Source: Cupriavidus basilensis
GTDB taxonomy: Bacteria > Pseudomonadota > Gammaproteobacteria > Burkholderiales > Burkholderiaceae
Direction: 5' to 3'
NCBI RefSeq assembly: GCF_008801925.2
Contig: NZ_CP062804.1
Location: 2,666,001 to 2,730,000, forward strand
Length of the DNA: 64,000 bases
The position numbers and the translations under genes were made by a program. Under the pieces are notes generated by a model. It did not search any database. It had not been told where the DNA came from and worked only from the letters and a program-made list of their open reading frames with translations. This document shows, in pieces, positions 1 to 64,000 of this stretch (the stretch's first letter is position 1; every line of letters starts with the position of its first letter).

Positions 1-18
1 CAACTGAGCTACTCCCGC
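1..18 (-). tRNA. 5' end of a second tRNA, cut by the window edge
   Basis: Read leftward, the sequence gives a 7-base acceptor strand GCGGGAG followed by TAGCTCAGTTG, the typical start of a bacterial tRNA D-arm. It begins only four bases after the CCA end of the tRNA-Asn, so the two are probably one transcript. The acceptor sequence is compatible with tRNA-Gly, but the anticodon lies outside the window, so the identity is open. Confidence 0.75.
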
Positions 19-22
19 TTTT

Positions 23-98
23 TGGCTCCCCGACCTGGGCTCGAACCAGGGACCTACGGATTAACAGTCCGGCGCTCTACCAACTGAGCTATCGGGGA
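23..98 (-). tRNA. tRNA-Asn (anticodon GUU)
   Basis: A 76-base cloverleaf can be read on the minus strand. The acceptor stem TCCCCGA pairs with TCGGGGA, the D-arm AGCTCAGTTGGTAGAGC is followed by an anticodon arm with CTGTTAA, so the anticodon is GUU. The T-arm has GGTTCGAGCC and the CCA end is encoded. It lies directly upstream of another tRNA, indicating a small tRNA operon transcribed away from the paa genes. Confidence 0.96.
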
Positions 99-130
99 AC
101 AAGTTCCGTCTCAATCGAAACGGAGGCCGG

Positions 131-159
131 ATTGTACAACAGCCTTTTGCGTTTTTGAA
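131..159 (-). promoter_or_regulatory. Sigma70-type promoter of the tRNA operon
   Basis: On the minus strand a TACAAT -10 box lies 32 bases before the tRNA-Asn 5' end. A weaker TTCAAA -35 box is found 17 bases further upstream. A GC-rich stretch follows the -10 box, as is common for stringently controlled stable-RNA promoters. This is read from the sequence only. Confidence 0.55.
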
Positions 160-238
160 TAGTTTTTTTCACTCAGCGTGAATCGGCTGCGATCGGCTTG
201 CTTCTCGCTCGCTTCTCACGCCTCCCGCAGTTGCCGCC

Positions 239-1564
239 TCAAGCGCTGGGATGACGCAAGTCGAGCACGCGCTGGGCCTTGCCCGTGGCAGTGGTCTTGA
301 TCTCGCCGGCATTCAGGACGCGCACGGCCGTGGAAACGCCGATCATCGTCTTCACCCGGTGCTGCAGCTCACGTGCCAGCTGCGCGCGCTCGCTTTCGGC
401 CAGCGAGGCGCAGATCTCCGCGCGCGCCTCCACCGACACGGACAGCGAGTCCATATGCCCGTCGCGCGTGATGCATAGCTGGTAGTTGCCGCTAAGCCGC
501 GCAATGCCGAGAATCAGCTCTTCGACCTGACTCGGAAACACGTTGACGCCGCGAATGATCAGCATGTCGTCGGAGCGCCCCGTGATCTTCGCCAGCCTGC
601 GCATCGAGCGCGATGTCGGCGCCAGCAGCGCGGTCAGGTCACGCGTGCGGTAGCGGATCATCGGCATGGCTTCCTTGGATAGCGAGGTAAAGACCAGTTC
701 ACCCTGGCTGCCGTCGGGCAGCACTTCGCCAGTGACCGGATCGATGATCTCGGGATAGAAATGGTCCTCCCACACCACCGGACCGTCCTTGCTTTCAATG
801 CACTCGGACGCCACGCCCGGGCCCATGATCTCCGAGAGGCCGTAGATGTCGACGGCCTGGATGCCCGCCCGGGTCTCGATCTCGCTGCGCATGCCCTGGG
901 TCCACGGCTCGGCGCCGAAGATGCCGATCTTCAGCGATGACTCCGCCGGGTTCATGCCCTGGCGCGCCATCTCGTCGATCAGGTTGAGCATGTAGGACGG
1001 CGTGACGAGAATGATGGACGGCTCGAAATCGCGGATGAGCTGTACCTGTTTCTCGGTCTGTCCGCCGGACATGGGCACGACCATGCACCCCAGCCGCTCG
1101 GCGCCGTAGTGAATGCCGAGGCCACCGGTGAACAGGCCGTAGCCAAACGCGTTGTGCAGCGTGTCGCCACGCCGGCCGCCCGCCGCACGGATCGAGCGCG
1201 CCGTCACGTTGGCCCATGTGTCGATGTCCTTCGCCGTATAGCCCACCACGGTCGGCTTGCCGGTGGTGCCGCTTGATGCGTGCACGCGCACCACCTCGTC
1301 CCTTGGCACGGCAAACAGCCCGAACGGATAGTTGTCGCGCAGGTCCTTCTTGGTCGTGGTGGGGAACTTCGCCAGGTCGGATAGCTGGCGCAGGTCGTCC
1401 GGATGCACCCCGGCGGCGTCGAAGGCGCGGCGGTAGTGCGCCACATTGTCATAGGCATGCCGCAGCGACCATTTGAGGCGCGCCAGTTGCATCGCCTGGA
1501 GCTCGTCGCGGCTGGCTAGTTCGATGGCTTCGAGTTCACCCGGTTGAGGAATTGGCTGGACCAC
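239..1564 (-). CDS. paaK: Phenylacetate-CoA ligase
   Basis: This 441-residue enzyme activates phenylacetate with ATP and CoA to phenylacetyl-CoA, the first step of the aerobic hybrid pathway. It belongs to the AMP-forming adenylating family: the glycine-rich ATP loop HASSGTTGKPT, a YGLSEIMGPG segment and the C-terminal hinge GRSDDMLIIRGVN are all visible. I chose the GTG start at 1564 because AGGAG lies six bases upstream and the length then fits PaaK proteins (about 430-440 residues); the open frame continues 43 codons further without a ribosome site or homology. It is the last gene of the paa cluster, 170 bases after paaN, so it may also have its own promoter. Confidence 0.93.
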   Translation of the reverse strand: MVQPIPQPGELEAIELASRDELQAMQLARLKWSLRHAYDNVAHYRRAFDAAGVHPDDLRQLSDLAKFPTTTKKDLRDNYPFGLFAVPRDEVVRVHASSGTTGKPTVVGYTAKDIDTWANVTARSIRAAGGRRGDTLHNAFGYGLFTGGLGIHYGAERLGCMVVPMSGGQTEKQVQLIRDFEPSIILVTPSYMLNLIDEMARQGMNPAESSLKIGIFGAEPWTQGMRSEIETRAGIQAVDIYGLSEIMGPGVASECIESKDGPVVWEDHFYPEIIDPVTGEVLPDGSQGELVFTSLSKEAMPMIRYRTRDLTALLAPTSRSMRRLAKITGRSDDMLIIRGVNVFPSQVEELILGIARLSGNYQLCITRDGHMDSLSVSVEARAEICASLAESERAQLARELQHRVKTMIGVSTAVRVLNAGEIKTTATGKAQRVLDLRHPSA

Positions 1565-1734
1565 GGTTGTCTCCTGAGAATGACGCGGCAAAATAGGAAC
1601 GGACGGTGGCAGGAACGGGGGCGCCACGCGGCAGCCTGCCAACCTGGTCATGCGCGTCAACGGTCTTAGCCGTCGTGCCGCCCAGGTTGGCAACGTGCCT
1701 GCTTACTGATCGGTAGTGCTGGGTACGCGGTCGT

Positions 1735-3417
1735 TCAGGTGCGCTGCGGCACATGCCGCCGGCTTTGCACGACGCGGAAGCGGTTAGCGACAAAGGCCGT
1801 GTCGGCAAGGCTCGCGTTGGCTGCGGGATTTGCGCCGGTGGCGTGGAAGTCCGAGAACGCCGCCGACTGGTTCACGAAGACGCCGCCCGTCAGGTTGACC
1901 GACAGCGCAACGCCGCCGGACACCGCAGCCTCGTCAGCGGCATCGAGCACCTGTTCATCCGTGCTGTAGACCGACAGCGTCAGCGCGCCGCGCGTGCGAG
2001 CAATGCGCGCGGCAAGGTCCAGCGAATGCCGGGTGGAATCGGTGGCAATCACAAACGCAATTGGGCCGAACCACTCCTGCGTAAAGGTATCCTCGTCGCG
2101 CCGGGCGTCGAGCTTCAGCAGGACCGGCGTGCTGACGCTGGCTTCCGGGTAGGCCGGATGCACCAGGCGCTGGCTGGCAAGGAGCGGCGCGCCCAGCTTG
2201 GTCACCTGCTCGATCCGGTCAAGCACGCCCTTGTTCTGGATCGCACCGATGAGCTCCACGGCCTTGGCCGGATCGCCGGTCAGCTTTTGCACGGCATCGG
2301 CGATGGACTGGGCCACCTCCTCGAACGGGACCGTGCCTTGCGCCGTCTTGATGCCATCGCGCGGCACGTAGATATTCTGCGGTGCGGTGCACATCTGGCC
2401 CGAGTACAGCGCGAGCGAGAACGCGATATTGCGCGACACCGCCTTCAGTTCGTCCGCCGAGTCGATCACGATCTGGTTGACGCCCGCCTTCTCGGTGTAC
2501 ACCTGCGCCTGCAGCGCATGTGTCTCCAGCCAGTCGCCGTTGGCGGTGCTGCCGGTGAAGTCGATCAGCCGGATTTCATCGCGCGTGGCCAGCGACTGCA
2601 CCAGCGCGCCGTCATTGGGTGCGGTGGCCAGCAAGGTCACGACGTTCGGATCGAAGCCGGCCTCCTCCAGCACCTGCCGCGCGATGCGTACCGTAATGGC
2701 CAGCGGCAGGATCGCGGCGGGATGCGGCTTGACGATGACGGCATTGCCGGTGGCCAGGTCCGCGAACAGGCCGGGATAGCTGTTCCAGGTGGGAAACGTG
2801 CAGCAGCCGATCACCAGCCCGATTCCGCGCGGGACAATGGTGAAGCGCTTTTCCATGGCGAGCGGCGGATTCTTGCCTTGCGGCTTTTCCCAGTACGCCG
2901 TCTGCGGAATGTCGCGCATGGCATCCCACGCATAAGTGATCGCCTCTAGCGCGCGGTCCTGCGCGTGCGGGCCGCCCGCCTGGAATGCCATCATGAACGC
3001 CTGCCCGGTGGTGTGCATGACGCTGTGCGCGATTTCGAAGCTCGCCTGGTTCAACCGCGCCAGGATCTCCAGGCTCACGCCGACCCAGGCCTTCGGGCCG
3101 GCCTTGCGGAATTGCAGCTGAGCCGCTTGCGCCGCCGCGATCAGCGCATCCGGCTCGGCGTTGGGATAGCCGATGTTCAGCGCGAAGCCGAATGGCGAAT
3201 GTTCCGCGCCGACTGTGCCTGTGCTGCCGGCTTGCTCGAGCACGAAGGGCCGTCCGAGTTGCGCCTTGAATGCCGCCTCGCCGTCGGCAGCGGCGGTTTC
3301 GCCGTAGGTGCGCGGGCTGGGCATCTCGTTGAAGGGGCTCCAGTAGCCTCGGGTCCGGATGGCGTCCAGGGCTTGGGCAAGCGTCTTCTCGTGTTTGTCA
3401 AACAGGGCGTGATTCAT
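1735..3417 (-). CDS. paaN: PaaN-type aldehyde dehydrogenase of phenylacetate degradation
   Basis: A 560-residue aldehyde dehydrogenase of the PaaN type. In this pathway the enzyme oxidises the ring-opened CoA semialdehyde to 3-oxo-5,6-dehydrosuberyl-CoA. A cofactor-loop segment FTGSTANGDW and the catalytic cysteine in SGQMCTAPQ are visible. The protein has only the dehydrogenase part: the MaoC-like hydratase domain of the fused PaaZ of E. coli is absent, so ring hydrolysis must come from a separate gene not seen in this window. It lies 55 bases after paaE in the same direction and is probably part of the same operon. Confidence 0.9.
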   Translation of the reverse strand: MNHALFDKHEKTLAQALDAIRTRGYWSPFNEMPSPRTYGETAAADGEAAFKAQLGRPFVLEQAGSTGTVGAEHSPFGFALNIGYPNAEPDALIAAAQAAQLQFRKAGPKAWVGVSLEILARLNQASFEIAHSVMHTTGQAFMMAFQAGGPHAQDRALEAITYAWDAMRDIPQTAYWEKPQGKNPPLAMEKRFTIVPRGIGLVIGCCTFPTWNSYPGLFADLATGNAVIVKPHPAAILPLAITVRIARQVLEEAGFDPNVVTLLATAPNDGALVQSLATRDEIRLIDFTGSTANGDWLETHALQAQVYTEKAGVNQIVIDSADELKAVSRNIAFSLALYSGQMCTAPQNIYVPRDGIKTAQGTVPFEEVAQSIADAVQKLTGDPAKAVELIGAIQNKGVLDRIEQVTKLGAPLLASQRLVHPAYPEASVSTPVLLKLDARRDEDTFTQEWFGPIAFVIATDSTRHSLDLAARIARTRGALTLSVYSTDEQVLDAADEAAVSGGVALSVNLTGGVFVNQSAAFSDFHATGANPAANASLADTAFVANRFRVVQSRRHVPQRT

Positions 3418-3472
3418 TGCGGGGGCCGTATTTCTTTAAAGGATTGCGGTACTGCACTTGCTGTGCGTCGAT

Positions 3473-4561
3473 TTACCGTTCGTCGTAGCTGACGACAACC
3501 CGGTCGGAGACCGGATGGCATTGGCAGGTGAGCACGAAGCCATCGTCGATCTCGTGCTGTTCCAGTGTGTAGTTCTTTTCCATCTTGACTTCGCCTTCCA
3601 GGACCTTGGCCCGGCACGTGCAGCACACGCCGCCCTTGCAGGCATAGGGCAATGCAAGGCCCGCTCTCAGGCCGACATCCAGCACGCTGACGCCCACGTA
3701 CGGCAGCCGCAGCTTGCGCTTCTTGCCGTCGATGATCAGCTCCAGATCCGCGGCCGGCGTGTCGTCGGTGATCTCGATCGGCGGCACGCCCGCTTGCGGC
3801 AGCGGCGTGCCGAAGCGCTCCACGTGCACCTTCTCGGGCGCCACGCCGGCGGCCTTGAGCGCGGCCTCGGCGGCGTCCATCATCGGGCCGGGGCCACAGA
3901 TGAAGGCTTCGTCGATCTCGGCGGCGGGCACAAGCGTGGCCAGGAAGGCCTCGCATTTCGCCTGATCCAGCACGCCGTTGAACAGCTCGACCTCCTGCAG
4001 ATCATCGGACAGCACGTGATACAACGAGAACCGGCTCATGAAGCGGTTCTTGAGGTCTTCGAGCTCCTCGGCAAACATGATCGCGTCGACGCTGCGGTTG
4101 CCATAGACCAGCGTAAAGCGGCTGGTCGGCTCCGTCTCCAGCGTGGTCTTGATGATCGCGAGCACTGGCGTGATGCCCGAGCCGCCCGCGAACGCCACGT
4201 AGGACCGCGACAGATCGGCATTCAGGTGGGTGAAGAAGCGGCCATCGGGCGTCATCACCTCGATCTCGTGGCCGGGCTGCAGCGTGTCGAAGGCGAAATT
4301 GGAAAACCTGCCGCCGCGTACCCGCTTGATGCCGATGCGCAGCTCGCCATCGCGGTCATAGTCGGTGACGCCCACGCAGATCGAATACGAACGGCGGGTT
4401 TCCTCGCCGTCAAGATGCGCCTTGAGCGTGACGAATTGCCCTTGCGTGAAACGGTACGCGTCGCGCAGGGCCTCCGGCACCTCGAACGAGACGGTCACCG
4501 CATCGGCGGTCTCGGGCCGTACCTCGCGGATACGCAGCGGATGAAATTGCGGTGTCGCCAT
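3473..4561 (-). CDS. paaE: Phenylacetyl-CoA 1,2-epoxidase, reductase subunit
   Basis: This 362-residue protein passes electrons from NAD(P)H to the di-iron subunit PaaA. An N-terminal FAD domain carries RRSYSICVG, a nucleotide-binding domain has AGGSGITPVLAI, and a C-terminal plant-type 2Fe-2S domain has cysteines at about 308, 313, 316 and 346 (C-X4-C-X2-C-X29-C). The domain order is that of class IA-like oxygenase reductases. It is the fifth gene in the order A-B-C-D-E and starts 27 bases after paaD. The start used is supported by the family's usual N-terminus. Confidence 0.95.
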   Translation of the reverse strand: MATPQFHPLRIREVRPETADAVTVSFEVPEALRDAYRFTQGQFVTLKAHLDGEETRRSYSICVGVTDYDRDGELRIGIKRVRGGRFSNFAFDTLQPGHEIEVMTPDGRFFTHLNADLSRSYVAFAGGSGITPVLAIIKTTLETEPTSRFTLVYGNRSVDAIMFAEELEDLKNRFMSRFSLYHVLSDDLQEVELFNGVLDQAKCEAFLATLVPAAEIDEAFICGPGPMMDAAEAALKAAGVAPEKVHVERFGTPLPQAGVPPIEITDDTPAADLELIIDGKKRKLRLPYVGVSVLDVGLRAGLALPYACKGGVCCTCRAKVLEGEVKMEKNYTLEQHEIDDGFVLTCQCHPVSDRVVVSYDER

Positions 4562-4588
4562 GTTGTCGGTCCAGGTCGGTACGGTTTG

Positions 4589-5137
4589 TCAGTACGGTTT
4601 GAAATAATCGAACGGCTCGCGGCAATCGAGGCAGCGGTACAGTGCCTTGCAGGCCGTCGAGCCAAACTGCGCCAGGCGTTCGGTGTGCACGGAGCCGCAT
4701 TGCGGGCATGCGGGCTGATCGTGTGTTGCCGTGCGCGGCACGAAGCGGATGGTCTTCTCTTGCGGCGCATGGCCACTGCCGCAGTTGCCCATCGGCGGCG
4801 CGATGCCGTATTGCCGCAGCTTGTCGCGCGCTTCGCTGGTCATCCAGTCGGTGGTCCAGGCCGGGGCGAGCACGGTGACCACGCGATGGGGGCGGATCCC
4901 GGCGCCGTTCAAGGCCTGCTCGATGTCCTCGGCAATCTGCGACATGGCGGGGCAGCCCGAATAGGTTGGCGTGATCACGGCCTCGAGCACGCCGTCGGCG
5001 CCGCGGCGTACGTCCCGCAGGATGCCCAGTTCGCGAATCGACACCACCGGGATTTCCGGGTCAGGTACGGCTTCGAGCACGGTCCAGGCGCGCTCCAGCG
5101 TGGCGTCGGACTCCATCAGCGTGTCTGCAACGTTCAT
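4589..5137 (-). CDS. paaD: Phenylacetyl-CoA epoxidase maturation protein PaaD
   Basis: A 182-residue protein of the MIP18/DUF59 family. The N-terminal part contains VPDPEIPVVSIRELGIL and TPTYSGCPAM, the two signature blocks of this family. The C-terminal 50 residues carry cysteine pairs (CPQC and CLDC) typical of the zinc-ribbon tail of PaaD. The protein is thought to help load metal centres into the epoxidase complex rather than to be catalytic. It begins six bases after paaC, so translation is probably coupled. Confidence 0.93.
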   Translation of the reverse strand: MNVADTLMESDATLERAWTVLEAVPDPEIPVVSIRELGILRDVRRGADGVLEAVITPTYSGCPAMSQIAEDIEQALNGAGIRPHRVVTVLAPAWTTDWMTSEARDKLRQYGIAPPMGNCGSGHAPQEKTIRFVPRTATHDQPACPQCGSVHTERLAQFGSTACKALYRCLDCREPFDYFKPY

Positions 5138-5143
5138 CTTGAT

Positions 5144-5944
5144 CTACCAGGTTGCGCCCAGATGCTGGCGCGCAAGGCTCTGCATTTCGGAAAGCAGGTA
5201 GCCCATGTGCTCCGAGTGCTCGCCGTGCTTGCCGGTGGTGATGTGTTTCGCCTCGGACGGCAACGTGAGCGTGGCCTGGGCCACCGTTGCGGCGACGTCT
5301 GCCTGCCAGGCGGGCTGAAGGTCCGCCATCAGGGGACCGATGCCGGCGGCTGCCACCGCGGTTTCCACCGCATCGGTCGCGAAGAACTCACGGGTGTACG
5401 GCATCAGGTAATCCAGCGCCGCCTGCGCGCGCCGGTGCGACTCCTCGGTGCCGTCGCCAAAGCGGATCAGCCAGTCGGCGGCGTGGGTCAGGTGATAGCG
5501 GGTTTCCTTCAGCGACTTGGCAGCGATGGCCGCCAGTTGCGTGTCGGTGGACGATTGCAACGCGGTCCAGAGGTGACACATCAGCGCGGAATACAGGAAG
5601 TTGCGCGTGATCGTGACCGCATAGTCGCGCTCGGCGCGGGCCGTGCCGGCGAGCGGCCCGAAGTGGGGCAACTCCACCAAGGTGTAGTTGGCGAACTCGC
5701 GCTCGGCGCGGAAGTAGGCGTAGCTGTCTTCGGTTTTCCGTGTGCCGTTCAGTGCTTCGTCAAGGGTAGCCGCGTGCGAGTACAGCAGGCGTGCCTGGCC
5801 GATCAGGTCCAGGCTGATGTTCGCCAGCGCAATGTCCTCCTCGAGCGCCGGGCCCTGGCTGCACCACTCGCTGTTGCGCTGGCCGAGGATAAGCGCGTTA
5901 TCGGCGAGGCGCAGCACGTACGACAAATGTTGGGGCGTGGTCAT
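5144..5944 (-). CDS. paaC: Phenylacetyl-CoA epoxidase structural subunit PaaC
   Basis: A 266-residue ferritin-fold protein that pairs with PaaA. PaaC is a non-catalytic partner that stabilises PaaA and shapes the substrate pocket. Family blocks visible include YVLRLADNALILGQRNSEW near the N-terminus and LKETRYHLTHAADWLIRFGDG in the middle. It sits 15 bases after paaB and six bases before paaD, in the standard operon order. Confidence 0.95.
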   Translation of the reverse strand: MTTPQHLSYVLRLADNALILGQRNSEWCSQGPALEEDIALANISLDLIGQARLLYSHAATLDEALNGTRKTEDSYAYFRAEREFANYTLVELPHFGPLAGTARAERDYAVTITRNFLYSALMCHLWTALQSSTDTQLAAIAAKSLKETRYHLTHAADWLIRFGDGTEESHRRAQAALDYLMPYTREFFATDAVETAVAAAGIGPLMADLQPAWQADVAATVAQATLTLPSEAKHITTGKHGEHSEHMGYLLSEMQSLARQHLGATW

Positions 5945-5959
5945 GTTCTGGGTCCCGCC

Positions 5960-6244
5960 TTACATGTGGTCGACTTCGGGGGGCAGCACGAAGAACGTCG
6001 GGTGGCGATAGATCTTGTCGCCAGCCGGCTCGAAGAACGACTCCTTGTCTGCCGGGTCCGACGCCGTGATCATGGCCGAGGGCACCACCCAGATGCTCAC
6101 GCCTTCCTGACGGCGCGTGTAGACGTCGCGGGCCATGCGCAGCGCGCCGCTGGCGTCGGGCGCGTGCAGGCTGCCGCAATGCTTGTGATCAAGGCCCTGC
6201 TTGCTACGCACGAACACTTCCCAGATTGGCCATTCCTTGTTCAT
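5960..6244 (-). CDS. paaB: Phenylacetyl-CoA epoxidase small subunit PaaB
   Basis: A 94-residue subunit beginning MNKEWPIWEVFVRSKQGL, which is the characteristic PaaB opening. PaaB bridges two PaaAC heterodimers. The reading frame is open for 34 further codons upstream, but that part overlaps the end of paaA in another frame and shows no homology, so the ATG at 6244 is preferred. A GGAGA-like site precedes it in the 13-base gap after paaA. Confidence 0.95.
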   Translation of the reverse strand: MNKEWPIWEVFVRSKQGLDHKHCGSLHAPDASGALRMARDVYTRRQEGVSIWVVPSAMITASDPADKESFFEPAGDKIYRHPTFFVLPPEVDHM

Positions 6245-6257
6245 CTTTGTCTCCTGT

Positions 6258-7274
6258 TCAAGCAGCTTGTTTGCGGTCGCGGGCGGCCTGTCTATCGGCC
6301 TGCTTCTGGGCATGCGCCAGCGCGGCTTCGCGCACCCAGGCGCCATCGTTGTGCGCCTTCACCCGGGTGGCGAGGCGCTCCTTGTTGCAAGGCCCGTCGC
6401 CATTGACCACGCGCCAGAATTCTTCCCAGTCGATCGCGCCATAGTCGTGCGCGCCGCGCGCCTCGTTCCACTTCAGATCGGGATCGGGCAGCGTCACGCC
6501 GAGGATCTTGGCTTGCTCGACCGTTGCGTCGACAAACTTCTGGCGCAGATCGTCGTTGGAGATGCGCTTGATGCCCCACTTGAACGACTGGCCGCTATGG
6601 ATGGAGTCCTTGTCGCTGGGACCAAACATCATCAGCACCGGCCACCACCAGCGGTTCACCGACTCCTGCACCATGTCCTTCTGGGCCTGCGTGCCCTTCA
6701 TCATCGACAGCAGCGCATCGAAGCCCTGGCGCTGATGGAAGGACTCCTCCTTGCAGATGCGGATCATGGCGCGCGCGTATGGGCCGTAGGTGCAGCGGCA
6801 CAGCGGGATCTGGTTCATGATCGCCGCGCCGTCCACCAGCCAGCCGATCACGCCCACGTCCGCCCAGGTGGGCGTGGGGTAATTGAAGATGCTCGAATAC
6901 TTGGCCTTGCCGGCGTGCAAGGCATCGACCAGCTGGTCGCGCGACACACCCATCGTTTCGGCCGCGCTGTACAGGTACAGGCCATGGCCGCCCTCGTCCT
7001 GCACCTTGGCGAGCAGGATGGCCTTGCGCTTGAGGCTCGGCGCCCGGCAGATCCAGTTGCCCTCGGGCTGCATGCCGATGATCTCGGAATGCGCGTGCTG
7101 CGAGATCTGCCGGATCAAGGTCTTGCGGTAGGCGTCCGGCATCCAGTCCTGCGCCTCGATCTTGCCGTCAGCGTCCATGACCGCGTCGAAATGCGCCTGC
7201 TCCGGCGAGATGTCGGCTTGCACCGTTTCGAGCGGCTGGGCGTTGCCCGGGATATCCAGTGATTGGGTGTACAT
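6258..7274 (-). CDS. paaA: Phenylacetyl-CoA 1,2-epoxidase catalytic subunit PaaA
   Basis: A 338-residue di-iron monooxygenase subunit that converts phenylacetyl-CoA to the 1,2-epoxide with O2. It opens with MYTQSLDIP and carries the helix segments with the iron-binding acidic residues and histidines, for example [17 protein letters not shown] and [17 protein letters not shown], both E...EXXH-type elements. It is the first gene of the leftward paa operon. Its upstream region holds a palindrome and -10-like AT-rich sequence, so regulation of the whole operon probably acts here. Confidence 0.96.
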
Positions 7275-7310
7275 GGCGTTTTCCTGTGGACCGATGCCGC
7301 AGTATATTTA

Positions 7311-7330
7311 TAAACCGACCGTCCGGTTGA
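7311..7330. promoter_or_regulatory. Probable PaaR (TetR-type) operator before paaA
   Basis: An imperfect inverted repeat with arms AACCG and CGGTT around a six-base centre lies 37 bases upstream of the paaA ATG. It overlaps or abuts an AT-rich stretch with TATACT on the minus strand that could be the paaA -10 box. TetR-family PaaR repressors of beta-proteobacteria bind such short ACCG/CGGT palindromes in front of paa genes. No paaR gene lies in this window, so the match to PaaR is inferred. Confidence 0.55.
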
Positions 7331-7543
7331 TTTATTATTTAGATCGATACTTTATTTCGATAGCAAAAACAGTAAGCGTTGAAGAACTTGCTGGAGGAGG
7401 GAAAAAGCGGCGTGACGAACGAGGCATATTTACTCCGGATAGCCTCTTCGTCGTGCAGCGTTGGGCAGGCCCGGCAGACGGCCGGCTCCCCTGGGTTGCG
7501 CACCCAGGCAGTAAAATGGAAATTTGCCCCCCGGGGAAAGAAA

Positions 7544-8443
7544 GTGTGCGTTAAGCGCGAGCTTGCTGCGATTGGCATCGCCGCTGCACTGTCTGCCACC
7601 CAGGTGGCGGCGTGGGCCGCGAGCGACGCGCCAATTCCGTCCGAATCATCGGCATCATCCCCATTGCCCGAAAGACCGCTGCCGGCCGCGGCGCCACCAT
7701 CGGCGGGCAAGGCAAACTGCTGGGAAACGCTCTGGTCTCGTCCGAATGCGAAGGTGCGGATGGAGGCGGACGGCGCCATGCCGATGTCAATAATGACGGT
7801 CCAGGAGCTACTGGAAAGCACGCCGGCGCGATGCCAGGCGATCATCAATATTCACTCGAAGAGCGCGCTGGCAGCGCTGATGGGGCCGCCGGTCATTGCG
7901 GATCAGCGCGACCTGGTCAGCATCTCGCCGCTCGCTGCGCCATCGGCGGTTCGCGTCGAGATCCATTCGGAAATCAACGCGAGAGCACGCTATGCCCGGC
8001 TCTATGGCACATCGACAAGCGTCGGCGAAGGCGTGGTCAACTATGCGGGAGCAGATCTGCGCGAGGGCGCGATACTTGGCGGCGAGACGGTCAACTCGAG
8101 CGTGACGCTCAAGATCTATGCGCGCGGAACGGATGAGGAGGTGGGCGAGCTGCGCGCGGCGCACGCCACGATCACCATCAGCTCGCGCCACGTTGGACGG
8201 CGCCGCATGATTGATACCGCGCTGGGCCGCAAGGATTGCATACCGATCACTTACGAAAAACACGCCTCGCTTGGGCCGACGCAGCTCGTCGATACGCTGA
8301 TCATGACGACGCCTTCGGTCATGCAGATCACGGATTGGTATTGCCCAAGCGAGCGCTTCGTGCTCCGCACGGAAGTGCGGGAGCAGGGCAAGGTCCAGCG
8401 CATCGATACGACGGCAATCATGCCTGTCGGCGATACACCCTGA
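7544..8443 (+). CDS. Exported protein of unknown function
   Basis: I do not recognise this 299-residue protein. I chose the GTG at 7544 because a GGGGAAAG ribosome site lies just before it and translation from there gives a positively charged start (VKRE) followed by a hydrophobic segment ending in AAWA, which resembles a Sec signal peptide. The open frame extends 55 codons upstream without such support. The mature part is rich in Pro, Ala and Ser for about 50 residues and then looks like a folded beta-rich domain with several cysteines. It is divergent from the paa operon, and the 270 bases between carry the control region of paaA. Confidence 0.6.
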   Translation: MCVKRELAAIGIAAALSATQVAAWAASDAPIPSESSASSPLPERPLPAAAPPSAGKANCWETLWSRPNAKVRMEADGAMPMSIMTVQELLESTPARCQAIINIHSKSALAALMGPPVIADQRDLVSISPLAAPSAVRVEIHSEINARARYARLYGTSTSVGEGVVNYAGADLREGAILGGETVNSSVTLKIYARGTDEEVGELRAAHATITISSRHVGRRRMIDTALGRKDCIPITYEKHASLGPTQLVDTLIMTTPSVMQITDWYCPSERFVLRTEVREQGKVQRIDTTAIMPVGDTP

Positions 8444-8520
8444 ATTCCGCTCGGGGACCAGGCAGGCAAACCAGGCAGCATGGCCCGCGGCGCCGGCCGC
8501 GAGCCAACCCGGTTCGTCGA

Positions 8521-8543
8521 AAAAAACCCGCCGGTTTGGCGGG
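8521..8543 (-). terminator. Rho-independent terminator of the repeat-protein gene
   Basis: Read on the minus strand, a six-base-pair stem (CCCGCC with GGCGGG) with a five-base loop is followed by six to seven T residues. It lies 44 bases after the stop codon of the gene at 8587-8901 and also sits at the 3' side of the convergent exported-protein gene. Confidence 0.8.
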
Positions 8544-8586
8544 CATTTCCAGGCATACGGCAACAGCTAATGCGCGGAAAAACGGC

Positions 8587-8901
8587 TCAGGCCCCGGCAG
8601 TTGTCGCCGGCACAGCCTTCTTGGTTTGCTTCTTATGCGACTTCTTCGCCTTCGAATCCGTCAGGTTGGCACGCGAGCTCTTGTTGGCGCCCTGGGTATA
8701 GGGGTCAAACTTGTCGCCGGCCTTGGCCCCGTCGGTATAGGGGTCGGCCTTGCCAGCCTTGGCGCCATCGGTGTACGGGTCTGCTTTGCCAGCCTTGGCG
8801 CCCTGGGTGTAGGGATCAACCTTGCCATTGCCTTGCGCCTGAGCGGCGATGGATGCTGCGCCAAGGCACAGCGCGAAAGCGGTAGCGACAATCTTCTTCA
8901 T
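8587..8901 (-). CDS. Small secreted protein with DPYT-G-KAG tandem repeats
   Basis: A 104-residue protein with a clear signal peptide (MKKIVATAFALCLGAASIAAQAQ). The mature region holds four tandem units of about 12 residues built on DPYT(Q/D)GAKAGKA, and a strongly basic tail (KAKKSHKKQTKK). The ATG at 8901 is preferred because AAGGAA lies seven bases upstream; an upstream ATG in frame would hide the signal peptide. I know of no function for this family. A strong terminator follows, so it is probably a one-gene transcript. The repeats are encoded by near-identical DNA units, so copy number could vary between strains. Confidence 0.8.
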   Translation of the reverse strand: MKKIVATAFALCLGAASIAAQAQGNGKVDPYTQGAKAGKADPYTDGAKAGKADPYTDGAKAGDKFDPYTQGANKSSRANLTDSKAKKSHKKQTKKAVPATTAGA

Positions 8902-9016
8902 GACATTTCCTTGGAAGGCCACCGTCCGGGCAGCCGTGGACACGCGAACATTGAGCTAGCCTGACCGACCAGCTCTCCACTAAACGGTTTGTATTAAGCG
9001 TCCGTTGACTTGTCAT

Positions 9017-9406
9017 TCAAACTTCTTTTCCCGGAAACTGGAGCCCTTGCGGAATGGACGTGCCCCCCCCCCTTTTTTTCAGCATCGCTTCATCCATCAA
9101 CCGCCCCGCGGCCACCACCCGCGATACCAGCCCGCTGCGCTCCGCTTCAGCCGCATCCATGTTGCGCGCCGTCATGCACATGTCCATGGCTTTCGCCTTG
9201 GAGATGGCGCGCGGCAGGCGCTGCGTGCCGCCCGCGCCGGGGATGACCGCAAGCTTCAGTTCCGCCAGGCCGAACGCATCCATCAGCGCATCGCTAAGCG
9301 CGTACATCTGCCGGGGACGATTGAGGCGGATTACGGCGACGCGGCCGATCATCTCCAGCAGGACCAGGTTCTCGTCGCTCGCAGGCGTGGCTTCATGCGC
9401 GGTCAC
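9017..9406 (-). pseudogene. badK: Remnant of cyclohex-1-ene-1-carboxyl-CoA hydratase
   Basis: The frame starts at a GTG that overlaps the stop of aliA. The first 40 residues (NLVLLEMIGRVAVIRLNRP to SDALMDAFG) match the start of a crotonase, then the sequence jumps to the block ELKLAVIPGAGGTQRLPRA and continues to RLMDEAM. The roughly 90 residues between, which hold the first oxyanion-hole segment, are missing in frame. The C-terminal third is also lost: homology stops at a tract of seven A and ten G (minus strand) and the last 18 codons are unrelated. In R. palustris this position in the bad/ali cluster is held by badK. The product would be inactive. Confidence 0.82.
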
Positions 9407-11045
9407 TGGATGCGCCCTCCCCTTGCCCGCTCTGGCGAAGTTGCTCGCGCAGCCTGAATTTCTGGATCTTGCCCGCTGGCGTTGAAGGCAGCGCACCTTG
9501 CACAACCAACCGCTCGGGGATGTACTGCGTGGCCATCTTCTGCGCCTTGAGGAAGTCCACCATCGCCGCCATGTCGAATGGCTGGCCGTCGTGGGTCACG
9601 ACGAAGGCGCAGGCGCGCTCGCCGAGGCGCTCGTCGGGATAGGCGACGATGGCCACCTGCGCGATGGCCGGGTGGCGGTACAGCAGGGTTTCGATTTCGA
9701 CCACGGGGATGTTCTCGCCGCCGCGGATGATGACGTCCTTGCTGCGGCCGTCGATGCGGATGTAGCCGCGCGCATCGATGCGGGCCAGGTCGCCGGTATC
9801 GAACCAGCCGTCCGCATTGGTATCGTTCAGGTGCGCACGGCGCAGGTAGCCGCCGAAATTGGAGCAGGAGCGCACCAGCAGGCGGCCGCTGGCGCCCACT
9901 GGCAGCGCCGCGCCCGCTACGTCGACCACGCGCACTTCCACGCCTGGCAACGGGCATCCGTCGGTGCTGGAGGCGCGCTCATCGTCATCCTCGAGCAGCG
10001 TGGTGGTCACCGCGCCCATTTCCGACATGCCCCAGGCGGAGATCACCTTGGCGCCCAGCGCGCCGCGCGCCAGCTCCACCAGTGCGCCGGGGATAGGGGC
10101 GCCGGCGCACAGGAAGGCGCGCAGCGTGGGCACGGCGCAGCCAGTCTCGGTGACCGTGCGGGCCAGGTCGGTGAGGAACGGCGTGGAGGCCATGGTGAAG
10201 GTAACGCCTTCCTGCCGGATCAGCGCTACGGCCTTGCGCGGCTCCCAGACGTCCTGCAGCACTACGCTCGCGCCCAGCATGACCGGCATCATCAGGCCGT
10301 ACATGAAGCCGGTCTGGTGCGCCATGGGCGAGGCCATCAGGATCACGTCGTCCGCACCCAGGCGCAGGCGTTCGGCGTACGTGACGATATTGGCCATGAG
10401 CGTATTGGACGAATGCAGCACCCCCTTCGGCTCGCCGGTGGTGCCGGAGGTGTAGATGAGCTGGGTGATGTCGTCCGGGCCGGGGCGATGGCCAGCCGCC
10501 AGGTCCGGCGCGCCGGCGCCGGCCAGCAAGGTCTCGAACGAATCGGGCCCGGCGCCGCCGATCACGGCCACGTGCCTCAGGTCAGGCAGCGCCTGGCGCA
10601 AGCCATCGAACATGGCTTCGTAGTCAAACCCGCGAAAGCGCTTTGGAATCACCACGACCTTGCTGCACGCGTGCCGGAGCATGAACGACAACTCGCGCTC
10701 GCGCAGGATCGGCATCAGCGGATTGAGCACCGCGCCAAGGCGCGCGCAGGCAAGGTAGAGCGCGGTGAACTGCCACCAGTTGGGCAACTGGCAGGACACG
10801 ACATCGTTGGCGCCAACGCCCAGGCTGGCGAGGCCCGCCGCGATGCGCCCGGCCTGCCCGGCCAGTTCCCGGTACGTCAGTTGCGTGGTTTCGCCGCTCT
10901 CCACCTGCAATGCGCTCAGCGCCACCTTGTCGGGGCAGGTGGCCAGGCAGTCGTCCAGCGCATCGTTGATGGTGCGCTCTGGCCAGAGGCCTTGCGCGAC
11001 GCTGGACGCGCGGCGCGGGGGCAGCAGGATGGCGTCGAATTCCAT
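9393..11045 (-). CDS. aliA: Cyclohexanecarboxylate-CoA ligase (AliA type)
   Basis: A 550-residue AMP-forming acyl-CoA synthetase. Visible motifs are the ATP loop LIYTSGTTGEPKG, AWGMSEMG, the hinge GRSKDVIIRGGENI and the C-terminal STPAGKIQKFRLRE with the catalytic lysine. Its N-terminal sequence and its position between aliB and a badK remnant identify it as the ligase that makes cyclohexanecarboxyl-CoA. The stop codon overlaps the GTG of the badK remnant, so the two were once translationally coupled. A related aliphatic or alicyclic acid could also be a substrate. Confidence 0.85.
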   Translation of the reverse strand: MEFDAILLPPRRASSVAQGLWPERTINDALDDCLATCPDKVALSALQVESGETTQLTYRELAGQAGRIAAGLASLGVGANDVVSCQLPNWWQFTALYLACARLGAVLNPLMPILRERELSFMLRHACSKVVVIPKRFRGFDYEAMFDGLRQALPDLRHVAVIGGAGPDSFETLLAGAGAPDLAAGHRPGPDDITQLIYTSGTTGEPKGVLHSSNTLMANIVTYAERLRLGADDVILMASPMAHQTGFMYGLMMPVMLGASVVLQDVWEPRKAVALIRQEGVTFTMASTPFLTDLARTVTETGCAVPTLRAFLCAGAPIPGALVELARGALGAKVISAWGMSEMGAVTTTLLEDDDERASSTDGCPLPGVEVRVVDVAGAALPVGASGRLLVRSCSNFGGYLRRAHLNDTNADGWFDTGDLARIDARGYIRIDGRSKDVIIRGGENIPVVEIETLLYRHPAIAQVAIVAYPDERLGERACAFVVTHDGQPFDMAAMVDFLKAQKMATQYIPERLVVQGALPSTPAGKIQKFRLREQLRQSGQGEGASSDRA

Positions 11046-11096
11046 GGCGTGTCTCCTCGTTGTTGTCGTTTTGCTCAGGCCTGCTCGCTCGCGATA

Positions 11097-12248
11097 TCAG
11101 GCTGGTACCGCTTCCCGGCCCGCGCGGGTACGGGCGATGATGGTCTTCATGATCTGGGCCGTGCCGTCGCCGATCTGGAAGCCGAGCACATCACGCAGGC
11201 GCTGCTCCATCGGGCCGCGGTCGTAGCCGCCGTGGCCAAACGACAGCAGGCACTGGTGCACCACGTCGTAGGCCAGCTTGGGCGCCCACCACTTGCACAT
11301 CGCGGCTTCGGCCGTGTGCGGCAGGTTGTGGTCTTTCAGCCAGAGCGTCTGCAGGCACAGCAGGCGCGCGGCAGTGACCTGCGTCTCGAAATCGGCCAAC
11401 GGATGGGACACGCCCTGGAAGGCGGCCAGCGGCTTGCCGAAGGCCTGGCGCTCGGCCACGTATTCCCAGGTTTCTTCCAGGCTCGCCCTGGCCACCGCCA
11501 GTACCTGCAGGCCGATCAGCGCGCGAGAGAAATCGAAGCCCTGCATCACCTGCACAAAGCCCTCGCCTTCCTTGCCAAGCAGATGGCTGACGGGCACGCG
11601 CACGTTCTCGAAGAAGATCGAGCCGCGCCCGATGGCCCGCTGGCCGTGGCAGTCGAAGCGGTTGGTGGTGATGCCGGGCAGGTCCATCGGCACCAGCAGC
11701 GCAGACACGCCGCGCGCGCCCGCCTCGACGGAGCCGCTGCGCGCGAACACTACCGCGGCGTCGGCCTGGTCGGCGGCGGAGATGGAGGTCTTCTCGCCGT
11801 TGAGCACGTAGTGGTCGCCGGCGCGCTCCATGCGCAGGCGCAGGTTGGCCGCGTCCGAGCCGCCGCGCGGCTCGGTCAGCGCGATGGCGAACAGCGCTTC
11901 GCCTTGCGTCAGGCGCTGTAGCCACGGCCGCGCGATCTCCGGGGCAGCGTGATGCGCCAGGATCTGCCCGTTCAGCGAGGCCAGCAGGTTGATGTAGGAA
12001 AGGCTCAGGTCCGCGCGCGCCACTTCTTCGTGGATCATGCCGGCGGCCAGGCAGCCCAGGCCCTGGCCGCCGTATTGCTCGGGCAGCTCGGGGGCGATAA
12101 AGCCCATCTGGCCCATTTCGCGCATCAGCGCGCGGTCAAGCTCGCGGGTGCGGTCGCGCGCCAGGAAGCCGGGCGCGATACGTTCGGTGGCGAAGCGGCG
12201 GGCATGGTCGCCGAGCGCGGCCAGGTCTTCGTCGAGATAGGGGTTCAT
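11097..12248 (-). CDS. aliB: Cyclohexanecarboxyl-CoA dehydrogenase (acyl-CoA dehydrogenase)
   Basis: A 383-residue flavoprotein of the acyl-CoA dehydrogenase family, which would introduce the 1,2 double bond into cyclohexanecarboxyl-CoA. FAD-binding blocks such as ALTEPRGGSDAANL and a C-terminal FGHGGYDRGPMEQRLRDVL block are visible, together with the helical N-terminal domain. It lies 51 bases upstream of aliA and about 120 bases after badI in the same direction. The assignment to AliB rather than a general acyl-CoA dehydrogenase rests on the operon context. Confidence 0.83.
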   Translation of the reverse strand: MNPYLDEDLAALGDHARRFATERIAPGFLARDRTRELDRALMREMGQMGFIAPELPEQYGGQGLGCLAAGMIHEEVARADLSLSYINLLASLNGQILAHHAAPEIARPWLQRLTQGEALFAIALTEPRGGSDAANLRLRMERAGDHYVLNGEKTSISAADQADAAVVFARSGSVEAGARGVSALLVPMDLPGITTNRFDCHGQRAIGRGSIFFENVRVPVSHLLGKEGEGFVQVMQGFDFSRALIGLQVLAVARASLEETWEYVAERQAFGKPLAAFQGVSHPLADFETQVTAARLLCLQTLWLKDHNLPHTAEAAMCKWWAPKLAYDVVHQCLLSFGHGGYDRGPMEQRLRDVLGFQIGDGTAQIMKTIIARTRAGREAVPA

Positions 12249-12321
12249 GGCGTCTCCGGGAGGTCTTGCCGCACGGCGGGCTGATGCGATGCACCGTGCG
12301 TCCGCGTTGCTTGCGAGCGCA

Positions 12322-12366
12322 ATGGCGGCTATGGCGGCTATGGCGGCTATGGCGGCTATGGCAGCC
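12322..12366. repeat. Five-copy 9-bp tandem repeat between badI and aliB
   Basis: The unit ATGGCGGCT occurs four times perfectly from 12322 to 12357, and a fifth, imperfect copy (ATGGCAGCC) runs to 12366. The array starts right at the badI stop codon, in the spacer before aliB. The 9-bp period keeps every frame open (it reads Met-Ala-Ala on the plus strand). Confidence 0.9.
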
Positions 12367-13148
12367 TACTTGGCGTACTTGCGGAAATCGGGCTTGCGCT
12401 TTTCCTGGAAGGCGGTGACGCCCTCGCGCGATTCCTCGGTGTCGTAATAGAGCTTGAGCGCGTACATGCCCATGCCGGCGATGCCGCTCTGGTGGGCCGT
12501 GTCCATGTTGAACGAGCGCTTGGCGATGGCCAGCGCGGTGGGGCTCTTCTCCATGATCTCGTCGCACCACTTCTGGACTTCGGCGTCGAGCTGTTCATGG
12601 GGGACGACAGCGTTGACCAGGCCCATGGCGAGGGCTTCGGCAGCCGGATAGCGGCGGCACATATACCAGATCTCGCGCGCTTTTTTCTCGCCCACCACGC
12701 GAGCCAGGAAGGCGGTGCCGTAGCCGGGATCGACCGAGCCGACCTTGGGGCCGACCTGCCCGAACACGGCCTTCTCGGACGCGATGGTGAAGTCGCAGAT
12801 CGTGCAGATGACATTGCCGCCGCCAATGGCGTAGCCCTGCACGCGGGCGATGACAGGCTTGGGCACGTCGCGGATGGCGTTGTGGAGCTCTTCCATCGGC
12901 AGGCCGATCGTGCCGCGGCCGTCGTACTGCCCTTCATGCGCGGACTGGTCGCCGCCGGTGCAGAAGGCTTTTTCGCCGGCGCCGGCGAGCACGATGGCGC
13001 CGATCTCCCGGTCATAGCCGGCGCGGTTGATGGCGTGGATCAGTTCGTCGCAGGTGCGCCCGCGGAAGGCGTTCATCTTCTCGGGGCGGTTGATGGTGAT
13101 CCAGGCCGCGCCGTTGCGCACGTCGTAGAGAATGTCTTCGTAGTTCAT
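12366..13148 (-). CDS. badI: 2-Ketocyclohexanecarboxyl-CoA hydrolase
   Basis: A 260-residue crotonase-family protein starting MNYEDILYDVRNGAAWITI. BadI cleaves the alicyclic ring of 2-ketocyclohexanecarboxyl-CoA to pimeloyl-CoA and is close to naphthoate synthase MenB. Visible blocks are FCTGGDQSAHEGQYDGRG, YAIGGGNVICTICDFTIA and GQVGPKVGSVDPGYGTAFLA, all typical of the MenB/BadI branch. The ATG at 13148 is preferred; the frame is open for over 100 codons upstream, but that stretch overlaps badH. It is the ring-opening enzyme of the operon. Confidence 0.92.
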   Translation of the reverse strand: MNYEDILYDVRNGAAWITINRPEKMNAFRGRTCDELIHAINRAGYDREIGAIVLAGAGEKAFCTGGDQSAHEGQYDGRGTIGLPMEELHNAIRDVPKPVIARVQGYAIGGGNVICTICDFTIASEKAVFGQVGPKVGSVDPGYGTAFLARVVGEKKAREIWYMCRRYPAAEALAMGLVNAVVPHEQLDAEVQKWCDEIMEKSPTALAIAKRSFNMDTAHQSGIAGMGMYALKLYYDTEESREGVTAFQEKRKPDFRKYAK

Positions 13149-13188
13149 GGTCGTTGTCTCCGTTGCATTTGTTGTCTTCATTGCCTTG

Positions 13189-13213
13189 GCAGCCGCTGCA
13201 GCCGCTGCAGCCG
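13189..13213. repeat. Short 9-bp repeat between badH and badI
   Basis: The unit GCAGCCGCT is repeated just under three times in the 68-base spacer between badH and badI. It is a different 9-bp unit from the one after badI but has the same period. Confidence 0.75.
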
Positions 13214-13216
13214 GGT

Positions 13217-13984
13217 TCAGCCGTTCATGGTCAGCCCGCCCGACACGCTCAGCACCTGGCCGGTGACGAAGGCCGCATCGTCGCTGGCAAAGAACACGAT
13301 GGCGCCGGGCAAGTCCTCCGGCTGGCCGATGCGGCCCAGCGGGATCGAGCGGGTGAAGGCCTCGATCAGCTTTTCCGGGTTGCCGGCGCCTTGCTTGTAA
13401 TCCTCGAACAGCGCGGTATCGGTTGGGCCGGGGCACACCACGTTGACGGTGATGCCGTGGCGGGCGTGCTCGCGCGCGATGGTCTTGGAGAACGACACCA
13501 GGCCGCCCTTGCAAGCGGCGTAGACCGCCTCGCCGGAGGAACCCACCCGTGCGGCGTCAGAGGCGATATTGACGATGCGCCCGCGCTTGCGCTCCACCAT
13601 GCCGGGCAGCACCGCGTGGTGCATGTGCAGCGCGCCGGTGAGGTTGATGGCGATCAGGCGGTCCCATTGCGCCGGCTCGGTCTTGGTGAAGGGCTTGAAC
13701 ACGTCCCAGCCGGCGTTGTTGACCAGCACGTCGATGGGGCCAAGCTGGCTGGCGGTGGCCGCCACGGCGGCGTCGACGCTGGCGCGGTCCGTGATGTCGC
13801 ACTGGAATGCTTCGGCGCGGCCGCCGGTTTCGCGGATGCTGGCGGCGACCTGCTGCGCGGCCGCCAGGTTCAGGTCGAGCACGGCCACGGCGGCGCCCTC
13901 CCGCGCAAAGCGCCGGCAGGTTGCCCCGCCGATGCCACCGCCACCACCGGTCACGATGACCGTCTTGCCTTCGAGTCTTTGCAC
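13217..13984 (-). CDS. badH: 2-Hydroxycyclohexanecarboxyl-CoA dehydrogenase
   Basis: A 255-residue short-chain dehydrogenase that oxidises the 2-hydroxy alicyclic CoA ester to the 2-keto compound, the substrate of BadI. The NAD-binding loop TGGGGGIGGATC, the NNAG motif (VNNAGWD) and the active-site pair S...YxxxK (AVYAACKGG) are visible. The start is a GTG at 13984 with GAAGGAGAA a few bases upstream. It is the first gene of the leftward operon and faces badR across about 130 bases. Confidence 0.9.
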   Translation of the reverse strand: MQRLEGKTVIVTGGGGGIGGATCRRFAREGAAVAVLDLNLAAAQQVAASIRETGGRAEAFQCDITDRASVDAAVAATASQLGPIDVLVNNAGWDVFKPFTKTEPAQWDRLIAINLTGALHMHHAVLPGMVERKRGRIVNIASDAARVGSSGEAVYAACKGGLVSFSKTIAREHARHGITVNVVCPGPTDTALFEDYKQGAGNPEKLIEAFTRSIPLGRIGQPEDLPGAIVFFASDDAAFVTGQVLSVSGGLTMNG

Positions 13985-14047
13985 AGTGTTCTCCTTCGTG
14001 GTCCAGGGTGCTATCGTGCGGCTGATAGGTCGCGCGCCAGCGTTTAA

Positions 14048-14069
14048 ATACGTAAATATATTGACGTAT
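14048..14069. promoter_or_regulatory. 22-bp palindromic operator between badH and badR
   Basis: The arms ATACGT and ACGTAT flank an AT-rich core, and the complete 22 bases match their own reverse complement except for one symmetric pair. It lies in the only divergent promoter region of the cluster, 63 bases before badH and 47 before badR. MarR-family repressors such as BadR bind palindromes of this size, so it is the likely BadR site and may control both directions. Confidence 0.75.
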
Positions 14070-14116
14070 ACTAGGCGGACAGCTGGACCGATGCAAGTAC
14101 GGCTACTCAGGAATTT

Positions 14117-14638
14117 ATGATGGTTAACCCCGATTTTGATGATGATCTTGCCCCGGCCGCGCGCATGGAAATGGCAAACAGGTTGTTCTTTCGCCTATAC
14201 CAATGCGCAAATATGTTGCATAAAACGGGGTCAAGGGCGGTCGAGGCCGAAGGCCTGACGACGCAGCAGTGGGCCGTGCTGGGCGCGCTGTCGCGGCCAC
14301 AGGCGGCCGACGGCATGAGCGTGGGCGACCTGGCGCGCTACCTGATGGTGAGCCGGCAGAACCTGTCGGGCCTGATCAGCCGCATGGAGCGCGACGGCCA
14401 CCTGAGCATGGCGCCCGACGGACGCGACCGGCGCTCGCGGCTGGTCACCATGACGCAGACCGGGCGTCACGTGTGGTTGCGCCTGGCGCAGCCCAAGATC
14501 CGGGATTACTACGAGCGGGCGCTGACCGATTTTTCAACCAGCGACATCACCCACACGCTGCACTACCTGCTCAAGCTGCTGGAAAACATGAAGGGGCTGG
14601 ATGCCGAAGGCGCCGCGCCGGAGGATGGGCGGGAGTGA
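14117..14638 (+). CDS. badR: MarR-family regulator of the alicyclic-acid operon
   Basis: A 173-residue MarR protein. The winged-helix region runs from about residue 45 to 125, with GLTTQQWAVLGALSR, the recognition helix near LARYLMVSRQNLSGLISRM and the wing DGRDRRSRLVTMT. BadR in Rhodopseudomonas represses badHI/aliAB-badK and releases DNA on binding an alicyclic CoA ester; this gene has the same divergent position. Two ATG codons in tandem (14117 and 14120) follow an AGGA site. A strong hairpin terminator follows. Confidence 0.85.
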   Translation: MMVNPDFDDDLAPAARMEMANRLFFRLYQCANMLHKTGSRAVEAEGLTTQQWAVLGALSRPQAADGMSVGDLARYLMVSRQNLSGLISRMERDGHLSMAPDGRDRRSRLVTMTQTGRHVWLRLAQPKIRDYYERALTDFSTSDITHTLHYLLKLLENMKGLDAEGAAPEDGRE

Positions 14639-14664
14639 CGCGTCGGGCGTGAAGGGGGGGGATG

Positions 14665-14695
14665 ACGCAAGCCGGCGGCCATCGCCGGCTTGCGT
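14665..14695 (+). terminator. Terminator of badR
   Basis: A perfect 13-bp stem (ACGCAAGCCGGCG with its complement) and a five-base loop are followed by TTATTGCGTTATT. It lies between the convergent badR and Bug-protein genes. The downstream T content is only on the plus strand, so it mainly serves badR. Confidence 0.75.
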
Positions 14696-14702
14696 TATTG
14701 CG

Positions 14703-15722
14703 TTATTCAGCCTTGATGCCGCGCGCGCGGATCAGCTCGGCCCAGCTCGCGCTTTCCTGACGGATACGCACGGCAAGCGCATCGGGCGTGCTGGCAACCG
14801 GCTCCATGCCCTGGCGCGCGAGTTCCTCACGCACCGCCTTGCCGCCGAAGACTTCGCGCACGTCGGCATAAAGCGCCTGCACCACCGGCGCCGGCGTGGC
14901 GCGCGGCACCATCAGCGCGTACCACGAGCTGACCTCGATGCCGCGCACGCCCTGCTCAGCCAGCGACGGAATCGCGGGCGCCGCGGGCGAGCGCGTGGCC
15001 TGGGTCACGGCCAGCGCGCGCAAGGCGCCGGAGCGGATAAACGGCGCCAGCGTGGGCAGCGTGCCGAACAGGATCGGCACCTGCCCGCCCACCACATCGT
15101 TGAGCGCCTGCGTGGTGCCCTTGTAGGGCACGTGCAGCAGCGCGATGCCGGTCTGCTGGCGGAACAGCTCGCCTGCCAGGTGCAGGCCGCTGCCCACGCC
15201 TGGGCTGGCATAGCCAAGCGGCGGCCTGGCGCGCTGGGCCAGCGCCACCAACTCCTGCACGGAACTGGCGCGCACGGAAGGGTGCACCGCCAGGACATTG
15301 GGTGAGCTTGCCAGTAGCGACACGGGAAGGAAGTCGCGCTCGACCTGATAAGACAGTGCCGGGAACAGCGTGGGGTTGATGGTCAGGTTGCCGGCCGGCG
15401 CCACCAGCAAGGTGCAGCCATCGCCCGGCGCTCGGCGCACCGCATCGATGCCGATATTGCCATTGGCCCCGGGCTTGTTGTCCACCACCACGGTCATGCC
15501 GCGGCGCTGGTGCAAACCCTGCGCGAGCGTGCGCGCGAGCAGGTCGGCCGGGCCGGCTGCCGGGAACGGCACGACAATGCGCAGTGCGCTGCAGGCAGAG
15601 GCGGGTTGCGCGGCGCGCACCGCTGGTGCAGCGCCAATCCACAGGCAGGAGATCGCGAGGCAGGCTGCGGCGGGCCGGCGCAGTGCGCGCCTGCGGTTGG
15701 TTTCGGACTTCGGATGTCGCAC
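14703..15722 (-). CDS. Tripartite tricarboxylate transporter-type (Bug) substrate-binding protein
   Basis: A 339-residue periplasmic binding protein of the TctC/Bug family, very common in Burkholderiales. After an N-terminal Arg-rich stretch and a hydrophobic signal peptide ending near AVRAAQ comes the family start LRIVVPFPAAGPADLLARTLA, with NKPGANGNIG and HVPYKGTTQALNDVVGGQV further on. The start is a GTG at 15722. No TctA/TctB membrane genes are nearby, so it is an orphan binding protein. Its place beside badR suggests, but does not prove, a role in carboxylate uptake or sensing. Confidence 0.9.
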   Translation of the reverse strand: MRHPKSETNRRRALRRPAAACLAISCLWIGAAPAVRAAQPASACSALRIVVPFPAAGPADLLARTLAQGLHQRRGMTVVVDNKPGANGNIGIDAVRRAPGDGCTLLVAPAGNLTINPTLFPALSYQVERDFLPVSLLASSPNVLAVHPSVRASSVQELVALAQRARPPLGYASPGVGSGLHLAGELFRQQTGIALLHVPYKGTTQALNDVVGGQVPILFGTLPTLAPFIRSGALRALAVTQATRSPAAPAIPSLAEQGVRGIEVSSWYALMVPRATPAPVVQALYADVREVFGGKAVREELARQGMEPVASTPDALAVRIRQESASWAELIRARGIKAE

Positions 15723-15976
15723 TGTGGGCCTGCTAAGGGTTGGCGTAATAAGAGTGACTCTTTGGTTTTTGTTTTATATATAAAACCATGAATCGCTATT
15801 GAGACAAATGGAAATATAGCCCGCCCTTTCCCGCAGCGGGGCTAGGGTAATCCCTTGTTTTTTGGGGAAGCAGGTTTCGCGCCTAAACTAAAGACGGCAC
15901 CCCACCAGGCGCACGCCGTCCATGCCACGTCCGCGGCACGCGAACACCGCCGCAAGGGGACAAAAGGGGGGCTGCC

Positions 15977-16318
15977 GTGCAAGGCTTCCAACTCACGCTG
16001 TTCACCATCGAAAACCGCCGCCACCACGGCAAGCAGCTATCCCACTGGCTACTGCAGATCCTGCGCGAACTGCAGATCCGTGGCGCCACGCATATGGTGG
16101 CGGCCGAAGGCATCGGCCATGACCGCCGCTTTCACACCTGGCACTTCCTGGAGCTGGCCGACCGGCCAGAGGAGATCACCGTGATTGCCACGGAGGAGGA
16201 AGTGCAGCGGCTGTTCGACCGCCTCGCCCTGGAAGACGTCCAGGTGTTCTACGCCAAGACGCCGGTGGAGTTCGGCTTCCTGGGGAAAAGCAGCGCGCCA
16301 GAGGCGCAGAGCCCCTGA
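15977..16318 (+). CDS. DUF190 family protein (PII-like fold)
   Basis: A 113-residue protein. The pattern LTLFTIENRRHHGKQLSHWLLQILRELQIRGATHMVAAEGIG and the later EITVIATEEEVQRLFDRL match the DUF190 family, whose structures resemble PII signalling proteins. The GTG start at 15977 follows a GGGGGG ribosome-site-like run. DUF190 genes often sit beside fluoride exporters or other membrane proteins; here the neighbours are a Bug protein and a convergent efflux pump. The ligand is unknown. Confidence 0.8.
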   Translation: MQGFQLTLFTIENRRHHGKQLSHWLLQILRELQIRGATHMVAAEGIGHDRRFHTWHFLELADRPEEITVIATEEEVQRLFDRLALEDVQVFYAKTPVEFGFLGKSSAPEAQSP

Positions 16319-16369
16319 CCTGGCCGGGTAGCGCGGCCTCACCCGGCCTCAACCTGTCTGTGTGCGCCG

Positions 16370-18106
16370 TCAATCCATGCTGGCTGCCGCGCTGGTGCTG
16401 GTGCTGCCACGCAAGGCGGCCTCCGGCAAACGCGCCACCAGGAAGGGCGCCACCAGCGACACGGCGGCGCTGAGCAGGAACAAAGTGCGGAACGCCACCT
16501 CGGCCGCCGCGCGCACCGCGCCGGCATCGGCCGAAGTGCCCGCATCGCCCCCCACCATGGCGCGATGGAACATGCTCATCAGGATGTCCTCGCCGCCGGC
16601 CAGGTCCGCTATACCCATGCCGCCATGGCGCAACAGTGCGATCAGCACGGTGGTCAGCACCGCCACGCCAACCGCGCCGCCAAGCATGCGCGAGAAGGCG
16701 GTCAGCGCCGTGGCCACGCCCACCTGGTGGGCAGGCACCGCGTTCTGGGTAGCCACCAGGCCGCTTGGCAGCTGCAGCCCGATGGCCAGGCCGAGCATCA
16801 CCATCACCAGCGCGGTCAGCAGGACCGCGTGCGGATCCACGAACGCCAGCGCGACAATCGCCAGCGGCGCAACCAGCGAGCCCGCCAGCTGCAGCGGCTT
16901 GTAGCGCCCGCTCCACGTCATCAGCCGGCCCGAGATAAAGGCGCCAAACGGGATGGACAGCGTCAGCGGCACCAGCCGCAGCGCGGCGCTGTCGGCCTGC
17001 ACGCCGCCCACTACCTGGAAGCGCAGCGGCAGCAGCACGGACATGGCGATCAGCTGGAAAAAACACAGGAACAGCGTGATGCAGCAGATCGTGACCGTCG
17101 GCACGCGCAGCATGTCCAGCGGGATCATCGGGTCCGCCACCCGGCGCTCTTGCCACACGAACAGCACCATGGCGACCATCCCGGCCACCAGCAGGCCGAG
17201 CGTCTGCGGCGTTGCGGCAGACTGGCCCTGCCCTAGCCGGGTCAGGAACACCAGCACGCCGGTCAGGCCACCACCGAACAGCAGCGCGCCGACGTAGTCG
17301 ATGCGATGGCGGCGCCCGCCCGCTGGCAGGTGCTTGAGCGCACGGCGGACCACCAGCAGCGCGAGCAGCGCCAGCGGCAGGTTGATCCAGAAAATCCAGC
17401 GCCACGACAGGTAATGCGCCAGGTAGCCGCCGATCACCGGGCCCGCCATGCTGGCCACGGCCCAGACGCCGCTCACATACCCCTGGTAGCGGCCGCGGTC
17501 GCGCAGCGGCACCACATCGGCAATGGTGGCCTGCGACACCGAGATCAGGCCACCGCCGCCCAGCCCTTGCAGGACGCGCGCGATGATCAGTTGCGGCATG
17601 GTCTGCGCCAGCGCGCATGCGATCGATGCCAGGAAGAACAACACGATGGCAAACGACAGGACCGAGCGCCGCCCGAGCAGATCCGAGAGCTTGCCGTAGA
17701 TCGGCGTCACCACCGTGGAGGCCACCAGATAGGCCGAGACCACCCAGGCCATCTCCTCGAAACCGTTAAGCTGCAGCGCGATCTCCGGCAACACCACGGC
17801 CACGATCGATTGCTCCAGCGCCCCCAGCAGGATGGCCAGCATCAGCCCGAAAATGATCTGCATCACCGGTACCGGCGGAACCGGCGAGGGGACGGATGCC
17901 GTGTTGCGAGGGTTGCCGCCAGCGTCCGCGGCCTCGGAGGACGCGGAAGTGGCCGAGGCGATCGCGGTCGCGGGTGACCGGGCGGATGAAGGCGGAGCTG
18001 AAGCCGCCAGGAGGGGCGGCATGGAGACGGCGGTCATGGGCGCTGGGGAGAGAGAACGCTTGCGGCGAGGGACATGGAGTGCGGTGCCGCCGTGAACGGC
18101 CGGCAT
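16370..18106 (-). CDS. DHA2-family MFS drug:proton antiporter
   Basis: A 578-residue membrane protein with about 14 predicted hydrophobic segments starting near residue 80 (VMQIIFGLMLAILLGALEQ). Family motifs are visible: the loop motif GKLSDLLGRRSV, and the helix-5 region GPVIGGYLAHYLSWRWIFWINLP. The first 80 residues are hydrophilic and rich in Ala, Ser and Pro, unusual for the family. The start at 18106 has AGGAG only two bases before it; a start at 18037 lacks a ribosome site. The substrate is not predictable. A TTGTATACAA palindrome lies just upstream. Confidence 0.87.
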   Translation of the reverse strand: MPAVHGGTALHVPRRKRSLSPAPMTAVSMPPLLAASAPPSSARSPATAIASATSASSEAADAGGNPRNTASVPSPVPPVPVMQIIFGLMLAILLGALEQSIVAVVLPEIALQLNGFEEMAWVVSAYLVASTVVTPIYGKLSDLLGRRSVLSFAIVLFFLASIACALAQTMPQLIIARVLQGLGGGGLISVSQATIADVVPLRDRGRYQGYVSGVWAVASMAGPVIGGYLAHYLSWRWIFWINLPLALLALLVVRRALKHLPAGGRRHRIDYVGALLFGGGLTGVLVFLTRLGQGQSAATPQTLGLLVAGMVAMVLFVWQERRVADPMIPLDMLRVPTVTICCITLFLCFFQLIAMSVLLPLRFQVVGGVQADSAALRLVPLTLSIPFGAFISGRLMTWSGRYKPLQLAGSLVAPLAIVALAFVDPHAVLLTALVMVMLGLAIGLQLPSGLVATQNAVPAHQVGVATALTAFSRMLGGAVGVAVLTTVLIALLRHGGMGIADLAGGEDILMSMFHRAMVGGDAGTSADAGAVRAAAEVAFRTLFLLSAAVSLVAPFLVARLPEAALRGSTSTSAAASMD

Positions 18107-18121
18107 CGCTCCTGTCTGTTT

Positions 18122-18131
18122 TTGTATACAA
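18122..18131. promoter_or_regulatory. Palindrome in the promoter region of the efflux pump
   Basis: The perfect 10-bp palindrome TTGTATACAA lies 15 bases upstream of the efflux gene start and contains a TATACA that could be part of its -10 region on the minus strand. The sequence resembles sites of FadR-type GntR regulators (GT-N-AC core). No regulator gene is adjacent. Confidence 0.4.
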
Positions 18132-18238
18132 GGGCGCTATTGTAGGCCTAAGCCTTGCGCCTTGCAGCCGCCCCGGCGCCTTGCCGGGCTCCCGACCTGA
18201 ACGCCGCCAAGGCGACATTCAAGGCGATGTGGCCGGAC

Positions 18239-20302
18239 TCAGAACGATTCCCAGTCTCCGGCAGCCACGGCCGGGTTGCCGGCAACCGAGGTGCGCGCTG
18301 TGCGGCGCGGCGCCGGTGCGGCCACGGCAGCAGGCTTGGCCTGGCGGGCGGCGGGCAGCGTCTTGGAAGACAGCACCGGTTCGCGGCCCTGGCGCACCAC
18401 CGGTGCGCGGGTCTTGCTGGGCAACACCGGCTCGCGGGGAGTGCGGGCCGCGCCAGCACGTGGCGCCACGGCGGCTGGCCGGGCCGCCGGCCTGGTGGCG
18501 GCTGCTGGTGCTACTCGTGCTGCCGGCGCTGCCGGTGCCGCTTGAACCACCTGCACTGCCTGGGCAGCACGAGCGACTGGAGCCACGGGCTTGGCCGGGG
18601 TCGGGCGAGCCGCCCCCGGGCGGGCCGGCGGGTGGCTCTTGCCACCAGCGGCCGTGTGCGCCGCCGGGCGCCGCCCGGCGGCGGCCGGCGCCACACGTGC
18701 TGGAGCTACCACCGGTGCCGGCGCCCGCGCAACTTGCGTTTGCGCCGGCGTCACCTGGAACCTGGATACATCGTCGACCAGCCCGGCGGCCTGCTGCTGC
18801 AGGCTCTCGGCGGCGGCGGCGGCTTGCTCCACCAGCGCGGCGTTCTGCTGCGTCACGCTTTCCATCTGATTGATGGCGCGGTTGACCTGCTCGATGCCGC
18901 AGGATTGCTCCTCGCTGGCCGCGGCGATCTCGCCCATGATGTCGGTCACGCGCTTCACCGCCCCGACGATATCGTCCATGGTGCGGCCGGCGTCCTCGAC
19001 CTGCTTGGCGCCATGGGCCACCTGCCCCACCGAGCCATTGATCAGCTGGCCGATCTCCTTGGCCGCCGACGACGACCGCTGTGCCAGGCTGCGCACCTCC
19101 GCGGCCACCACGCCAAAGCCACGTCCTTGCTCACCGGCGCGAGCGGCTTCCACGGCCGCGTTGAGCGCCAGGATATTGGTCTGGAAGGCAATCCCTTCGA
19201 TCACGCCGACGATTTCGGCGACCTTGGCCGACGATCGCGAAATATGCTGCATGGTCTCGACCACGCCGCGCACAGCGTGCCCGCCCGCCGTCGCCACGCC
19301 GGAAGCGCTGACCGCCAGTTCGTTGGCATGGCGCGCATTGGCCGCGTTCTGCTTGACCGTCGAGGTGAGCTGTTCCATGGAGGCCGCGGTCTGCTCCAGG
19401 GATGCCGCCTGCTCTTCCGTGCGCTGGGACAGGTCGGTATTGCCCCTGGCGATTTCCCGGGTCGCGCCATCGATCGAGCGCGTCGCGCCCTGGATGCCGT
19501 GCACCAGTGTTGCCAACTGCCCAAAAGCGCGCTCCAGCGCGCTCAGCATGCGGCCCATCTCGTCATCGCTGCTGGCCTGGATGACATAAGTCAGGTTGCC
19601 ATGAGCAAGCGCTTGTGCCGCGTCCAGCGCTTGCCGCGCCGGGCGCGTGATCGAGCGCGTGATGCCAATGCCGAGGACGGCGGCCAGCGTGACCGCGGCG
19701 GCAGCCAGGCCCAGCAGCAGGTTGCGCGCCATCTCATAGCTGGCGTTGGCCTCTTGCACGGCGGCGGCGGCTACCTTGCGGCCCCCGTCGGACAATTCGC
19801 TCAGCTTGTCGAAGTAAGGCGCCTGGGCTGCCGGCAGGGTCGCGACCAGCGCGCTGCGCGCGCTGTCGAACTCGCCGCCCTGCAACTGGCGCAGCACCGT
19901 GTCGAGCTGGGTGTCGTAGGCATTGCGTGCCTCGACCAGGGCACGATAGGTTTCCTGGATCTCAGGCCTGGCGGACGTGGAAAGCCATTTCCCGAGTTCA
20001 TCCAGCGTGCCGCGCATGTCCTGGCGCAGCGCGCCGATGCGCTCGGCGTTGCGCCGCACGGCAACCGGATCCTCGTTCAGCGTGGCATCGCGCACCAGGA
20101 TGCCGGTGCGTAGCGCATCTTGCTTGACACGCTCGATCTCCAGCACCTTGAACAGGCGCCCTTCCACCGTCAGGCGCATTGATTCGTTCATGGTGCGCAG
20201 GGACAGCATGCCCAGCACGGCCACGGCAATCAGCAGCAGCGCCACGAGCGAAAACGCTACCGTCAGGCGCACCCCAATGCCAAAGTTTCGCAACCAACGC
20301 AT
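18239..20302 (-). CDS. Methyl-accepting chemotaxis protein with C-terminal CheR-tether pentapeptide
   Basis: A 687-residue chemoreceptor. Transmembrane segment 1 lies at about residues 10-38, a periplasmic four-helix-type domain follows, and transmembrane segment 2 is at about 190-215, then HAMP. The signalling hairpin tip contains IEGIAFQTNILALNAAVEAA. The final ~180 residues are an extremely Pro/Ala-rich linker that ends in GDWESF; the last five residues match the NWETF-type docking peptide for CheR and CheB. The ATG at 20302 has AAGGAG at good spacing; an ATG eight codons earlier has none. A sigma28-like promoter lies upstream. Confidence 0.92.
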   Translation of the reverse strand: MRWLRNFGIGVRLTVAFSLVALLLIAVAVLGMLSLRTMNESMRLTVEGRLFKVLEIERVKQDALRTGILVRDATLNEDPVAVRRNAERIGALRQDMRGTLDELGKWLSTSARPEIQETYRALVEARNAYDTQLDTVLRQLQGGEFDSARSALVATLPAAQAPYFDKLSELSDGGRKVAAAAVQEANASYEMARNLLLGLAAAAVTLAAVLGIGITRSITRPARQALDAAQALAHGNLTYVIQASSDDEMGRMLSALERAFGQLATLVHGIQGATRSIDGATREIARGNTDLSQRTEEQAASLEQTAASMEQLTSTVKQNAANARHANELAVSASGVATAGGHAVRGVVETMQHISRSSAKVAEIVGVIEGIAFQTNILALNAAVEAARAGEQGRGFGVVAAEVRSLAQRSSSAAKEIGQLINGSVGQVAHGAKQVEDAGRTMDDIVGAVKRVTDIMGEIAAASEEQSCGIEQVNRAINQMESVTQQNAALVEQAAAAAESLQQQAAGLVDDVSRFQVTPAQTQVARAPAPVVAPARVAPAAAGRRPAAHTAAGGKSHPPARPGAARPTPAKPVAPVARAAQAVQVVQAAPAAPAARVAPAAATRPAARPAAVAPRAGAARTPREPVLPSKTRAPVVRQGREPVLSSKTLPAARQAKPAAVAAPAPRRTARTSVAGNPAVAAGDWESF

Positions 20303-20384
20303 CTTCCCGGCTCCTTTTATTCTCATCGCGCGCGCTTCATCCTCGCCCCGGACAGATTTCCGGAGCGACGCCGCATCGCGGGCT

Positions 20385-20411
20385 TAACGGCAGGGACAGG
20401 AGCAAGCTTGA
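20385..20411 (-). promoter_or_regulatory. Candidate sigma28 (FliA) promoter of the chemoreceptor gene
   Basis: On the minus strand TCAAG is followed after 15 bases by GCCGTTAA, close to the FliA consensus TAAAG-N14-GCCGATAA but with one extra spacer base. It lies 83 bases upstream of the receptor ATG. Chemoreceptor genes are usual members of the FliA regulon. Confidence 0.5.
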
Positions 20412-20597
20412 GGGCTAAACGGCGACTTCCGAAAAGAAGCGCAAAAATGGGGATTTGAAAGGAAATATAGAGGGGAAAAGCCCGGCAATTCGAGCGATTG
20501 CCCAGCGGCAACCTGTCGTCTAATGTCACCCATGCACTTCGAAGTGCTGCCACCGGCGCTTGTCGCCAAGGGCGCACAACAAACAAAGTGGGCGCAC

Positions 20598-20664
20598 AAA
20601 AAAAGAAGCCCACGCGCGGGGTGCTCGTAGGCTTTCCAGGACTGCTTTAGAGCCGAAAGGCCCT
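20598..20664 (-). ncRNA. Candidate trans-acting small RNA (about 67 nt)
   Basis: A complete transcription unit can be read on the minus strand. A promoter with near-consensus boxes predicts a start at about 20664. The RNA would open with a six-base-pair hairpin (AGGGCC-TTTC-GGCTCT), followed by a 15-base single-stranded stretch around GCAGTCCTGG and a terminator hairpin (GCCTAC with GTGGGC) ending in TTC and seven T. The size, the 5' hairpin, the open seed region and the long U tail are the usual build of Hfq-binding sRNAs. It lies about 600 bases from an Hfq-like gene and 1.1 kb from fliC. No known sRNA family is recognised. Confidence 0.6.
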
Positions 20665-20670
20665 GACGCG

Positions 20671-20699
20671 AATATAAACCTGCTTACATGAGGTGTAAA
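20671..20699 (-). promoter_or_regulatory. Strong sigma70 promoter of the small RNA
   Basis: On the minus strand TTTACA (five of six matches to the -35 consensus) and TATATT (five of six to the -10 consensus) are separated by exactly 17 bases. The next 67 bases end in an intrinsic terminator and hold no reading frame. Confidence 0.65.
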
Positions 20700-20707
20700 T
20701 CCAATTT

Positions 20708-20729
20708 CTATCAGGGATATCTCTGATAG
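20708..20729. promoter_or_regulatory. 22-bp palindrome just upstream of the sRNA promoter
   Basis: The outer arms CTATCAG and CTGATAG are perfect inverted repeats around a GATATC core, with a single asymmetric pair. It starts eight bases before the -35 box of the sRNA promoter, where an activator or repressor would bind. The binding protein is unknown. Confidence 0.6.
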
Positions 20730-21258
20730 CGAAAGTGCCGAAAATGCCACTCGTGTGGCGAATACCCGGCATGGAATACGTCACAGTAACAGGCCAGGGC
20801 CACCTCGTCGCCCGCAAATCCATGCCAGACAGGGAATGCGGGCGCGGGGTGGCGTTGGGACTTGCCACACTGGCACCAGTCAATTCATGGGTTTGCAGTG
20901 TGATGCAATAGTTTTATTAGAGGAAAACCTCTACGCGAGACGCGCCCCCCAACCGTCAAGATTTGTAAAATTTTGTTACTCTCGCCCCTGAAGTATTCCC
21001 CTTCTCTTCTGGCGGCGTCGCCCGCCACAGCTTGCGGAGCAGCATCGGATCCACCGCCTGGACACAAACCAGGGCCGGTCCCGGCCCATGCCGCCTCGCC
21101 GTCCCGCGCCAGCACCGAGAGCGGATGTTTCATCCCCCGCCCAGCCCAGGCCGTGCCACAACCGGTACCCAGCCGTGCTGTCACACCCCATTTGCCCAGG
21201 CCCAGTTATTGGACCGTTGCCAGCCGCCAGAACCCGAGCGGGCTCTTCCGGAGAAGTT

Positions 21259-21582
21259 GTGAACAAGAAGGTAACCAGGATCGATCGCCCGAGCCGGAAA
21301 CTGCAGCACCTGCAGCTCTCCACCCACAGCGCAAGTCGCAATCCTGTCGTCGTGCATTTATCGAACGGCGTTCGGCTGCACGGCGTGATCATGGCGACGG
21401 ACAACTATATGGTGTTGCTGGCAGAGTCTGCGCAGGACCCGCTTCCGCAGATCGTCTACAAGCACTCCATCGCCGTGATCACGCCGGCTCACGCCCCCGA
21501 GGCCACGGCCTGCGTGCCCGGGGCGGAGACCTCGCCGGAATTTGTCAGTTTATATACACCGCGTACCCGCAAGCGCCGCTAG
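21259..21582 (+). CDS. Divergent Hfq-like (Sm-fold) RNA-binding protein
   Basis: A 107-residue protein whose residues 15-76 align with Hfq. KLQHLQL takes the place of SLQDPFL, VVVHLSNGVRLHGVI matches the Sm1 strands with the conserved N-G (36-37) and L-x-G, and QIVYKHSIAVITP matches Sm2 including Y-K-H at 67-69. Four extra residues (near AQDPLP) lie in the loop before Sm2, and the arginine patch of the rim is reduced to one Arg. A basic N-terminal extension and a 30-residue tail ending in RTRKRR are additional. The GTG start at 21259 follows GGAG. It lies directly upstream of fliC. A housekeeping hfq would normally lie elsewhere, next to hflX/der. Confidence 0.75.
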   Translation: MNKKVTRIDRPSRKLQHLQLSTHSASRNPVVVHLSNGVRLHGVIMATDNYMVLLAESAQDPLPQIVYKHSIAVITPAHAPEATACVPGAETSPEFVSLYTPRTRKRR

Positions 21583-21669
21583 GCGTTGCCGGGGTCACGC
21601 AGCTAGCCCTGCCGGGCTTGTTTCGCGCCAAATCCATCACTCAGTTTCAGGCCATCGCAAAGATCACTC

Positions 21670-21696
21670 TAAATCTTTTCCTGCCCCAACCGATAA
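21670..21696 (+). promoter_or_regulatory. Sigma28 (FliA) promoter of fliC
   Basis: TAAAT, exactly 14 bases, then ACCGATAA: this differs from the FliA consensus TAAAG-N14-GCCGATAA at only two positions. It lies about 100 bases before the flagellin ATG, leaving a 5' leader long enough for translational control. Confidence 0.88.
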
Positions 21697-21797
21697 CCCA
21701 AACAACGGTGGCACTTCTCGCCCAGCATTGCCTGGCAGCCAGCGTTGCGGCAGCAGCCGGATTGCACAATCTACTGTAAAAGAATAGGAGTCGTACC

Positions 21798-23126
21798 ATG
21801 TCGATGACCATCAATACCAATACGCTGTCCTTGATGACGCAAAACAACCTGAGCTCGTCGCAGGCATCGCTGAACACCGCGATCCAGCGCCTGTCCTCGG
21901 GCCTGCGTATCAATAGCGCCAAGGACGACGCCGCCGGCCAGGCGATCGCCAACCGCTTCACCGCCAACATCAACGGCCTGACGCAAGCACAGCGCAACGC
22001 CAACGACGGCATCTCGCTGGCGCAGACCACTGAAGGCGCGCTGAACGAAGTCAACAACAACCTGCAAGCTATCCGTACCCTGTCCGTCCAAGCCGCAACG
22101 GGCAGCAACTCGGCAAGCGACCTGCAATCGATCCAGGACGAAATCACGCAACGTCTGGCTGAAATCGACCGCACTTCGCAACAAACCGACTTCAACGGCG
22201 TCAAGGTCCTGTCGTCCACCGCTGCACCCCTGAGCGTACAAGTTGGCGCGCAAGACGGCCAGACCATCTCGATCGCCCTGCAGGAAATCAGCTCGAAGAC
22301 CCTGGGCATGACCGGCTTCACGGTGGCCAAGAACTCGCTGAGCACCAGCGCCGCCATCACCACCGTTGCTGCCGCCACCGGCTCCGCACCGGTTTCCGTC
22401 AACCTGGCCTCGGCTGCCACCGCACTGTCCGCCGTCGTCGGCTCGACCGTCAGCGCCAGCTCGCTGACGCTGAACAACGTGCTGGACACCGCCGGCAACG
22501 CCACCAGCAACTACGTGGTCAAGTACGGCAACGACAACTACGCTGCCTCGGTCGACGCTGCCACCGGCGACGTCACCCTGAACAAGGTCAACCTGACGGT
22601 CGGCGATGCCGCTAACGGCAACACCGGCAACACCGTCGCTGGCCAGCTGGTCAAGGTCGGCGCTGACACCAGCGGCGCTGCTGTCGCCTACGTCACCCAA
22701 GGTGGCAACAACTACGCGCTGTCTGCAGGTACGCAAGCTGGCGCCCAGGCCAACGGCGGCTCCACGACCACGGCAGTCACCGATGCAACCGCGATCCAGC
22801 TGAGCACCAGCGGCACCACCACCGCCAGCGCCCAGTTCACCGGCTCCGGCAGCACCAACCCGCTGGCCACGATCGACAAGGCGCTGGCCATGGTCGACAA
22901 GCTGCGCAGCTCGCTGGGTGCAGTGCAGAACCGTTTCGACTCGGCTATCTCGAACCTGGGCTCGGCTGTGACGAACCTGTCGGCTTCGCGCTCGCGCATC
23001 CAGGACGCTGACTACGCGACCGAAGTGTCGGCCATGTCGCGTGCCCAGATCCTGCAACAAGCTGGTACCTCTGTGCTGGCCCAGGCCAACCAGTCGAACC
23101 AAGGCGTGCTGTCGCTGCTGCGTTAA
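21798..23126 (+). CDS. fliC: Flagellin
   Basis: A 442-residue flagellin, the filament subunit exported through the flagellar secretion apparatus. The conserved N-terminal D0/D1 region (NTNTLSLMTQNNLSSSQ to about residue 140) and C-terminal D1/D0 region (from about 365, ending QSNQGVLSLLR) are intact. The central variable region (about 145-360) is rich in Ala, Thr, Ser and Asn, so it offers many Ser/Thr acceptors for O-glycosylation. AGGAG precedes the ATG. It is followed by strong hairpins, so fliC is probably mostly monocistronic, under its FliA promoter. Confidence 0.97.
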   Translation: MSMTINTNTLSLMTQNNLSSSQASLNTAIQRLSSGLRINSAKDDAAGQAIANRFTANINGLTQAQRNANDGISLAQTTEGALNEVNNNLQAIRTLSVQAATGSNSASDLQSIQDEITQRLAEIDRTSQQTDFNGVKVLSSTAAPLSVQVGAQDGQTISIALQEISSKTLGMTGFTVAKNSLSTSAAITTVAAATGSAPVSVNLASAATALSAVVGSTVSASSLTLNNVLDTAGNATSNYVVKYGNDNYAASVDAATGDVTLNKVNLTVGDAANGNTGNTVAGQLVKVGADTSGAAVAYVTQGGNNYALSAGTQAGAQANGGSTTTAVTDATAIQLSTSGTTTASAQFTGSGSTNPLATIDKALAMVDKLRSSLGAVQNRFDSAISNLGSAVTNLSASRSRIQDADYATEVSAMSRAQILQQAGTSVLAQANQSNQGVLSLLR

Positions 23127-23151
23127 TCCCGCAACAGACGGCGGTCTCCTA

Positions 23152-23194
23152 GCAGGACGGGCCCGACCCGGGCCCGTCCTGCCGGGAATGTTTT
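23152..23194 (+). terminator. Terminator of fliC
   Basis: A perfect 14-bp GC-rich stem (GCAGGACGGGCCCG and its complement) with a three-base loop is followed by GGGAATGTTTT. A second hairpin, CAGAGCG-GTCTC-CGCTCTG, follows immediately. Together they should stop or strongly reduce read-through into flaG. Confidence 0.8.
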
Positions 23195-23269
23195 CAGAGC
23201 GGTCTCCGCTCTGAAAGCGTTTCCTCCGGAGCCTTTCGTGCACCGGCCCAACCGTTGCGAAGACAGATC

Positions 23270-23647
23270 ATGATCAGTTCGACCGAACCGCTACTGCCGA
23301 TGACGGCCACCCAGTCCGCCAGCCCATTACCGTCCGTGAATGCGGCCGGAACAGCGGCAACCACCGCGGCCTCGGGTTCGGATGCAACAGGGCCAAAGCC
23401 GGCGAACGGGTCCCATGCAGCCGCCAGCGGCGAGCTGGACAGCGCGCTCAAAAGCATCAACGATGCCCTGCAGGCCACCTCGCTCGAGGTACGCGTCGGC
23501 ATCGACAAAACCACGCACCGCTTGGTGACGAGCGTCGTGGACAAGACCACCGGCGAGACCATTCGCCAATTCCCCTCAAAAGAAGTCCTGCGCATGATCC
23601 GCGCCATCGATAAACTGCAGGGCTTGCTCATTCATCAAACCGCCTGA
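23270..23647 (+). CDS. flaG: FlaG family protein
   Basis: A 125-residue protein. The first ~60 residues are low-complexity (Ala, Thr, Pro, Ser); the remaining part, LEVRVGIDKTTHRLVTSVVDKTTGETIRQFPSKEVLRM, is the typical FlaG domain. FlaG proteins influence filament length. The gene stands between fliC and fliD, its usual place. The ATG at 23270 is preferred over a TTG five codons earlier. Confidence 0.88.
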   Translation: MISSTEPLLPMTATQSASPLPSVNAAGTAATTAASGSDATGPKPANGSHAAASGELDSALKSINDALQATSLEVRVGIDKTTHRLVTSVVDKTTGETIRQFPSKEVLRMIRAIDKLQGLLIHQTA

Positions 23648-23689
23648 ACGGGCGATCCTCCCCGTCGAAACCAACCACAGGTTCCAAAC

Positions 23690-25159
23690 ATGAGTTCAAC
23701 GAGTGTATCGAGTTCAACCAGCTCACCGATTTCGTCGCTTGGCGTTGGCTCCGGGCTGGACCTGAGCACCCTGCTGACCAATCTGCAGACGGCGGAGCAA
23801 GCCAAGCTCACCCCCATCACCGACGAGCAGACCGCCGCCAACAGCAAGCTGTCGGCCTATGGCGTGTTGCAAAGCGCGCTGGCGTCGTTCCAGTCGGCCT
23901 CCGCCGCACTCGGCACGGCCAGCCTGTACAACAGCACCACCACCTCGTCGAGCAACACCAGCGTGCTCACCACCACGTCGGACAATACCGCGGTGGCGGG
24001 CAGCTACGCAGTCAACGTATCGCAACTGGCGCAGTCGCAGACGCTGGTCTCGAACGGCATCACCGACAGCACCGGCCAGCAGCTGGGCAGCGCCACCATC
24101 CAGATCCAGTTCGGCACCACCACCACCAGCGGCACCACCACCACCTTCACACCCGGCAGCACCGCGGCAACGTCGATCAACATCAACGGCACCAACGACA
24201 CACTGAGCGGCATCCGCGACGCCATCAATGCCGCCAATGCCGGTGTCACAGCCAGTATCGTCAACGACGGCAGCAGCACGCCCTATCACCTGGTGTTGAC
24301 CTCGAACTCCACCGGCGCCGCTTCGAGCATGAGCATTTCGGTCAGCAGCAACGGCAGTGGCGACCCCACCACCATCAGCAACCTGCTGACGTATAACCCG
24401 GGCGGCACGACGGCGATGACGCAGAACATCGCGGCGCAGGACGCCAAGCTCACCATCAACGGCCTGGCGATCACCAGTGCCAGCAATTCGGTCCAGGGCG
24501 CGGCCCAGGGCGTGACCCTCAACCTGGCCACCGCCGGCACCAGCACGGTGAGCGTGGCCAGCAACACCAGCGCCATGGCTACCGGCGTGCAGAGCTTCGT
24601 CACCGCGTACAACACGCTGCAGTCCACGGCAGCCCAGCTCTCCGCCTACGACGCGTCCACCAACACCGCCGGTGTGCTGCTGGGCGACTCTACCCTGCGC
24701 GTGATCGAGAATCAGCTGCGCAACGTCATCAATACGCCGCAAACGGCGGTCGGCACCACCGGGCTGACCAACCTGACGCAGATCGGCATCAGCTTCAACG
24801 CCGACGGCAGCATGGCGCTGGATTCGAGCAAACTGAACGCCGCCCTCTCCAGCAACCGTACGGGCGTAGCCCAGCTGCTGAGCGGTACCGACGGAAAATC
24901 GGGCTTCGGCAACCAGCTATCGGCCGCAGCGACCGGCTTTGTCAGCACCACGGGTGCCCTGACGTCCGCCACCAACGGCGTCAACGCAACGCTCAAATCG
25001 CTCGCGACCGAGTACACCAATACACAGACCGAGATCAACGCCACCATCGCGCAGTACCAGACCGAATTCCAGAACCTGGATACGCTGATGTCGCAGATGA
25101 ACTCGACCAAGACTTACCTGACGCAGCAGTTCAGCTCTTCGAGCAGCTCTTCGGGTTGA
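23690..25159 (+). CDS. fliD: Flagellar filament capping protein (hook-associated protein 2)
   Basis: A 489-residue protein with the FliD N-terminal signature ISSLGVGSGLDLSTLLTNLQTAEQAKL and the C-terminal helical region with ATEYTNTQTEINATIAQYQTEFQNLDTLMSQM. FliD pentamers at the filament tip guide insertion of flagellin. The central domain is rich in Thr, Ser and Gly, like the flagellin. The protein ends in a run of serines. It is followed 49 bases later by its chaperone-related genes fliS and fliT. Confidence 0.96.
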   Translation: MSSTSVSSSTSSPISSLGVGSGLDLSTLLTNLQTAEQAKLTPITDEQTAANSKLSAYGVLQSALASFQSASAALGTASLYNSTTTSSSNTSVLTTTSDNTAVAGSYAVNVSQLAQSQTLVSNGITDSTGQQLGSATIQIQFGTTTTSGTTTTFTPGSTAATSININGTNDTLSGIRDAINAANAGVTASIVNDGSSTPYHLVLTSNSTGAASSMSISVSSNGSGDPTTISNLLTYNPGGTTAMTQNIAAQDAKLTINGLAITSASNSVQGAAQGVTLNLATAGTSTVSVASNTSAMATGVQSFVTAYNTLQSTAAQLSAYDASTNTAGVLLGDSTLRVIENQLRNVINTPQTAVGTTGLTNLTQIGISFNADGSMALDSSKLNAALSSNRTGVAQLLSGTDGKSGFGNQLSAAATGFVSTTGALTSATNGVNATLKSLATEYTNTQTEINATIAQYQTEFQNLDTLMSQMNSTKTYLTQQFSSSSSSSG

Positions 25160-25208
25160 GCGCAGCCGGACTTGCATACTCGTCATATCAAACTCAGGGA
25201 TCGCCGCT

Positions 25209-25655
25209 ATGTACGCACGCACCGCCGCCAATGCTTATTCCAATGTCGGCAACGAGACAGGGGCCATGAGCGCCTCTCCCCATCGGCTCATCGTCATGCT
25301 GTTCGACGGTGCGCGGGCGGCGATTGCCCGAGCCCGCTTCCATATGGAAGCGGGCGATGTTGCCGGCAAGGGCAAGGCCATTTCCCACGCCATCAGCATT
25401 GTCGAAAGTGGACTGCGCGCCTCGCTGGATCATGGTGCCAGCGCGGACCTGGCCGGCAATCTCGATGCGCTCTACGACTATATGACCCGGCAACTGATGC
25501 TGGCCAACCTGCATAACGACGAGGCCCGCCTGAACGAAGTGGACAAGCTGCTGGCCGACATCGCCACGGCCTGGAGCCAGATCGATCCGACCGCCGAGCC
25601 GGAGCCTGCGCCTGCGGCGTTCAAGCCGATGGAAGCTCTCTCAATAGGAGCCTGA
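25209..25655 (+). CDS. fliS: Flagellin export chaperone FliS
   Basis: A 148-residue helical chaperone that binds the C-terminus of flagellin and prevents early polymerisation. The family pattern is clear: ARTAANAYSNVGNETGAMSASPHRLIVMLFDGARAAIARARFHME and GLRASLDHGASADLAGNLDALYDYM. The last ~20 residues are a Pro/Glu/Ala tail beyond the usual domain. It ends one base before the fliT start, so translation is probably coupled. Confidence 0.95.
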   Translation: MYARTAANAYSNVGNETGAMSASPHRLIVMLFDGARAAIARARFHMEAGDVAGKGKAISHAISIVESGLRASLDHGASADLAGNLDALYDYMTRQLMLANLHNDEARLNEVDKLLADIATAWSQIDPTAEPEPAPAAFKPMEALSIGA

Positions 25656-25656
25656 C

Positions 25657-25992
25657 ATGTTGCAGCAAAAGAAACAGATCATCGCCTGCTATGAAGAACT
25701 GATGCGCCTGTCCGGCCTGATGTGCGAGGCCGCGCGCGCGGGCCGGTGGGATACGCTGTGCGCGCTGCAAACGGCTTACGTCGCCCAGGTCAACACCCTG
25801 AAGAGTATCGACGACGTGGCGTCGCTGAGCGCCGAAGAGCGGCGTTACCGCTACCGGATGCTGGAAACCATCCTGTCGCAGGATGCCGCCATCCGCAACC
25901 TGGTCACACCCAGGATGGAAGAGCTGGGCTACCTGCTGAATAACTCGCGCCGCCGCCAGGAACTGCATCACGCCTACGGCTCGCCGGCCTGA
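25657..25992 (+). CDS. fliT: Flagellar chaperone FliT
   Basis: A 111-residue helical protein starting MLQQKKQIIACYEELMRLSGLM, typical of FliT, the chaperone of FliD and, in enterics, a brake on FlhDC. The gene lies directly behind fliS and nine bases before the FliK-like gene. Sequence identity to enteric FliT is expected to be low, so the call rests on length, helical pattern and position. Confidence 0.82.
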   Translation: MLQQKKQIIACYEELMRLSGLMCEAARAGRWDTLCALQTAYVAQVNTLKSIDDVASLSAEERRYRYRMLETILSQDAAIRNLVTPRMEELGYLLNNSRRRQELHHAYGSPA

Positions 25993-26000
25993 TACGGTAA

Positions 26001-27320
26001 ATGATCGGCATCAACCTTCCGGCAGATGCATCGCTTGCCCTGCGCACGGATCCGCAGGCGCTCAAGTCCGCCCTTACCGTAGCGAAGCTGGCGGCCCTGC
26101 AGCCGGTTGGCACCGTCACCGACACCGAGGGGCCTTCCGGGGGTGGCAACACCGTGCAGCAAGGCCGGGCCGCAACGGTCGGTGCCGGCATGCCGCCCCC
26201 GACCGAAGGCGCGGCAACAACTTCGGCGCGCGAGTCGCTTAGCACGGCCGCGCGCGTCATCCTCGATATCCTGGACGGCACCGATGCCGCGCCGCTGCGC
26301 AGCGCGGCGCCCGTCGTGGCCGCGCCGCCAGGCAGTGGCCAGGCCGCTTCGCTGGCAAGCGCGCTGGCCCGCCAGGTTGGGCAGAGTGGCCTGTTTTATG
26401 AGTCGCATCTCGGCCAATGGCTGAATGGCACGCGCCCGCTCGACAGCCTGATGCGCGAGCCCCAGGCCTTGCTGGGGCGCCCGCCCGCTGCCCCGCCAGC
26501 CACCACGGATGCCACGCAACCGGTGTTGCAGTTGACGTATCAGCCGGCTGCGGGCGCGGCAACGCCTGCCCCGGCCCAGGTGGCTGCCAATGTCGCCAAG
26601 GCCGCCGCCGCCGTCGCGGCGGAGTCAGGCAGCCTTCCCCTTCCCGCGGAAGGTCCCGGTGCCGACACGCCGGCACAAGCGCAGAAAGCTGCGGGCCTTT
26701 ACTCAGCGCCCGCCCCCGGCGCCGCCTCCACGGCGGCGACGCCTGCCGCAAATCCGGCCACGCCCTCCGCGCATCTCGCCCAGCAGGCAACCCAGGCCTA
26801 CCAGGCAGCTTCCGCCACGCCAGCGCCGCGTACGGTGCATCTCTCGGCGGACGACATCTTCGGCGCAAGCAAGCCGGCCGCGGACCCGTTGCAAGCCACC
26901 AGCGCCACCGGCCCCGCCGTGCATCCCGATGCCGCCACCTTGGTGCGCCAGCAGCTCGACACCCTGGCAACCCAGCAATTGCGCTGGATGGGCGAAGCGT
27001 GGCCGGGTACGCCGATGCAATGGCAGATCACGCGTGAGCAAGATGACAACCCCGCGCGCGGGCAGGGCCAGCCGGATGCCATTGCCGACGGCGTCTGGTC
27101 GACCCGGCTGGTCCTCGAGTTCCCCAACCTCGGCACCGTGGAGGCCAGAATCAAGCTGACCGGCAACAGCATCGAAGCACGCCTGGCGGCGCCTGCCTCG
27201 GTCAACCTCCTGGCCGGCGCGCGCGCGCAGCTCCAGGATCGCCTCGCCGCGACCGGCCTCGATCTCACCGCGTTGGCGGTGGATGGCATCTTCCAACCGG
27301 CCGGGAGCACCAGGCGGTGA
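26001..27320 (+). CDS. Second FliK-like protein (hook-length control C-domain)
   Basis: A 439-residue protein. Residues 1 to about 310 are a long Ala/Pro/Thr-rich, low-complexity region. The C-terminal ~130 residues (QLRWMGEAWPGTPMQWQI, TRLVLEFPNLGTVEARIKLTGNSIEARL) are a FliK-type Flg_hook domain. A classical fliK stands at 46.7 kb, so this is a second copy. Its stop codon overlaps the GTG of the FlhB-C-like gene by four bases, which makes a functional pair likely. Confidence 0.78.
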   Translation: MIGINLPADASLALRTDPQALKSALTVAKLAALQPVGTVTDTEGPSGGGNTVQQGRAATVGAGMPPPTEGAATTSARESLSTAARVILDILDGTDAAPLRSAAPVVAAPPGSGQAASLASALARQVGQSGLFYESHLGQWLNGTRPLDSLMREPQALLGRPPAAPPATTDATQPVLQLTYQPAAGAATPAPAQVAANVAKAAAAVAAESGSLPLPAEGPGADTPAQAQKAAGLYSAPAPGAASTAATPAANPATPSAHLAQQATQAYQAASATPAPRTVHLSADDIFGASKPAADPLQATSATGPAVHPDAATLVRQQLDTLATQQLRWMGEAWPGTPMQWQITREQDDNPARGQGQPDAIADGVWSTRLVLEFPNLGTVEARIKLTGNSIEARLAAPASVNLLAGARAQLQDRLAATGLDLTALAVDGIFQPAGSTRR

Positions 27321-27637
27321 GACAGCCCGACGACAACGCACGCGGCACTGCGGTAGCGCTGAGCTACGATGAAACGCGCGACCAAAGCCCCCGCGTGGTG
27401 GCCAAGGGCTATGGCGACGTGGCCGACGCCATCATCGCCCGCGCCCGCGACGGCGGCGTCTATGTCCACAATTCCCCCGCGCTGGTGACCCTGCTCATGC
27501 AGGTCGACCTCGACTCGCGCATCCCGGAGCAGTTGTACGTGGCCGTGGCCGAATTGCTGGCCTGGCTCTATCAGCTGGAAAAAGGCCAGGCCGAAGCCGA
27601 TACCGCGCCAGCGCCGAATCCGCTCAGCCCTCGCTGA
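27317..27637 (+). CDS. FlhB C-terminal-domain homologue (FlhX/FhlB type)
   Basis: A 106-residue cytoplasmic protein that resembles only the small C-terminal fragment of the export gate FlhB. TAVALSYDETRDQSPRVVAKGYG corresponds to the stretch that follows the self-cleavage NPTH of FlhB, and the rest ends with helices like IPEQLYVAVAELLAWLYQLE. The NPTH cleavage site itself is absent, so it would imitate an already cleaved fragment. It starts inside the stop of the FliK-like gene. Such short homologues can partly replace FlhB-C in other bacteria. Confidence 0.8.
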   Translation: MRQPDDNARGTAVALSYDETRDQSPRVVAKGYGDVADAIIARARDGGVYVHNSPALVTLLMQVDLDSRIPEQLYVAVAELLAWLYQLEKGQAEADTAPAPNPLSPR

Positions 27638-27877
27638 GTTCCCCGGCGGCCACCAGCCGCCCACGCGAAAGCGCCGCATTCACCTCACCACTGCCCCGCC
27701 TCTGGAATTGGCCTCCTTTTTGGCTTGTATTCCGGCCTCCCCGCGCCTGTCGTCCTGATAAGTTTTAGGGGCCGGAACAGCCTGGCAATCACCGCAGCAA
27801 AACCGCCTTCCCCGGTATGCAGCGGCATTGTTATTGAGCGCATTGCCTGTACCAGCCCGCCAAGACGGGCCCAACCG
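27638..27877. other. Spacer before the glycosyltransferase genes
   Basis: 240 bases without a convincing gene. The coding frame of the first glycosyltransferase is open back to 27725, but that stretch shows no homology or ribosome site. The segment contains the T-rich run CCTCCTTTTTGG and the AT-rich stretch CTGATAAGTTTTAG, which could belong to a promoter, but no convincing pair of boxes was found. Confidence 0.4.
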
Positions 27878-30121
27878 ATGAAACCTATCCAGATCGCTCC
27901 CAAGTTGCCCCGCCAGATCGACAAGGCTCGCACACTTTATCAAGCCGGCCAGTACCGCGCGGCGCTCAGGGAAGCCGAAAAGGCAGAGCAGATCCTTGGC
28001 AAGCGGGCCGACGCCTCCTACTGGCAAATGGCGGCCCGGCTGGCGCTGGAAGACACCAAGAAGGCCGGCGAGATCCTGCGCGACGGGCTGCAGCATTTTC
28101 CTGACGATATCGAACTGATGTCCCTCGGCGGCTTCGTCCTGCTGCGCAACGGCGAGCATCAGCAAGCCAAGCGGTTGCTGCAGCGCTGCGTCGACATCGA
28201 CCCCGGCTCGCTCAGCGCGTGGGTGCACTTTACCGCCCTGCTGCTGGAGCTGCGAGAGCCCGCCGCCGCAAAGGAGGCGGCGCTCAAGGCGCTGGCCATC
28301 AATCCGGATGAGGCCACGGCGGTGTGCAACTACGCCATCGCCTTGAAGGAAACCGGCGAAATGGGTGAGGTCATGGCCCCACTCAGGAAGGCCGTGAAGC
28401 TGGCCCCGCGCAACCTCGCCATCCGCGCCAACCTGCTGTTCGCCATGCTGTTCGCCCAGGAAACCACGGCGCTAGACCTGCTGCGCGAGGCCAAGGCCTA
28501 TGAAGCGCTGCTGCTGGCCGGCCCCCGTTTCCCGCGCGACGACAACGCGCCAAAGCGCACTAGCGGGCCGATACGGCTGGGGCTGATCTCGAACGACCTG
28601 ATGCGCCACGCCTGCTCCTACTTCGTCCTGCCTCTGATCGCGAACCTGGATCGCGCACGGGTGGAAGTGGTGGCGTTCTCGCTGCACCCGCTCAGCGACC
28701 ATGTGACGGAGAAGATCCGGCTACATGCCAACCAGTTCATCGAACTGGCCGGGAAATCGACTGCCGATATTGTCGAGATTGTCCGCAATGAGCAGCTCGA
28801 CGTGCTGATCGACCTCGGCGGGCATACCGGGACTTCACCGCTGCCCTATATGGTGCACGGACTGGCGCCGGTGCAGATGACTTGGCTTGGCTATCCCGGC
28901 AGCACCGGATTGAAATCCATCCAGTACCGCATCAGCGACTGGACCTGCGACCCTGAAGGGTTCGAGCCGCACTATGCGGAGACCTTGCTCAGGGCGCCCG
29001 GCGTCTTTTGCACGTATGCGCCGTTGATACACAGCCCGCTCAAGGCCTACGGCCCCACGTACAGGGTCCGGGAAACGCCTGCGCTGCGTACCGGCACGAT
29101 TACCTTTGGCTCCTGCAATAACCTGGGCAAGGTCACCGACCAGACCGTGGCGCTGTGGCGCACGGTACTGGAGCGCTGCCCGAACAGCCAGCTGCTGATC
29201 GAGGCACGGGACATCGACAGCGAGGCCGTGCGCGCGCCCCTGCTGACACGCCTGACGCAGGCTGGCATCGACCCGGACCGGGTGGTCTGCGTCCCCAGGC
29301 AGGCGGCGAACCAATACCTGACCTATCACGACATCGACATTGTGCTGGACACCGTGCCCCTGACCGGCGGCACCACCACGTGCGACGCCTTGTGGATGGG
29401 TGTACCGGTGGTCACGCTGGCAGGCTCGGCCTTCCACTCGCGGATGTCCGCCAGTTTCCTGCACGCGCTCGGCCTGGATGGCCTGAGCTGCCGCAATGAA
29501 GAGGAATACGTGGACGTGGCCGTGCAACTGGCCGCGGACATCGGCCAGCTCAACGACTTGCGGCTGTCTCTGCGGCAGCGCTTCGAGCAGGGTCCTCTGG
29601 CCGATGGCGCCGCCTTCGCGCGCTGGCTGGAAGACCAGCTCACCGAAGCAGTCCGGCCGCACCGCCAGGTCGACAGCACGCCCGGCTCGCACGACGGCGT
29701 GTACTTCTCCGACACCTGGCACACCATGGCGGAAATCGTGATTGCCATCGCGGGATTGCTTGAGGCCGGCCGTTACGTGGAACTGCGCGCGCTGCTCGAG
29801 ACCTTCTGCGCGAAGTGGCCCAGGCACTGGATCGTTCCCTACGCACTCGCCGAGATCGAACATCGCAACGGCCAGCACGAGGCCGCGGTCGATTACCTGA
29901 TGGAGAGCGTCGGCCTGCGGCCCTATCACCTGCCGCTGTACCGGCTGCTTAGCGCGCGGCTCGACGAATACCAGTACGACAAGGGCATGCTTGGCGAATT
30001 CATGCTGCAGCAACTCGGCGTGCCGCTGGCCCTCGTCGAACAGCAGGGTGCGCCAACAGTGCTGGAAGTCCTGGGCATCAACGTCGGGCAGCCAGTGCGA
30101 GCCGAGCCGGCACATGCATAG
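27878..30121 (+). CDS. TPR-GT41 (O-GlcNAc-transferase-like) protein glycosyltransferase, copy 1
   Basis: A 747-residue cytoplasmic enzyme. Residues 1-215 are TPR-like helical repeats (for example AKRLLQRCVDIDPGSLSAW). The GT41/SPINDLY catalytic region spans about 230-560: IRLGLISNDLMRHA, the block HGLAPVQMTWLGYPGSTG near 327-344, ITFGSCNNLGKVTDQTVALW near 408-427 and LDTVPLTGGTTTCDALWMG near 490-508, all matching the nucleotide-binding blocks of OGT. A C-terminal extension of about 170 residues with further helical repeats follows. Its place behind the fliC/fliD/fliS block points to flagellin as acceptor. The sugar donor is inferred from the neighbouring genes. The ATG at 27878 is chosen from the start of homology. 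Confidence 0.88.
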   Translation: MKPIQIAPKLPRQIDKARTLYQAGQYRAALREAEKAEQILGKRADASYWQMAARLALEDTKKAGEILRDGLQHFPDDIELMSLGGFVLLRNGEHQQAKRLLQRCVDIDPGSLSAWVHFTALLLELREPAAAKEAALKALAINPDEATAVCNYAIALKETGEMGEVMAPLRKAVKLAPRNLAIRANLLFAMLFAQETTALDLLREAKAYEALLLAGPRFPRDDNAPKRTSGPIRLGLISNDLMRHACSYFVLPLIANLDRARVEVVAFSLHPLSDHVTEKIRLHANQFIELAGKSTADIVEIVRNEQLDVLIDLGGHTGTSPLPYMVHGLAPVQMTWLGYPGSTGLKSIQYRISDWTCDPEGFEPHYAETLLRAPGVFCTYAPLIHSPLKAYGPTYRVRETPALRTGTITFGSCNNLGKVTDQTVALWRTVLERCPNSQLLIEARDIDSEAVRAPLLTRLTQAGIDPDRVVCVPRQAANQYLTYHDIDIVLDTVPLTGGTTTCDALWMGVPVVTLAGSAFHSRMSASFLHALGLDGLSCRNEEEYVDVAVQLAADIGQLNDLRLSLRQRFEQGPLADGAAFARWLEDQLTEAVRPHRQVDSTPGSHDGVYFSDTWHTMAEIVIAIAGLLEAGRYVELRALLETFCAKWPRHWIVPYALAEIEHRNGQHEAAVDYLMESVGLRPYHLPLYRLLSARLDEYQYDKGMLGEFMLQQLGVPLALVEQQGAPTVLEVLGINVGQPVRAEPAHA

Positions 30122-30233
30122 GCTACAGCATGCCCCGGGGCGCAGAATGCCCCCCGGTTCAGCCGCCTGGCGCAGCTGCGCCTGGATTCCGCGCTGCAAC
30201 GGCCTGCGGGCCTGGTAAATCCATCCTTCCCTT

Positions 30234-32459
30234 ATGAAGAAAGTCGCAATCAATCCCAAGGCGGACCGGTGTATCAAGCAAGCCGAGACCAGTCATTACG
30301 CTGGCCGCTTTGAGGAAGCCATCGCCCATGCGGAGAAGGCCAGGAAGCTCGCGCCGCATATGGCCAAGCCCTATTATTGGGCCGCGTTTTCCTCGCTGGA
30401 ACTGCATCGCCTCGACGATGCCTACCGTTTCGCCCAGGAAGGACTCGCCGCGCATCCCGGCCAGCCCGACATCGCGTCCATGTGCGCGCGCATCCTTGTG
30501 GCGATGGGCAAGCTGGAGGACGCCAGGACCATGCTGCGCGACTGCGTGGCATCCCACCCGCAGTGCCTGGAAGCCTGGGCGAACTACGCCATCGTGCTGA
30601 ACAAGCTGGGCGAGCATGCCGAAGCCAAGCAAGCCTCGCTCAAGGCCATCGAAATCGCTCCGGATCATCCGGCGATCCTGGCCAACTATGCCAACGACCT
30701 GAAAAACACTGGCTTTGCCGAGGACGCGATCCAGGTGTTGCGCCGCGCCGCGGCAACCGCGCCAACCAACAAGAGCATCCGCTCAAACCTGCTGTTCATG
30801 CTTCTCTTCGGCGAGAAGACGAGCGCGCAAGACTTGCTGGCCGAAGCCTCCAGGTATGCGCAAGTGCTGGCGCGCGAGCGGCTGCCGGCGTTGCCCATGC
30901 AGCCCCGCCCCCGCTCGGACAGGATCCGCATCGGCATCCTGTCGAACGACTTGTACAAGCATGCCTGCGCCTACTTCCTGATCCCGCTGATCGCCAACCT
31001 CGACCGCGCCAGGTTCGAAGTCGTGGCGCTCAGCCTGCACGCCTATCACGACAACGTCACGCACAAGATATCCATCTACTGCGACCGCTTCGTCAGCCTG
31101 GCCAATAAGCCGGATGGTGAAATCGTCAAGCTCATCCGCGAGGAAAACGTCGATGTGCTGATCGACCTTGGCGGATATACGGGCAGCTCGCCGCTGCACT
31201 ACATGGTCCACGGCCTGGCTCCGGTGCAGCTCACCTGGCTTGGCTATCCTGGCAGCACCGGCATGCCGGCAGTGCAGCATCGCGTGACCGACTGGATCGG
31301 GGATCCGGCCGGGGCAGAGCCCAACTACACCGAGAACCTGCTGCGCGCACCCGGCCCGTTTGCCGTCTACCACCCGCTGGTTGGCAATCCGCTGACGGTC
31401 TATCAGAGCGATTACCAGGTCAGGGAAACGCCGGCGCTGCGCAACGGCTTCATTACCTTCGGCTCCTGCAACAACATCGGCAAGCTGACCGACCGGACCC
31501 TGCGGATGTGGAGCGCCGTCCTGGCGCGCTGCCCTGGCAGCCGGCTGCTGGTCGAGGCGGCGGGGCTCGATACGGATGAAGTGAAGGTGCCGCTACTGGA
31601 GCGCATGGCGCAAGCCGGCATCGACACGCAGCGCGTCACCTGCATCCCCCGGGAAGGCAAGAACCAGTACCTGACCTACCACGACATCGATATCGCACTG
31701 GATACCTCCCCGGTCACCGGCGGCACCACGACCTGCGACACGCTCTGGATGGGCGTGCCCGTGGTCTCGCTGGCCGGCCCGGCATTCCACACCCGCGTCT
31801 CCGCGCCCTTTCTGCACGCCGTAGGCCTGGGCGGCCTGGTCTGCGAAACGGAGCAGGCCTACGTCGAGATGGCCGCGCAGCTTGCCGCGGACGTGGAGCA
31901 GCTCAACGCGCTGCGACTCTCCCTGCGGCATCGCTTCGAGAAGAGCGCCATCGCCGACGTGGCCGGCTTCACGCGCTGGTTCGAAGACCAGGCGGCGCAT
32001 CTGGTCAGCCAGCACCGGGATGTGAGCCACCTCAAGCCGCGTACGCAGGACGGCGTGTTCTGCAATGGCGCCTGGCATTCGATGGAAGAACTGGTGCTGA
32101 CCATCGGGCTGCTTCTGCAGGAAGGACGTCATATCGAGCTGAACAGCCTGCTGGAAAACATGTCGGCCAAGTGGAGCAAGCACTGGCTGATCGCCTTCGC
32201 GCTGGGTGAGATGGCCCAGCGCGAAGGCCGCTACGACCGCGCGCTCGAACTACTGATGGAAGCCGTCAACCTGCGTCCGTACCACCTGCCGCTCTACCGC
32301 CTGCTCAGCGTGCGGATGCGCGAAGGCGGTCATGACACGAGTCCCGTGGCCGATATCCTGCAGCAGCAGTTCGGCCTCGACCTGGCCCTGCTCGATAGCC
32401 AGGGCAAACCTTCGACCTACGAAATCCTGGGCATCCAGGTGCTGGAGGAAGCAGCATGA
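30234..32459 (+). CDS. TPR-GT41 (O-GlcNAc-transferase-like) protein glycosyltransferase, copy 2
   Basis: A 741-residue paralogue of the preceding gene, colinear over its complete length: N-terminal TPR-like repeats, the GT41 blocks HGLAPVQLTWLGYPGSTG, FITFGSCNNIGKLTDRT and LDTSPVTGGTTTCDTLWMG, and the same C-terminal extension. The two copies look like an old tandem duplication that has diverged, mostly in the TPR part, which selects acceptors in OGT. The stop codon overlaps the start of rfbF by four bases. This ties the transferase directly to the CDP-sugar genes. Confidence 0.88.
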   Translation: MKKVAINPKADRCIKQAETSHYAGRFEEAIAHAEKARKLAPHMAKPYYWAAFSSLELHRLDDAYRFAQEGLAAHPGQPDIASMCARILVAMGKLEDARTMLRDCVASHPQCLEAWANYAIVLNKLGEHAEAKQASLKAIEIAPDHPAILANYANDLKNTGFAEDAIQVLRRAAATAPTNKSIRSNLLFMLLFGEKTSAQDLLAEASRYAQVLARERLPALPMQPRPRSDRIRIGILSNDLYKHACAYFLIPLIANLDRARFEVVALSLHAYHDNVTHKISIYCDRFVSLANKPDGEIVKLIREENVDVLIDLGGYTGSSPLHYMVHGLAPVQLTWLGYPGSTGMPAVQHRVTDWIGDPAGAEPNYTENLLRAPGPFAVYHPLVGNPLTVYQSDYQVRETPALRNGFITFGSCNNIGKLTDRTLRMWSAVLARCPGSRLLVEAAGLDTDEVKVPLLERMAQAGIDTQRVTCIPREGKNQYLTYHDIDIALDTSPVTGGTTTCDTLWMGVPVVSLAGPAFHTRVSAPFLHAVGLGGLVCETEQAYVEMAAQLAADVEQLNALRLSLRHRFEKSAIADVAGFTRWFEDQAAHLVSQHRDVSHLKPRTQDGVFCNGAWHSMEELVLTIGLLLQEGRHIELNSLLENMSAKWSKHWLIAFALGEMAQREGRYDRALELLMEAVNLRPYHLPLYRLLSVRMREGGHDTSPVADILQQQFGLDLALLDSQGKPSTYEILGIQVLEEAA

Positions 32460-33229
32460 AAGCCGTCATCCTGGCGGGCGGGCTGGGTACCCGCATATCC
32501 GAAGAATCCCACCTGCGTCCCAAGCCCATGATTGAAGTGGGCGGCAAGCCGATCCTGTGGCACATCATGAAGATGTATGCCGCACACGGCATCAATGACT
32601 TCGTCATCTGCCTGGGCTACAAGGGCTACGTCATCAAGGAATACTTCGCCAACTACTTCCTGCATATGTCGGATGTGACCTTCGACATGTCGGAAAACCG
32701 CATGGACGTGCACTGCCGCAAGGCCGAGCCGTGGCGCGTGACGCTGGTGGACACCGGCGAGGAATCGCAGACCGGCGGCCGCCTGCGGCGCGTGCGCGAG
32801 TACCTCACGCCCGGCGAGCCGTTCTGCTTTACCTATGGCGACGGCGTGTCCGACATCGACCTCACCGCCGAGATCGCCTTTCACCGCAACCACGGCCGCT
32901 GGGCCACGGTGGCGGCGGTGCAGCCGCCGGGACGCTACGGTGCGCTCGAGCGCACCAGCGAAGGCATGGTGGCCGGTTTCGCGGAAAAGCCGCGCGGCGA
33001 CGGCGCCTGGATCAATGGCGGCTTCTTCGTGCTGCAGCCCGAAGTGCTTGACCTGATCGCCGACGACAAGACCAGTTGGGAGCAAGCCCCCATGGAAGAG
33101 CTCGCCACGCGCGGGCACTTGCTGGCGTTCGAGCACCAGGGCTTCTGGCAGCCGATGGACACCCTGCGCGAAAAGAACATGCTGGAGCAGTTGTGGCAAT
33201 CCGGCGCGGCACCCTGGAAGACATGGTGA
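32456..33229 (+). CDS. rfbF: Glucose-1-phosphate cytidylyltransferase
   Basis: A 257-residue nucleotidyltransferase that makes CDP-glucose from CTP and glucose 1-phosphate. The start KAVILAGGLGTRISEESHLRPKPM and the length are those of RfbF/DdhA. Other blocks are FCFTYGDGVSDIDL and the C-terminal FWQPMDTLREKNMLE. Its ATG overlaps the stop of the second glycosyltransferase (ATGA), and its own stop overlaps the rfbG start, so the cluster is translationally coupled. Confidence 0.95.
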   Translation: MKAVILAGGLGTRISEESHLRPKPMIEVGGKPILWHIMKMYAAHGINDFVICLGYKGYVIKEYFANYFLHMSDVTFDMSENRMDVHCRKAEPWRVTLVDTGEESQTGGRLRRVREYLTPGEPFCFTYGDGVSDIDLTAEIAFHRNHGRWATVAAVQPPGRYGALERTSEGMVAGFAEKPRGDGAWINGGFFVLQPEVLDLIADDKTSWEQAPMEELATRGHLLAFEHQGFWQPMDTLREKNMLEQLWQSGAAPWKTW

Positions 33230-34293
33230 CCCGCATGCTAGACGGCTACACCGGCCGCCCGGTCTTCGTGACCGGCCACACCGGCTTCAAGGGCGCATGG
33301 CTCGCGCTATGGCTGGCGCGCCTCGGCGCGCGGGTGACAGGCTACGCGCTGGCGCCCGAGTCGCCGGCCGGCCTGTTTACCGCGGCCGAAGTCCAGAGCA
33401 CGCTGCAAGCCCACCACCTGGCCGACATCCGCGATGCGAGCACGCTGGCTGCCGCCATGCAGGCAGCGCAGCCGGAGATCGTCTTCCACCTGGCGGCGCA
33501 GCCGCTGGTGGGGGCCGGCTATCGCGACCCGGTGGCCAACTGGGCCACCAACGTCATGGGCACGGTCAACCTGCTCGAGGCGGTGCGCCACTGCCCTTCG
33601 GTACGTGCCGTGGTGGTCATCACCACCGACAAGTGCTACGACAACAAGGAATGGTTCTGGGGCTACCGCGAGACCGATCCGCTCGGCGGGCATGACCCGT
33701 ACAGCGCCAGCAAGGCCGCGGCCGAACTGGTTGCCGCCAGCTATCGCAATGCCTTCCTGGCCGAGCGCGGCGTGCTGGTCGCCACCGCGCGCGCCGGCAA
33801 TGTGATCGGCGGCGGCGACTGGTCCGACAATCGCCTGGTGCCCGATGCCGCCCGCGCGGCCGCCGCCGGCGCGGTGCTCGAAATCCGCAACCCGCAGGCC
33901 ACGCGGCCCTGGCAGCATGTGCTGGAAGCCCTGCACGGCTACCTGCTGCTTGGCGCACGCCTGATGGCCGGAGAGCAAGCGCTTGCGCGCGCCTTCAACT
34001 TCGGCCCGCAAGCCGCCGACAACCTCGCCGTGGGCGCCGTGCTGGCGCGCCTGGCGCAACACTGGCCCGAACTGCGCTGGGCGCATCGCCCGGATCCCAC
34101 CGGCGCCGCACCGCACGAAGCTCGCAACCTTCACCTGGACTCCGCCCTGGCCAGAGGACTGCTTGGCTGGGAGCCGCGCTGGCCGCTCGACCAGGCCCTT
34201 GCCGCCACCGCCCACTGGTACCGCGCCGTGCATGAAGCCCCGGCCCAGGCGCGGTCCGTCACCGAACGACAAATCGAGCAATTCTGCGTATGA
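33226..34293 (+). CDS. rfbG: CDP-glucose 4,6-dehydratase
   Basis: A 355-residue extended short-chain dehydrogenase that converts CDP-glucose to CDP-4-keto-6-deoxyglucose. The NAD-binding loop TGHTGFKGAWLALWL, the TDKCYDNKEWFWGYRE segment specific for RfbG, and the active-site YSASK are visible. The start could be ATG 33223, GTG 33226 or ATG 33235. GTG 33226 gives the same four-base overlap as the neighbouring junctions and good spacing to GGAAG, so it is preferred. The stop overlaps the next gene. Confidence 0.94.
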   Translation: MTRMLDGYTGRPVFVTGHTGFKGAWLALWLARLGARVTGYALAPESPAGLFTAAEVQSTLQAHHLADIRDASTLAAAMQAAQPEIVFHLAAQPLVGAGYRDPVANWATNVMGTVNLLEAVRHCPSVRAVVVITTDKCYDNKEWFWGYRETDPLGGHDPYSASKAAAELVAASYRNAFLAERGVLVATARAGNVIGGGDWSDNRLVPDAARAAAAGAVLEIRNPQATRPWQHVLEALHGYLLLGARLMAGEQALARAFNFGPQAADNLAVGAVLARLAQHWPELRWAHRPDPTGAAPHEARNLHLDSALARGLLGWEPRWPLDQALAATAHWYRAVHEAPAQARSVTERQIEQFCV

Positions 34294-35573
34294 CAGACGC
34301 TGCCCACGCCTTTCCTGATACCCATTCCAGCCACGCTGCCAGCGACGCGGCCTGCCGTTCCTGTGGCCAGCCGCTCGCGCAGACCGTGGTGGACCTTGGC
34401 CTGTCGCCAGTCTCCAACGCATTCATCAAGGCGGACGACCTGGCCCTGGCGGAAACCTTCTACCCGCTGCATGCGATGGTGTGCCAGCACTGCTGGCTCG
34501 TCCAGTTGCGCGACGCCACGCCTGCCCAGACACATTTTCACGACGACTACGTCTACTTCTCGTCGTACTCGTCGTCATGGCTGGAGCACGCCCAGCGCTA
34601 TGTCAGCACCATGACCCAGCGTCTCGGCCTGAACGCCGACAGCCGCGTGATGGAGCTGGCCAGCAACGACGGCTACCTGCTGCAATATTTCGTGCAAGCC
34701 GGCATTCCGTGCCTGGGCGTCGAGCCCACCGCCAACACCGCCGCTGCCGCACGCGCCAAGGGCGTGGACAGCCGCGAGCTGTTCTTTGGCCGCGACACCG
34801 CGCACGCGCTGCGCCAGCAAGGCTGGGAAGTCGACCTGCTGCTGGGCAACAACGTGCTGGCGCATGTGCCTGACATCAACGACTTCGTCGGCGGCATGCC
34901 GCTGGTGCTCAAGGCCCAGGGCGTGATCACGCTGGAGTTTCCGCACCTGCTGCGCCTGATCGAGCAGAACCAGTTCGACACGCTTTATCACGAGCACTAC
35001 TCGTACCTGTCGCTATCGGCGCTGGAGCCGGTATTCACCCGGGCCGGCCTGCGCGTGTTCGATATCGAGCACCTGGCCACCCATGGCGGCAGCCTGCGCG
35101 TGTTTGCCTGCCATGCCGGCGCCAGCCACGCGACCCGCCCCTCGGTGGCCGCCACGCTGGAAGAAGAGCGCGAGGCCGGGCTGCGCTCGGCCGCGCTGTA
35201 TGCCGGCTTTGCCGAGCGCGTGCGCAAGGCCAAGCGCGACCTGCTCGCCTTCCTGATCGAAGCCCGCAATGCCGGCAAGCGCATCGCGGCGTATGGCGCC
35301 GCCGCCAAGGGCAATACGCTGCTCAACTACTGCGGCGCCGGCACCGACTTCATCGACTACGTGGTCGATCGCAACCCCACCAAGCAGGGTCGCCTGCTGC
35401 CCGGCACGCGCATCCCGGTGGTGGCGCCCGAGCAGGTCTTCAGCGACAAGCCCGACTACCTGCTGATCCTGCCCTGGAACATCAAGGACGAAGTCATCGC
35501 GCAGATGGCCGGCATCCGCGAGTGGGGCGGCCGCTTCGTGGTGGCCATTCCGGAAACCGCGGTGCTGCCATGA
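34290..35573 (+). CDS. NDP-hexose C-methyltransferase (NovU/TylCIII type)
   Basis: A 427-residue SAM-dependent enzyme. The N-terminal zinc-binding module has paired cysteines (CRSCG and CQHC), the central methyltransferase domain contains VMELASNDGYLLQYF, and the C-terminal domain carries IAAYGAAAKGNTLLNYCG, as in the NDP-sugar C-methyltransferase family. Such enzymes add a methyl branch to a carbon next to the 4-keto group. The position between the 4,6-dehydratase and an epimerase fits a CDP-4-keto-6-deoxy sugar as substrate. Which carbon is methylated cannot be told from the sequence. Confidence 0.88.
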   Translation: MTDAAHAFPDTHSSHAASDAACRSCGQPLAQTVVDLGLSPVSNAFIKADDLALAETFYPLHAMVCQHCWLVQLRDATPAQTHFHDDYVYFSSYSSSWLEHAQRYVSTMTQRLGLNADSRVMELASNDGYLLQYFVQAGIPCLGVEPTANTAAAARAKGVDSRELFFGRDTAHALRQQGWEVDLLLGNNVLAHVPDINDFVGGMPLVLKAQGVITLEFPHLLRLIEQNQFDTLYHEHYSYLSLSALEPVFTRAGLRVFDIEHLATHGGSLRVFACHAGASHATRPSVAATLEEEREAGLRSAALYAGFAERVRKAKRDLLAFLIEARNAGKRIAAYGAAAKGNTLLNYCGAGTDFIDYVVDRNPTKQGRLLPGTRIPVVAPEQVFSDKPDYLLILPWNIKDEVIAQMAGIREWGGRFVVAIPETAVLP

Positions 35574-36115
35574 TTTTCACGCGGACCCCCATCGAAGGCG
35601 CATGGCTGGTGGACCCGGAGCCCCTGGCGGACGAGCGCGGCTTCTTTGCGCGCACGGCTTGCGTGGATGCCTTCGCGGACCACGGGCTGAACGGGCGCTT
35701 TGTGCAGCAGAGCATCTCGCGCAATACCCGGGCCGGCATCCTGCGTGGCATGCACCTCCAGTACGAGCCTGCCGGCGAGGACAAGCTGGTGCGCGTCACC
35801 ACCGGCGCCATCTTCGATGCGATCCTGGACCTGCGCCCCTACTCGCCAAGCTTCCGCCAGTGGTTTTCGGTGGAGCTGACGGCGCAGAACCAGCGCGCGC
35901 TGTATATCCCCAGGGGCGTGGCGCACGGTTTCCAGACCCTGACCGAGTTGTCGGAAGTTTTCTACCAGATGACCGTGCCCTTCGCGCCCGCCCACAGCGG
36001 CGGCGTGCGCTGGGACGATCCCGAGATCGGCATTGCCTGGCCGCCGTGCGAGAACCGGCTGATCTCGGCCAAGGACCTTGCACTGCCGTGCCTGGCGGCG
36101 GTCAGTTGTTATTGA
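35570..36115 (+). CDS. NDP-4-keto-6-deoxyhexose epimerase (RmlC type)
   Basis: A 181-residue cupin enzyme of the RmlC family, which epimerises C3 and/or C5 of a 4-keto-6-deoxy sugar nucleotide. Family blocks: QQSISRNTRAGILRGMHLQ with the active-site His, KLVRVTTGAIFDAILDLRP, and YIPRGVAHGFQTL. Start and upstream stop overlap as ATGA. RmlC normally works on dTDP sugars, but here the only activated sugar made nearby is CDP-linked. Whether it epimerises one or two carbons is unknown. Confidence 0.88.
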   Translation: MIFTRTPIEGAWLVDPEPLADERGFFARTACVDAFADHGLNGRFVQQSISRNTRAGILRGMHLQYEPAGEDKLVRVTTGAIFDAILDLRPYSPSFRQWFSVELTAQNQRALYIPRGVAHGFQTLTELSEVFYQMTVPFAPAHSGGVRWDDPEIGIAWPPCENRLISAKDLALPCLAAVSCY

Positions 36116-36215
36116 ATTTCGTATTGCCCGAAACACCGAATTTCCCGAATTGCCGAATCATCAAATCCAACCGGTCAGCCAAGCCGACCAACAAGCCAAA
36201 CTGCGGAGCCATTCC

Positions 36216-37286
36216 ATGAGTACCGATCAATTGCAGAAACTGTCCAAAGCCCTGCGCGAAGTTGGCACCAGCGCGGCCGCGCGCGACCGGCTGGTCGCGC
36301 TGTGCAAGTCCATCGAGCAAGACCTGTCCGGCTACGAAGGCAGCGTGCGCGATGACATCACGGGCCCCATCGTCGACGCCATGTACGACGACGAATCGCG
36401 CCTGCGCAAGACGCTGGCCGATGGCACCGTGTTCGAGTTCCTCTACCGCACCAAGATCGCCCGCGATTTCCTGATGAGCACGCCGGCGCAGCCGGACCAC
36501 GTATGGGAGCCGCAAACCACCAAGCTGCTGGTCAAGCTGTGCCAGAACGGCGGCAACGCGGTAATTGGCGGCGCTTACTTCGGCGACCAGGTAATCCTGA
36601 TGGCCAAGCAGCTGGCGGCCGCCGGCGGCGCCTGCCACGCGTTCGAGCCCAATGCCGACCAGCTCGGCATGCTGCGCAACAACGCGCAGCTCAACCATGT
36701 GGAGAACATCCACAGCTGGCGCCTGGGCCTGTGGTCGGACAGCAGCACCCAGCTGCGCCTGGTCGGCAACGACTCCTTCGCCCACGCCGAGCGCGCCGAC
36801 GGCGCTGCCGGCGACGACAGCTTTGCCACCATCACCATCGACGACTACTGCGCCCAGCAAAAGCTCGACAAGCTCAGCCTGATCATGCTGGACATCGAAG
36901 GCGCCGAGCTTGACGTGTTCAAGGGCGCGCGCGAGCAACTGTCGCGCCCGGCGCCCGATGCCCCGAACATCGTGTTCGAGGTGCACCGCCACTATGTGGA
37001 CTGGAGCAACGGCCTGGAGAACGCGGAGATCATCCAGCTGCTCCAGGGCTTCGGCTACAGCGTGTTCGCGGTGCGCGACTTCAACTCCAACGTGGACATG
37101 GCCGGCCGCCCCATCGAGCTGATCCCGGTCGACGAGGTCTACCTGGAAGGCCCGGCGCACGGCTTCAACATGGTCGCCGTCAAGGACCCGTCCCTGCTGC
37201 AGGGCGCGGACTTCTCCGTGTGCCATGGCGTGAGCCCCAAGCTGCTGTGGCACCGTGACCCGGCGCTGCATCACCCGTTGTCGTGA
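36216..37286 (+). CDS. FkbM-family methyltransferase
   Basis: A 356-residue protein. The C-terminal half is an FkbM-type SAM methyltransferase: NAVIGGAYFGDQVILMAKQL as nucleotide loop region, CHAFEPNADQLGMLRNNAQLN and LIMLDIEGAELDVFKGA. FkbM enzymes methylate hydroxyl groups of sugars and polyketides. The N-terminal 100 residues are helical and specific to this protein. The ATG at 36216 has GGAG at good distance; 100 bases of non-coding DNA precede it, the only real gap inside the sugar gene cluster. Its role as O-methyltransferase of the glycan is an inference. Confidence 0.82.
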   Translation: MSTDQLQKLSKALREVGTSAAARDRLVALCKSIEQDLSGYEGSVRDDITGPIVDAMYDDESRLRKTLADGTVFEFLYRTKIARDFLMSTPAQPDHVWEPQTTKLLVKLCQNGGNAVIGGAYFGDQVILMAKQLAAAGGACHAFEPNADQLGMLRNNAQLNHVENIHSWRLGLWSDSSTQLRLVGNDSFAHAERADGAAGDDSFATITIDDYCAQQKLDKLSLIMLDIEGAELDVFKGAREQLSRPAPDAPNIVFEVHRHYVDWSNGLENAEIIQLLQGFGYSVFAVRDFNSNVDMAGRPIELIPVDEVYLEGPAHGFNMVAVKDPSLLQGADFSVCHGVSPKLLWHRDPALHHPLS

Positions 37287-37294
37287 GGCCAGGC

Positions 37295-38116
37295 ATGCCC
37301 GGCTCCGTACCTTGTACCGTGATCGGCGGCGCCGGCTTTGTCGGCCAGCGCCTGGTCCAGGCGCTGCGCCAGGCCGGGCATGAAGTCCATGTGCCCGGCC
37401 GGGACGACCCCGGCCTGCTGGCGCGCGACCTCGGCCGCGTGTTCTATTGCGCCGGCCTCACCGCCGACTTTGCCGCACGCCCCTTCGATACGGTCGAAGC
37501 CCATGTCGGGCTGCTGGCCCGGCTGCTGCAGGCGGGCCGCTGGGACCACCTGGTCTATCTCTCGTCCACCCGCCTGTATGACAGCTCCGCGCTGCCGGTA
37601 GGCGACGAGGCCGGCGCGCTCACGCTGCAGCCAGCCAACCCGCGGCATCTCTACGACCTCTCCAAGGCGCTCGGCGAAAACCTGTGCCTCACGCTCGCGC
37701 CGGAGCGCACAGCCGTGGCGCGGTTGTCCTGCGTCTTCGACTGGTCGCCGGGCTCGCCTGGCTTTCTCTCCGAATGGCTGCAGCGCGCATCGGCCGAGCG
37801 CGCGTTCCAGCTCGACAGCGATGCCGCCTTGGTGCGTGACTACATCCACCTCGACGATGTCGTGCAAGCCCTGGCCACCATGTCGGCACTGGGCGAGCGC
37901 GGAATCTTCAACGTGGCCAGCGGCGCCAACGTCTCCAACGGCGAACTGGCCGACGTGTTCAACCGCGCAGGCTGGGCAGTCGAACTGGCCAGGTCCACCC
38001 GGGCGCAACCGGCGGCGGTATGCAGCGTGACGCGCCTGCGCGCGCTAGGCGTAGCACCGCGCGACGTGCGCGAGGTGCTGGCCGCTCACCTGGAAGGAGC
38101 AAGAACATGGAACTGA
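37295..38116 (+). CDS. NAD-dependent epimerase/dehydratase-type sugar reductase
   Basis: A 273-residue extended short-chain dehydrogenase. The cofactor loop VIGGAGFVGQRL, the serine region YLSSTRLYD, and the YxxxK pair in LYDLSKALGE are visible. It probably reduces the 4-keto group at the end of the deoxy-sugar pathway. I prefer the ATG at 37295, which has GAGG six bases before it; a GTG at 37283 overlaps the upstream stop but has no ribosome site. It overlaps the following acyltransferase by 10 bases. Confidence 0.8.
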   Translation: MPGSVPCTVIGGAGFVGQRLVQALRQAGHEVHVPGRDDPGLLARDLGRVFYCAGLTADFAARPFDTVEAHVGLLARLLQAGRWDHLVYLSSTRLYDSSALPVGDEAGALTLQPANPRHLYDLSKALGENLCLTLAPERTAVARLSCVFDWSPGSPGFLSEWLQRASAERAFQLDSDAALVRDYIHLDDVVQALATMSALGERGIFNVASGANVSNGELADVFNRAGWAVELARSTRAQPAAVCSVTRLRALGVAPRDVREVLAAHLEGARTWN

Positions 38117-38760
38117 TCGACCAGACACCTGAAAGCCTTGCCGCCTACACCTGCGCGCAGGTCGCGGCGCTGGTGCCGGACGGCAAGGCAGCGACGCTGC
38201 TGCCACTGATCGAGCGCAACCAGGCGCAAGCGCTGGCCCGGGTGGAACGCTGCATCAACGCCGTACGCATGTGGCACCCCGGGCGCTTCAACTACCTGCA
38301 CTCCAGCCAGTACTGCCAGTACCTCTACTACCTGGCCAACACCATCTGGCGCAACGAGGGCGACGCCCGCGCCTGCACGCGGCTGTTCCTGCTGAACAAG
38401 GCGCTCAACGGCATCGACCTGTTCTACGAGATCGAGATGCCGGAAGTCTTTTTCATCGGGCACTCGGTCGGCATCGTGCTGGCAAAAGCCACCTACGGCA
38501 ATTACCTCGTGCTGTACCAGAACTCCACGGTAGGCAAGAACCACGGCGCCGCCCCGGTGATCGGCGACGGCGTGGTGATGTATCCCAATACCGCCATCAT
38601 CGGCCGCAGCCATGTGGGCAATGGATCGGTGATTGCGCAGGGCGTTAGCGTGATCAATCGCGATACGCCAGGGGATTGCCTGGTGTACGCGGGAAATGCC
38701 GGGGATCTGGTGTGCAAGCCGGTGCGAGAACCAGCAGCGGAAGAGTATTTCCGGCTGTAA
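38107..38760 (+). CDS. Hexapeptide-repeat acyltransferase (CysE/LbH type)
   Basis: A 217-residue protein with a left-handed beta-helix in its C-terminal half: YGNYLVLYQNSTVGKNHGAAPVIGDGVVMYPNTAIIGRSHVGNGSVIAQGVSVI shows the I-G-x6 hexapeptide rhythm. The N-terminal part is helical as in serine acetyltransferases. In this cluster it more probably acetylates the sugar than serine. The ATG at 38107 follows GGAAGGAGC and lies inside the end of the preceding gene. It is the last gene of the cluster before the IS element. Confidence 0.8.
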   Translation: MELIDQTPESLAAYTCAQVAALVPDGKAATLLPLIERNQAQALARVERCINAVRMWHPGRFNYLHSSQYCQYLYYLANTIWRNEGDARACTRLFLLNKALNGIDLFYEIEMPEVFFIGHSVGIVLAKATYGNYLVLYQNSTVGKNHGAAPVIGDGVVMYPNTAIIGRSHVGNGSVIAQGVSVINRDTPGDCLVYAGNAGDLVCKPVREPAAEEYFRL

Positions 38761-38860
38761 GTTCCCGGGAGGCTGTCGGCCCATGCCGTAACGAAGGCAT
38801 CGCGGCATGGCAAGCGCTCGCCCTCTCCCCCGGCCCCTTGTATGTCGGAAAATATGTCCT

Positions 38861-38934
38861 GGAAGCCTCAGATCGATGGCCCCATGCCCTGGGCGAAAGC
38901 CCAAGTTCGAGGGAGAGCGAGGATCGAGGCTTCC
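38861..38934 (+). ncRNA. Candidate bridge RNA (seekRNA) core of the IS110 element
   Basis: GGAAGCCTC plus GATC (38861-38874) pairs with GATC plus GAGGCTTCC (38922-38934) as a 13-bp stem with one bulged A. Inside it is a perfect five-base-pair hairpin TGGGC-GAAA-GCCCA (38890-38903) with a GNRA tetraloop. IS110-group elements make a structured non-coding RNA from the region upstream of the transposase gene that selects donor and target DNA. The position and structure fit, but the guide loops were not matched to flanks. Confidence 0.5.
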
Positions 38935-38952
38935 ATTTTTGATAGCGTTTAG

Positions 38953-39963
<1,011 letters not shown>

Positions 39964-40378
39964 CACGGTTGCTCTCCCACAAGTGGGAGAGGGGAGCCAA
40001 CCAGCGGCAAGATCAACCACTGTGGTAGCCGTGATTCCCGCCCGAAGGGGCGGGAATCACCCACGGCGATGCGAAGCGAGCCGTGGAGGTGTGCCAAGGC
40101 CGTATGGGGCGCCTCGGGATTCGGCGAAAAGAGCGGAAAAGAGGGACCCATGTCTGAGTATCGCCCTAAGGCGATGCGAGTTTGGGTCCCGGCCGCTCTT
40201 TTCGCCGAAGCCCGAGGAGGTAGTCGCCCCATCCGGCGCGCCTTCTTTGCCTACTTTCTTGGCAAGACAAGAAAGTAGGTCGCCGCCCCGCAGGGGCGGT
40301 GAAACTGCAGTTGCCTTTGACGGTAAGCAGTTGCAGCTGCCCTTACCCCCAAGCAGCCACAAGCAAAACCCACCCCCC
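39964..40378. repeat. Cluster of palindromic intergenic repeats, no gene
   Basis: This 415-base interval contains a series of strong inverted repeats: CTCTCCCAC/GTGGGAGAG (39972-39991); a perfect 13-bp stem GTGATTCCCGCCC with a GAAG loop (40031-40060); a long stem of 25 bp with one mismatch (40112-40136 with 40193-40217) around further small stems; CTACTTTCTTG/CAAGAAAGTAG (40251-40278); and CCGCCCC/GGGGCGG. Several elements (C/TTTCTTG, GCCCC) resemble the inverted repeat at 52-53 kb. Probably a dispersed BIME-like mosaic. Confidence 0.7.
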
Positions 40379-40699
40379 TCAAACCGTCATATTCATCACT
40401 TCCTGATAAGCCGCCGTCAACCGGTTCCGAACCTGCACCCCGGTCTGAAACGAAACATTGGCCTTCTGCATATCGATCATCACATCATTGAGCGACACAC
40501 CCGGCTTGCCAAGCTCAAACGCCTCGGCCTGCCCATAGGCCTTCTCCTGCACGTTGCTGATGCGCGCCAGCGAACGCTGGAGCTCGCCGGCAAAACCGCC
40601 GGAGGAAACGGCGGAAGCCTGGCTTTCCTGCCCGGTGGCGCTCTGGGCCAGACCGCGCAGTTGCTGCAACATGCCGTCGATAGAAGAGATGGTAGTCAT
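40379..40699 (-). CDS. fliE: Flagellar hook-basal body protein FliE
   Basis: A 106-residue protein that joins the MS ring to the rod. The C-terminal pattern GVSLNDVMIDMQKANVSFQTGVQVRNRLTAAYQEVMNMTV is diagnostic for FliE. It is divergent from fliF, with about 500 bases between, the usual arrangement in this family of bacteria. Confidence 0.95.
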   Translation of the reverse strand: MTTISSIDGMLQQLRGLAQSATGQESQASAVSSGGFAGELQRSLARISNVQEKAYGQAEAFELGKPGVSLNDVMIDMQKANVSFQTGVQVRNRLTAAYQEVMNMTV

Positions 40700-41208
40700 G
40701 GCGATCCGCTTGGAACCCGCCCCGCCCTGGCCAGCCGAAGCCCGCCCCGGGGAAACCGGTTCGAAAATGAGTCAATAAGGTTGCGCAGGGCACTCGCCCT
40801 GGCCGCTGCCGGCAAACCTGGCGCCATGCGCCGCCTATGCCACAAATGCCGCATCCGCGCGCGCCGCCTGTGCCAGCCCCCGAAGCGTACTCGCGGCGTC
40901 ACCTGGGCCATTGCGGGAATTCGGGTGGAAAACGAGGCCTATTCGCCGGATTGTCGGCACCCGCCTTGGATGATCATCGATACCGTGCCGAATCTGGGAT
41001 GCCGCTTACCTCTGCGCGCCCGGTCCGGACCCGAATCTCATCAACTATCGCGGGGAGTACGCGTGTTTTGTCAGCAGCGTGATCTTAGCCATGCCGAAGC
41101 CAGGGTTAGCCAGGCCAGCCGGGGTGGACAGGGCAGCCAGAGCGGCGCCCGCCATCCGGCCCAGCCGATCCTGACCCATGCCGGCCCGGCCGTGACGGGG
41201 GCGCGCGC
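40700..41208. promoter_or_regulatory. Divergent control region between fliE and fliF
   Basis: 509 bases with no convincing gene. It must hold the promoters of fliE (leftward) and of fliFGHIJK (rightward). I could not identify a sigma28 or sigma54 consensus or a clear FlhDC box by eye. An open frame with several proline and arginine codons runs through it but shows no coding character. Confidence 0.4.
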
Positions 41209-42918
41209 ATGAACGCCGTGGCAGCCCTGTCGAACAAGTCCGAGCTGTTCGAGCGACTCAAGACCAATCCGCGCCTGCCCCTGATACTGGGCGGCGCGGC
41301 CCTCGCCGCGGCCATCGCGGTGGGTGTGCTTTGGTCGCGTGCGCCGGACTACAAGGTGCTCTACAGCAATCTGTCCGAGCGCGACGGCGGTGCCGTCATC
41401 GCCTCCCTGCAGCAGATGAACGTGCCGTACAAGTTCGCCGAAGGCGGCGGTGCGGTGATGGTGCCCTCCGAGAAAGTCCACGAAACGCGGCTGCGCCTGG
41501 CTTCGCAGGGCTTGCCCAAGAGCGGCACCACGGGCATGGAGCTGATGGACACGCAGAAGTTCGGCATCAGCCAGTTTGCCGAACAGGTCAACTACCAGCG
41601 CGGCCTGGAAGGCGAGCTGGCCCGCTCGATCGAGTCGATTGGGGCGGTGCAGTCGGCGCGCGTGCACCTGGCCATTCCCAAGCCGACGCTGTTCGTGCGC
41701 GAACGCCAGAAGCCGACCGCCTCGATCGTGCTGCAACTCTACCCGGGCCGCGCCATCGATGACGGCCAGGTCGCCGCGATCGGCCACCTGGTTTCGTCCA
41801 GCGTGCCGGAGCTCACGCCCAAGGCCATCTCGATCGTCGACCAGCACGGCAACCTGTTGTCCGGCAGCGGCACCAACGAGCGCATGCTCGACGCCGGCCA
41901 GATCAAGTACGTGCAGGCGCTGGAGCGCAACTACGCGCAGCGCGTGGAGGCCATCCTGGCGCCGATCCTCGGCCAGGACAACGTGAAAGCGCAGGTGACC
42001 GCCGACGTGGACTTCTCCATCGTCGAGCACACGGACGAGTCCTTCAAGCCGAACCAGGACCCGACCCGCGCCGCCATTCGCAGCCAGCAATCGAGCGAGT
42101 CGAGCCAGCAAGGCGCGGCGCCGGTGGGCGGCGTGCCTGGCGCGCTGTCCAACCAGCCGCCGGCGCCGGCCACGGCCCCGATCGCCACGGCCCAGCCACC
42201 GCGCCCGGGCCAGCCGAACCAGCCAGGGCAGCAGGCCGGCCAGCAAGGCCAGGCCGCGGGCCAGGCCCAGGGCGGCGCCACCGCCACGGCCCAGACCGGC
42301 CCGAGCAGCAACCGCCACGACTCCACCACCAACTACGAGCTCGACCGTACCGTGCGCCATGTGCAGCAGGCACCGGGCGGCGTGAAGCGCCTGTCGGTGG
42401 CCGTGGTGGTCAACTACCGTCAAAAGGCGGGCGCCAACGGCAAGATGGTGTCTGAAGCCCTGCCCGCCGCGCAGCTCGCCCAGATCGAGAACCTGACCAA
42501 GGAAGCCATGGGCTTCTCGGCCGACCGGGGCGACTCGCTCAACGTGGTCAACAGCCCGTTCAACGTGGACAACGACATCAAGCCGGAACTGCCGCTGTGG
42601 AAGCAGCCGGAGATGATCGCCCTGGCCAAGACCGCCGCCGGCTACCTGCTGCTGGCACTGCTGGCGCTGTTCGTGTGGTTCAAGGTAGCGCGTCCGGTGC
42701 TGCGCAAGTACACCGCGCCGCCCCTGCCGCCACCACAGGAAAATTCGGCCGACAACGAAGCGATTCTGTTGCCGCCTGAAGAGCCGGCAAATCCGGAAGT
42801 CCTGCGGCTTGCCGCTAAATATGAAAGCGATCTCGCCCTGGTGCGTGACGCCGCGCAGCGCGACCCGCGCCTGGTTGCTAGTGTGATCAAAAACTGGATG
42901 GCTAGCGATGACCGATGA
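41209..42918 (+). CDS. fliF: Flagellar MS-ring protein FliF
   Basis: A 569-residue inner-membrane ring protein. Transmembrane segment 1 is at about residues 24-44, the ring-building motif region contains [16 protein letters not shown] and [22 protein letters not shown], and transmembrane segment 2 lies at about 470-490, followed by the FliG-binding C-terminus. Between about residues 285 and 370 there is a long Gln/Pro/Ala-rich low-complexity insertion (periplasmic), longer than in enteric FliF. It overlaps fliG by 11 bases. Confidence 0.96.
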
Positions 42919-43900
42919 AGGATTGCAGAAGAGCGCCATCCTGATGATGTCGCTCGGTGAAGACGCCGCAGCTGAAGTATTCAAGCACCTTGGCCCCCGC
43001 GAAGTGCAGAGCCTGGGCTCGGCCATGGCCACGCTCAACTCGGTGACACGCGAGCAGATGTCCGCCGTGCTGTCCGAGTTCCGCCAGGAAACCGAGCAGT
43101 ATCTCGCGCTGAATGTGGATTCGAGCGCCTTCATCCGCAGCGTGCTGAACAAGGCGCTGGGCGAGGAGCGCGCGGTCTCGGTGATCGAGGACATCCTCGA
43201 GTCCCGCGACCCGGGCGCCGGCATCGACTCGCTGAACTGGATGGATTCCACTTCGGTGGCAGAACTGATCCGCGACGAACACCCGCAGATCATTGCCACC
43301 ATCCTGATCCACCTGGACCGGCAGAAGTCGTCCGAGATCATCGCCATGTTCACCGATCGCCTGCGCCAGGACGTGATCCTGCGGATCGCCACTTTCGGCG
43401 GCGTGCAGCCTGGCGCCCTGCAGGAACTGACCGACGTGCTGACCAAGCTGCTGGCGGGCCAGAGCCTCAAGCGCAGCCGCATGGGCGGTGTGCGTACGGC
43501 GGCGGAGATCATCAACCTGATGAGCACGGCCCACGAAGAAGCGGTGATCGAAGGCGTGCGCCTGCACGACGGCGACCTCGCGCAGAAGATCATCGACGAG
43601 ATGTTCCTGTTCGAGAACCTGATGGAAGTCGACGATCGCGGCATCCAGCGCGTGCTCAAGGAAGTGGCCACCGAATCGCTCATCGTCGCACTCAAGGGCG
43701 CGCCGGTGGAGTTGCGCGACAAGTTCATCCGCAACATGTCGACCCGCGCCGGCGAAATGCTGCGCGAAGACCTCGAAGCGCTGGGCCCGGTACGGGTCTC
43801 GCAAGTCGAGGCCGAGCAGAAGAACATCCTCCAGGTGGTACGACGCCTGGCCGAAGCCGGCGAAGTTGTAATCGGTGGTGGCGACGATGCCTACGTCTGA
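42908..43900 (+). CDS. fliG: Flagellar motor switch protein FliG
   Basis: A 330-residue rotor protein that carries torque from the stator and binds FliF, FliM and the stator units. The family sequence is plain: [27 protein letters not shown], the [10 protein letters not shown] middle motif, and the charged torque helix near [31 protein letters not shown]. The length is standard. It overlaps both fliF and fliH. Confidence 0.97.
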
Positions 43901-44744
43901 ACGTGCCCTGCGCCAGTTCCGGGGCCTTGCCTCGGACAGCGAATTTGTCGATGGCCGCAGTGAGCTTCGCGGCGATCATGCCAGCGATGCCGGCGATGGC
44001 CGCGCAGCGGGCAACCGCGGCGCGCCGCGCCAGGCCGGCTTCGAGAGCTTTGCCGCGCCGGCGGGCCGCGCCCCGCAGAAAAACGGCTGGCAGCGCTGGC
44101 AGATGGTCTCGCTGGATCCGCGCAAGGCCGCGCCCGCTCCGGCAGAGTTCATGCCGCTGGAGCCCGCACCGCCTCCCATCGACTTTGCCGCGCTCGACGC
44201 CATGCGGGAAGGCGCGCGCAAGGAAGGCTACGCCCAGGGCTATACCCAGGGCCAGACCCAGGGCTACGGCGACGGCCACCGCGAAGGCTATGCGCGCGGC
44301 CTGGAAGGTGCACGCACCGAAGCCGCCCACCTGCAGCAACTGGCCGCCACCTTCAGCCACGCGCTTGGCCGCGTTGACGAAGAAGTGGCCCAGACCCTGA
44401 TTTCACTGGCGCTGGATGTGGCGCGCCAGCTCGTGCAGCAAGCCGTGCAGGCCGATCCCGCCGTGCTGCTTCCGGCGGTGCGCGAACTGCTCGCGGCCGA
44501 GCCGGCGCTGTCCGGCTCGCCCTGCCTGCTGCTCAATCCCGAAGATGTCACGCTGGTGGAAACCCACCTGACGGGCGAACTCCAGGCCGCCGGCTGGAGC
44601 GTGCGCGCCGACCCGGCCATCGCGCGCGGCGGCTGCGTGGCGAGCGCCGCCAGCGGCGAGCTCGATGCCACGCTGTCCACGCGCTGGAGCCGCGTGGTCA
44701 AGGCGCTCGGCCGTGACGACCCGTGGGAGCCGCCGCATGCCTGA
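43887..44744 (+). CDS. fliH: Flagellar export ATPase regulator FliH
   Basis: A 285-residue peripheral stalk protein of the export ATPase. The GxxxG-like repeats [28 protein letters not shown] (about residues 110-140) are typical of FliH, followed by the coiled region and the C-terminal domain with the [20 protein letters not shown] ending. The N-terminal ~100 residues are a poorly conserved extension. The ATG at 43887 lies inside fliG; an earlier GTG is possible. The end overlaps fliI by eight bases. Confidence 0.92.
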
Positions 44745-46212
44745 TACCTCGGCCAATGCCTCGGCCAATACCTCGGTGAATACGGATTTCACCGCCGGCC
44801 TGCATGGCCAGCGCTGGCGCGATGCGCTCACCGCCGCCTCGGCCGGCATTGCCGAGATCGACAGCAAGCGCAGCTGCGGCCGCCTGACCCGCGCCGCCGG
44901 CCTGGTGCTGGAAGCCGTGGGCCTGCGCCTGCCGGTCGGCAGCGATTGCCTGATCGAGCTGCCGGGCGGCCAGTTGCACGGCAAGAACACCGGCCCGCGC
45001 CTGGCCGAGGCAGAAGTCGTTGGCTTCGGCGCCGACCGGCTCTACCTGATGCCGCAATCCGACGTGGTGGGCCTGGTGCCCGGCGCGCGCGTCTATCCGC
45101 TCGAGCCCACGCCGCTGCCCAGCGGCGACACCACCCCGCGTGAGCCGGGCTCGAAGCGCCTGCCGGTGGGCGAAGGCCTGCTCGGGCGCGTGCTCGATGC
45201 CGCCGGGCGTCCGCTGGACGGCCTGGGCCCCATCACCGCTGCCACGGAAGTCACGCTCGGCGGCACGCAGATCAACCCGCTGTCGCGCGCGCCCATCGAG
45301 ACTGTGCTCGACGTGGGCGTGCGTGCCATCAACGGCATGCTCACCGTGGGCCGCGGCCAGCGCATGGGCCTGTTCGCCGGCTCCGGCGTGGGCAAGAGCG
45401 TGTTGCTGGGCATGATGGCGCGCTACACCAGCGCGGAAGTGATCGTGGTCGGCCTGATCGGCGAGCGCGGCCGCGAAGTGAAGGACTTCATCGAGAACAT
45501 CCTGGGCCCGGAAGGGCGCGCGCGCTCCGTGGTGGTGGCGGCACCTGCCGACACCTCGCCGCTGCTGCGCATGCAGGGCGCCTCTTATGCCACGCGCCTG
45601 GCCGAGTACTTCCGCGACCAGGGCCGCCACGTGCTGCTGATCATGGACTCGCTCACGCGTTACGCCATGGCCCAGCGCGAGATCGCCCTGGCCATCGGCG
45701 AGCCGCCCGCCACCAAGGGCTATCCGCCCTCGGTGTTCGCCAAGCTCCCCACGCTGGTGGAGCGTACCGGCAACGGCGCCGAAGGCGGCGGCTCGATCAC
45801 GGCCTTCTACACCGTGCTGACCGAAGGCGACGACCAGCAGGATCCGATCGCGGATTCCGCGCGCGCCATCCTGGACGGCCACATCGTGCTCTCGCGCAGC
45901 CTGGCGGAATCCGGCCACTACCCCGCGATCGACGTGGAGGCCTCGATCAGCCGGGCCATGACGGCGCTGATCGAGCCGCCGCAGTTCGCCTCGGTGCGGC
46001 GCTTCAAGCAATTGATGTCGCGCTACCAGCGCAACCGCGACCTGATCAGCGTGGGCGCGTACGTGCCGGGCAACGATCCGGAGCTGGATCTGGCCATCCA
46101 CCTGCATCCGCAGATGGAGGCCTTCCTGCAGCAAGACATCCATGAGCGCGCCGGCTACGACGCCTCGATCGGCCAGTTGCATAGTCTCTTCCACCGGAGT
46201 GAACATGGCTAA
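44737..46212 (+). CDS. fliI: Flagellum-specific ATPase FliI
   Basis: A 491-residue F1-beta-like ATPase of the flagellar export apparatus. Walker [15 protein letters not shown] (about residues 213-226), [22 protein letters not shown] as Walker B region and [23 protein letters not shown] are visible. The N-terminal ~25 residues are a low-complexity Thr/Ser/Asn/Ala stretch not usual in FliI. The ATG at 44737 is chosen; it lies just before the fliH stop. It overlaps fliJ by eight bases. Confidence 0.96.
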
Positions 46213-46660
46213 GCCATCTGCATTGAATACCTTGGCCGACCTGGCCCAGAACGATACGGATGCCGCCGCGCGCGAGCTGGGCCGGCTGCAAGGCCTGCGC
46301 AACCAGGCGGAGCAGCAACTGGCCGCGCTCACGCAGTACCGGCAGGAATACCGCGAGCGCATGCAAGCCATCGCGCAGGACGGCATGACTTCCACCCGCT
46401 GGCAGGACTTTGCGCAGTTCCTGGCCTCGCTCGATACCGCCATCCGCCAGCAAACCGAAGCGCTGGCCCGGGCCGAAGCCCAGTTGCTCGCTGGCCGCGC
46501 CAACTGGCAGCAGCAAAAGCGCCGCCAGAACTCCTTCGACACGCTCATTACCCGCGCGGATACGCGCGAGCAGATTGCCAGCACGCGCCGCGAGCAACGC
46601 GACACCGACGAATACGCAGCCCGCGCCGCCCGCCTGCAAGTTGCAGGCCGCCACCGCTAA
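46205..46660 (+). CDS. fliJ: Flagellar export protein FliJ
   Basis: A 151-residue coiled-coil protein that fits into the FliI hexamer like the gamma subunit of F1. Continuous heptad-like helices run over almost the entire length ([41 protein letters not shown]). The start at 46205 lies inside the end of fliI. Call based on helical pattern, length and position. Confidence 0.92.
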
Positions 46661-46686
46661 GCCGCCCAGACAGACCGAGCCCGAAC

Positions 46687-48156
46687 ATGATCGATATCAG
46701 CCAGATTGTCAGCAATGCCGCCACTGCCGCCTCTTCGCGCAGCAGCAACACCAGCAGTGCCGACGCGCAGCAGCAGCAAGGGTTCGGCGATGCGCTGGCG
46801 CGCGCCCGCAACGACGACCGCACCAGCAGCAATAACAGCAATAGCAGCAATAACAGCAACGCCGGCAACACCAACACCAATAACGCGTCCGCACGCAACG
46901 ACGCCAGCGGCCAGAGCGCCAATGCCGCCAGTCAAGGCACGCAAGCCAACACGGTAGCCAGCAAGCCGTCACGCCGCCAGGATAAGGACGACGAGACGTC
47001 CGAGGACCAGGCTGCGGATCCCGCCGCACAGTCCGCCGCCGCCGCGCTGGCCGCCCTGCTCGCGCCGCAGCCGGCCCAGCCTGCCGCGCTGGCAGCCAAC
47101 GGCGCGCTGCCAGGCTCGGCCGGACTGCCCGGCACTGCCGCCCTGGGCGCGCAAGCTGGCTTGAAGGACATGAAGGACCCGGCGCTCGCCAGCGCCGCGG
47201 CCGCCACACCCAACGCGGCCGCACCGGCGACCTCGGCCGCCGCCGATACGCTGGCCACCATCGCGTCCCAGCGCGCCGCGCTGCAGGCCGTGCCGCAAAC
47301 CGCGGCCAGCACCCAGGCGGCGACCACGGACAAGCCCGCCGCAACGCCCGGCACCGACGCCACCAAGGCCGCCCCGGACCTGGCCGCCAGCCTCAAGGCC
47401 GCCATGGCCAGCCAGCAAGGCAGCAATGGCCAGGCCTCCTCCGGGCAGCAGGACGCCTCGCTCGGCCAGCCGTACAAGGCCCCGCTGCAGCTTGGCGATG
47501 CCGGCAAGGGCAACGCGCCCGCAGCAGCCGCGGCAGCCACCGCCGCCACGCCGGCCAACCCGATGCAACTGGCGGCAGCCATGCGCGCCGCCGAGCCGGC
47601 CAGCACCGAAGCCACGCCCGCCGCCGTCACGCCGCTGATGGCGGCCGGCAGCCTGGCCGCGAGCCAGGCGCCGACCTCGGGCGGCCTGTCGCCGACCACC
47701 TCGCTGCCGATCGCGCCGCCCGTGGGTGACGGCCAGTGGCCGCAAGCGCTGGGCCAGCAGATGGTGCGCCTGTCGACCCAAGGCAACCACACCGCCGAGC
47801 TGCAGCTCAATCCGCCCGACCTCGGCCCGCTCAAGGTCGTGCTCAACGTCGTCAACGACCAGGCCCAGGCCCAGTTCGTCTCGCCGCACGCCGCCGTGCG
47901 CGCCGCGGTCGAAGCCGCGCTGCCGCAACTGCGCACCGCGCTGGCCGACAACGGGATCCAGCTGGGCCAGACCTCGGTGGGCGCCGACGGCTTTGCCGGC
48001 CAGGCCGGCAACGGCCAGCAGCAGCAACGCCAGCCGGGCAACGCGCAGAACGGCTTCGGCACGTTGGCCGGGATCCCGGCAGCCCCGGTCAATGCCGGCC
48101 CCGTGGCCCCGGTGGCACGCACCCTCGCTCGCGGCGAAGTCGACACCTTCGCCTGA
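46687..48156 (+). CDS. fliK: Flagellar hook-length control protein FliK
   Basis: A 489-residue molecular ruler. Residues 1 to about 360 are low-complexity, rich in Ala, Asn, Ser and Pro, as expected for the flexible ruler part. The C-terminal domain QMVRLSTQGNHTAELQLNPPDLGPLKVVLNVVNDQAQAQFVSPHAAVRAAVEAALPQLR is the Flg_hook domain that contacts FlhB. It ends the fliFGHIJK operon. A second FliK-like gene lies at 26.0 kb. Confidence 0.93.
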   Translation: MIDISQIVSNAATAASSRSSNTSSADAQQQQGFGDALARARNDDRTSSNNSNSSNNSNAGNTNTNNASARNDASGQSANAASQGTQANTVASKPSRRQDKDDETSEDQAADPAAQSAAAALAALLAPQPAQPAALAANGALPGSAGLPGTAALGAQAGLKDMKDPALASAAAATPNAAAPATSAAADTLATIASQRAALQAVPQTAASTQAATTDKPAATPGTDATKAAPDLAASLKAAMASQQGSNGQASSGQQDASLGQPYKAPLQLGDAGKGNAPAAAAAATAATPANPMQLAAAMRAAEPASTEATPAAVTPLMAAGSLAASQAPTSGGLSPTTSLPIAPPVGDGQWPQALGQQMVRLSTQGNHTAELQLNPPDLGPLKVVLNVVNDQAQAQFVSPHAAVRAAVEAALPQLRTALADNGIQLGQTSVGADGFAGQAGNGQQQQRQPGNAQNGFGTLAGIPAAPVNAGPVAPVARTLARGEVDTFA

Positions 48157-48158
48157 CG

Positions 48159-48197
48159 GCCCGGGCGTGATGGCGGCTCGGGCGCACACGCCCGGGC
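48159..48197 (+). terminator. Possible terminator after fliK
   Basis: GCCCGGGCGTG and CACGCCCGGGC form an 11-bp perfect stem right after the fliK stop codon. The loop is 17 bases and no T tract follows, so it may act as an RNA-stabilising or partial termination structure only. Confidence 0.4.
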
Positions 48198-48290
48198 ATG
48201 CCACGCAGCCCAGCGCATTCGCGCTTACCATGTCGTTGTAGAGCGGGGCCGCAGCCATCAAGGCTGGCGCGCCCCGCCCGCCAAGACGCC

Positions 48291-48944
48291 ATGACCTTCG
48301 ACCTGTTCGACTCCCTACCCCAGGATGCCCCCCGCGCCGAGCCCATCGTGCCCGGCGCAGTGGTGCTGCGCGGCTTCGCACGCGAGCATGAACTCACCCT
48401 GCTGGATAACGTGCGCGCCATTGCCACGCAAGCGCCGTGGCGGCACCTCATCACGCCGGGCGGCCTGCGCATGTCGGTGGCCATGACCAACTGCGGCCAG
48501 TTTGGCTGGGTTTCGGATGTCACCGGCTACCGCTACGAAGCGGCCGATCCCCTCAGCGGCCAGCCCTGGCCAAGCATGCCGGATGCCTTCCTGGCGCTGG
48601 CGCGCGATGCGGCCGCCACGGCCGGCTTTGCCGACTTCCGGCCCGATGCGTGCCTGCTCAACCGCTATGCCCCAGGCACCCGGCTCTCCCTGCACCAGGA
48701 CCGCGATGAGCGCGACCTGCGCGCGCCCATCGTCTCGGTGTCGCTTGGCCTGCCGGCCGTGTTCCTGTTCGGCGGCCTGGCCCGCGCCGAGCGCCCGCTG
48801 CGCGTGCGGCTGGCGCATGGCGATGTGGTGGTATGGGGTGGCCCGGCCAGGCTGGCGTTCCACGGCATTGCGCCGCTGGCCGACGGCGATCACGCGCTGG
48901 TGGGCCGCGAGCGGATCAACCTGACTTTCCGCAAGACGCGCTAA
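48291..48944 (+). CDS. alkB: AlkB family 2-oxoglutarate/Fe(II) DNA dealkylase
   Basis: A 217-residue dioxygenase that removes methyl groups from N1-adenine and N3-cytosine in alkylated DNA. The iron ligands are visible as HQDRDE (His-X-Asp) and the later His in FHGIAPLADGDH, and the 2-oxoglutarate arginine lies in RINLTFRKTR. A nucleotide-lid segment LITPGGLRMSVAMTNCG is also typical of E. coli AlkB. It starts with the ATG at 48291 and is a separate gene after the fli operon. Confidence 0.93.
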   Translation: MTFDLFDSLPQDAPRAEPIVPGAVVLRGFAREHELTLLDNVRAIATQAPWRHLITPGGLRMSVAMTNCGQFGWVSDVTGYRYEAADPLSGQPWPSMPDAFLALARDAAATAGFADFRPDACLLNRYAPGTRLSLHQDRDERDLRAPIVSVSLGLPAVFLFGGLARAERPLRVRLAHGDVVVWGGPARLAFHGIAPLADGDHALVGRERINLTFRKTR

Positions 48945-48974
48945 CGGCGTGCCGGGCGCATTGGCGGGCGAGCG

Positions 48975-50225
48975 TCAGCCGATCTCATCGAGCAACGCCA
49001 GCCGGCTCTCGTCGGGAAACGCCTTGACGCGATACCTGGCAGGATACTGCGCCTCCGGCTCCATCAGGTCACCCAGCATGGCTAGCGCCTGCTGCCAGCC
49101 CACCACGCGCGTCTGCCCCATGCCATCGCCCGCGTCGGGCCGTACCAGGGCGATGCGATCCGCGCGCGGCAGCGAAGTCTCCACGCCGCAGGTCCAGGTG
49201 GTAATCGAGAACGAGGTAAGCGGATCGTCCTGCCGCCCATAAAGCAGGTAATTGGCCAGGAAGACATCGGCGCCGTCGCGCTCGTTCAGGCGGTCCAGGG
49301 CGGCCTTTTGCGTGTCGTATTCTTCCTTGCGGTACAGCCGCGCCAGATGGGCGAGGTGCCGTGCGGCCTCCTCGCCGGCCGGAACGAAATGCGACACCTC
49401 GGACCCCGTGGGCACAGCGTGCGCCACGCCCCCGGGCTGGTAGCGGAACATGGCCGGCGAGATCGTGCGGCCCTGGCGGGACGCCTGCAGGCTGAGCTCC
49501 ACCATGCGCAGCTGCCCGGCATCATCGTGGTCGCCCGTGACCAGCAGCACCTCGCGGGTTGGCATCATGAACACTGGACGACCGCGTACCGGTACCCGCT
49601 CCAGCACATCCGGCAGCAGCGCGCGGCTGGCCTCGTAGCCGTCGCTCCAGGCGCCCTGGTAGACGCCTTGCGCGACCGGGACGAAGGCTTCGCTGGTGTG
49701 GTCGCGCAGGTTGTCGCCCGCGATCTGCAGCGCCTGGCCAAGCGTCACCTGCCAGGAGGCGCAGGGGCCATTGAGCAGCGTCGACGTGGTTTCCGGATAG
49801 TCCACCGCCAGCAGGATCACGCAATCCTCGCCGAAGGGCAGGCAGGCGACCTCAAAGGTCGAAGGATCGCCTTCCGTGCGCAAGTGGTGCAGCCGGATCT
49901 CGTCGATCAGCGAGCGGCTGCGGATCAGCGGGCGCAGCATGGGCCGGGCCTCGGACAGCAGGGCCGGCGTGGCCTGCCCGCTTGAGCACAAGGTGGCCAC
50001 GAAGCCATGCAGCGCCTTGTCGCGCTGCGCGCCAGGCGCCTCGCAGTACGCCCGGTAAGCGTTGTGCAGGTTGAAAAAAGCGTTGCGCCCGTGCTCCAGC
50101 CGGAACTCGTCCGCGTTGAAATCGAGGCGCCCCTCAAAGCCCTGGCGCCGGGCGGCGGCGATGAACAGCGCCGCGAAACGATCCGGCGGCGGCTTGCGCA
50201 GGAAAAGCGAATCGAAGAAACCCAT
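48975..50225 (-). CDS. Conserved protein of unknown function (416 aa)
   Basis: I do not recognise this protein with certainty. It has no signal peptide and no clear membrane segments. It starts MGFFDSLFLRKPPPDRFAALF, has a mixed alpha/beta composition, and the middle (TFEVACLPFGEDCVILLAVDYPET, VFMMPTREVLLVTGDHD) suggests a folded cytoplasmic domain with some resemblance to the DUF1444 group. It is convergent with alkB and divergent from the glycosyltransferase at 50.5 kb. Codon use is like that of its neighbours. Confidence 0.7.
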   Translation of the reverse strand: MGFFDSLFLRKPPPDRFAALFIAAARRQGFEGRLDFNADEFRLEHGRNAFFNLHNAYRAYCEAPGAQRDKALHGFVATLCSSGQATPALLSEARPMLRPLIRSRSLIDEIRLHHLRTEGDPSTFEVACLPFGEDCVILLAVDYPETTSTLLNGPCASWQVTLGQALQIAGDNLRDHTSEAFVPVAQGVYQGAWSDGYEASRALLPDVLERVPVRGRPVFMMPTREVLLVTGDHDDAGQLRMVELSLQASRQGRTISPAMFRYQPGGVAHAVPTGSEVSHFVPAGEEAARHLAHLARLYRKEEYDTQKAALDRLNERDGADVFLANYLLYGRQDDPLTSFSITTWTCGVETSLPRADRIALVRPDAGDGMGQTRVVGWQQALAMLGDLMEPEAQYPARYRVKAFPDESRLALLDEIG

Positions 50226-50481
50226 GGCGATGGCGTGGCCCGGATGTTGACGGGGGTGGTTGGCCCGGATGTTGGCCTGGACGGCAGTGCTTACACCTTA
50301 CCCCATGTGGTTGACTTGTACCTATCCTGGCGTTTCGGCATCCTCGCCATGCTTCGCCATGCGCCCTGCCGCGCGGTGTTGCGCTGCCATGTTTTCCGCT
50401 ATTCTTGGGCTCGCCGCGGCGCCGGGCCGACCATCCCGCCCGTGGCTCCGCCCCACCCCCAAGGATCACAGGAAACCCGAA

Positions 50482-51603
50482 TTGACGCGCATCTGCCTGA
50501 ACATGATCGTGAAGAACGAGGCCCCGGTGATCGCCCGGTGCCTCGCGTCCGTCAAGCCATGGATCGACCGCTGGACGATCGTCGACACCGGGTCCACCGA
50601 CGGCACCCAGGCGCTGGTGCGCCAGATCATGGGGGACTTGCCCGGCGCGCTCCATGAGCGGCCCTGGATCGATTTCGCGCACAACCGCAACGAGGCCCTG
50701 GCCCTGGCGCGCGCCGGCATGGAGGGCGCGGCCGGTGCCGAAGACTACGTGCTGTTCATCGATGCCGACGAAACCCTGCGCATGCCCGAAGGATTCCGCT
50801 GGCCCCGGCTGGCCGACGACGGCTACCGCTTCCAGTGCGAGCTGGGCGGCTGGCAATACCAGCGCAACGCCCTGGTCAAGGCGGGCCAGCCCTGGCGCTG
50901 GGAAGGCGTGCTGCACGAATACCTGACGCAGGACCCGGCGCACGCCTGGCAGCACCTGCCCGGCCCCGCCATCGTGGTCTCGCGCGATGGCGCCCGCGCC
51001 CGCGATCCGCACACCTACCTGCGCGACATCGAAGTGCTGGAGCGCGCCTTGAGCAAGGATCCGGCCAACGCGCGCTACTGCTTCTACCTGGCGCAGAGCT
51101 ACCGCGACGCCGGCAAGCTGGAAGCCAGCCTGAAGCAATACCAGGCGCGCGTGGCCATGGGCGGCTGGGAGGAGGAGCGCTGGTTCGCGCTGTTCCAGAT
51201 CGCCGTGCTGACAGAACGCCTTGCCGCCGACGCCGCGCATGCGGCAAACCCGGCCTACGCCCCCGGCGCCGTGCGAGACGCCTACCTTGCCGCCTACCAG
51301 GCGCGCCCCGCGCGTGCCGAGCCGCTGTGCGAACTGGCCCGCTACCACCGGCTGCGTGGCGAGTTTGCGCAGGCGCATCTCTACGCCCAGCAAGCCGCGG
51401 CCATGCCGTGCCCGGCCGATACCCTGTTTGTCGATGCATCGGTCTATGCCTGGCGCGCGCTCGACGAACTCACGGTCAGCGCGTACTACATCGGCGCGCT
51501 GGCGCAAGGCAAGGCCGCCTTGCAAAAGCTGCTGGCCGAGGAGCGTTTCCCGCCCACCGAAAGCACGCGCATCCAGTCGAACCGGCCCTACTACGGCCTG
51601 TAG
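50482..51603 (+). CDS. GT2-family glycosyltransferase with C-terminal TPR-like repeats
   Basis: A 373-residue protein. The N-terminus ICLNMIVKNEAPVIARCLASVKPWIDRWTIVDTGSTDGT is the classic opening of the GT2 family (WaaE/SunS-like), with the metal-binding motif FIDADE at about residue 95. The C-terminal half contains helical repeats (YCFYLAQSYRDAGKLEASLKQY). Such two-part proteins transfer sugars to surface molecules or peptides. The TTG at 50482 is taken as start because AGGAAA lies six bases before it and homology begins at once. The frame is open 74 codons further upstream without support. Confidence 0.8.
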   Translation: MTRICLNMIVKNEAPVIARCLASVKPWIDRWTIVDTGSTDGTQALVRQIMGDLPGALHERPWIDFAHNRNEALALARAGMEGAAGAEDYVLFIDADETLRMPEGFRWPRLADDGYRFQCELGGWQYQRNALVKAGQPWRWEGVLHEYLTQDPAHAWQHLPGPAIVVSRDGARARDPHTYLRDIEVLERALSKDPANARYCFYLAQSYRDAGKLEASLKQYQARVAMGGWEEERWFALFQIAVLTERLAADAAHAANPAYAPGAVRDAYLAAYQARPARAEPLCELARYHRLRGEFAQAHLYAQQAAAMPCPADTLFVDASVYAWRALDELTVSAYYIGALAQGKAALQKLLAEERFPPTESTRIQSNRPYYGL

Positions 51604-51623
51604 CCTTTGAGCCGGGGCCGACT

Positions 51624-52097
51624 TCAGCCGGCCTTGGCCATCCCACGGTCCACCCAGTTGACCTTGGGGAACTTGCGCGCGAACGCCTCCGGCATCGGCA
51701 CGACCTGCTTGCGCTCGTAGCTGAAGAAGACAAAGCCGGACTTGGCCATGGCCACCAGCGCCTGATCTGCCGGACGCGTGATGCGGAAGGTGATATCGCC
51801 GCCATAGCGGTTGAAGTCCATCACCCCTACCTCGAACAGCAACTGGTCGCGGGCATGAGCCTCGGTGCGGTAGGTGGTGGCCAGGTCGGTCACGATGATG
51901 CCCACCTGGTCGGTCTGCGCATCCGGCTCGTCTGCCGTGCGCAGGTCGAACAGAAAGCGCGCCCGCGCCTCGGAAATCATCGAGATCATCGAGTCATTGC
52001 CGAGGTGGTTGGCAGAGTTGATATCGGTCACGCGCACCGTCAGGTGGGTGGAGTAGCAGAATTGGTCTTCGGGGAATTCGAGATTTAGGCGGGCCAT
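51624..52097 (-). CDS. Acyl-CoA thioesterase (hotdog fold)
   Basis: A 157-residue thioesterase of the 4-hydroxybenzoyl-CoA thioesterase/YbgC type. The pattern YSTHLTVRVTDINSANHLGNDSMISMISEARARFLF holds the active-site region (Asp/Asn near NSANHLGND), followed by the beta strands of the hotdog fold. The true start is MARLNLEFPEDQ at 52097; the frame continues upstream into the repeat region, where no protein is expected. Substrate unknown. Confidence 0.82.
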   Translation of the reverse strand: MARLNLEFPEDQFCYSTHLTVRVTDINSANHLGNDSMISMISEARARFLFDLRTADEPDAQTDQVGIIVTDLATTYRTEAHARDQLLFEVGVMDFNRYGGDITFRITRPADQALVAMAKSGFVFFSYERKQVVPMPEAFARKFPKVNWVDRGMAKAG

Positions 52098-52149
52098 GAT
52101 GTGATGGGGGAAACTCAGTGAGGGATTGTTGCTGTTTCTTTTTGCGGCG

Positions 52150-53095
52150 TTGGTTTTTGGACCTGCGGGCTGTATGACATTGCCCTTGCGTGGTTGGTCG
52201 CTGTTTCTTTGAGCGGCGATGGCTTTTGCACCCAACAGCCATACGACATCCCCCTGCGGGGGCTGCCGGTCACTCTTCTTTGCGTCGGCAAAGAAGACTA
52301 ACGAGAAGAAAGCCGACCCTGCCGGGAGCAGAGCAATAAGGCTCATGGGCCTCGGTGGTTGCGTCGTACGGCCCGGAGTGTTGGCTAGCGAATTCTACCG
52401 GCCCGAAGGACATCACACTTGCATGACCCGTTGGTTACGTGGTGCAGCCCCTGACCTCGCTTGCGGTGCCCGTTCCCACATCTGCCGTTCGCGGGGCGAA
52501 GTGCTGCGCCGTTTCGGACGTGGCTGGTTTCGTGGTTTTGTCTCGGAGGACGAGCGCCGTGGGTGTGAGCACGGCCCTCGCGCACGGGCCACGGTGCCCA
52601 CCACGAAACCAGGGGGGGCCGAGAGTAAGGCGCTGGTAGCCCCGGTACGGCAGGGCATCAAATACCCGGGCGCCCGCCGCCAGAGACAAAACCACGAAAC
52701 CACCAAGACAGGCAGGATCGTGGTGCTGCGCACCGCGAACGGCAGATGTGGGAATGGGCACCGCGCAAAGCGATCAGGGGCACCACCACGTGACCATTGG
52801 GTCATGCCGTAGCGATGACCCCCAAGCCGGCATGGCAAAGGCCAGCCAACACTCCGGGCCGTACGACGCAACCACCGAGGCAAAAACAGCCTTATTGCTC
52901 TGCTCCCGGCAGGGTCGGCTTTCTTCTCGTTAGTCTTCTTTGCCGACGCAAAGAAGAGTGACCGGCAGCCCCCGCAGGGGGATGTCGTATGGCTGTTGGG
53001 TTCAAAAACCATCGCCGTACAAAGAAACAGCGACCAACCCAGCAGAGCAATGTCGTACAGCCCGTGAATCCAAGATACCAACACCGCCAGCAAAC
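52150..53095. repeat. Large inverted duplication (about 0.95 kb, arms about 0.4 kb)
   Basis: The left arm from about 52150 to 52550 reappears as reverse complement between about 52690 and 53095. Stretches such as 52240-52340 and 52900-53000 are nearly identical when inverted (for example TCTTCTTTGCGTCGGCAAAG in the left arm), and blocks around 52355-52380 and 52470-52500 also match their partners, with patches of divergence between. The centre is near 52620. Both arms contain smaller palindromes. Long open frames exist in both arms, but they are mirror copies of each other and look spurious. No gene is called here. Confidence 0.85.
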
Positions 53096-53097
53096 CA

Positions 53098-53125
53098 TAA
53101 AAGAAAAGCCCCGCAAGGGGCCTTT
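53098..53125 (-). terminator. Terminator of acnB
   Basis: On the minus strand the hairpin GGCCCC-TTGC-GGGGC is followed by TTTTCTTTTAT. It lies about 30 bases after the acnB stop codon. Confidence 0.8.
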
Positions 53126-53154
53126 CAAACGTACGGCTAGAAAACCAGGACAGC

Positions 53155-55740
53155 TTACACCGTCACCGTATCCGCCACACCCTTGAAGTCTTCAATCTTG
53201 TCGAAGTTCAAGTACTTGTAGATCTGATCACCGTTGGTGGCCAGCACACCCATGTCCGACATGTACTCTTCCTTGGTCGGGATGCGGCCAAGGCGCGAGC
53301 AGATCGCGGCCAGCTCGGCCGAACCCAGGTACACGTTGGTGTTCTTGCCCAGACGGTTCGGGAAGTTACGGGTGCTGGTCGACATCACCGTGGCGCCTTC
53401 GCGCACTTGTGCCTGGTTACCCATGCACAGCGAGCAGCCCGGCATTTCGGTGCGGGCGCCGGCCGTGCCGAACACGCCGTAGTGGCCTTCTTCGGTCAGT
53501 TGCTTGGCGTCCATCTTGGTCGGCGGGGCAACCCACAGCTTGACGGGGATGTCGCGCTTGCCTTCCAGCAGCTTGGAGGCTGCGCGGAAGTGGCCGATGT
53601 TGGTCATGCACGAACCGATGAAGACTTCGTCGATCTTGGCGCCAGCCACTTCCGACAGGGTCTTGACGTCGTCCGGGTCGTTCGGGCAGGCCACGATGGG
53701 CTCATGCACGTCGGCCAGGTCGATCTCGATCACGGCGGCGTACTCGGCGTCCGCATCCGGCTCCAGCAGCTTGGGGTCGGCCAGCCAGGCTTCCATGGCC
53801 TGGATACGGCGCGACAGGCTGCGCGGGTCTTGGTAGCCTTCGGCGATCATCCACTTCAGCAGCGTGATGTTGCTGTTGATGTATTCGATGATCGGTTCCT
53901 TGTTCAGGCGCACCGAGCAACCGGCGGCCGAACGCTCGGCGGAAGCGTCGGACAGCTCGAACGCTTGCTCGACCTTCAGGTCGGGCAGGCCTTCGATTTC
54001 CAGGACGCGGCCCGAGAAGATGTTCTTCTTGCCTTGCTTGGCCACGGTCAGCAGGCCCGACTTGATGGCGTACAGCGGAATGGCGTTGACCAGGTCACGC
54101 AGGGTGACGCCGGGCTGCATCTTGCCCTTGAAGCGCACCAGCACGGATTCCGGCATGTCCAGCGGCATCACGCCGGTGGCAGCGGCGAACGCCACCAGGC
54201 CCGAGCCTGCCGGGAAGCTGATGCCGATCGGGAAACGGGTGTGCGAGTCGCCGCCGGTGCCAACGGTGTCGGGCAGCAGCATGCGGTTCAGCCACGAGTG
54301 GATCACGCCATCGCCCGGGCGCAGCGAGATGCCGCCACGGGTGCTGATGAACTGCGGAAGCGTGTGATGGGTCTTGACGTCGACCGGCTTCGGATAAGCG
54401 GCGGTGTGGCAGAACGACTGCATCACCAGGTCGGCCGAGAAGCCCAGGCAAGCCAGGTCCTTCAGCTCGTCGCGGGTCATCGGGCCGGTGGTGTCTTGCG
54501 AGCCCACCGAGGTCATCTTCGGTTCGCAGTACGTGCCCGGGCGGATGCCCTTGCCTTCCGGCAGGCCGCAGGCGCGGCCAACCATCTTCTGGGCCAGCGT
54601 GAAACCGCGGCCAGTGTCGGCCGGGTTGTGCGGCAGGCGGAACAGCGTGGACGGGGCCAGGCCGAGCGCCTCGCGAGCCTTGGCGGTCAGGCCACGGCCA
54701 ACGATCAGGGGAATACGGCCGCCGGCGCGCACTTCGTCGAACAGCACGTCGGACTTGACGGTGAACTCGGCGATGACCTGGCCGTTCTTCAGGGCCTTGC
54801 CATCATAGGGACGCAGCTCGACCACGTCGCCCATTTCCATCTGCGACACGTCCAGCTCGATCGGCAGTGCGCCGGCGTCTTCCATGGTGTTGTAGAAGAT
54901 CGGGGCAATCTTGCTGCCCAGGCACACGCCGCCGAAACGCTTGTTCGGCACGAAGGGGATGTCTTCGCCGGTGAACCACAGCACCGAGTTGGTGGCGGAC
55001 TTGCGCGAGGAACCGGTACCGACCACATCGCCCACGTAGGCAACCAGGTTGCCCTTTTCCTTCAGCGATTCGATGAACTTGACCGGGCCGCGCTTGCCGT
55101 CTTCTTCCGGGGTGATGCCCGGGCGCGCGTTCTTCAGCATGGCCAGCGCGTGCAGCGGGATGTCGGGGCGGGTGGTGGCGTCCGGCGCCGGCGAGAGGTC
55201 GTCGGTGTTGGTTTCGCCGGTGACCTTGAACACGGTCACGGTCAGGCTTTGCGGCACTTCCGGACGGCTGGTGAACCACTCGGCGTCGGCCCAGCTTTGC
55301 AGCACGGACTTGGCGATGGCGTTGCCCTTGTCGGCCTTTTCCTTGACGTCGTGGAAGGCGTCGAACATCAGCAGCGTCTTCTTGAGCGCCTCAGCCGCAA
55401 CGGGACCAATCTCGGCGTCGTCCAGCAGTTCGATCAGCGGGGCAATGTTGTAGCCGCCCAGCATGGTGCCCAGCAGTTCGGCAGCCTTGGCACGCGAGAT
55501 CAGCGTGCAGGCTTCCTTGCCCAGCGCCACGGCTGCCAGGTACGAGGCCTTGACCTTGGCGGCGTCGTCCACGCCTGCCGGCACGCGATGCGTGATCAGG
55601 TCAACCAGGACTTGTTCCTCGCCAGCCGGCGGGGACTTCAGCAATTCGATCAACTCCGCAGTCTGCTTGGCGGTCAGCGGCAGAGGGGGGATGCCAAGCG
55701 CGGCGCGTTCGGCTACATGGGCGCGATAGTTTTCAAGCAT
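53155..55740 (-). CDS. acnB: Aconitate hydratase B
   Basis: An 861-residue TCA-cycle enzyme that interconverts citrate and isocitrate with a 4Fe-4S cluster. It starts [22 protein letters not shown], with the N-terminal HEAT-like domain specific to AcnB. Cluster cysteines are visible in GSCMTN and [10 protein letters not shown]; other blocks are [14 protein letters not shown] and [21 protein letters not shown]. The frame is open 25 codons further, but the ATG at 55740 fits the family. An AT-rich palindrome lies about 85 bases upstream. Confidence 0.97.
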
Positions 55741-55819
55741 GGGAACCTGCGGGGTGATAGGGTTGTAAAAACCAGTTGTGCCGCGATTGTAAAATAAAGT
55801 GCCCCCTTGGGTCAAACGT

Positions 55820-55836
55820 CTTATATCTTATATAAG
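55820..55836. promoter_or_regulatory. AT-rich palindrome upstream of acnB
   Basis: CTTATAT is followed directly by the perfect palindrome CTTATATAAG, in a 175-base gap between acnB and the LysR gene. It lies where a promoter or repressor site of acnB would be. The cognate protein is unknown. Confidence 0.5.
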
Positions 55837-55916
55837 AGTTAAAAACAGGAAACCCAATCAAATCAAGGCCCGGCCGCGTACAAGAGTTCCCCCGGCGCCA
55901 TCAGGCGCACCCGCCA

Positions 55917-56834
55917 TCATTCCTGGCTCGGCGGCAGGAAAACCAGCTTCTCCTCCTCATACAGCCGGTAGATCATGTCCAGCATGGCGCTGATTTCCTC
56001 GGTCTCGTCGAGCCTGCGCATGCTCATGATGATGGGCGAGACCAGGTTGGGATCGTCCAGCTCCCGGTAGCTGATGTCGTCCCGCTTGAGGCCGTGCACG
56101 CTGCTCGGGACGATCGAGACCCCCTCCCCGGCCGCCACCAGCCCCAGCGCGATCTGCAACTCGCGCGCTTCATGGATGCGCCCGGGCTGCAAGGCCCGGT
56201 CGTGAAACGCTGCCAGCACCTGGTCGGCGTAGCTTGGGCGGGGCGCCTTGGGAAAGATGATCAGGGTCTCGCCCAGCAGGTCGTGCAGGGCCAGCACGGG
56301 CTTGGCCAGCGAGAGCGGGTGCCCGACCGGCAACGCCACGATCATCCGCTCCTCGCGCAGCACGACCCGGCGCACGTTCGGGTCCTCGTGCCGGATGCGG
56401 CCGAACCCCACGTCGATGGTGCCCTGCTTGAGCGCCGCGATCTGGTCCATGGTGGTCATCTCAACCAGGCTCAGCTCGATCTGCGGGTGCTCGGCGCGAA
56501 AGCGCCGGATGATCTTGGGCAGCATGCCGTACAGGGTCGAGCCGACAAAGCCGAGCGACATCTTCCGCTCGATTTGCCCCACCCGCCGTGTCATCGACTC
56601 CAGTTCCGCGGCTTGCGCCAGCAACTGCTGGGCGTGCGCGTAGAAAAAGCGCCCGGCCTCGGTCAGCTTGAGCGGGCGCGCGTTGCGCTCGAATAGCTGC
56701 ACCCCCAGGCCCTCTTCCAGTTGCTGGATCTGCCGGCTCAGCGGCGGCTGGGCGATATGCAGCCGTTCGGCCGCGCGGGTGAAGTTGAGCTCCTCCGCGA
56801 CGGCAACAAAGTAACGTAAGTGACGCAAGTCCAC
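55917..56834 (-). CDS. LysR-type regulator, BenM/CatM/CatR group
   Basis: A 305-residue regulator. The helix-turn-helix is at the N-terminus (LRHLRYFVAVAEELNFTRAAERLHIAQPPLSRQIQQLE), followed by the ligand domain with the CatM/BenM-like stretch LGFVGSTLYGMLPKIIRRFRAEHP. The ligands are expected to be cis,cis-muconate and/or benzoate. The GTG at 56834 is preferred; AAGG lies seven bases before it and the family start DLRHLRYF follows. It is divergent from catA and two ATAC-N7-GTAT-type sites lie right at its start. Confidence 0.88.
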   Translation of the reverse strand: MDLRHLRYFVAVAEELNFTRAAERLHIAQPPLSRQIQQLEEGLGVQLFERNARPLKLTEAGRFFYAHAQQLLAQAAELESMTRRVGQIERKMSLGFVGSTLYGMLPKIIRRFRAEHPQIELSLVEMTTMDQIAALKQGTIDVGFGRIRHEDPNVRRVVLREERMIVALPVGHPLSLAKPVLALHDLLGETLIIFPKAPRPSYADQVLAAFHDRALQPGRIHEARELQIALGLVAAGEGVSIVPSSVHGLKRDDISYRELDDPNLVSPIIMSMRRLDETEEISAMLDMIYRLYEEEKLVFLPPSQE

Positions 56835-56838
56835 GACT

Positions 56839-56875
56839 ATACCTTTTGAGTATTCAGCCAATACTAAAACAGTGT
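56839..56875. promoter_or_regulatory. Paired BenM/CatM-type operator sites
   Basis: ATAC-N7-GTAT (56839-56853) is a perfect match to the known BenM/CatM binding consensus. A second copy, ATAC-N7-GTGT (56861-56875), follows with its centre 22 bp away, two helical turns. The pair overlaps the first bases of the regulator transcript and lies about 155-190 bases upstream of catA, as in other divergent LysR-controlled operons. Confidence 0.85.
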
Positions 56876-57029
56876 TGGACCGCCGATTTTGGCACTCCTA
56901 TCCTTCGCATCAGGCTGTGACAACGACTTTTTATACCTTTATGGCATTTTAGTTCGAATCACGCTGCCCGGCGCAATGCCACTGCAAAGACGGACCCCAC
57001 ATAGAAAACCAGAGACAAGGAGCAGACAA

Positions 57030-57944
57030 ATGACGCACCCGGAAATCGAAGCGCTGGTGAAAGCGTTCATCCTCGACACCGCCAGCGGCAAGGCCGATGC
57101 GCGTGTGCAAAGCGTAGTGGTCCGCCTGACCACCGACCTCTTCAAGGCGATTGAAGACCTGGACCTGAGCGCCAGCGAAGTCTGGAAGGGCATCGAGTAC
57201 TTCGCCGAGGCCGGGCCGGAACTTGGCCTGCTGGCCGCTGGCCTGGGCCTGGAGCGCTTCCTGGACATCCGCGCGGATGAGGCCGAGGCAAAGGCCGGTC
57301 TCGCCGGCGGCACGCCGCGCACCATCGAAGGCCCGCTGTACGTGGCCGGCGCGCCCGCGAGCGAAGGCTTCGCGCGGCTGGACGACGGCAGCGAAGACGG
57401 CCAGGGCGAAGTCCTGTTCATGCAGGGCACGGTGTTCGACACCAACGGCAGGCCGCTGCCCGGCGCCGCGGTGGAGGTCTGGCATGCCAACCTGCTCGGC
57501 AACTACTCGTTCTTCGACAAGACGCAGTCCGACTTCAACCTGCGCCGCACCATCACGACCGATAGCGAAGGCCGCTACCAGTTCCGCAGCATCGTGCCGA
57601 TGGGCTATGGCTGCCCGCCGCAAGGCACCACGCAGCGCCTGCTGGACCTGCTGGGCCGCCATGGCCGGCGCCCCGCGCACATTCACTTCTTCGTGTCCGC
57701 GCCCGGCCATCGCAAGCTGACCACCCAGATCAACATCGACGGCGACGAATACCTGTGGGACGACTTTGCCTTTGCCAGCCGCGAAGGCCTGGTGCCAGCG
57801 GTCAGGCACGTCGAGTCTGCGCAGGCCCTGGCCGAGCACGGCCTGGACAAGCCGTTTGCCTCCATCGATTTCGATTTCCGCCTGTACGCCGATTGCGTGG
57901 CAGCGCCGGCACCGGAAGTGGAGCGCACGCGCGCCGCCGCGTAA
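57030..57944 (+). CDS. catA: Catechol 1,2-dioxygenase
   Basis: A 304-residue intradiol dioxygenase that opens catechol to cis,cis-muconate. The Fe(III) ligands are visible as Tyr in GNYSF, Tyr in a GYG-type segment (PMGYGCP) and two His in RPAHIHFF. The N-terminal helical linker domain is present (MTHPEIEALVKAFILDTASGKAD). AAGGAG precedes the ATG. It is the first gene after the divergent LysR regulator and is followed by the ben genes. Confidence 0.96.
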   Translation: MTHPEIEALVKAFILDTASGKADARVQSVVVRLTTDLFKAIEDLDLSASEVWKGIEYFAEAGPELGLLAAGLGLERFLDIRADEAEAKAGLAGGTPRTIEGPLYVAGAPASEGFARLDDGSEDGQGEVLFMQGTVFDTNGRPLPGAAVEVWHANLLGNYSFFDKTQSDFNLRRTITTDSEGRYQFRSIVPMGYGCPPQGTTQRLLDLLGRHGRRPAHIHFFVSAPGHRKLTTQINIDGDEYLWDDFAFASREGLVPAVRHVESAQALAEHGLDKPFASIDFDFRLYADCVAAPAPEVERTRAAA

Positions 57945-58067
57945 GCCCCGGCGCCTGAGGCATCCCAGGCGCCTCCCACAGCATCAGCCAAGACGCAGCA
58001 ACATCAGGGCCGCCTTTGAGGATCCCTCACGGCCCGGCGCATCCGCCACGGATGCAGGAGACACCTC

Positions 58068-59485
<1,418 letters not shown>

Positions 59486-59513
59486 CCCACCTTCCACGGA
59501 TCAAGGACACGCC

Positions 59514-60299
59514 ATGAACAACAACGCGCGCTTTAGCGGAAAAATCGCCGTGGTAACCGGCGCGGCGCAGGGAATCGGACGCGGTGTGGCGCTCGCCGCC
59601 GCGGCAGAGGGCGCCAGCCTGGTGCTGGTCGACCGCTCGGCACTGGTGCACGAGGTCGCCGCGCAGATCCTCGCGGATGGCAGCCAGGCACTGGCGGTGG
59701 AGGCCGACCTGGAAACCTATGCCGGTGCCCGCCTGATGACCCGCGCGGCGCTGGCGGCCCATGGCCGCATCGATGTCCTCGTCAATAACGTGGGCGGCAC
59801 GATCTGGGCCAAGCCCTACCAGGAATACGAGGAGGCGCAGGTCGAAGCCGAGATCCGCCGCTCCCTGTTTCCCACCCTGTGGTGCTGCCGCGCCGTGCTG
59901 CCCGGCATGATCGAGCGCAAGCAGGGCGTGATCGTCAATGTCTCGTCCATTGCCACGCGCAGCATCTACCGCGTGCCCTACGCGGCCGCCAAGGGCGGCG
60001 TCAACGCCCTGACCGCCAGCCTCGCCTTCGAGCACGCGCAGGACGGCATCCGTGTCAATGCGATCGCCACCGGGGGCACCGAAGCGCCACCGCGCAAAGT
60101 GCCCCGCAACACGGCGGAGCAGACCCCGCAGGAAGCCGAGTGGTACCAGGGCATCGTCGACCAGACCATGGCATCCAGCCTGATGCACCGCTACGGCACC
60201 ATCGACGAACAGGTGCGTGCGATTCTGTTTTTGGCGTCCGACGAGGCCTCTTACATCACCGGCACCGTCCTGCCCGTAGGCGGCGGCGACCTCGGCTAA
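59514..60299 (+). CDS. benD: 1,6-Dihydroxycyclohexa-2,4-diene-1-carboxylate dehydrogenase
   Basis: A 261-residue short-chain dehydrogenase that oxidises the cis-diol from benzoate to catechol with CO2 release. TGAAQGIGRGVALAAAAEGASLVLVDRS is the NAD loop, VNNVGG and the YAAAKGGVNAL active-site motif follow. The N-terminus and the EAPPRKVPRN segment are typical of BenD. It is intact although the three dioxygenase genes upstream are collapsed, so it may be a survivor of a recent deletion. It lies 28 bases after the benC remnant. Confidence 0.93.
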   Translation: MNNNARFSGKIAVVTGAAQGIGRGVALAAAAEGASLVLVDRSALVHEVAAQILADGSQALAVEADLETYAGARLMTRAALAAHGRIDVLVNNVGGTIWAKPYQEYEEAQVEAEIRRSLFPTLWCCRAVLPGMIERKQGVIVNVSSIATRSIYRVPYAAAKGGVNALTASLAFEHAQDGIRVNAIATGGTEAPPRKVPRNTAEQTPQEAEWYQGIVDQTMASSLMHRYGTIDEQVRAILFLASDEASYITGTVLPVGGGDLG

Positions 60300-60982
60300 G
60301 CCGCGGCGACGCCGGCTCGCGCCCTCCCGGCAGGCTGACGCTACGCATTTTCGTGTTTTTTCTTCACGAAACAGCGGGAAGCGGCGTTTTCGGGACGAGG
60401 CCCTGGATGGCGAGGCGCACAACGTATGACCTGCCCCAAAAATATTAATTTAACATCACATTTCCGTAACGCATCGGACAGGTAGCGCCGCGCGCGAATG
60501 GGGTGGCCCGGGTATGCGGAATTCGCGCTCCGCAGCCGGCTCGCATGGCCCGCCACGCGCGCGGTGGCGCCAGTCCCCAGCGGCACGCCGTTCTCCGCGC
60601 CGTCCCACCGGCGGATGAAATCCACAAACCAATCAACGACTTAGCAACGCGGCGCGACAAACGGCGGCGCCGGCGCCAGCGCCAACGCCATGCCCCTGGC
60701 GGCCACCGGCGCCTGCCAGCGCCCCTCTCGCCAACCCGGAAAATCGTCTCCGTTTCCTGGTCCTTCACCCGCAATCCGGTACCCGGCGCGGCTTTTAGTC
60801 AAACATCCACTCAAGTTCCGTGTCCGTCATTCGTTAACCTCTGTAAGACCATCCGCATAGCTCGGATGACAAGACCTGTTCGGCTCAAAGGGCCAAGCTG
60901 AGCGGGTTTCACCCTTTTTTTCGGCCCTTTGCTTGCCGGTCATTCCCTCAAGAATGGCAAGGCATTCCGATACAGGCATCTC
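60300..60982. other. Interval between benD and fliL
   Basis: 683 bases without a convincing gene. The part 60423-60475 is AT-rich and different in composition from its surroundings. A possible FliA-like promoter lies at 60811-60837. Open frames on both strands here are Arg-rich and have no coding character. Confidence 0.5.
60811..60837 (+). promoter_or_regulatory. Weak sigma28-like promoter before fliL
   Basis: TCAAG, 14 bases, then TTCGTTAA, which matches the FliA -10 (GCCGATAA) in five of eight positions and resembles the candidate site upstream of the chemoreceptor gene. It lies 146 bases before the fliL ATG. Confidence 0.35.
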
Positions 60983-61468
60983 ATGGCGAATACGCTCACT
61001 TCTTCCCAGGCTGACGGCAACACGAGCAAGCGCGGGCGACTGCTGCTGGTGCTCGGCGTCGTGCTCGTCGCGGCGCTGGGTGCCGGGGGCTTTTTTCTGG
61101 GCAACATCCTGAGTAACCGCCAACCGGCCGCGCCTGCCGCTCCGGTTGTACCGCCGCCGATTTTTGTGCCGCTGGAAGCATTTACCGTCAATCTGAAGAG
61201 CGATGACGGCGACCGCTTCCTGCATACCGGTTTGTCGCTCAAGGTGGCGGACGCGAAGGACCAGGCGCGCATCACCGAGTACCTGCCGGAAGTCCGCAGC
61301 CGCATCTTGCTGCTGCTGTCGGCCAAGCAACCGCCCGATCTGGCGACGGTGGACGGCAAGCGCAAGCTGGCCCAGGAAATCCAGAGTGTCATCAGCCAGC
61401 CGTTCGCGCCCAACCTGCCCAAGCAGCAGATCCTGGACGTCCTATTTACTTCCTTCGTGGTGCAGTAA
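60983..61468 (+). CDS. fliL: Flagellar basal body-associated protein FliL
   Basis: A 161-residue single-pass membrane protein. A hydrophobic segment is at about residues 18-40 (RLLLVLGVVLVAALGAGGFFLG), followed by a Pro-rich linker and the periplasmic domain (FVPLEAFTVNLKSDDGDRFLHTGLSLKV). FliL surrounds the stator units. The ATG at 60983 has a weak AGG site. It is the first gene of the second flagellar operon; a 150-base gap follows before fliM. Confidence 0.92.
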   Translation: MANTLTSSQADGNTSKRGRLLLVLGVVLVAALGAGGFFLGNILSNRQPAAPAAPVVPPPIFVPLEAFTVNLKSDDGDRFLHTGLSLKVADAKDQARITEYLPEVRSRILLLLSAKQPPDLATVDGKRKLAQEIQSVISQPFAPNLPKQQILDVLFTSFVVQ

Positions 61469-61618
61469 GCGTTTTGCCCTGCCCCACCAGCAACTCCGAT
61501 ATGAATGCCTCCTTGTTTTCCTTGCCCGTCTCACAGCGCGCGCGCCAACGCCAGCGCGCGGGCTGATCGGTACATGGTCGCTTTCATTCATCACGGCACT
61601 CAAGGGGCAGGACACTAG

Positions 61619-62626
61619 ATGGCCTACGACAAGTTTCTCTCGCAGGACGAGGTAGACGAATTACTGAAAGGCGTGTCGGGCGAGACCGATACGCCCGAGG
61701 TCGCCGCGCCGGTCTCCGAGGATGGCGTGCGCCCGTACAACCTGGCCACGCAAGAGCGCATCGTGCGCGGCCGGCTGCACACGCTCGAAATCATCAACGA
61801 GCGCTTTGCCCGCCAGCTTCGGACCCAGTTGTTCAACTTCATCCGCCGCGGCGCCGACATCTCGGTGGGCTCGGTGCGGATCGAGAAGTACGGCGACTTC
61901 GTGCGCAACCTGCCGGTGCCGACCAACCTGAACCTGGTGCACATGAAGCCGCTGCGCGGCACGTCGCTGTTCGTGTTCGACCCCAACCTGGTGTTCCTGG
62001 TGGTCGATAACCTGTTCGGTGGCGACGGGCGCTTCCACACCCGCGTGGAAGGCCGCGACTTTACCCAGACCGAGCAGCGTATCATCCGGCGCCTGCTGGA
62101 CCTTGCGCTCAACAGCTACGGCCAGGCCTGGAATGCCGTGCATCCGATCGAGCTGGAATATGTCCGCTCGGAAATGCACACGAAGTTTGCCAACATCGCC
62201 ATGCTCAGCGAGGTGGTGGTGACCACCGCCTTCCACATCGAGCTTGGCGCGGTGGGTGGCCAGCTGCACGTCTGCTTCCCGTACTCGATGATCGAGCCGG
62301 TGCGCGACCTGCTGATGAACCCGCTGCAGGACGAGGTTGAAGTAGACAAGCGCTGGATCTCCCAGCTGTCGCAGCAGATTCGCTCGGCGGAGGTGGATCT
62401 GGTGGCCGAATTTGCCCACGTGGAAAGCACCGTAGCCGAAGTGCTGGCGCTGCGCGTCGGCGACGTACTCCCCATCGAGCTGCCCGAGCAGGTCTTCGGC
62501 AAGGTCGATGGCGTACCCGTGCTGCAGGCCGGCTTTGGCACCATGAACGGCCAGTATGCGTTGCGGGTAGAACGGATGATCAATCACCAAGAAATCGATT
62601 CCAACAAGGAAACCGACCATGACTGA
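61619..62626 (+). CDS. fliM: Flagellar motor switch protein FliM
   Basis: A 335-residue C-ring protein. The start MAYDKFLSQDEVDELLKGV carries the CheY-P binding segment, the middle domain is CheC-like (LFVFDPNLVFLVVDNLFGGDGRFHTRVEGRDFTQTE) and the C-terminal domain is FliN-like. The gene overlaps fliN by eight bases. Confidence 0.97.
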   Translation: MAYDKFLSQDEVDELLKGVSGETDTPEVAAPVSEDGVRPYNLATQERIVRGRLHTLEIINERFARQLRTQLFNFIRRGADISVGSVRIEKYGDFVRNLPVPTNLNLVHMKPLRGTSLFVFDPNLVFLVVDNLFGGDGRFHTRVEGRDFTQTEQRIIRRLLDLALNSYGQAWNAVHPIELEYVRSEMHTKFANIAMLSEVVVTTAFHIELGAVGGQLHVCFPYSMIEPVRDLLMNPLQDEVEVDKRWISQLSQQIRSAEVDLVAEFAHVESTVAEVLALRVGDVLPIELPEQVFGKVDGVPVLQAGFGTMNGQYALRVERMINHQEIDSNKETDHD

Positions 62627-63077
62627 CGGCAAAGACGACAAGCCGGCCGACCCGATGGACGACTGGGCCAGCGCCCTGGCGGAGCAGACCAGCGCCGAGG
62701 ATATCGCCGCTGCCGCCGCGCCTGCCCAGGCTGTCGCCGCCACGCCAGCCACAGCCACACCCGCCGCCTCCAAGGTCTTCCAGCCGCTGGAGAAGGAAAC
62801 GCCGAGCGGCTTCCACAACGATATCGAGATGATTCTCGATATCCCGGTCCAGCTCACGGTAGAGCTTGGTCGCACCAAGGTGCCGATCAAGACGCTGCTG
62901 CAACTGGCCCAGGGCTCGGTGGTGGAGCTCGACGGCCTGGCCGGCGAGCCGATGGATGTGCTGGTCAACGGCTACCTGATCGCCCAGGGCGAAGTCGTCG
63001 TGGTGAACGATAAGTTCGGCATCCGCCTGACCGACATCATCACGCCGTCCGAACGCATCCGGAAGCTCAACCGATGA
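62619..63077 (+). CDS. fliN: Flagellar motor switch protein FliN
   Basis: A 152-residue C-ring protein. The C-terminal ~85 residues ([70 protein letters not shown]) are the SpoA domain of FliN. The first ~65 residues are an acidic, Ala/Pro-rich extension. It overlaps both fliM and fliO. Confidence 0.96.
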
Positions 63078-63592
63078 AAGCCGGCCTGCGCCGGACCGCC
63101 AACGCTGCGCTTGCCGCCGGCGTGGGCCTGGCGCATGCGGCGAGCGCGTACGCGCAAGCCAGTGCCGCGGCGGCCAGCCCGACCGGTACCGGCACGATCG
63201 CCAGCCACGCCGGGGCCGGCAGCCATGTCCCGGTCAGCAGCGCAACGGGGCTGGCGCAAGCCGGCCTCGGCCTGTTCGCCGTCATCGCCCTGATCCTGCT
63301 GCTGGCCTGGCTGGCGCGCCGCGCCGGCCTGGTCCGGCACGGCCAGGGCGGCCAGATGAAGGTAGTAGGCAGCACCATGCTCGGGCCCCGCCAGCGCCTG
63401 GTGATGGTGGAAGTGGGCGACACCTGCCTGGTCCTGGGCGTGAGCGCCGGCGAGATCCGCACGCTCCACACTTTGCCCGCGCAAGCCGCGCACAAGCCGG
63501 ACCACCCCTCCGGCAGCGCAGCACCCCCGGGGTCGGCCGGCAGCTTTGGACAAAAGCTGCTGCGCGCCATGCAAGACAACCTGAAGTCATGA
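63074..63592 (+). CDS. fliO: Flagellar biosynthesis protein FliO
   Basis: A 172-residue membrane protein needed for assembly of the FliP export gate. An N-terminal signal-like segment is followed by a transmembrane helix ([24 protein letters not shown], about residues 65-88) and a small cytoplasmic domain ([40 protein letters not shown]). Start overlaps fliN (ATGA) and the stop overlaps fliP. Confidence 0.92.
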
Positions 63593-64000
63593 ATTTCCTG
63601 CCTGACGCCTCCCGGCGCACTTTGCAACACCACCTGCAACGCCATCTCCGGTCCGTGCGCGAATGCGCCAGCCAACCCTCCCGGCTTGCCTTCGCGGCAT
63701 TGCTGGTGAGCGCCTGCCTTGCGCTGGTGCTGTTGCCTGCCATGGCCCACGCGCAGGCATTGCCCGGCCTGACCAGCAAAGCCGGCCCGGGCGGCAGCCA
63801 GACCTGGTCGCTGTCGGTGCAGACACTGGTCCTGCTCACCTCGCTGTCGTTCCTGCCCGCGGCCATGCTGATGATGACGGGCTTCACCCGCATCATCATC
63901 GTGCTGGGGCTGCTGCGCAATGCGCTGGGCACGGCCAGCTCGCCGCCCAACCAGGTGCTGGTGGGACTGTCGCTGTTCCTGACCTTCTTTGTCATGTCGC
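63589..64000 (+). CDS. fliP: Flagellar export gate protein FliP (cut by window end)
   Basis: The first ~137 codons of fliP are present. A long positively charged N-terminal extension and a signal peptide ([24 protein letters not shown]) precede the mature part [59 protein letters not shown], the diagnostic FliP segment. The ATG overlaps the fliO stop. The gene continues beyond 64000, and fliQ and fliR are expected to follow. Confidence 0.95.

What the first reader, a model, noticed from the sequence alone, without database searches (positions are those of the whole stretch)
27878..38760. Flagellin glycosylation locus that pairs two GT41 transferases with a CDP-branched-sugar pathway
Two tandem TPR-GT41 enzymes lie behind fliC-flaG-fliD-fliS-fliT and overlap with rfbF, rfbG, a NovU/TylCIII-like C-methyltransferase, an RmlC-like epimerase, an FkbM methyltransferase, a reductase and an acyltransferase. 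The enzyme order (4,6-dehydratase, 3-epimerase, C-methyltransferase, 4-ketoreductase, O-methyltransferase) parallels the noviose pathway, but with CDP in place of dTDP. Bacterial OGT-like enzymes normally use UDP-GlcNAc, so a CDP-linked, C-methylated donor would be new for GT41.
Basis: partly seen in the sequence, partly recalled or inferred. Interest (0 to 1): 0.8.

Follow-up and report, generated by a model that had tools for sequence, protein, structure and literature searches.

The report
Flagellin sugar-transferases tied to CDP-sugars
A Cupriavidus flagellar gene cluster carries two protein-glycosylating enzymes joined to a pathway for a rare methyl-branched sugar on a CDP carrier; the same pairing recurs in many bacteria and sits beside the flagellin gene of Azotobacter vinelandii, which may explain a CDP-sugar found there decades ago with no known use.

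Summary
Two TPR-GT41 genes (27878-32459) are coupled to rfbF-rfbG-CMT-rmlC-fkbM-reductase-acyltransferase (32456-38760) behind fliC-flaG-fliD-fliS-fliT. The genome has one rfbF and one rfbG, both here.

The pairing is a conserved system. In 60 Cupriavidus genomes this GT41 type (800 bits or more) occurs in 28, each time within 3.1 kb of rfbG. In the fetched loci it forms one clade. Late sugar enzymes swap (C-methyl neutral, C-methyl amino, 3,6-dideoxy-like) while RfbF/RfbG stay (59 of 70 loci). SPINDLY (GDP-fucose) is the nearest solved structure, ahead of human OGT. SPINDLY's base-reading Lys is an invariant Glu (E441, 78 of 78); OGT's Arg is Thr in most rows.

The best product match is CDP-vinelose (recalled: 6-deoxy-3-C-methyl-2-O-methyl-L-talose, from Azotobacter vinelandii), not a noviose analogue. 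A. vinelandii's only rfbG lies in such a cassette beside fliC and a GT41, with the same panel genes as three loci of the clade.

No chemistry was tested. The A. vinelandii GT41 lies outside the Glu clade and is fused to a GT2, so its donor stays open.

The parts
21798..23126 (+). fliC flagellin (442 aa), presumed acceptor
   Evidence: NCBIfam flagellin models, best NF005294 505 bits
23270..23647 (+). flaG
   Evidence: homologous gene in the same place in Cupriavidus loci; name from context, no family search run; first ATG in the frame
23690..25159 (+). fliD
   Evidence: PF07195, PF02465
25209..25655 (+). fliS
   Evidence: PF02561
25657..25992 (+). fliT-like
   Evidence: position after fliS; homologue in the same place in Cupriavidus loci; no family search run on it
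26001..27320 (+). fliK-like (hook-length control C-terminal domain)
   Evidence: PF02120 48.7 bits
27317..27637 (+). flhB-like small protein
   Evidence: homologue in the same place, 70-85% identity, in Cupriavidus loci; name is recall, no family search run
27878..30121 (+). GT41a: TPR + GT41 protein glycosyltransferase (747 aa)
   Evidence: PF13844 138 bits, TPR; E441-type motif; duplicate of GT41b, 384 of 740 aligned residues identical
30234..32459 (+). GT41b: TPR + GT41 protein glycosyltransferase (741 aa)
   Evidence: PF13844 135 bits; AlphaFold2 model pLDDT 89; nearest solved fold SPINDLY
32456..33229 (+). rfbF, glucose-1-phosphate cytidylyltransferase
   Evidence: TIGR02623 464 bits; only copy over the cut-off in the genome
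33223..34293 (+). rfbG, CDP-glucose 4,6-dehydratase
   Evidence: TIGR02622 482 bits; only copy over the cut-off in the genome; start inferred
34290..35573 (+). sugar C-methyltransferase (TylC3/TcaB9 type)
   Evidence: PF08421, PF08484; best solved relative D-mycarose 3-C-methyltransferase 4rv9, 289 bits; HEH motif
35570..36115 (+). RmlC-like 3,5- or 3-epimerase
   Evidence: TIGR01221 165 vs 155.75; His, Lys, Tyr, Asp motifs kept (their role is recalled)
36216..37286 (+). FkbM-family methyltransferase, inferred sugar O-methyltransferase
   Evidence: PF05050; a CmcI-type O-methyltransferase stands in other loci, never together with fkbM (0 of 70)
37283..38116 (+). SDR reductase, inferred 4-ketoreductase
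   Evidence: PF01370 71 bits; homologue in the A. vinelandii cassette at 43% identity
38107..38760 (+). hexapeptide acyltransferase (EpsC/CysE-like)
   Evidence: NF041874 49 bits, under its cut-off; PF00132 under its cut-off

Best explanation
This is a cytoplasmic flagellin O-glycosylation island. RfbF makes CDP-glucose; RfbG makes CDP-4-keto-6-deoxyglucose; the RmlC-like enzyme epimerises it (3,5, towards the L-series); the C-methyltransferase adds the branch methyl (most likely C3); the SDR reduces C4; FkbM O-methylates (most likely O2); the hexapeptide enzyme may acylate. The product is a CDP-vinelose-type sugar. The tandem TPR-GT41 enzymes bind flagellin by their TPRs and transfer this CDP-sugar directly to Ser/Thr before export. 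Shown: gene identities, single copies in the genome, conserved pairing, clade, predicted fold. Inferred: the donor, the exact sugar, the acceptor, and the order of steps.
Confidence: 0.66

Rival explanations
1. The CDP-sugar is the donor for GT41, but the sugar is not vinelose-like: a D-series, noviose-like or otherwise C-methylated 6-deoxyhexose.
For: RmlC and CMT families do not fix stereochemistry or C3 versus C5; NovW is among the solved relatives of the RmlC-like protein; the late genes are fkbM+hexAT here, not the CmcI set of A. vinelandii.
Against: C-methyltransferase nearest to a 3-C-methyltransferase among solved structures; fkbM and CmcI replace each other (19 and 25 of 70 loci, 0 with both), and both families have members recalled to 2-O-methylate a 6-deoxyhexose.
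Confidence: 0.3
2. GT41a adds the first sugar from a common donor (UDP-GlcNAc, UDP-Glc or dTDP-Rha) and GT41b, or the reverse, extends it with the CDP-sugar.
For: Two GT41 genes here and in 4 other Cupriavidus genomes; A. vinelandii has GT41 fused to GT2.
Against: 23 of 28 Cupriavidus genomes have one GT41 of this type, and in 11 of 13 loci looked at there is hardly room for another transferase; GT41a and GT41b are a duplication within the C. basilensis group and share E441, Q478, D502.
Confidence: 0.2
3. The GT41s use UDP-GlcNAc like animal OGT and the CDP-sugar goes to LPS or a capsule through a transferase elsewhere; the neighbourhood is accidental.
Against: 28 of 28 linkage in Cupriavidus, kept though inverted in Comamonadaceae, uracil-reading Arg of OGT absent in all but 2 of 78 clade rows, SPINDLY-like fold.
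Confidence: 0.08

Closest known systems
SPINDLY (Arabidopsis GT41, GDP-fucose protein O-fucosyltransferase)
   Different: guanine-reading K689 is Glu here; Y744 is Val or Leu in 70 of 78 clade rows; plant regulatory protein, not flagellin island
Flagellin glycosylation islands of Enterobacteriaceae (De Maayer and Cowan 2016, PMC4875605; passages read)
   Same: transferase plus sugar genes next to fliC; GT41 in 14 of 42 island types; FkbM methyltransferases; CDP-4-keto-6-deoxyglucose genes in type 23 (4 strains)
   Different: that paper suggested GlcNAc derivatives for GT41, allowing wider specificity; the passages I read do not tie GT41 to the CDP genes
Clostridium butyricum flagellin island with predicted CDP-paratose genes (PMC13317340; one passage read)
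   Same: RfbF, RfbG, RfbH, RfbS in a flagellin island; CDP-sugar predicted on flagellin
   Different: the passage names a glucosyltransferase; GT41 has 0 occurrences; paratose, not a C-methyl sugar
Burkholderia cenocepacia flagellin glycosylation (Hanuszkiewicz 2014; paper not held; recalled)
   Same: glycosyltransferase and sugar genes near flagellar genes in a related genus
   Different: recalled to use a dTDP-4-amino-4,6-dideoxyglucose donor; no CDP pathway recalled
CDP-vinelose of Azotobacter vinelandii (Okuda and co-workers, 1960s; recalled)
   Same: CDP carrier; 6-deoxy, C-methyl, O-methyl hexose; five sugar genes of the window have homologues in the A. vinelandii cassette (RfbF, RfbG, CMT, RmlC, reductase)
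   Different: use unknown as far as I recall; A. vinelandii has CmcI, TylF and PhyH genes and another hexapeptide gene in place of fkbM and hexAT
dTDP-noviose pathway (recalled)
   Same: dehydratase, RmlC-type epimerase, C-methyltransferase, reductase, O-methyltransferase logic
   Different: dTDP carrier; C5 methyl; antibiotic, not flagellin

Membership tests
GT41 | PF13844 over cut-off | tested here: met
   138 and 135 bits vs 25
GT41 | N-terminal TPR superhelix | tested here: met
   TPR models; helical repeats in the model
GT41 | catalytic Lys (OGT K842, SPY K665) | tested here: met
   K417; 77 of 78 clade rows, one Arg; equivalence to SPY; OGT number recalled
OGT (UDP-GlcNAc) | uracil-reading Arg (R904) | tested here: not met
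   T481 in GT41b (alignment, loop with a two-residue gap); clade: T 68, R 2, others 7, gap 1 of 78; role of R904 from PMC10027727 passage
OGT (UDP-GlcNAc) | uses UDP-GlcNAc | not testable with these tools
   needs enzyme assay
SPINDLY (GDP-fucose) | guanine-reading Lys K689 | tested here: not met
   E441 in 78 of 78 clade rows; role
SPINDLY (GDP-fucose) | fold closest to SPY | tested here: met
CDP-vinelose pathway | glucose-1-phosphate cytidylyltransferase and CDP-glucose 4,6-dehydratase | tested here: met
   TIGR02623, TIGR02622 over cut-off
CDP-vinelose pathway | sugar C-methyltransferase | tested here: met
   PF08484 224 bits; 4rv9 289 bits; position on the ring not shown
CDP-vinelose pathway | 3,5-epimerase giving the L-series | tested here: inconclusive
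   TIGR01221 narrowly over cut-off
CDP-vinelose pathway | 2-O-methyltransferase | tested here: inconclusive
   FkbM family only
CDP-vinelose pathway | presence in A. vinelandii | tested here: met
   cassette in L103/L106; genome identity
CDP-vinelose pathway | product is CDP-vinelose | not testable with these tools
   needs chemistry
dTDP-noviose pathway | dTDP activation | tested here: not met
   RfbF/RfbG are CDP-type; no gene of the island passed the RmlA or RmlB cut-off
Flagellin glycosylation island | transferase and sugar genes next to flagellin genes | tested here: met
Flagellin glycosylation island | glycan on flagellin | not testable with these tools
   needs mass spectrometry
B. cenocepacia FlmQ-type system | sequence kinship of its transferase to this clade | not tested
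   paper not held; no named FlmQ sequence was compared

The most novel reading that the evidence does not exclude
A clade of GT41 enzymes (invariant Glu in the place where SPINDLY reads guanine) reads cytosine and transfers CDP-activated branched or dideoxy sugars straight onto flagellin; CDP-vinelose, a nucleotide sugar without known use, is the flagellin-glycosylation donor of A. vinelandii and its kin, and vinelose-type sugars coat flagella of many Betaproteobacteria.
Probability: 0.45. Interest if true: 0.85.

Novelty: new variant of a known kind. Interest (0 to 1): 0.74.

Why it matters
GT41 donors known to me are UDP-GlcNAc, UDP-glucose and GDP-fucose. A CDP-sugar clade with a clear sequence mark would add a nucleotide class to the family of human OGT and tell which residues read the base. 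It would also give genes, a transferase and an acceptor to CDP-vinelose, and make its use testable by one deletion in a laboratory nitrogen fixer. The swappable late enzymes make a ready set for glycan engineering of flagellin.

Tried and rejected
Noviose analogue: kept only as a rival; carrier differs. Gene fusion GT41-rfbF (P0058): its middle is out of frame, a frameshifted reading across adjacent genes; not used as fusion evidence. Simple GT41-presence test: rejected, since GT41s of other lineages are common (192 of 399 Burkholderiales genomes at E 1e-60) and mostly not linked to rfbG in the listed rows. E441 as universal mark of CDP use: rejected, 7 rfbFG-linked loci have K, D, N or G there; the four D/N rows all lie in rfbFG loci, but 14 rows outside have Q. 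Sigma-28 promoter before GT41a: recalled consensus, up to 3 mismatches, one site in the window (21670, before fliC), none before GT41a. A glycan mass in print for a clade member: a review passage gives 2,150 and 1,600 Da for Acidovorax avenae flagellin (PMC8364246), but I did not test whether that species has the island. Naming G078 by its reductase: one search listed no full-length identical protein (best full-length 80%, one fragment 99%); settled it. Automatic ORF choice picked antisense ORFs in places; counts rest on tblastn instead. Papers: ten searches; 'not in print' is not claimed beyond these.
Full report
What is there. The window lies in a Cupriavidus genome (8.94 Mb, 8 contigs; the nearest named homologue of GT41b, 94%, is from C. 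basilensis). Behind fliC, flaG, fliD, fliS, fliT, a fliK-like and an flhB-like gene come GT41a (27878-30121) and GT41b (30234-32459), then rfbF, rfbG, a C-methyltransferase, an RmlC-like epimerase, an FkbM methyltransferase, an SDR reductase and a hexapeptide acyltransferase (to 38760). Start and stop codons overlap through most of the run, which suggests one operon. An IS110-type transposase (38968-39963) and then fliF follow.

Whole genome. One gene passes the cut-off for glucose-1-phosphate cytidylyltransferase and one for CDP-glucose 4,6-dehydratase, both here. GT41 matches lie in two genes, both here. So a CDP-6-deoxyhexose in this organism would come from this island.

Conservation. A scan of named genomes with an alignment of 26 GT41s gave 79 loci (the best 80 of 262 confirmed stretches). 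A panel of window proteins was mapped on them. In most Cupriavidus loci the order fliD-fliS-fliT-GT41-rfbF-rfbG is kept. In Acidovorax, Rhodoferax, Curvibacter and Methyloversatilis loci the GT41 follows a flagellin gene and the sugar genes run the other way. Aquaspirillum (L021), Thiobacillus (L027) and a Helicobacteraceae bin (L045) have GT41 with the sugar genes, but no flagellin gene in the stretch fetched. Linkage survives inversion, which speaks for a working tie.

Numbers. In 60 Cupriavidus genomes: rfbG in 32; GT41 of 800 bits or more in 28; all 28 have rfbG on the same contig within 3,067 bases; 4 have rfbG without it; 28 have neither. Five genomes have only a weaker GT41 (246-398 bits); 1 of the 5 has rfbG. 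In 399 Burkholderiales genomes (two GT41 candidates scored per genome, 150 rows listed, weaker ones not) 8 of 9 hits over 500 bits lie within 15 kb of rfbG, the ninth being in a genome whose second hit is adjacent; 2 of 6 at 440-500; 0 of 55 at 380-440; 5 of 80 at 320-380. These counts are not corrected for kinship.

Clade and motif. 126 GT41 catalytic domains from 98 loci were aligned; a tree of 125 (one short row dropped) has a clade of 78 with support 99 (quick method) that is exactly the set of Glu-441 rows. In it E441 and D502 are invariant (78 of 78), and Q478, Y479 and Y482 hold in 77 of 78, one row having a gap. 59 of 70 hold rfbF and rfbG. Of the other 11, L050 has rfbG at its edge; L044 has rfbG just outside the fetched stretch; L025, L028, L029, L065 and L117 have an rfbG elsewhere in the genome or on another contig; L032, L037, L039 and L042 are cut by contig ends and their genomes were not checked. 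56 of 70 show fliC or fliD in the stretch. Outside the clade 7 of 28 loci are rfbFG-linked, but all seven (L105, L106, L108-L112) were fetched because of rfbG, so this share is no rate.

What varies. In the 70 loci, 56 have the C-methyltransferase. Nineteen (window included) have CMT, rmlC, reductase, fkbM, hexAT. Twenty have the reductase plus a CmcI-type O-methyltransferase. Eight have CMT with a DegT aminotransferase and a GNAT enzyme. Three have an RfbH-like enzyme, SDR, rmlC and no CMT. One (L063) has an RfbH-like enzyme and a split transketolase. fkbM and CmcI never occur together (19 and 25 of 70, 0 with both). The constant part is RfbF and RfbG. The simplest reading is that the transferase needs the CDP carrier and tolerates different sugars. 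In 11 of 13 Cupriavidus loci that I chose with both flanks, no stretch over 965 nt between the flhB-like gene and fliF lacks a panel match (L012 and L019 have longer ones), so a second transferase gene has hardly room there.

Which sugar. The C-methyltransferase is nearest to D-mycarose 3-C-methyltransferase among solved structures; no NovU was among the hits. From recall, A. vinelandii makes CDP-vinelose, 6-deoxy-3-C-methyl-2-O-methyl-L-talose, whose use I do not know to be established. Its enzyme needs would be cytidylyltransferase, 4,6-dehydratase, 3,5-epimerase, C3-methyltransferase, 4-ketoreductase to talo, 2-O-methyltransferase. I looked for this cassette in A. vinelandii. Of 398 genomes of the family of a Pseudomonas locus, seven have AnfG/VnfG. 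One, G078 (5,366,370 bases), has VnfK identical over 475 residues to PDB 5n6y and AnfD identical over 515 to 8boq, structures that I recall as A. vinelandii. Two of the seven have rfbG; G078 has one copy. It stands in fliC - GT41 fused to GT2 - [TylF-type OMT, PhyH, CmcI-type OMT, reductase, hexapeptide, CMT, RmlC, RfbG, RfbF on the other strand]. Identities to the window proteins: RfbF 74, CMT 55, RfbG 53, reductase 43, RmlC 40 percent. By the panel (genes outside the panel were not compared) its sugar-gene classes equal those of L038 and L061 (Acidovorax) and L040 (a bin labelled Gammaproteobacteria), loci with the E441-type GT41 and no GT2 hit. Pfam names the CmcI family 'Rhamnosyl O-methyltransferase/CmcI'; I recall a member that methylates O2 of rhamnose, and an FkbM member, NoeI, that methylates O2 of fucose. 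This fits a 2-O-methyl group made by either enzyme.

What does not fit. The A. vinelandii GT41 is outside the E441 clade, has Lys at that place, and carries a GT2, so there the CDP-sugar could be used by the GT2. The window has an acyltransferase and FkbM rather than CmcI, so its sugar may be an acylated relative of vinelose. Nothing here measures a glycan.

Known background. PMC4875605 (passages) reports GT41 in 14 of 42 island types, suggested to add GlcNAc derivatives while allowing wider specificity, and CDP-4-keto-6-deoxyglucose genes in one type. PMC13317340 (one passage) predicts CDP-paratose genes (RfbF, RfbG, RfbH, RfbS) in a Clostridium butyricum flagellin island, without GT41. PMC7591256 (passages) shows a TPR transferase, FlmG, modifying flagellin with pseudaminic acid, its TPR part binding flagellin: the same working idea. 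The B. cenocepacia paper is not held. No held paper joins 'CDP-glucose 4,6-dehydratase', flagellin and glycosyltransferase in that wording; of the three papers I read one passage of PMC13317340 and only the listing of the others.

Verdict. Observation confirmed; interpretation right in its main claim by gene-context evidence, to be corrected from noviose to a vinelose-type product, and extended to a conserved clade. New variant of a known kind.

Noticed in passing
38968-39963: IS110-type transposase gene between the acyltransferase and fliF; in 10 of 13 other Cupriavidus loci looked at, the unassigned gap before fliF is under 850 nt, too short for it.
   Followed up: partly
L106 5137-8910 and L105 14787-18416: GT41 fused to a GT2 domain in A. 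vinelandii and in a second genome with AnfG/VnfG (G039), both beside fliC and an rfbFG-CMT cassette.
   Followed up: partly
L063 11948-16759: CDP cassette with an RfbH-like enzyme and a split transketolase pair next to the E441-type GT41: perhaps a two-carbon-branched dideoxy sugar for flagellin.
   Followed up: partly
L045: The sugar genes with two GT41 genes on a contig binned as Helicobacteraceae (Campylobacterota): transfer between phyla or mis-binning.
   Followed up: no
26001-27320 and 46687-48156: Two genes with the FliK hook-length domain (PF02120) in the same flagellar region.
   Followed up: no
L110 2622-12979: A locus with two distant GT41 genes flanking rfbF, rfbG, an RfbH-like gene and rmlC; other GT41 lineages paired with a CDP pathway.
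   Followed up: partly
21670-21696: Sigma-28-like site (3 mismatches to a recalled consensus) upstream of fliC; the only one found in the window.
   Followed up: no
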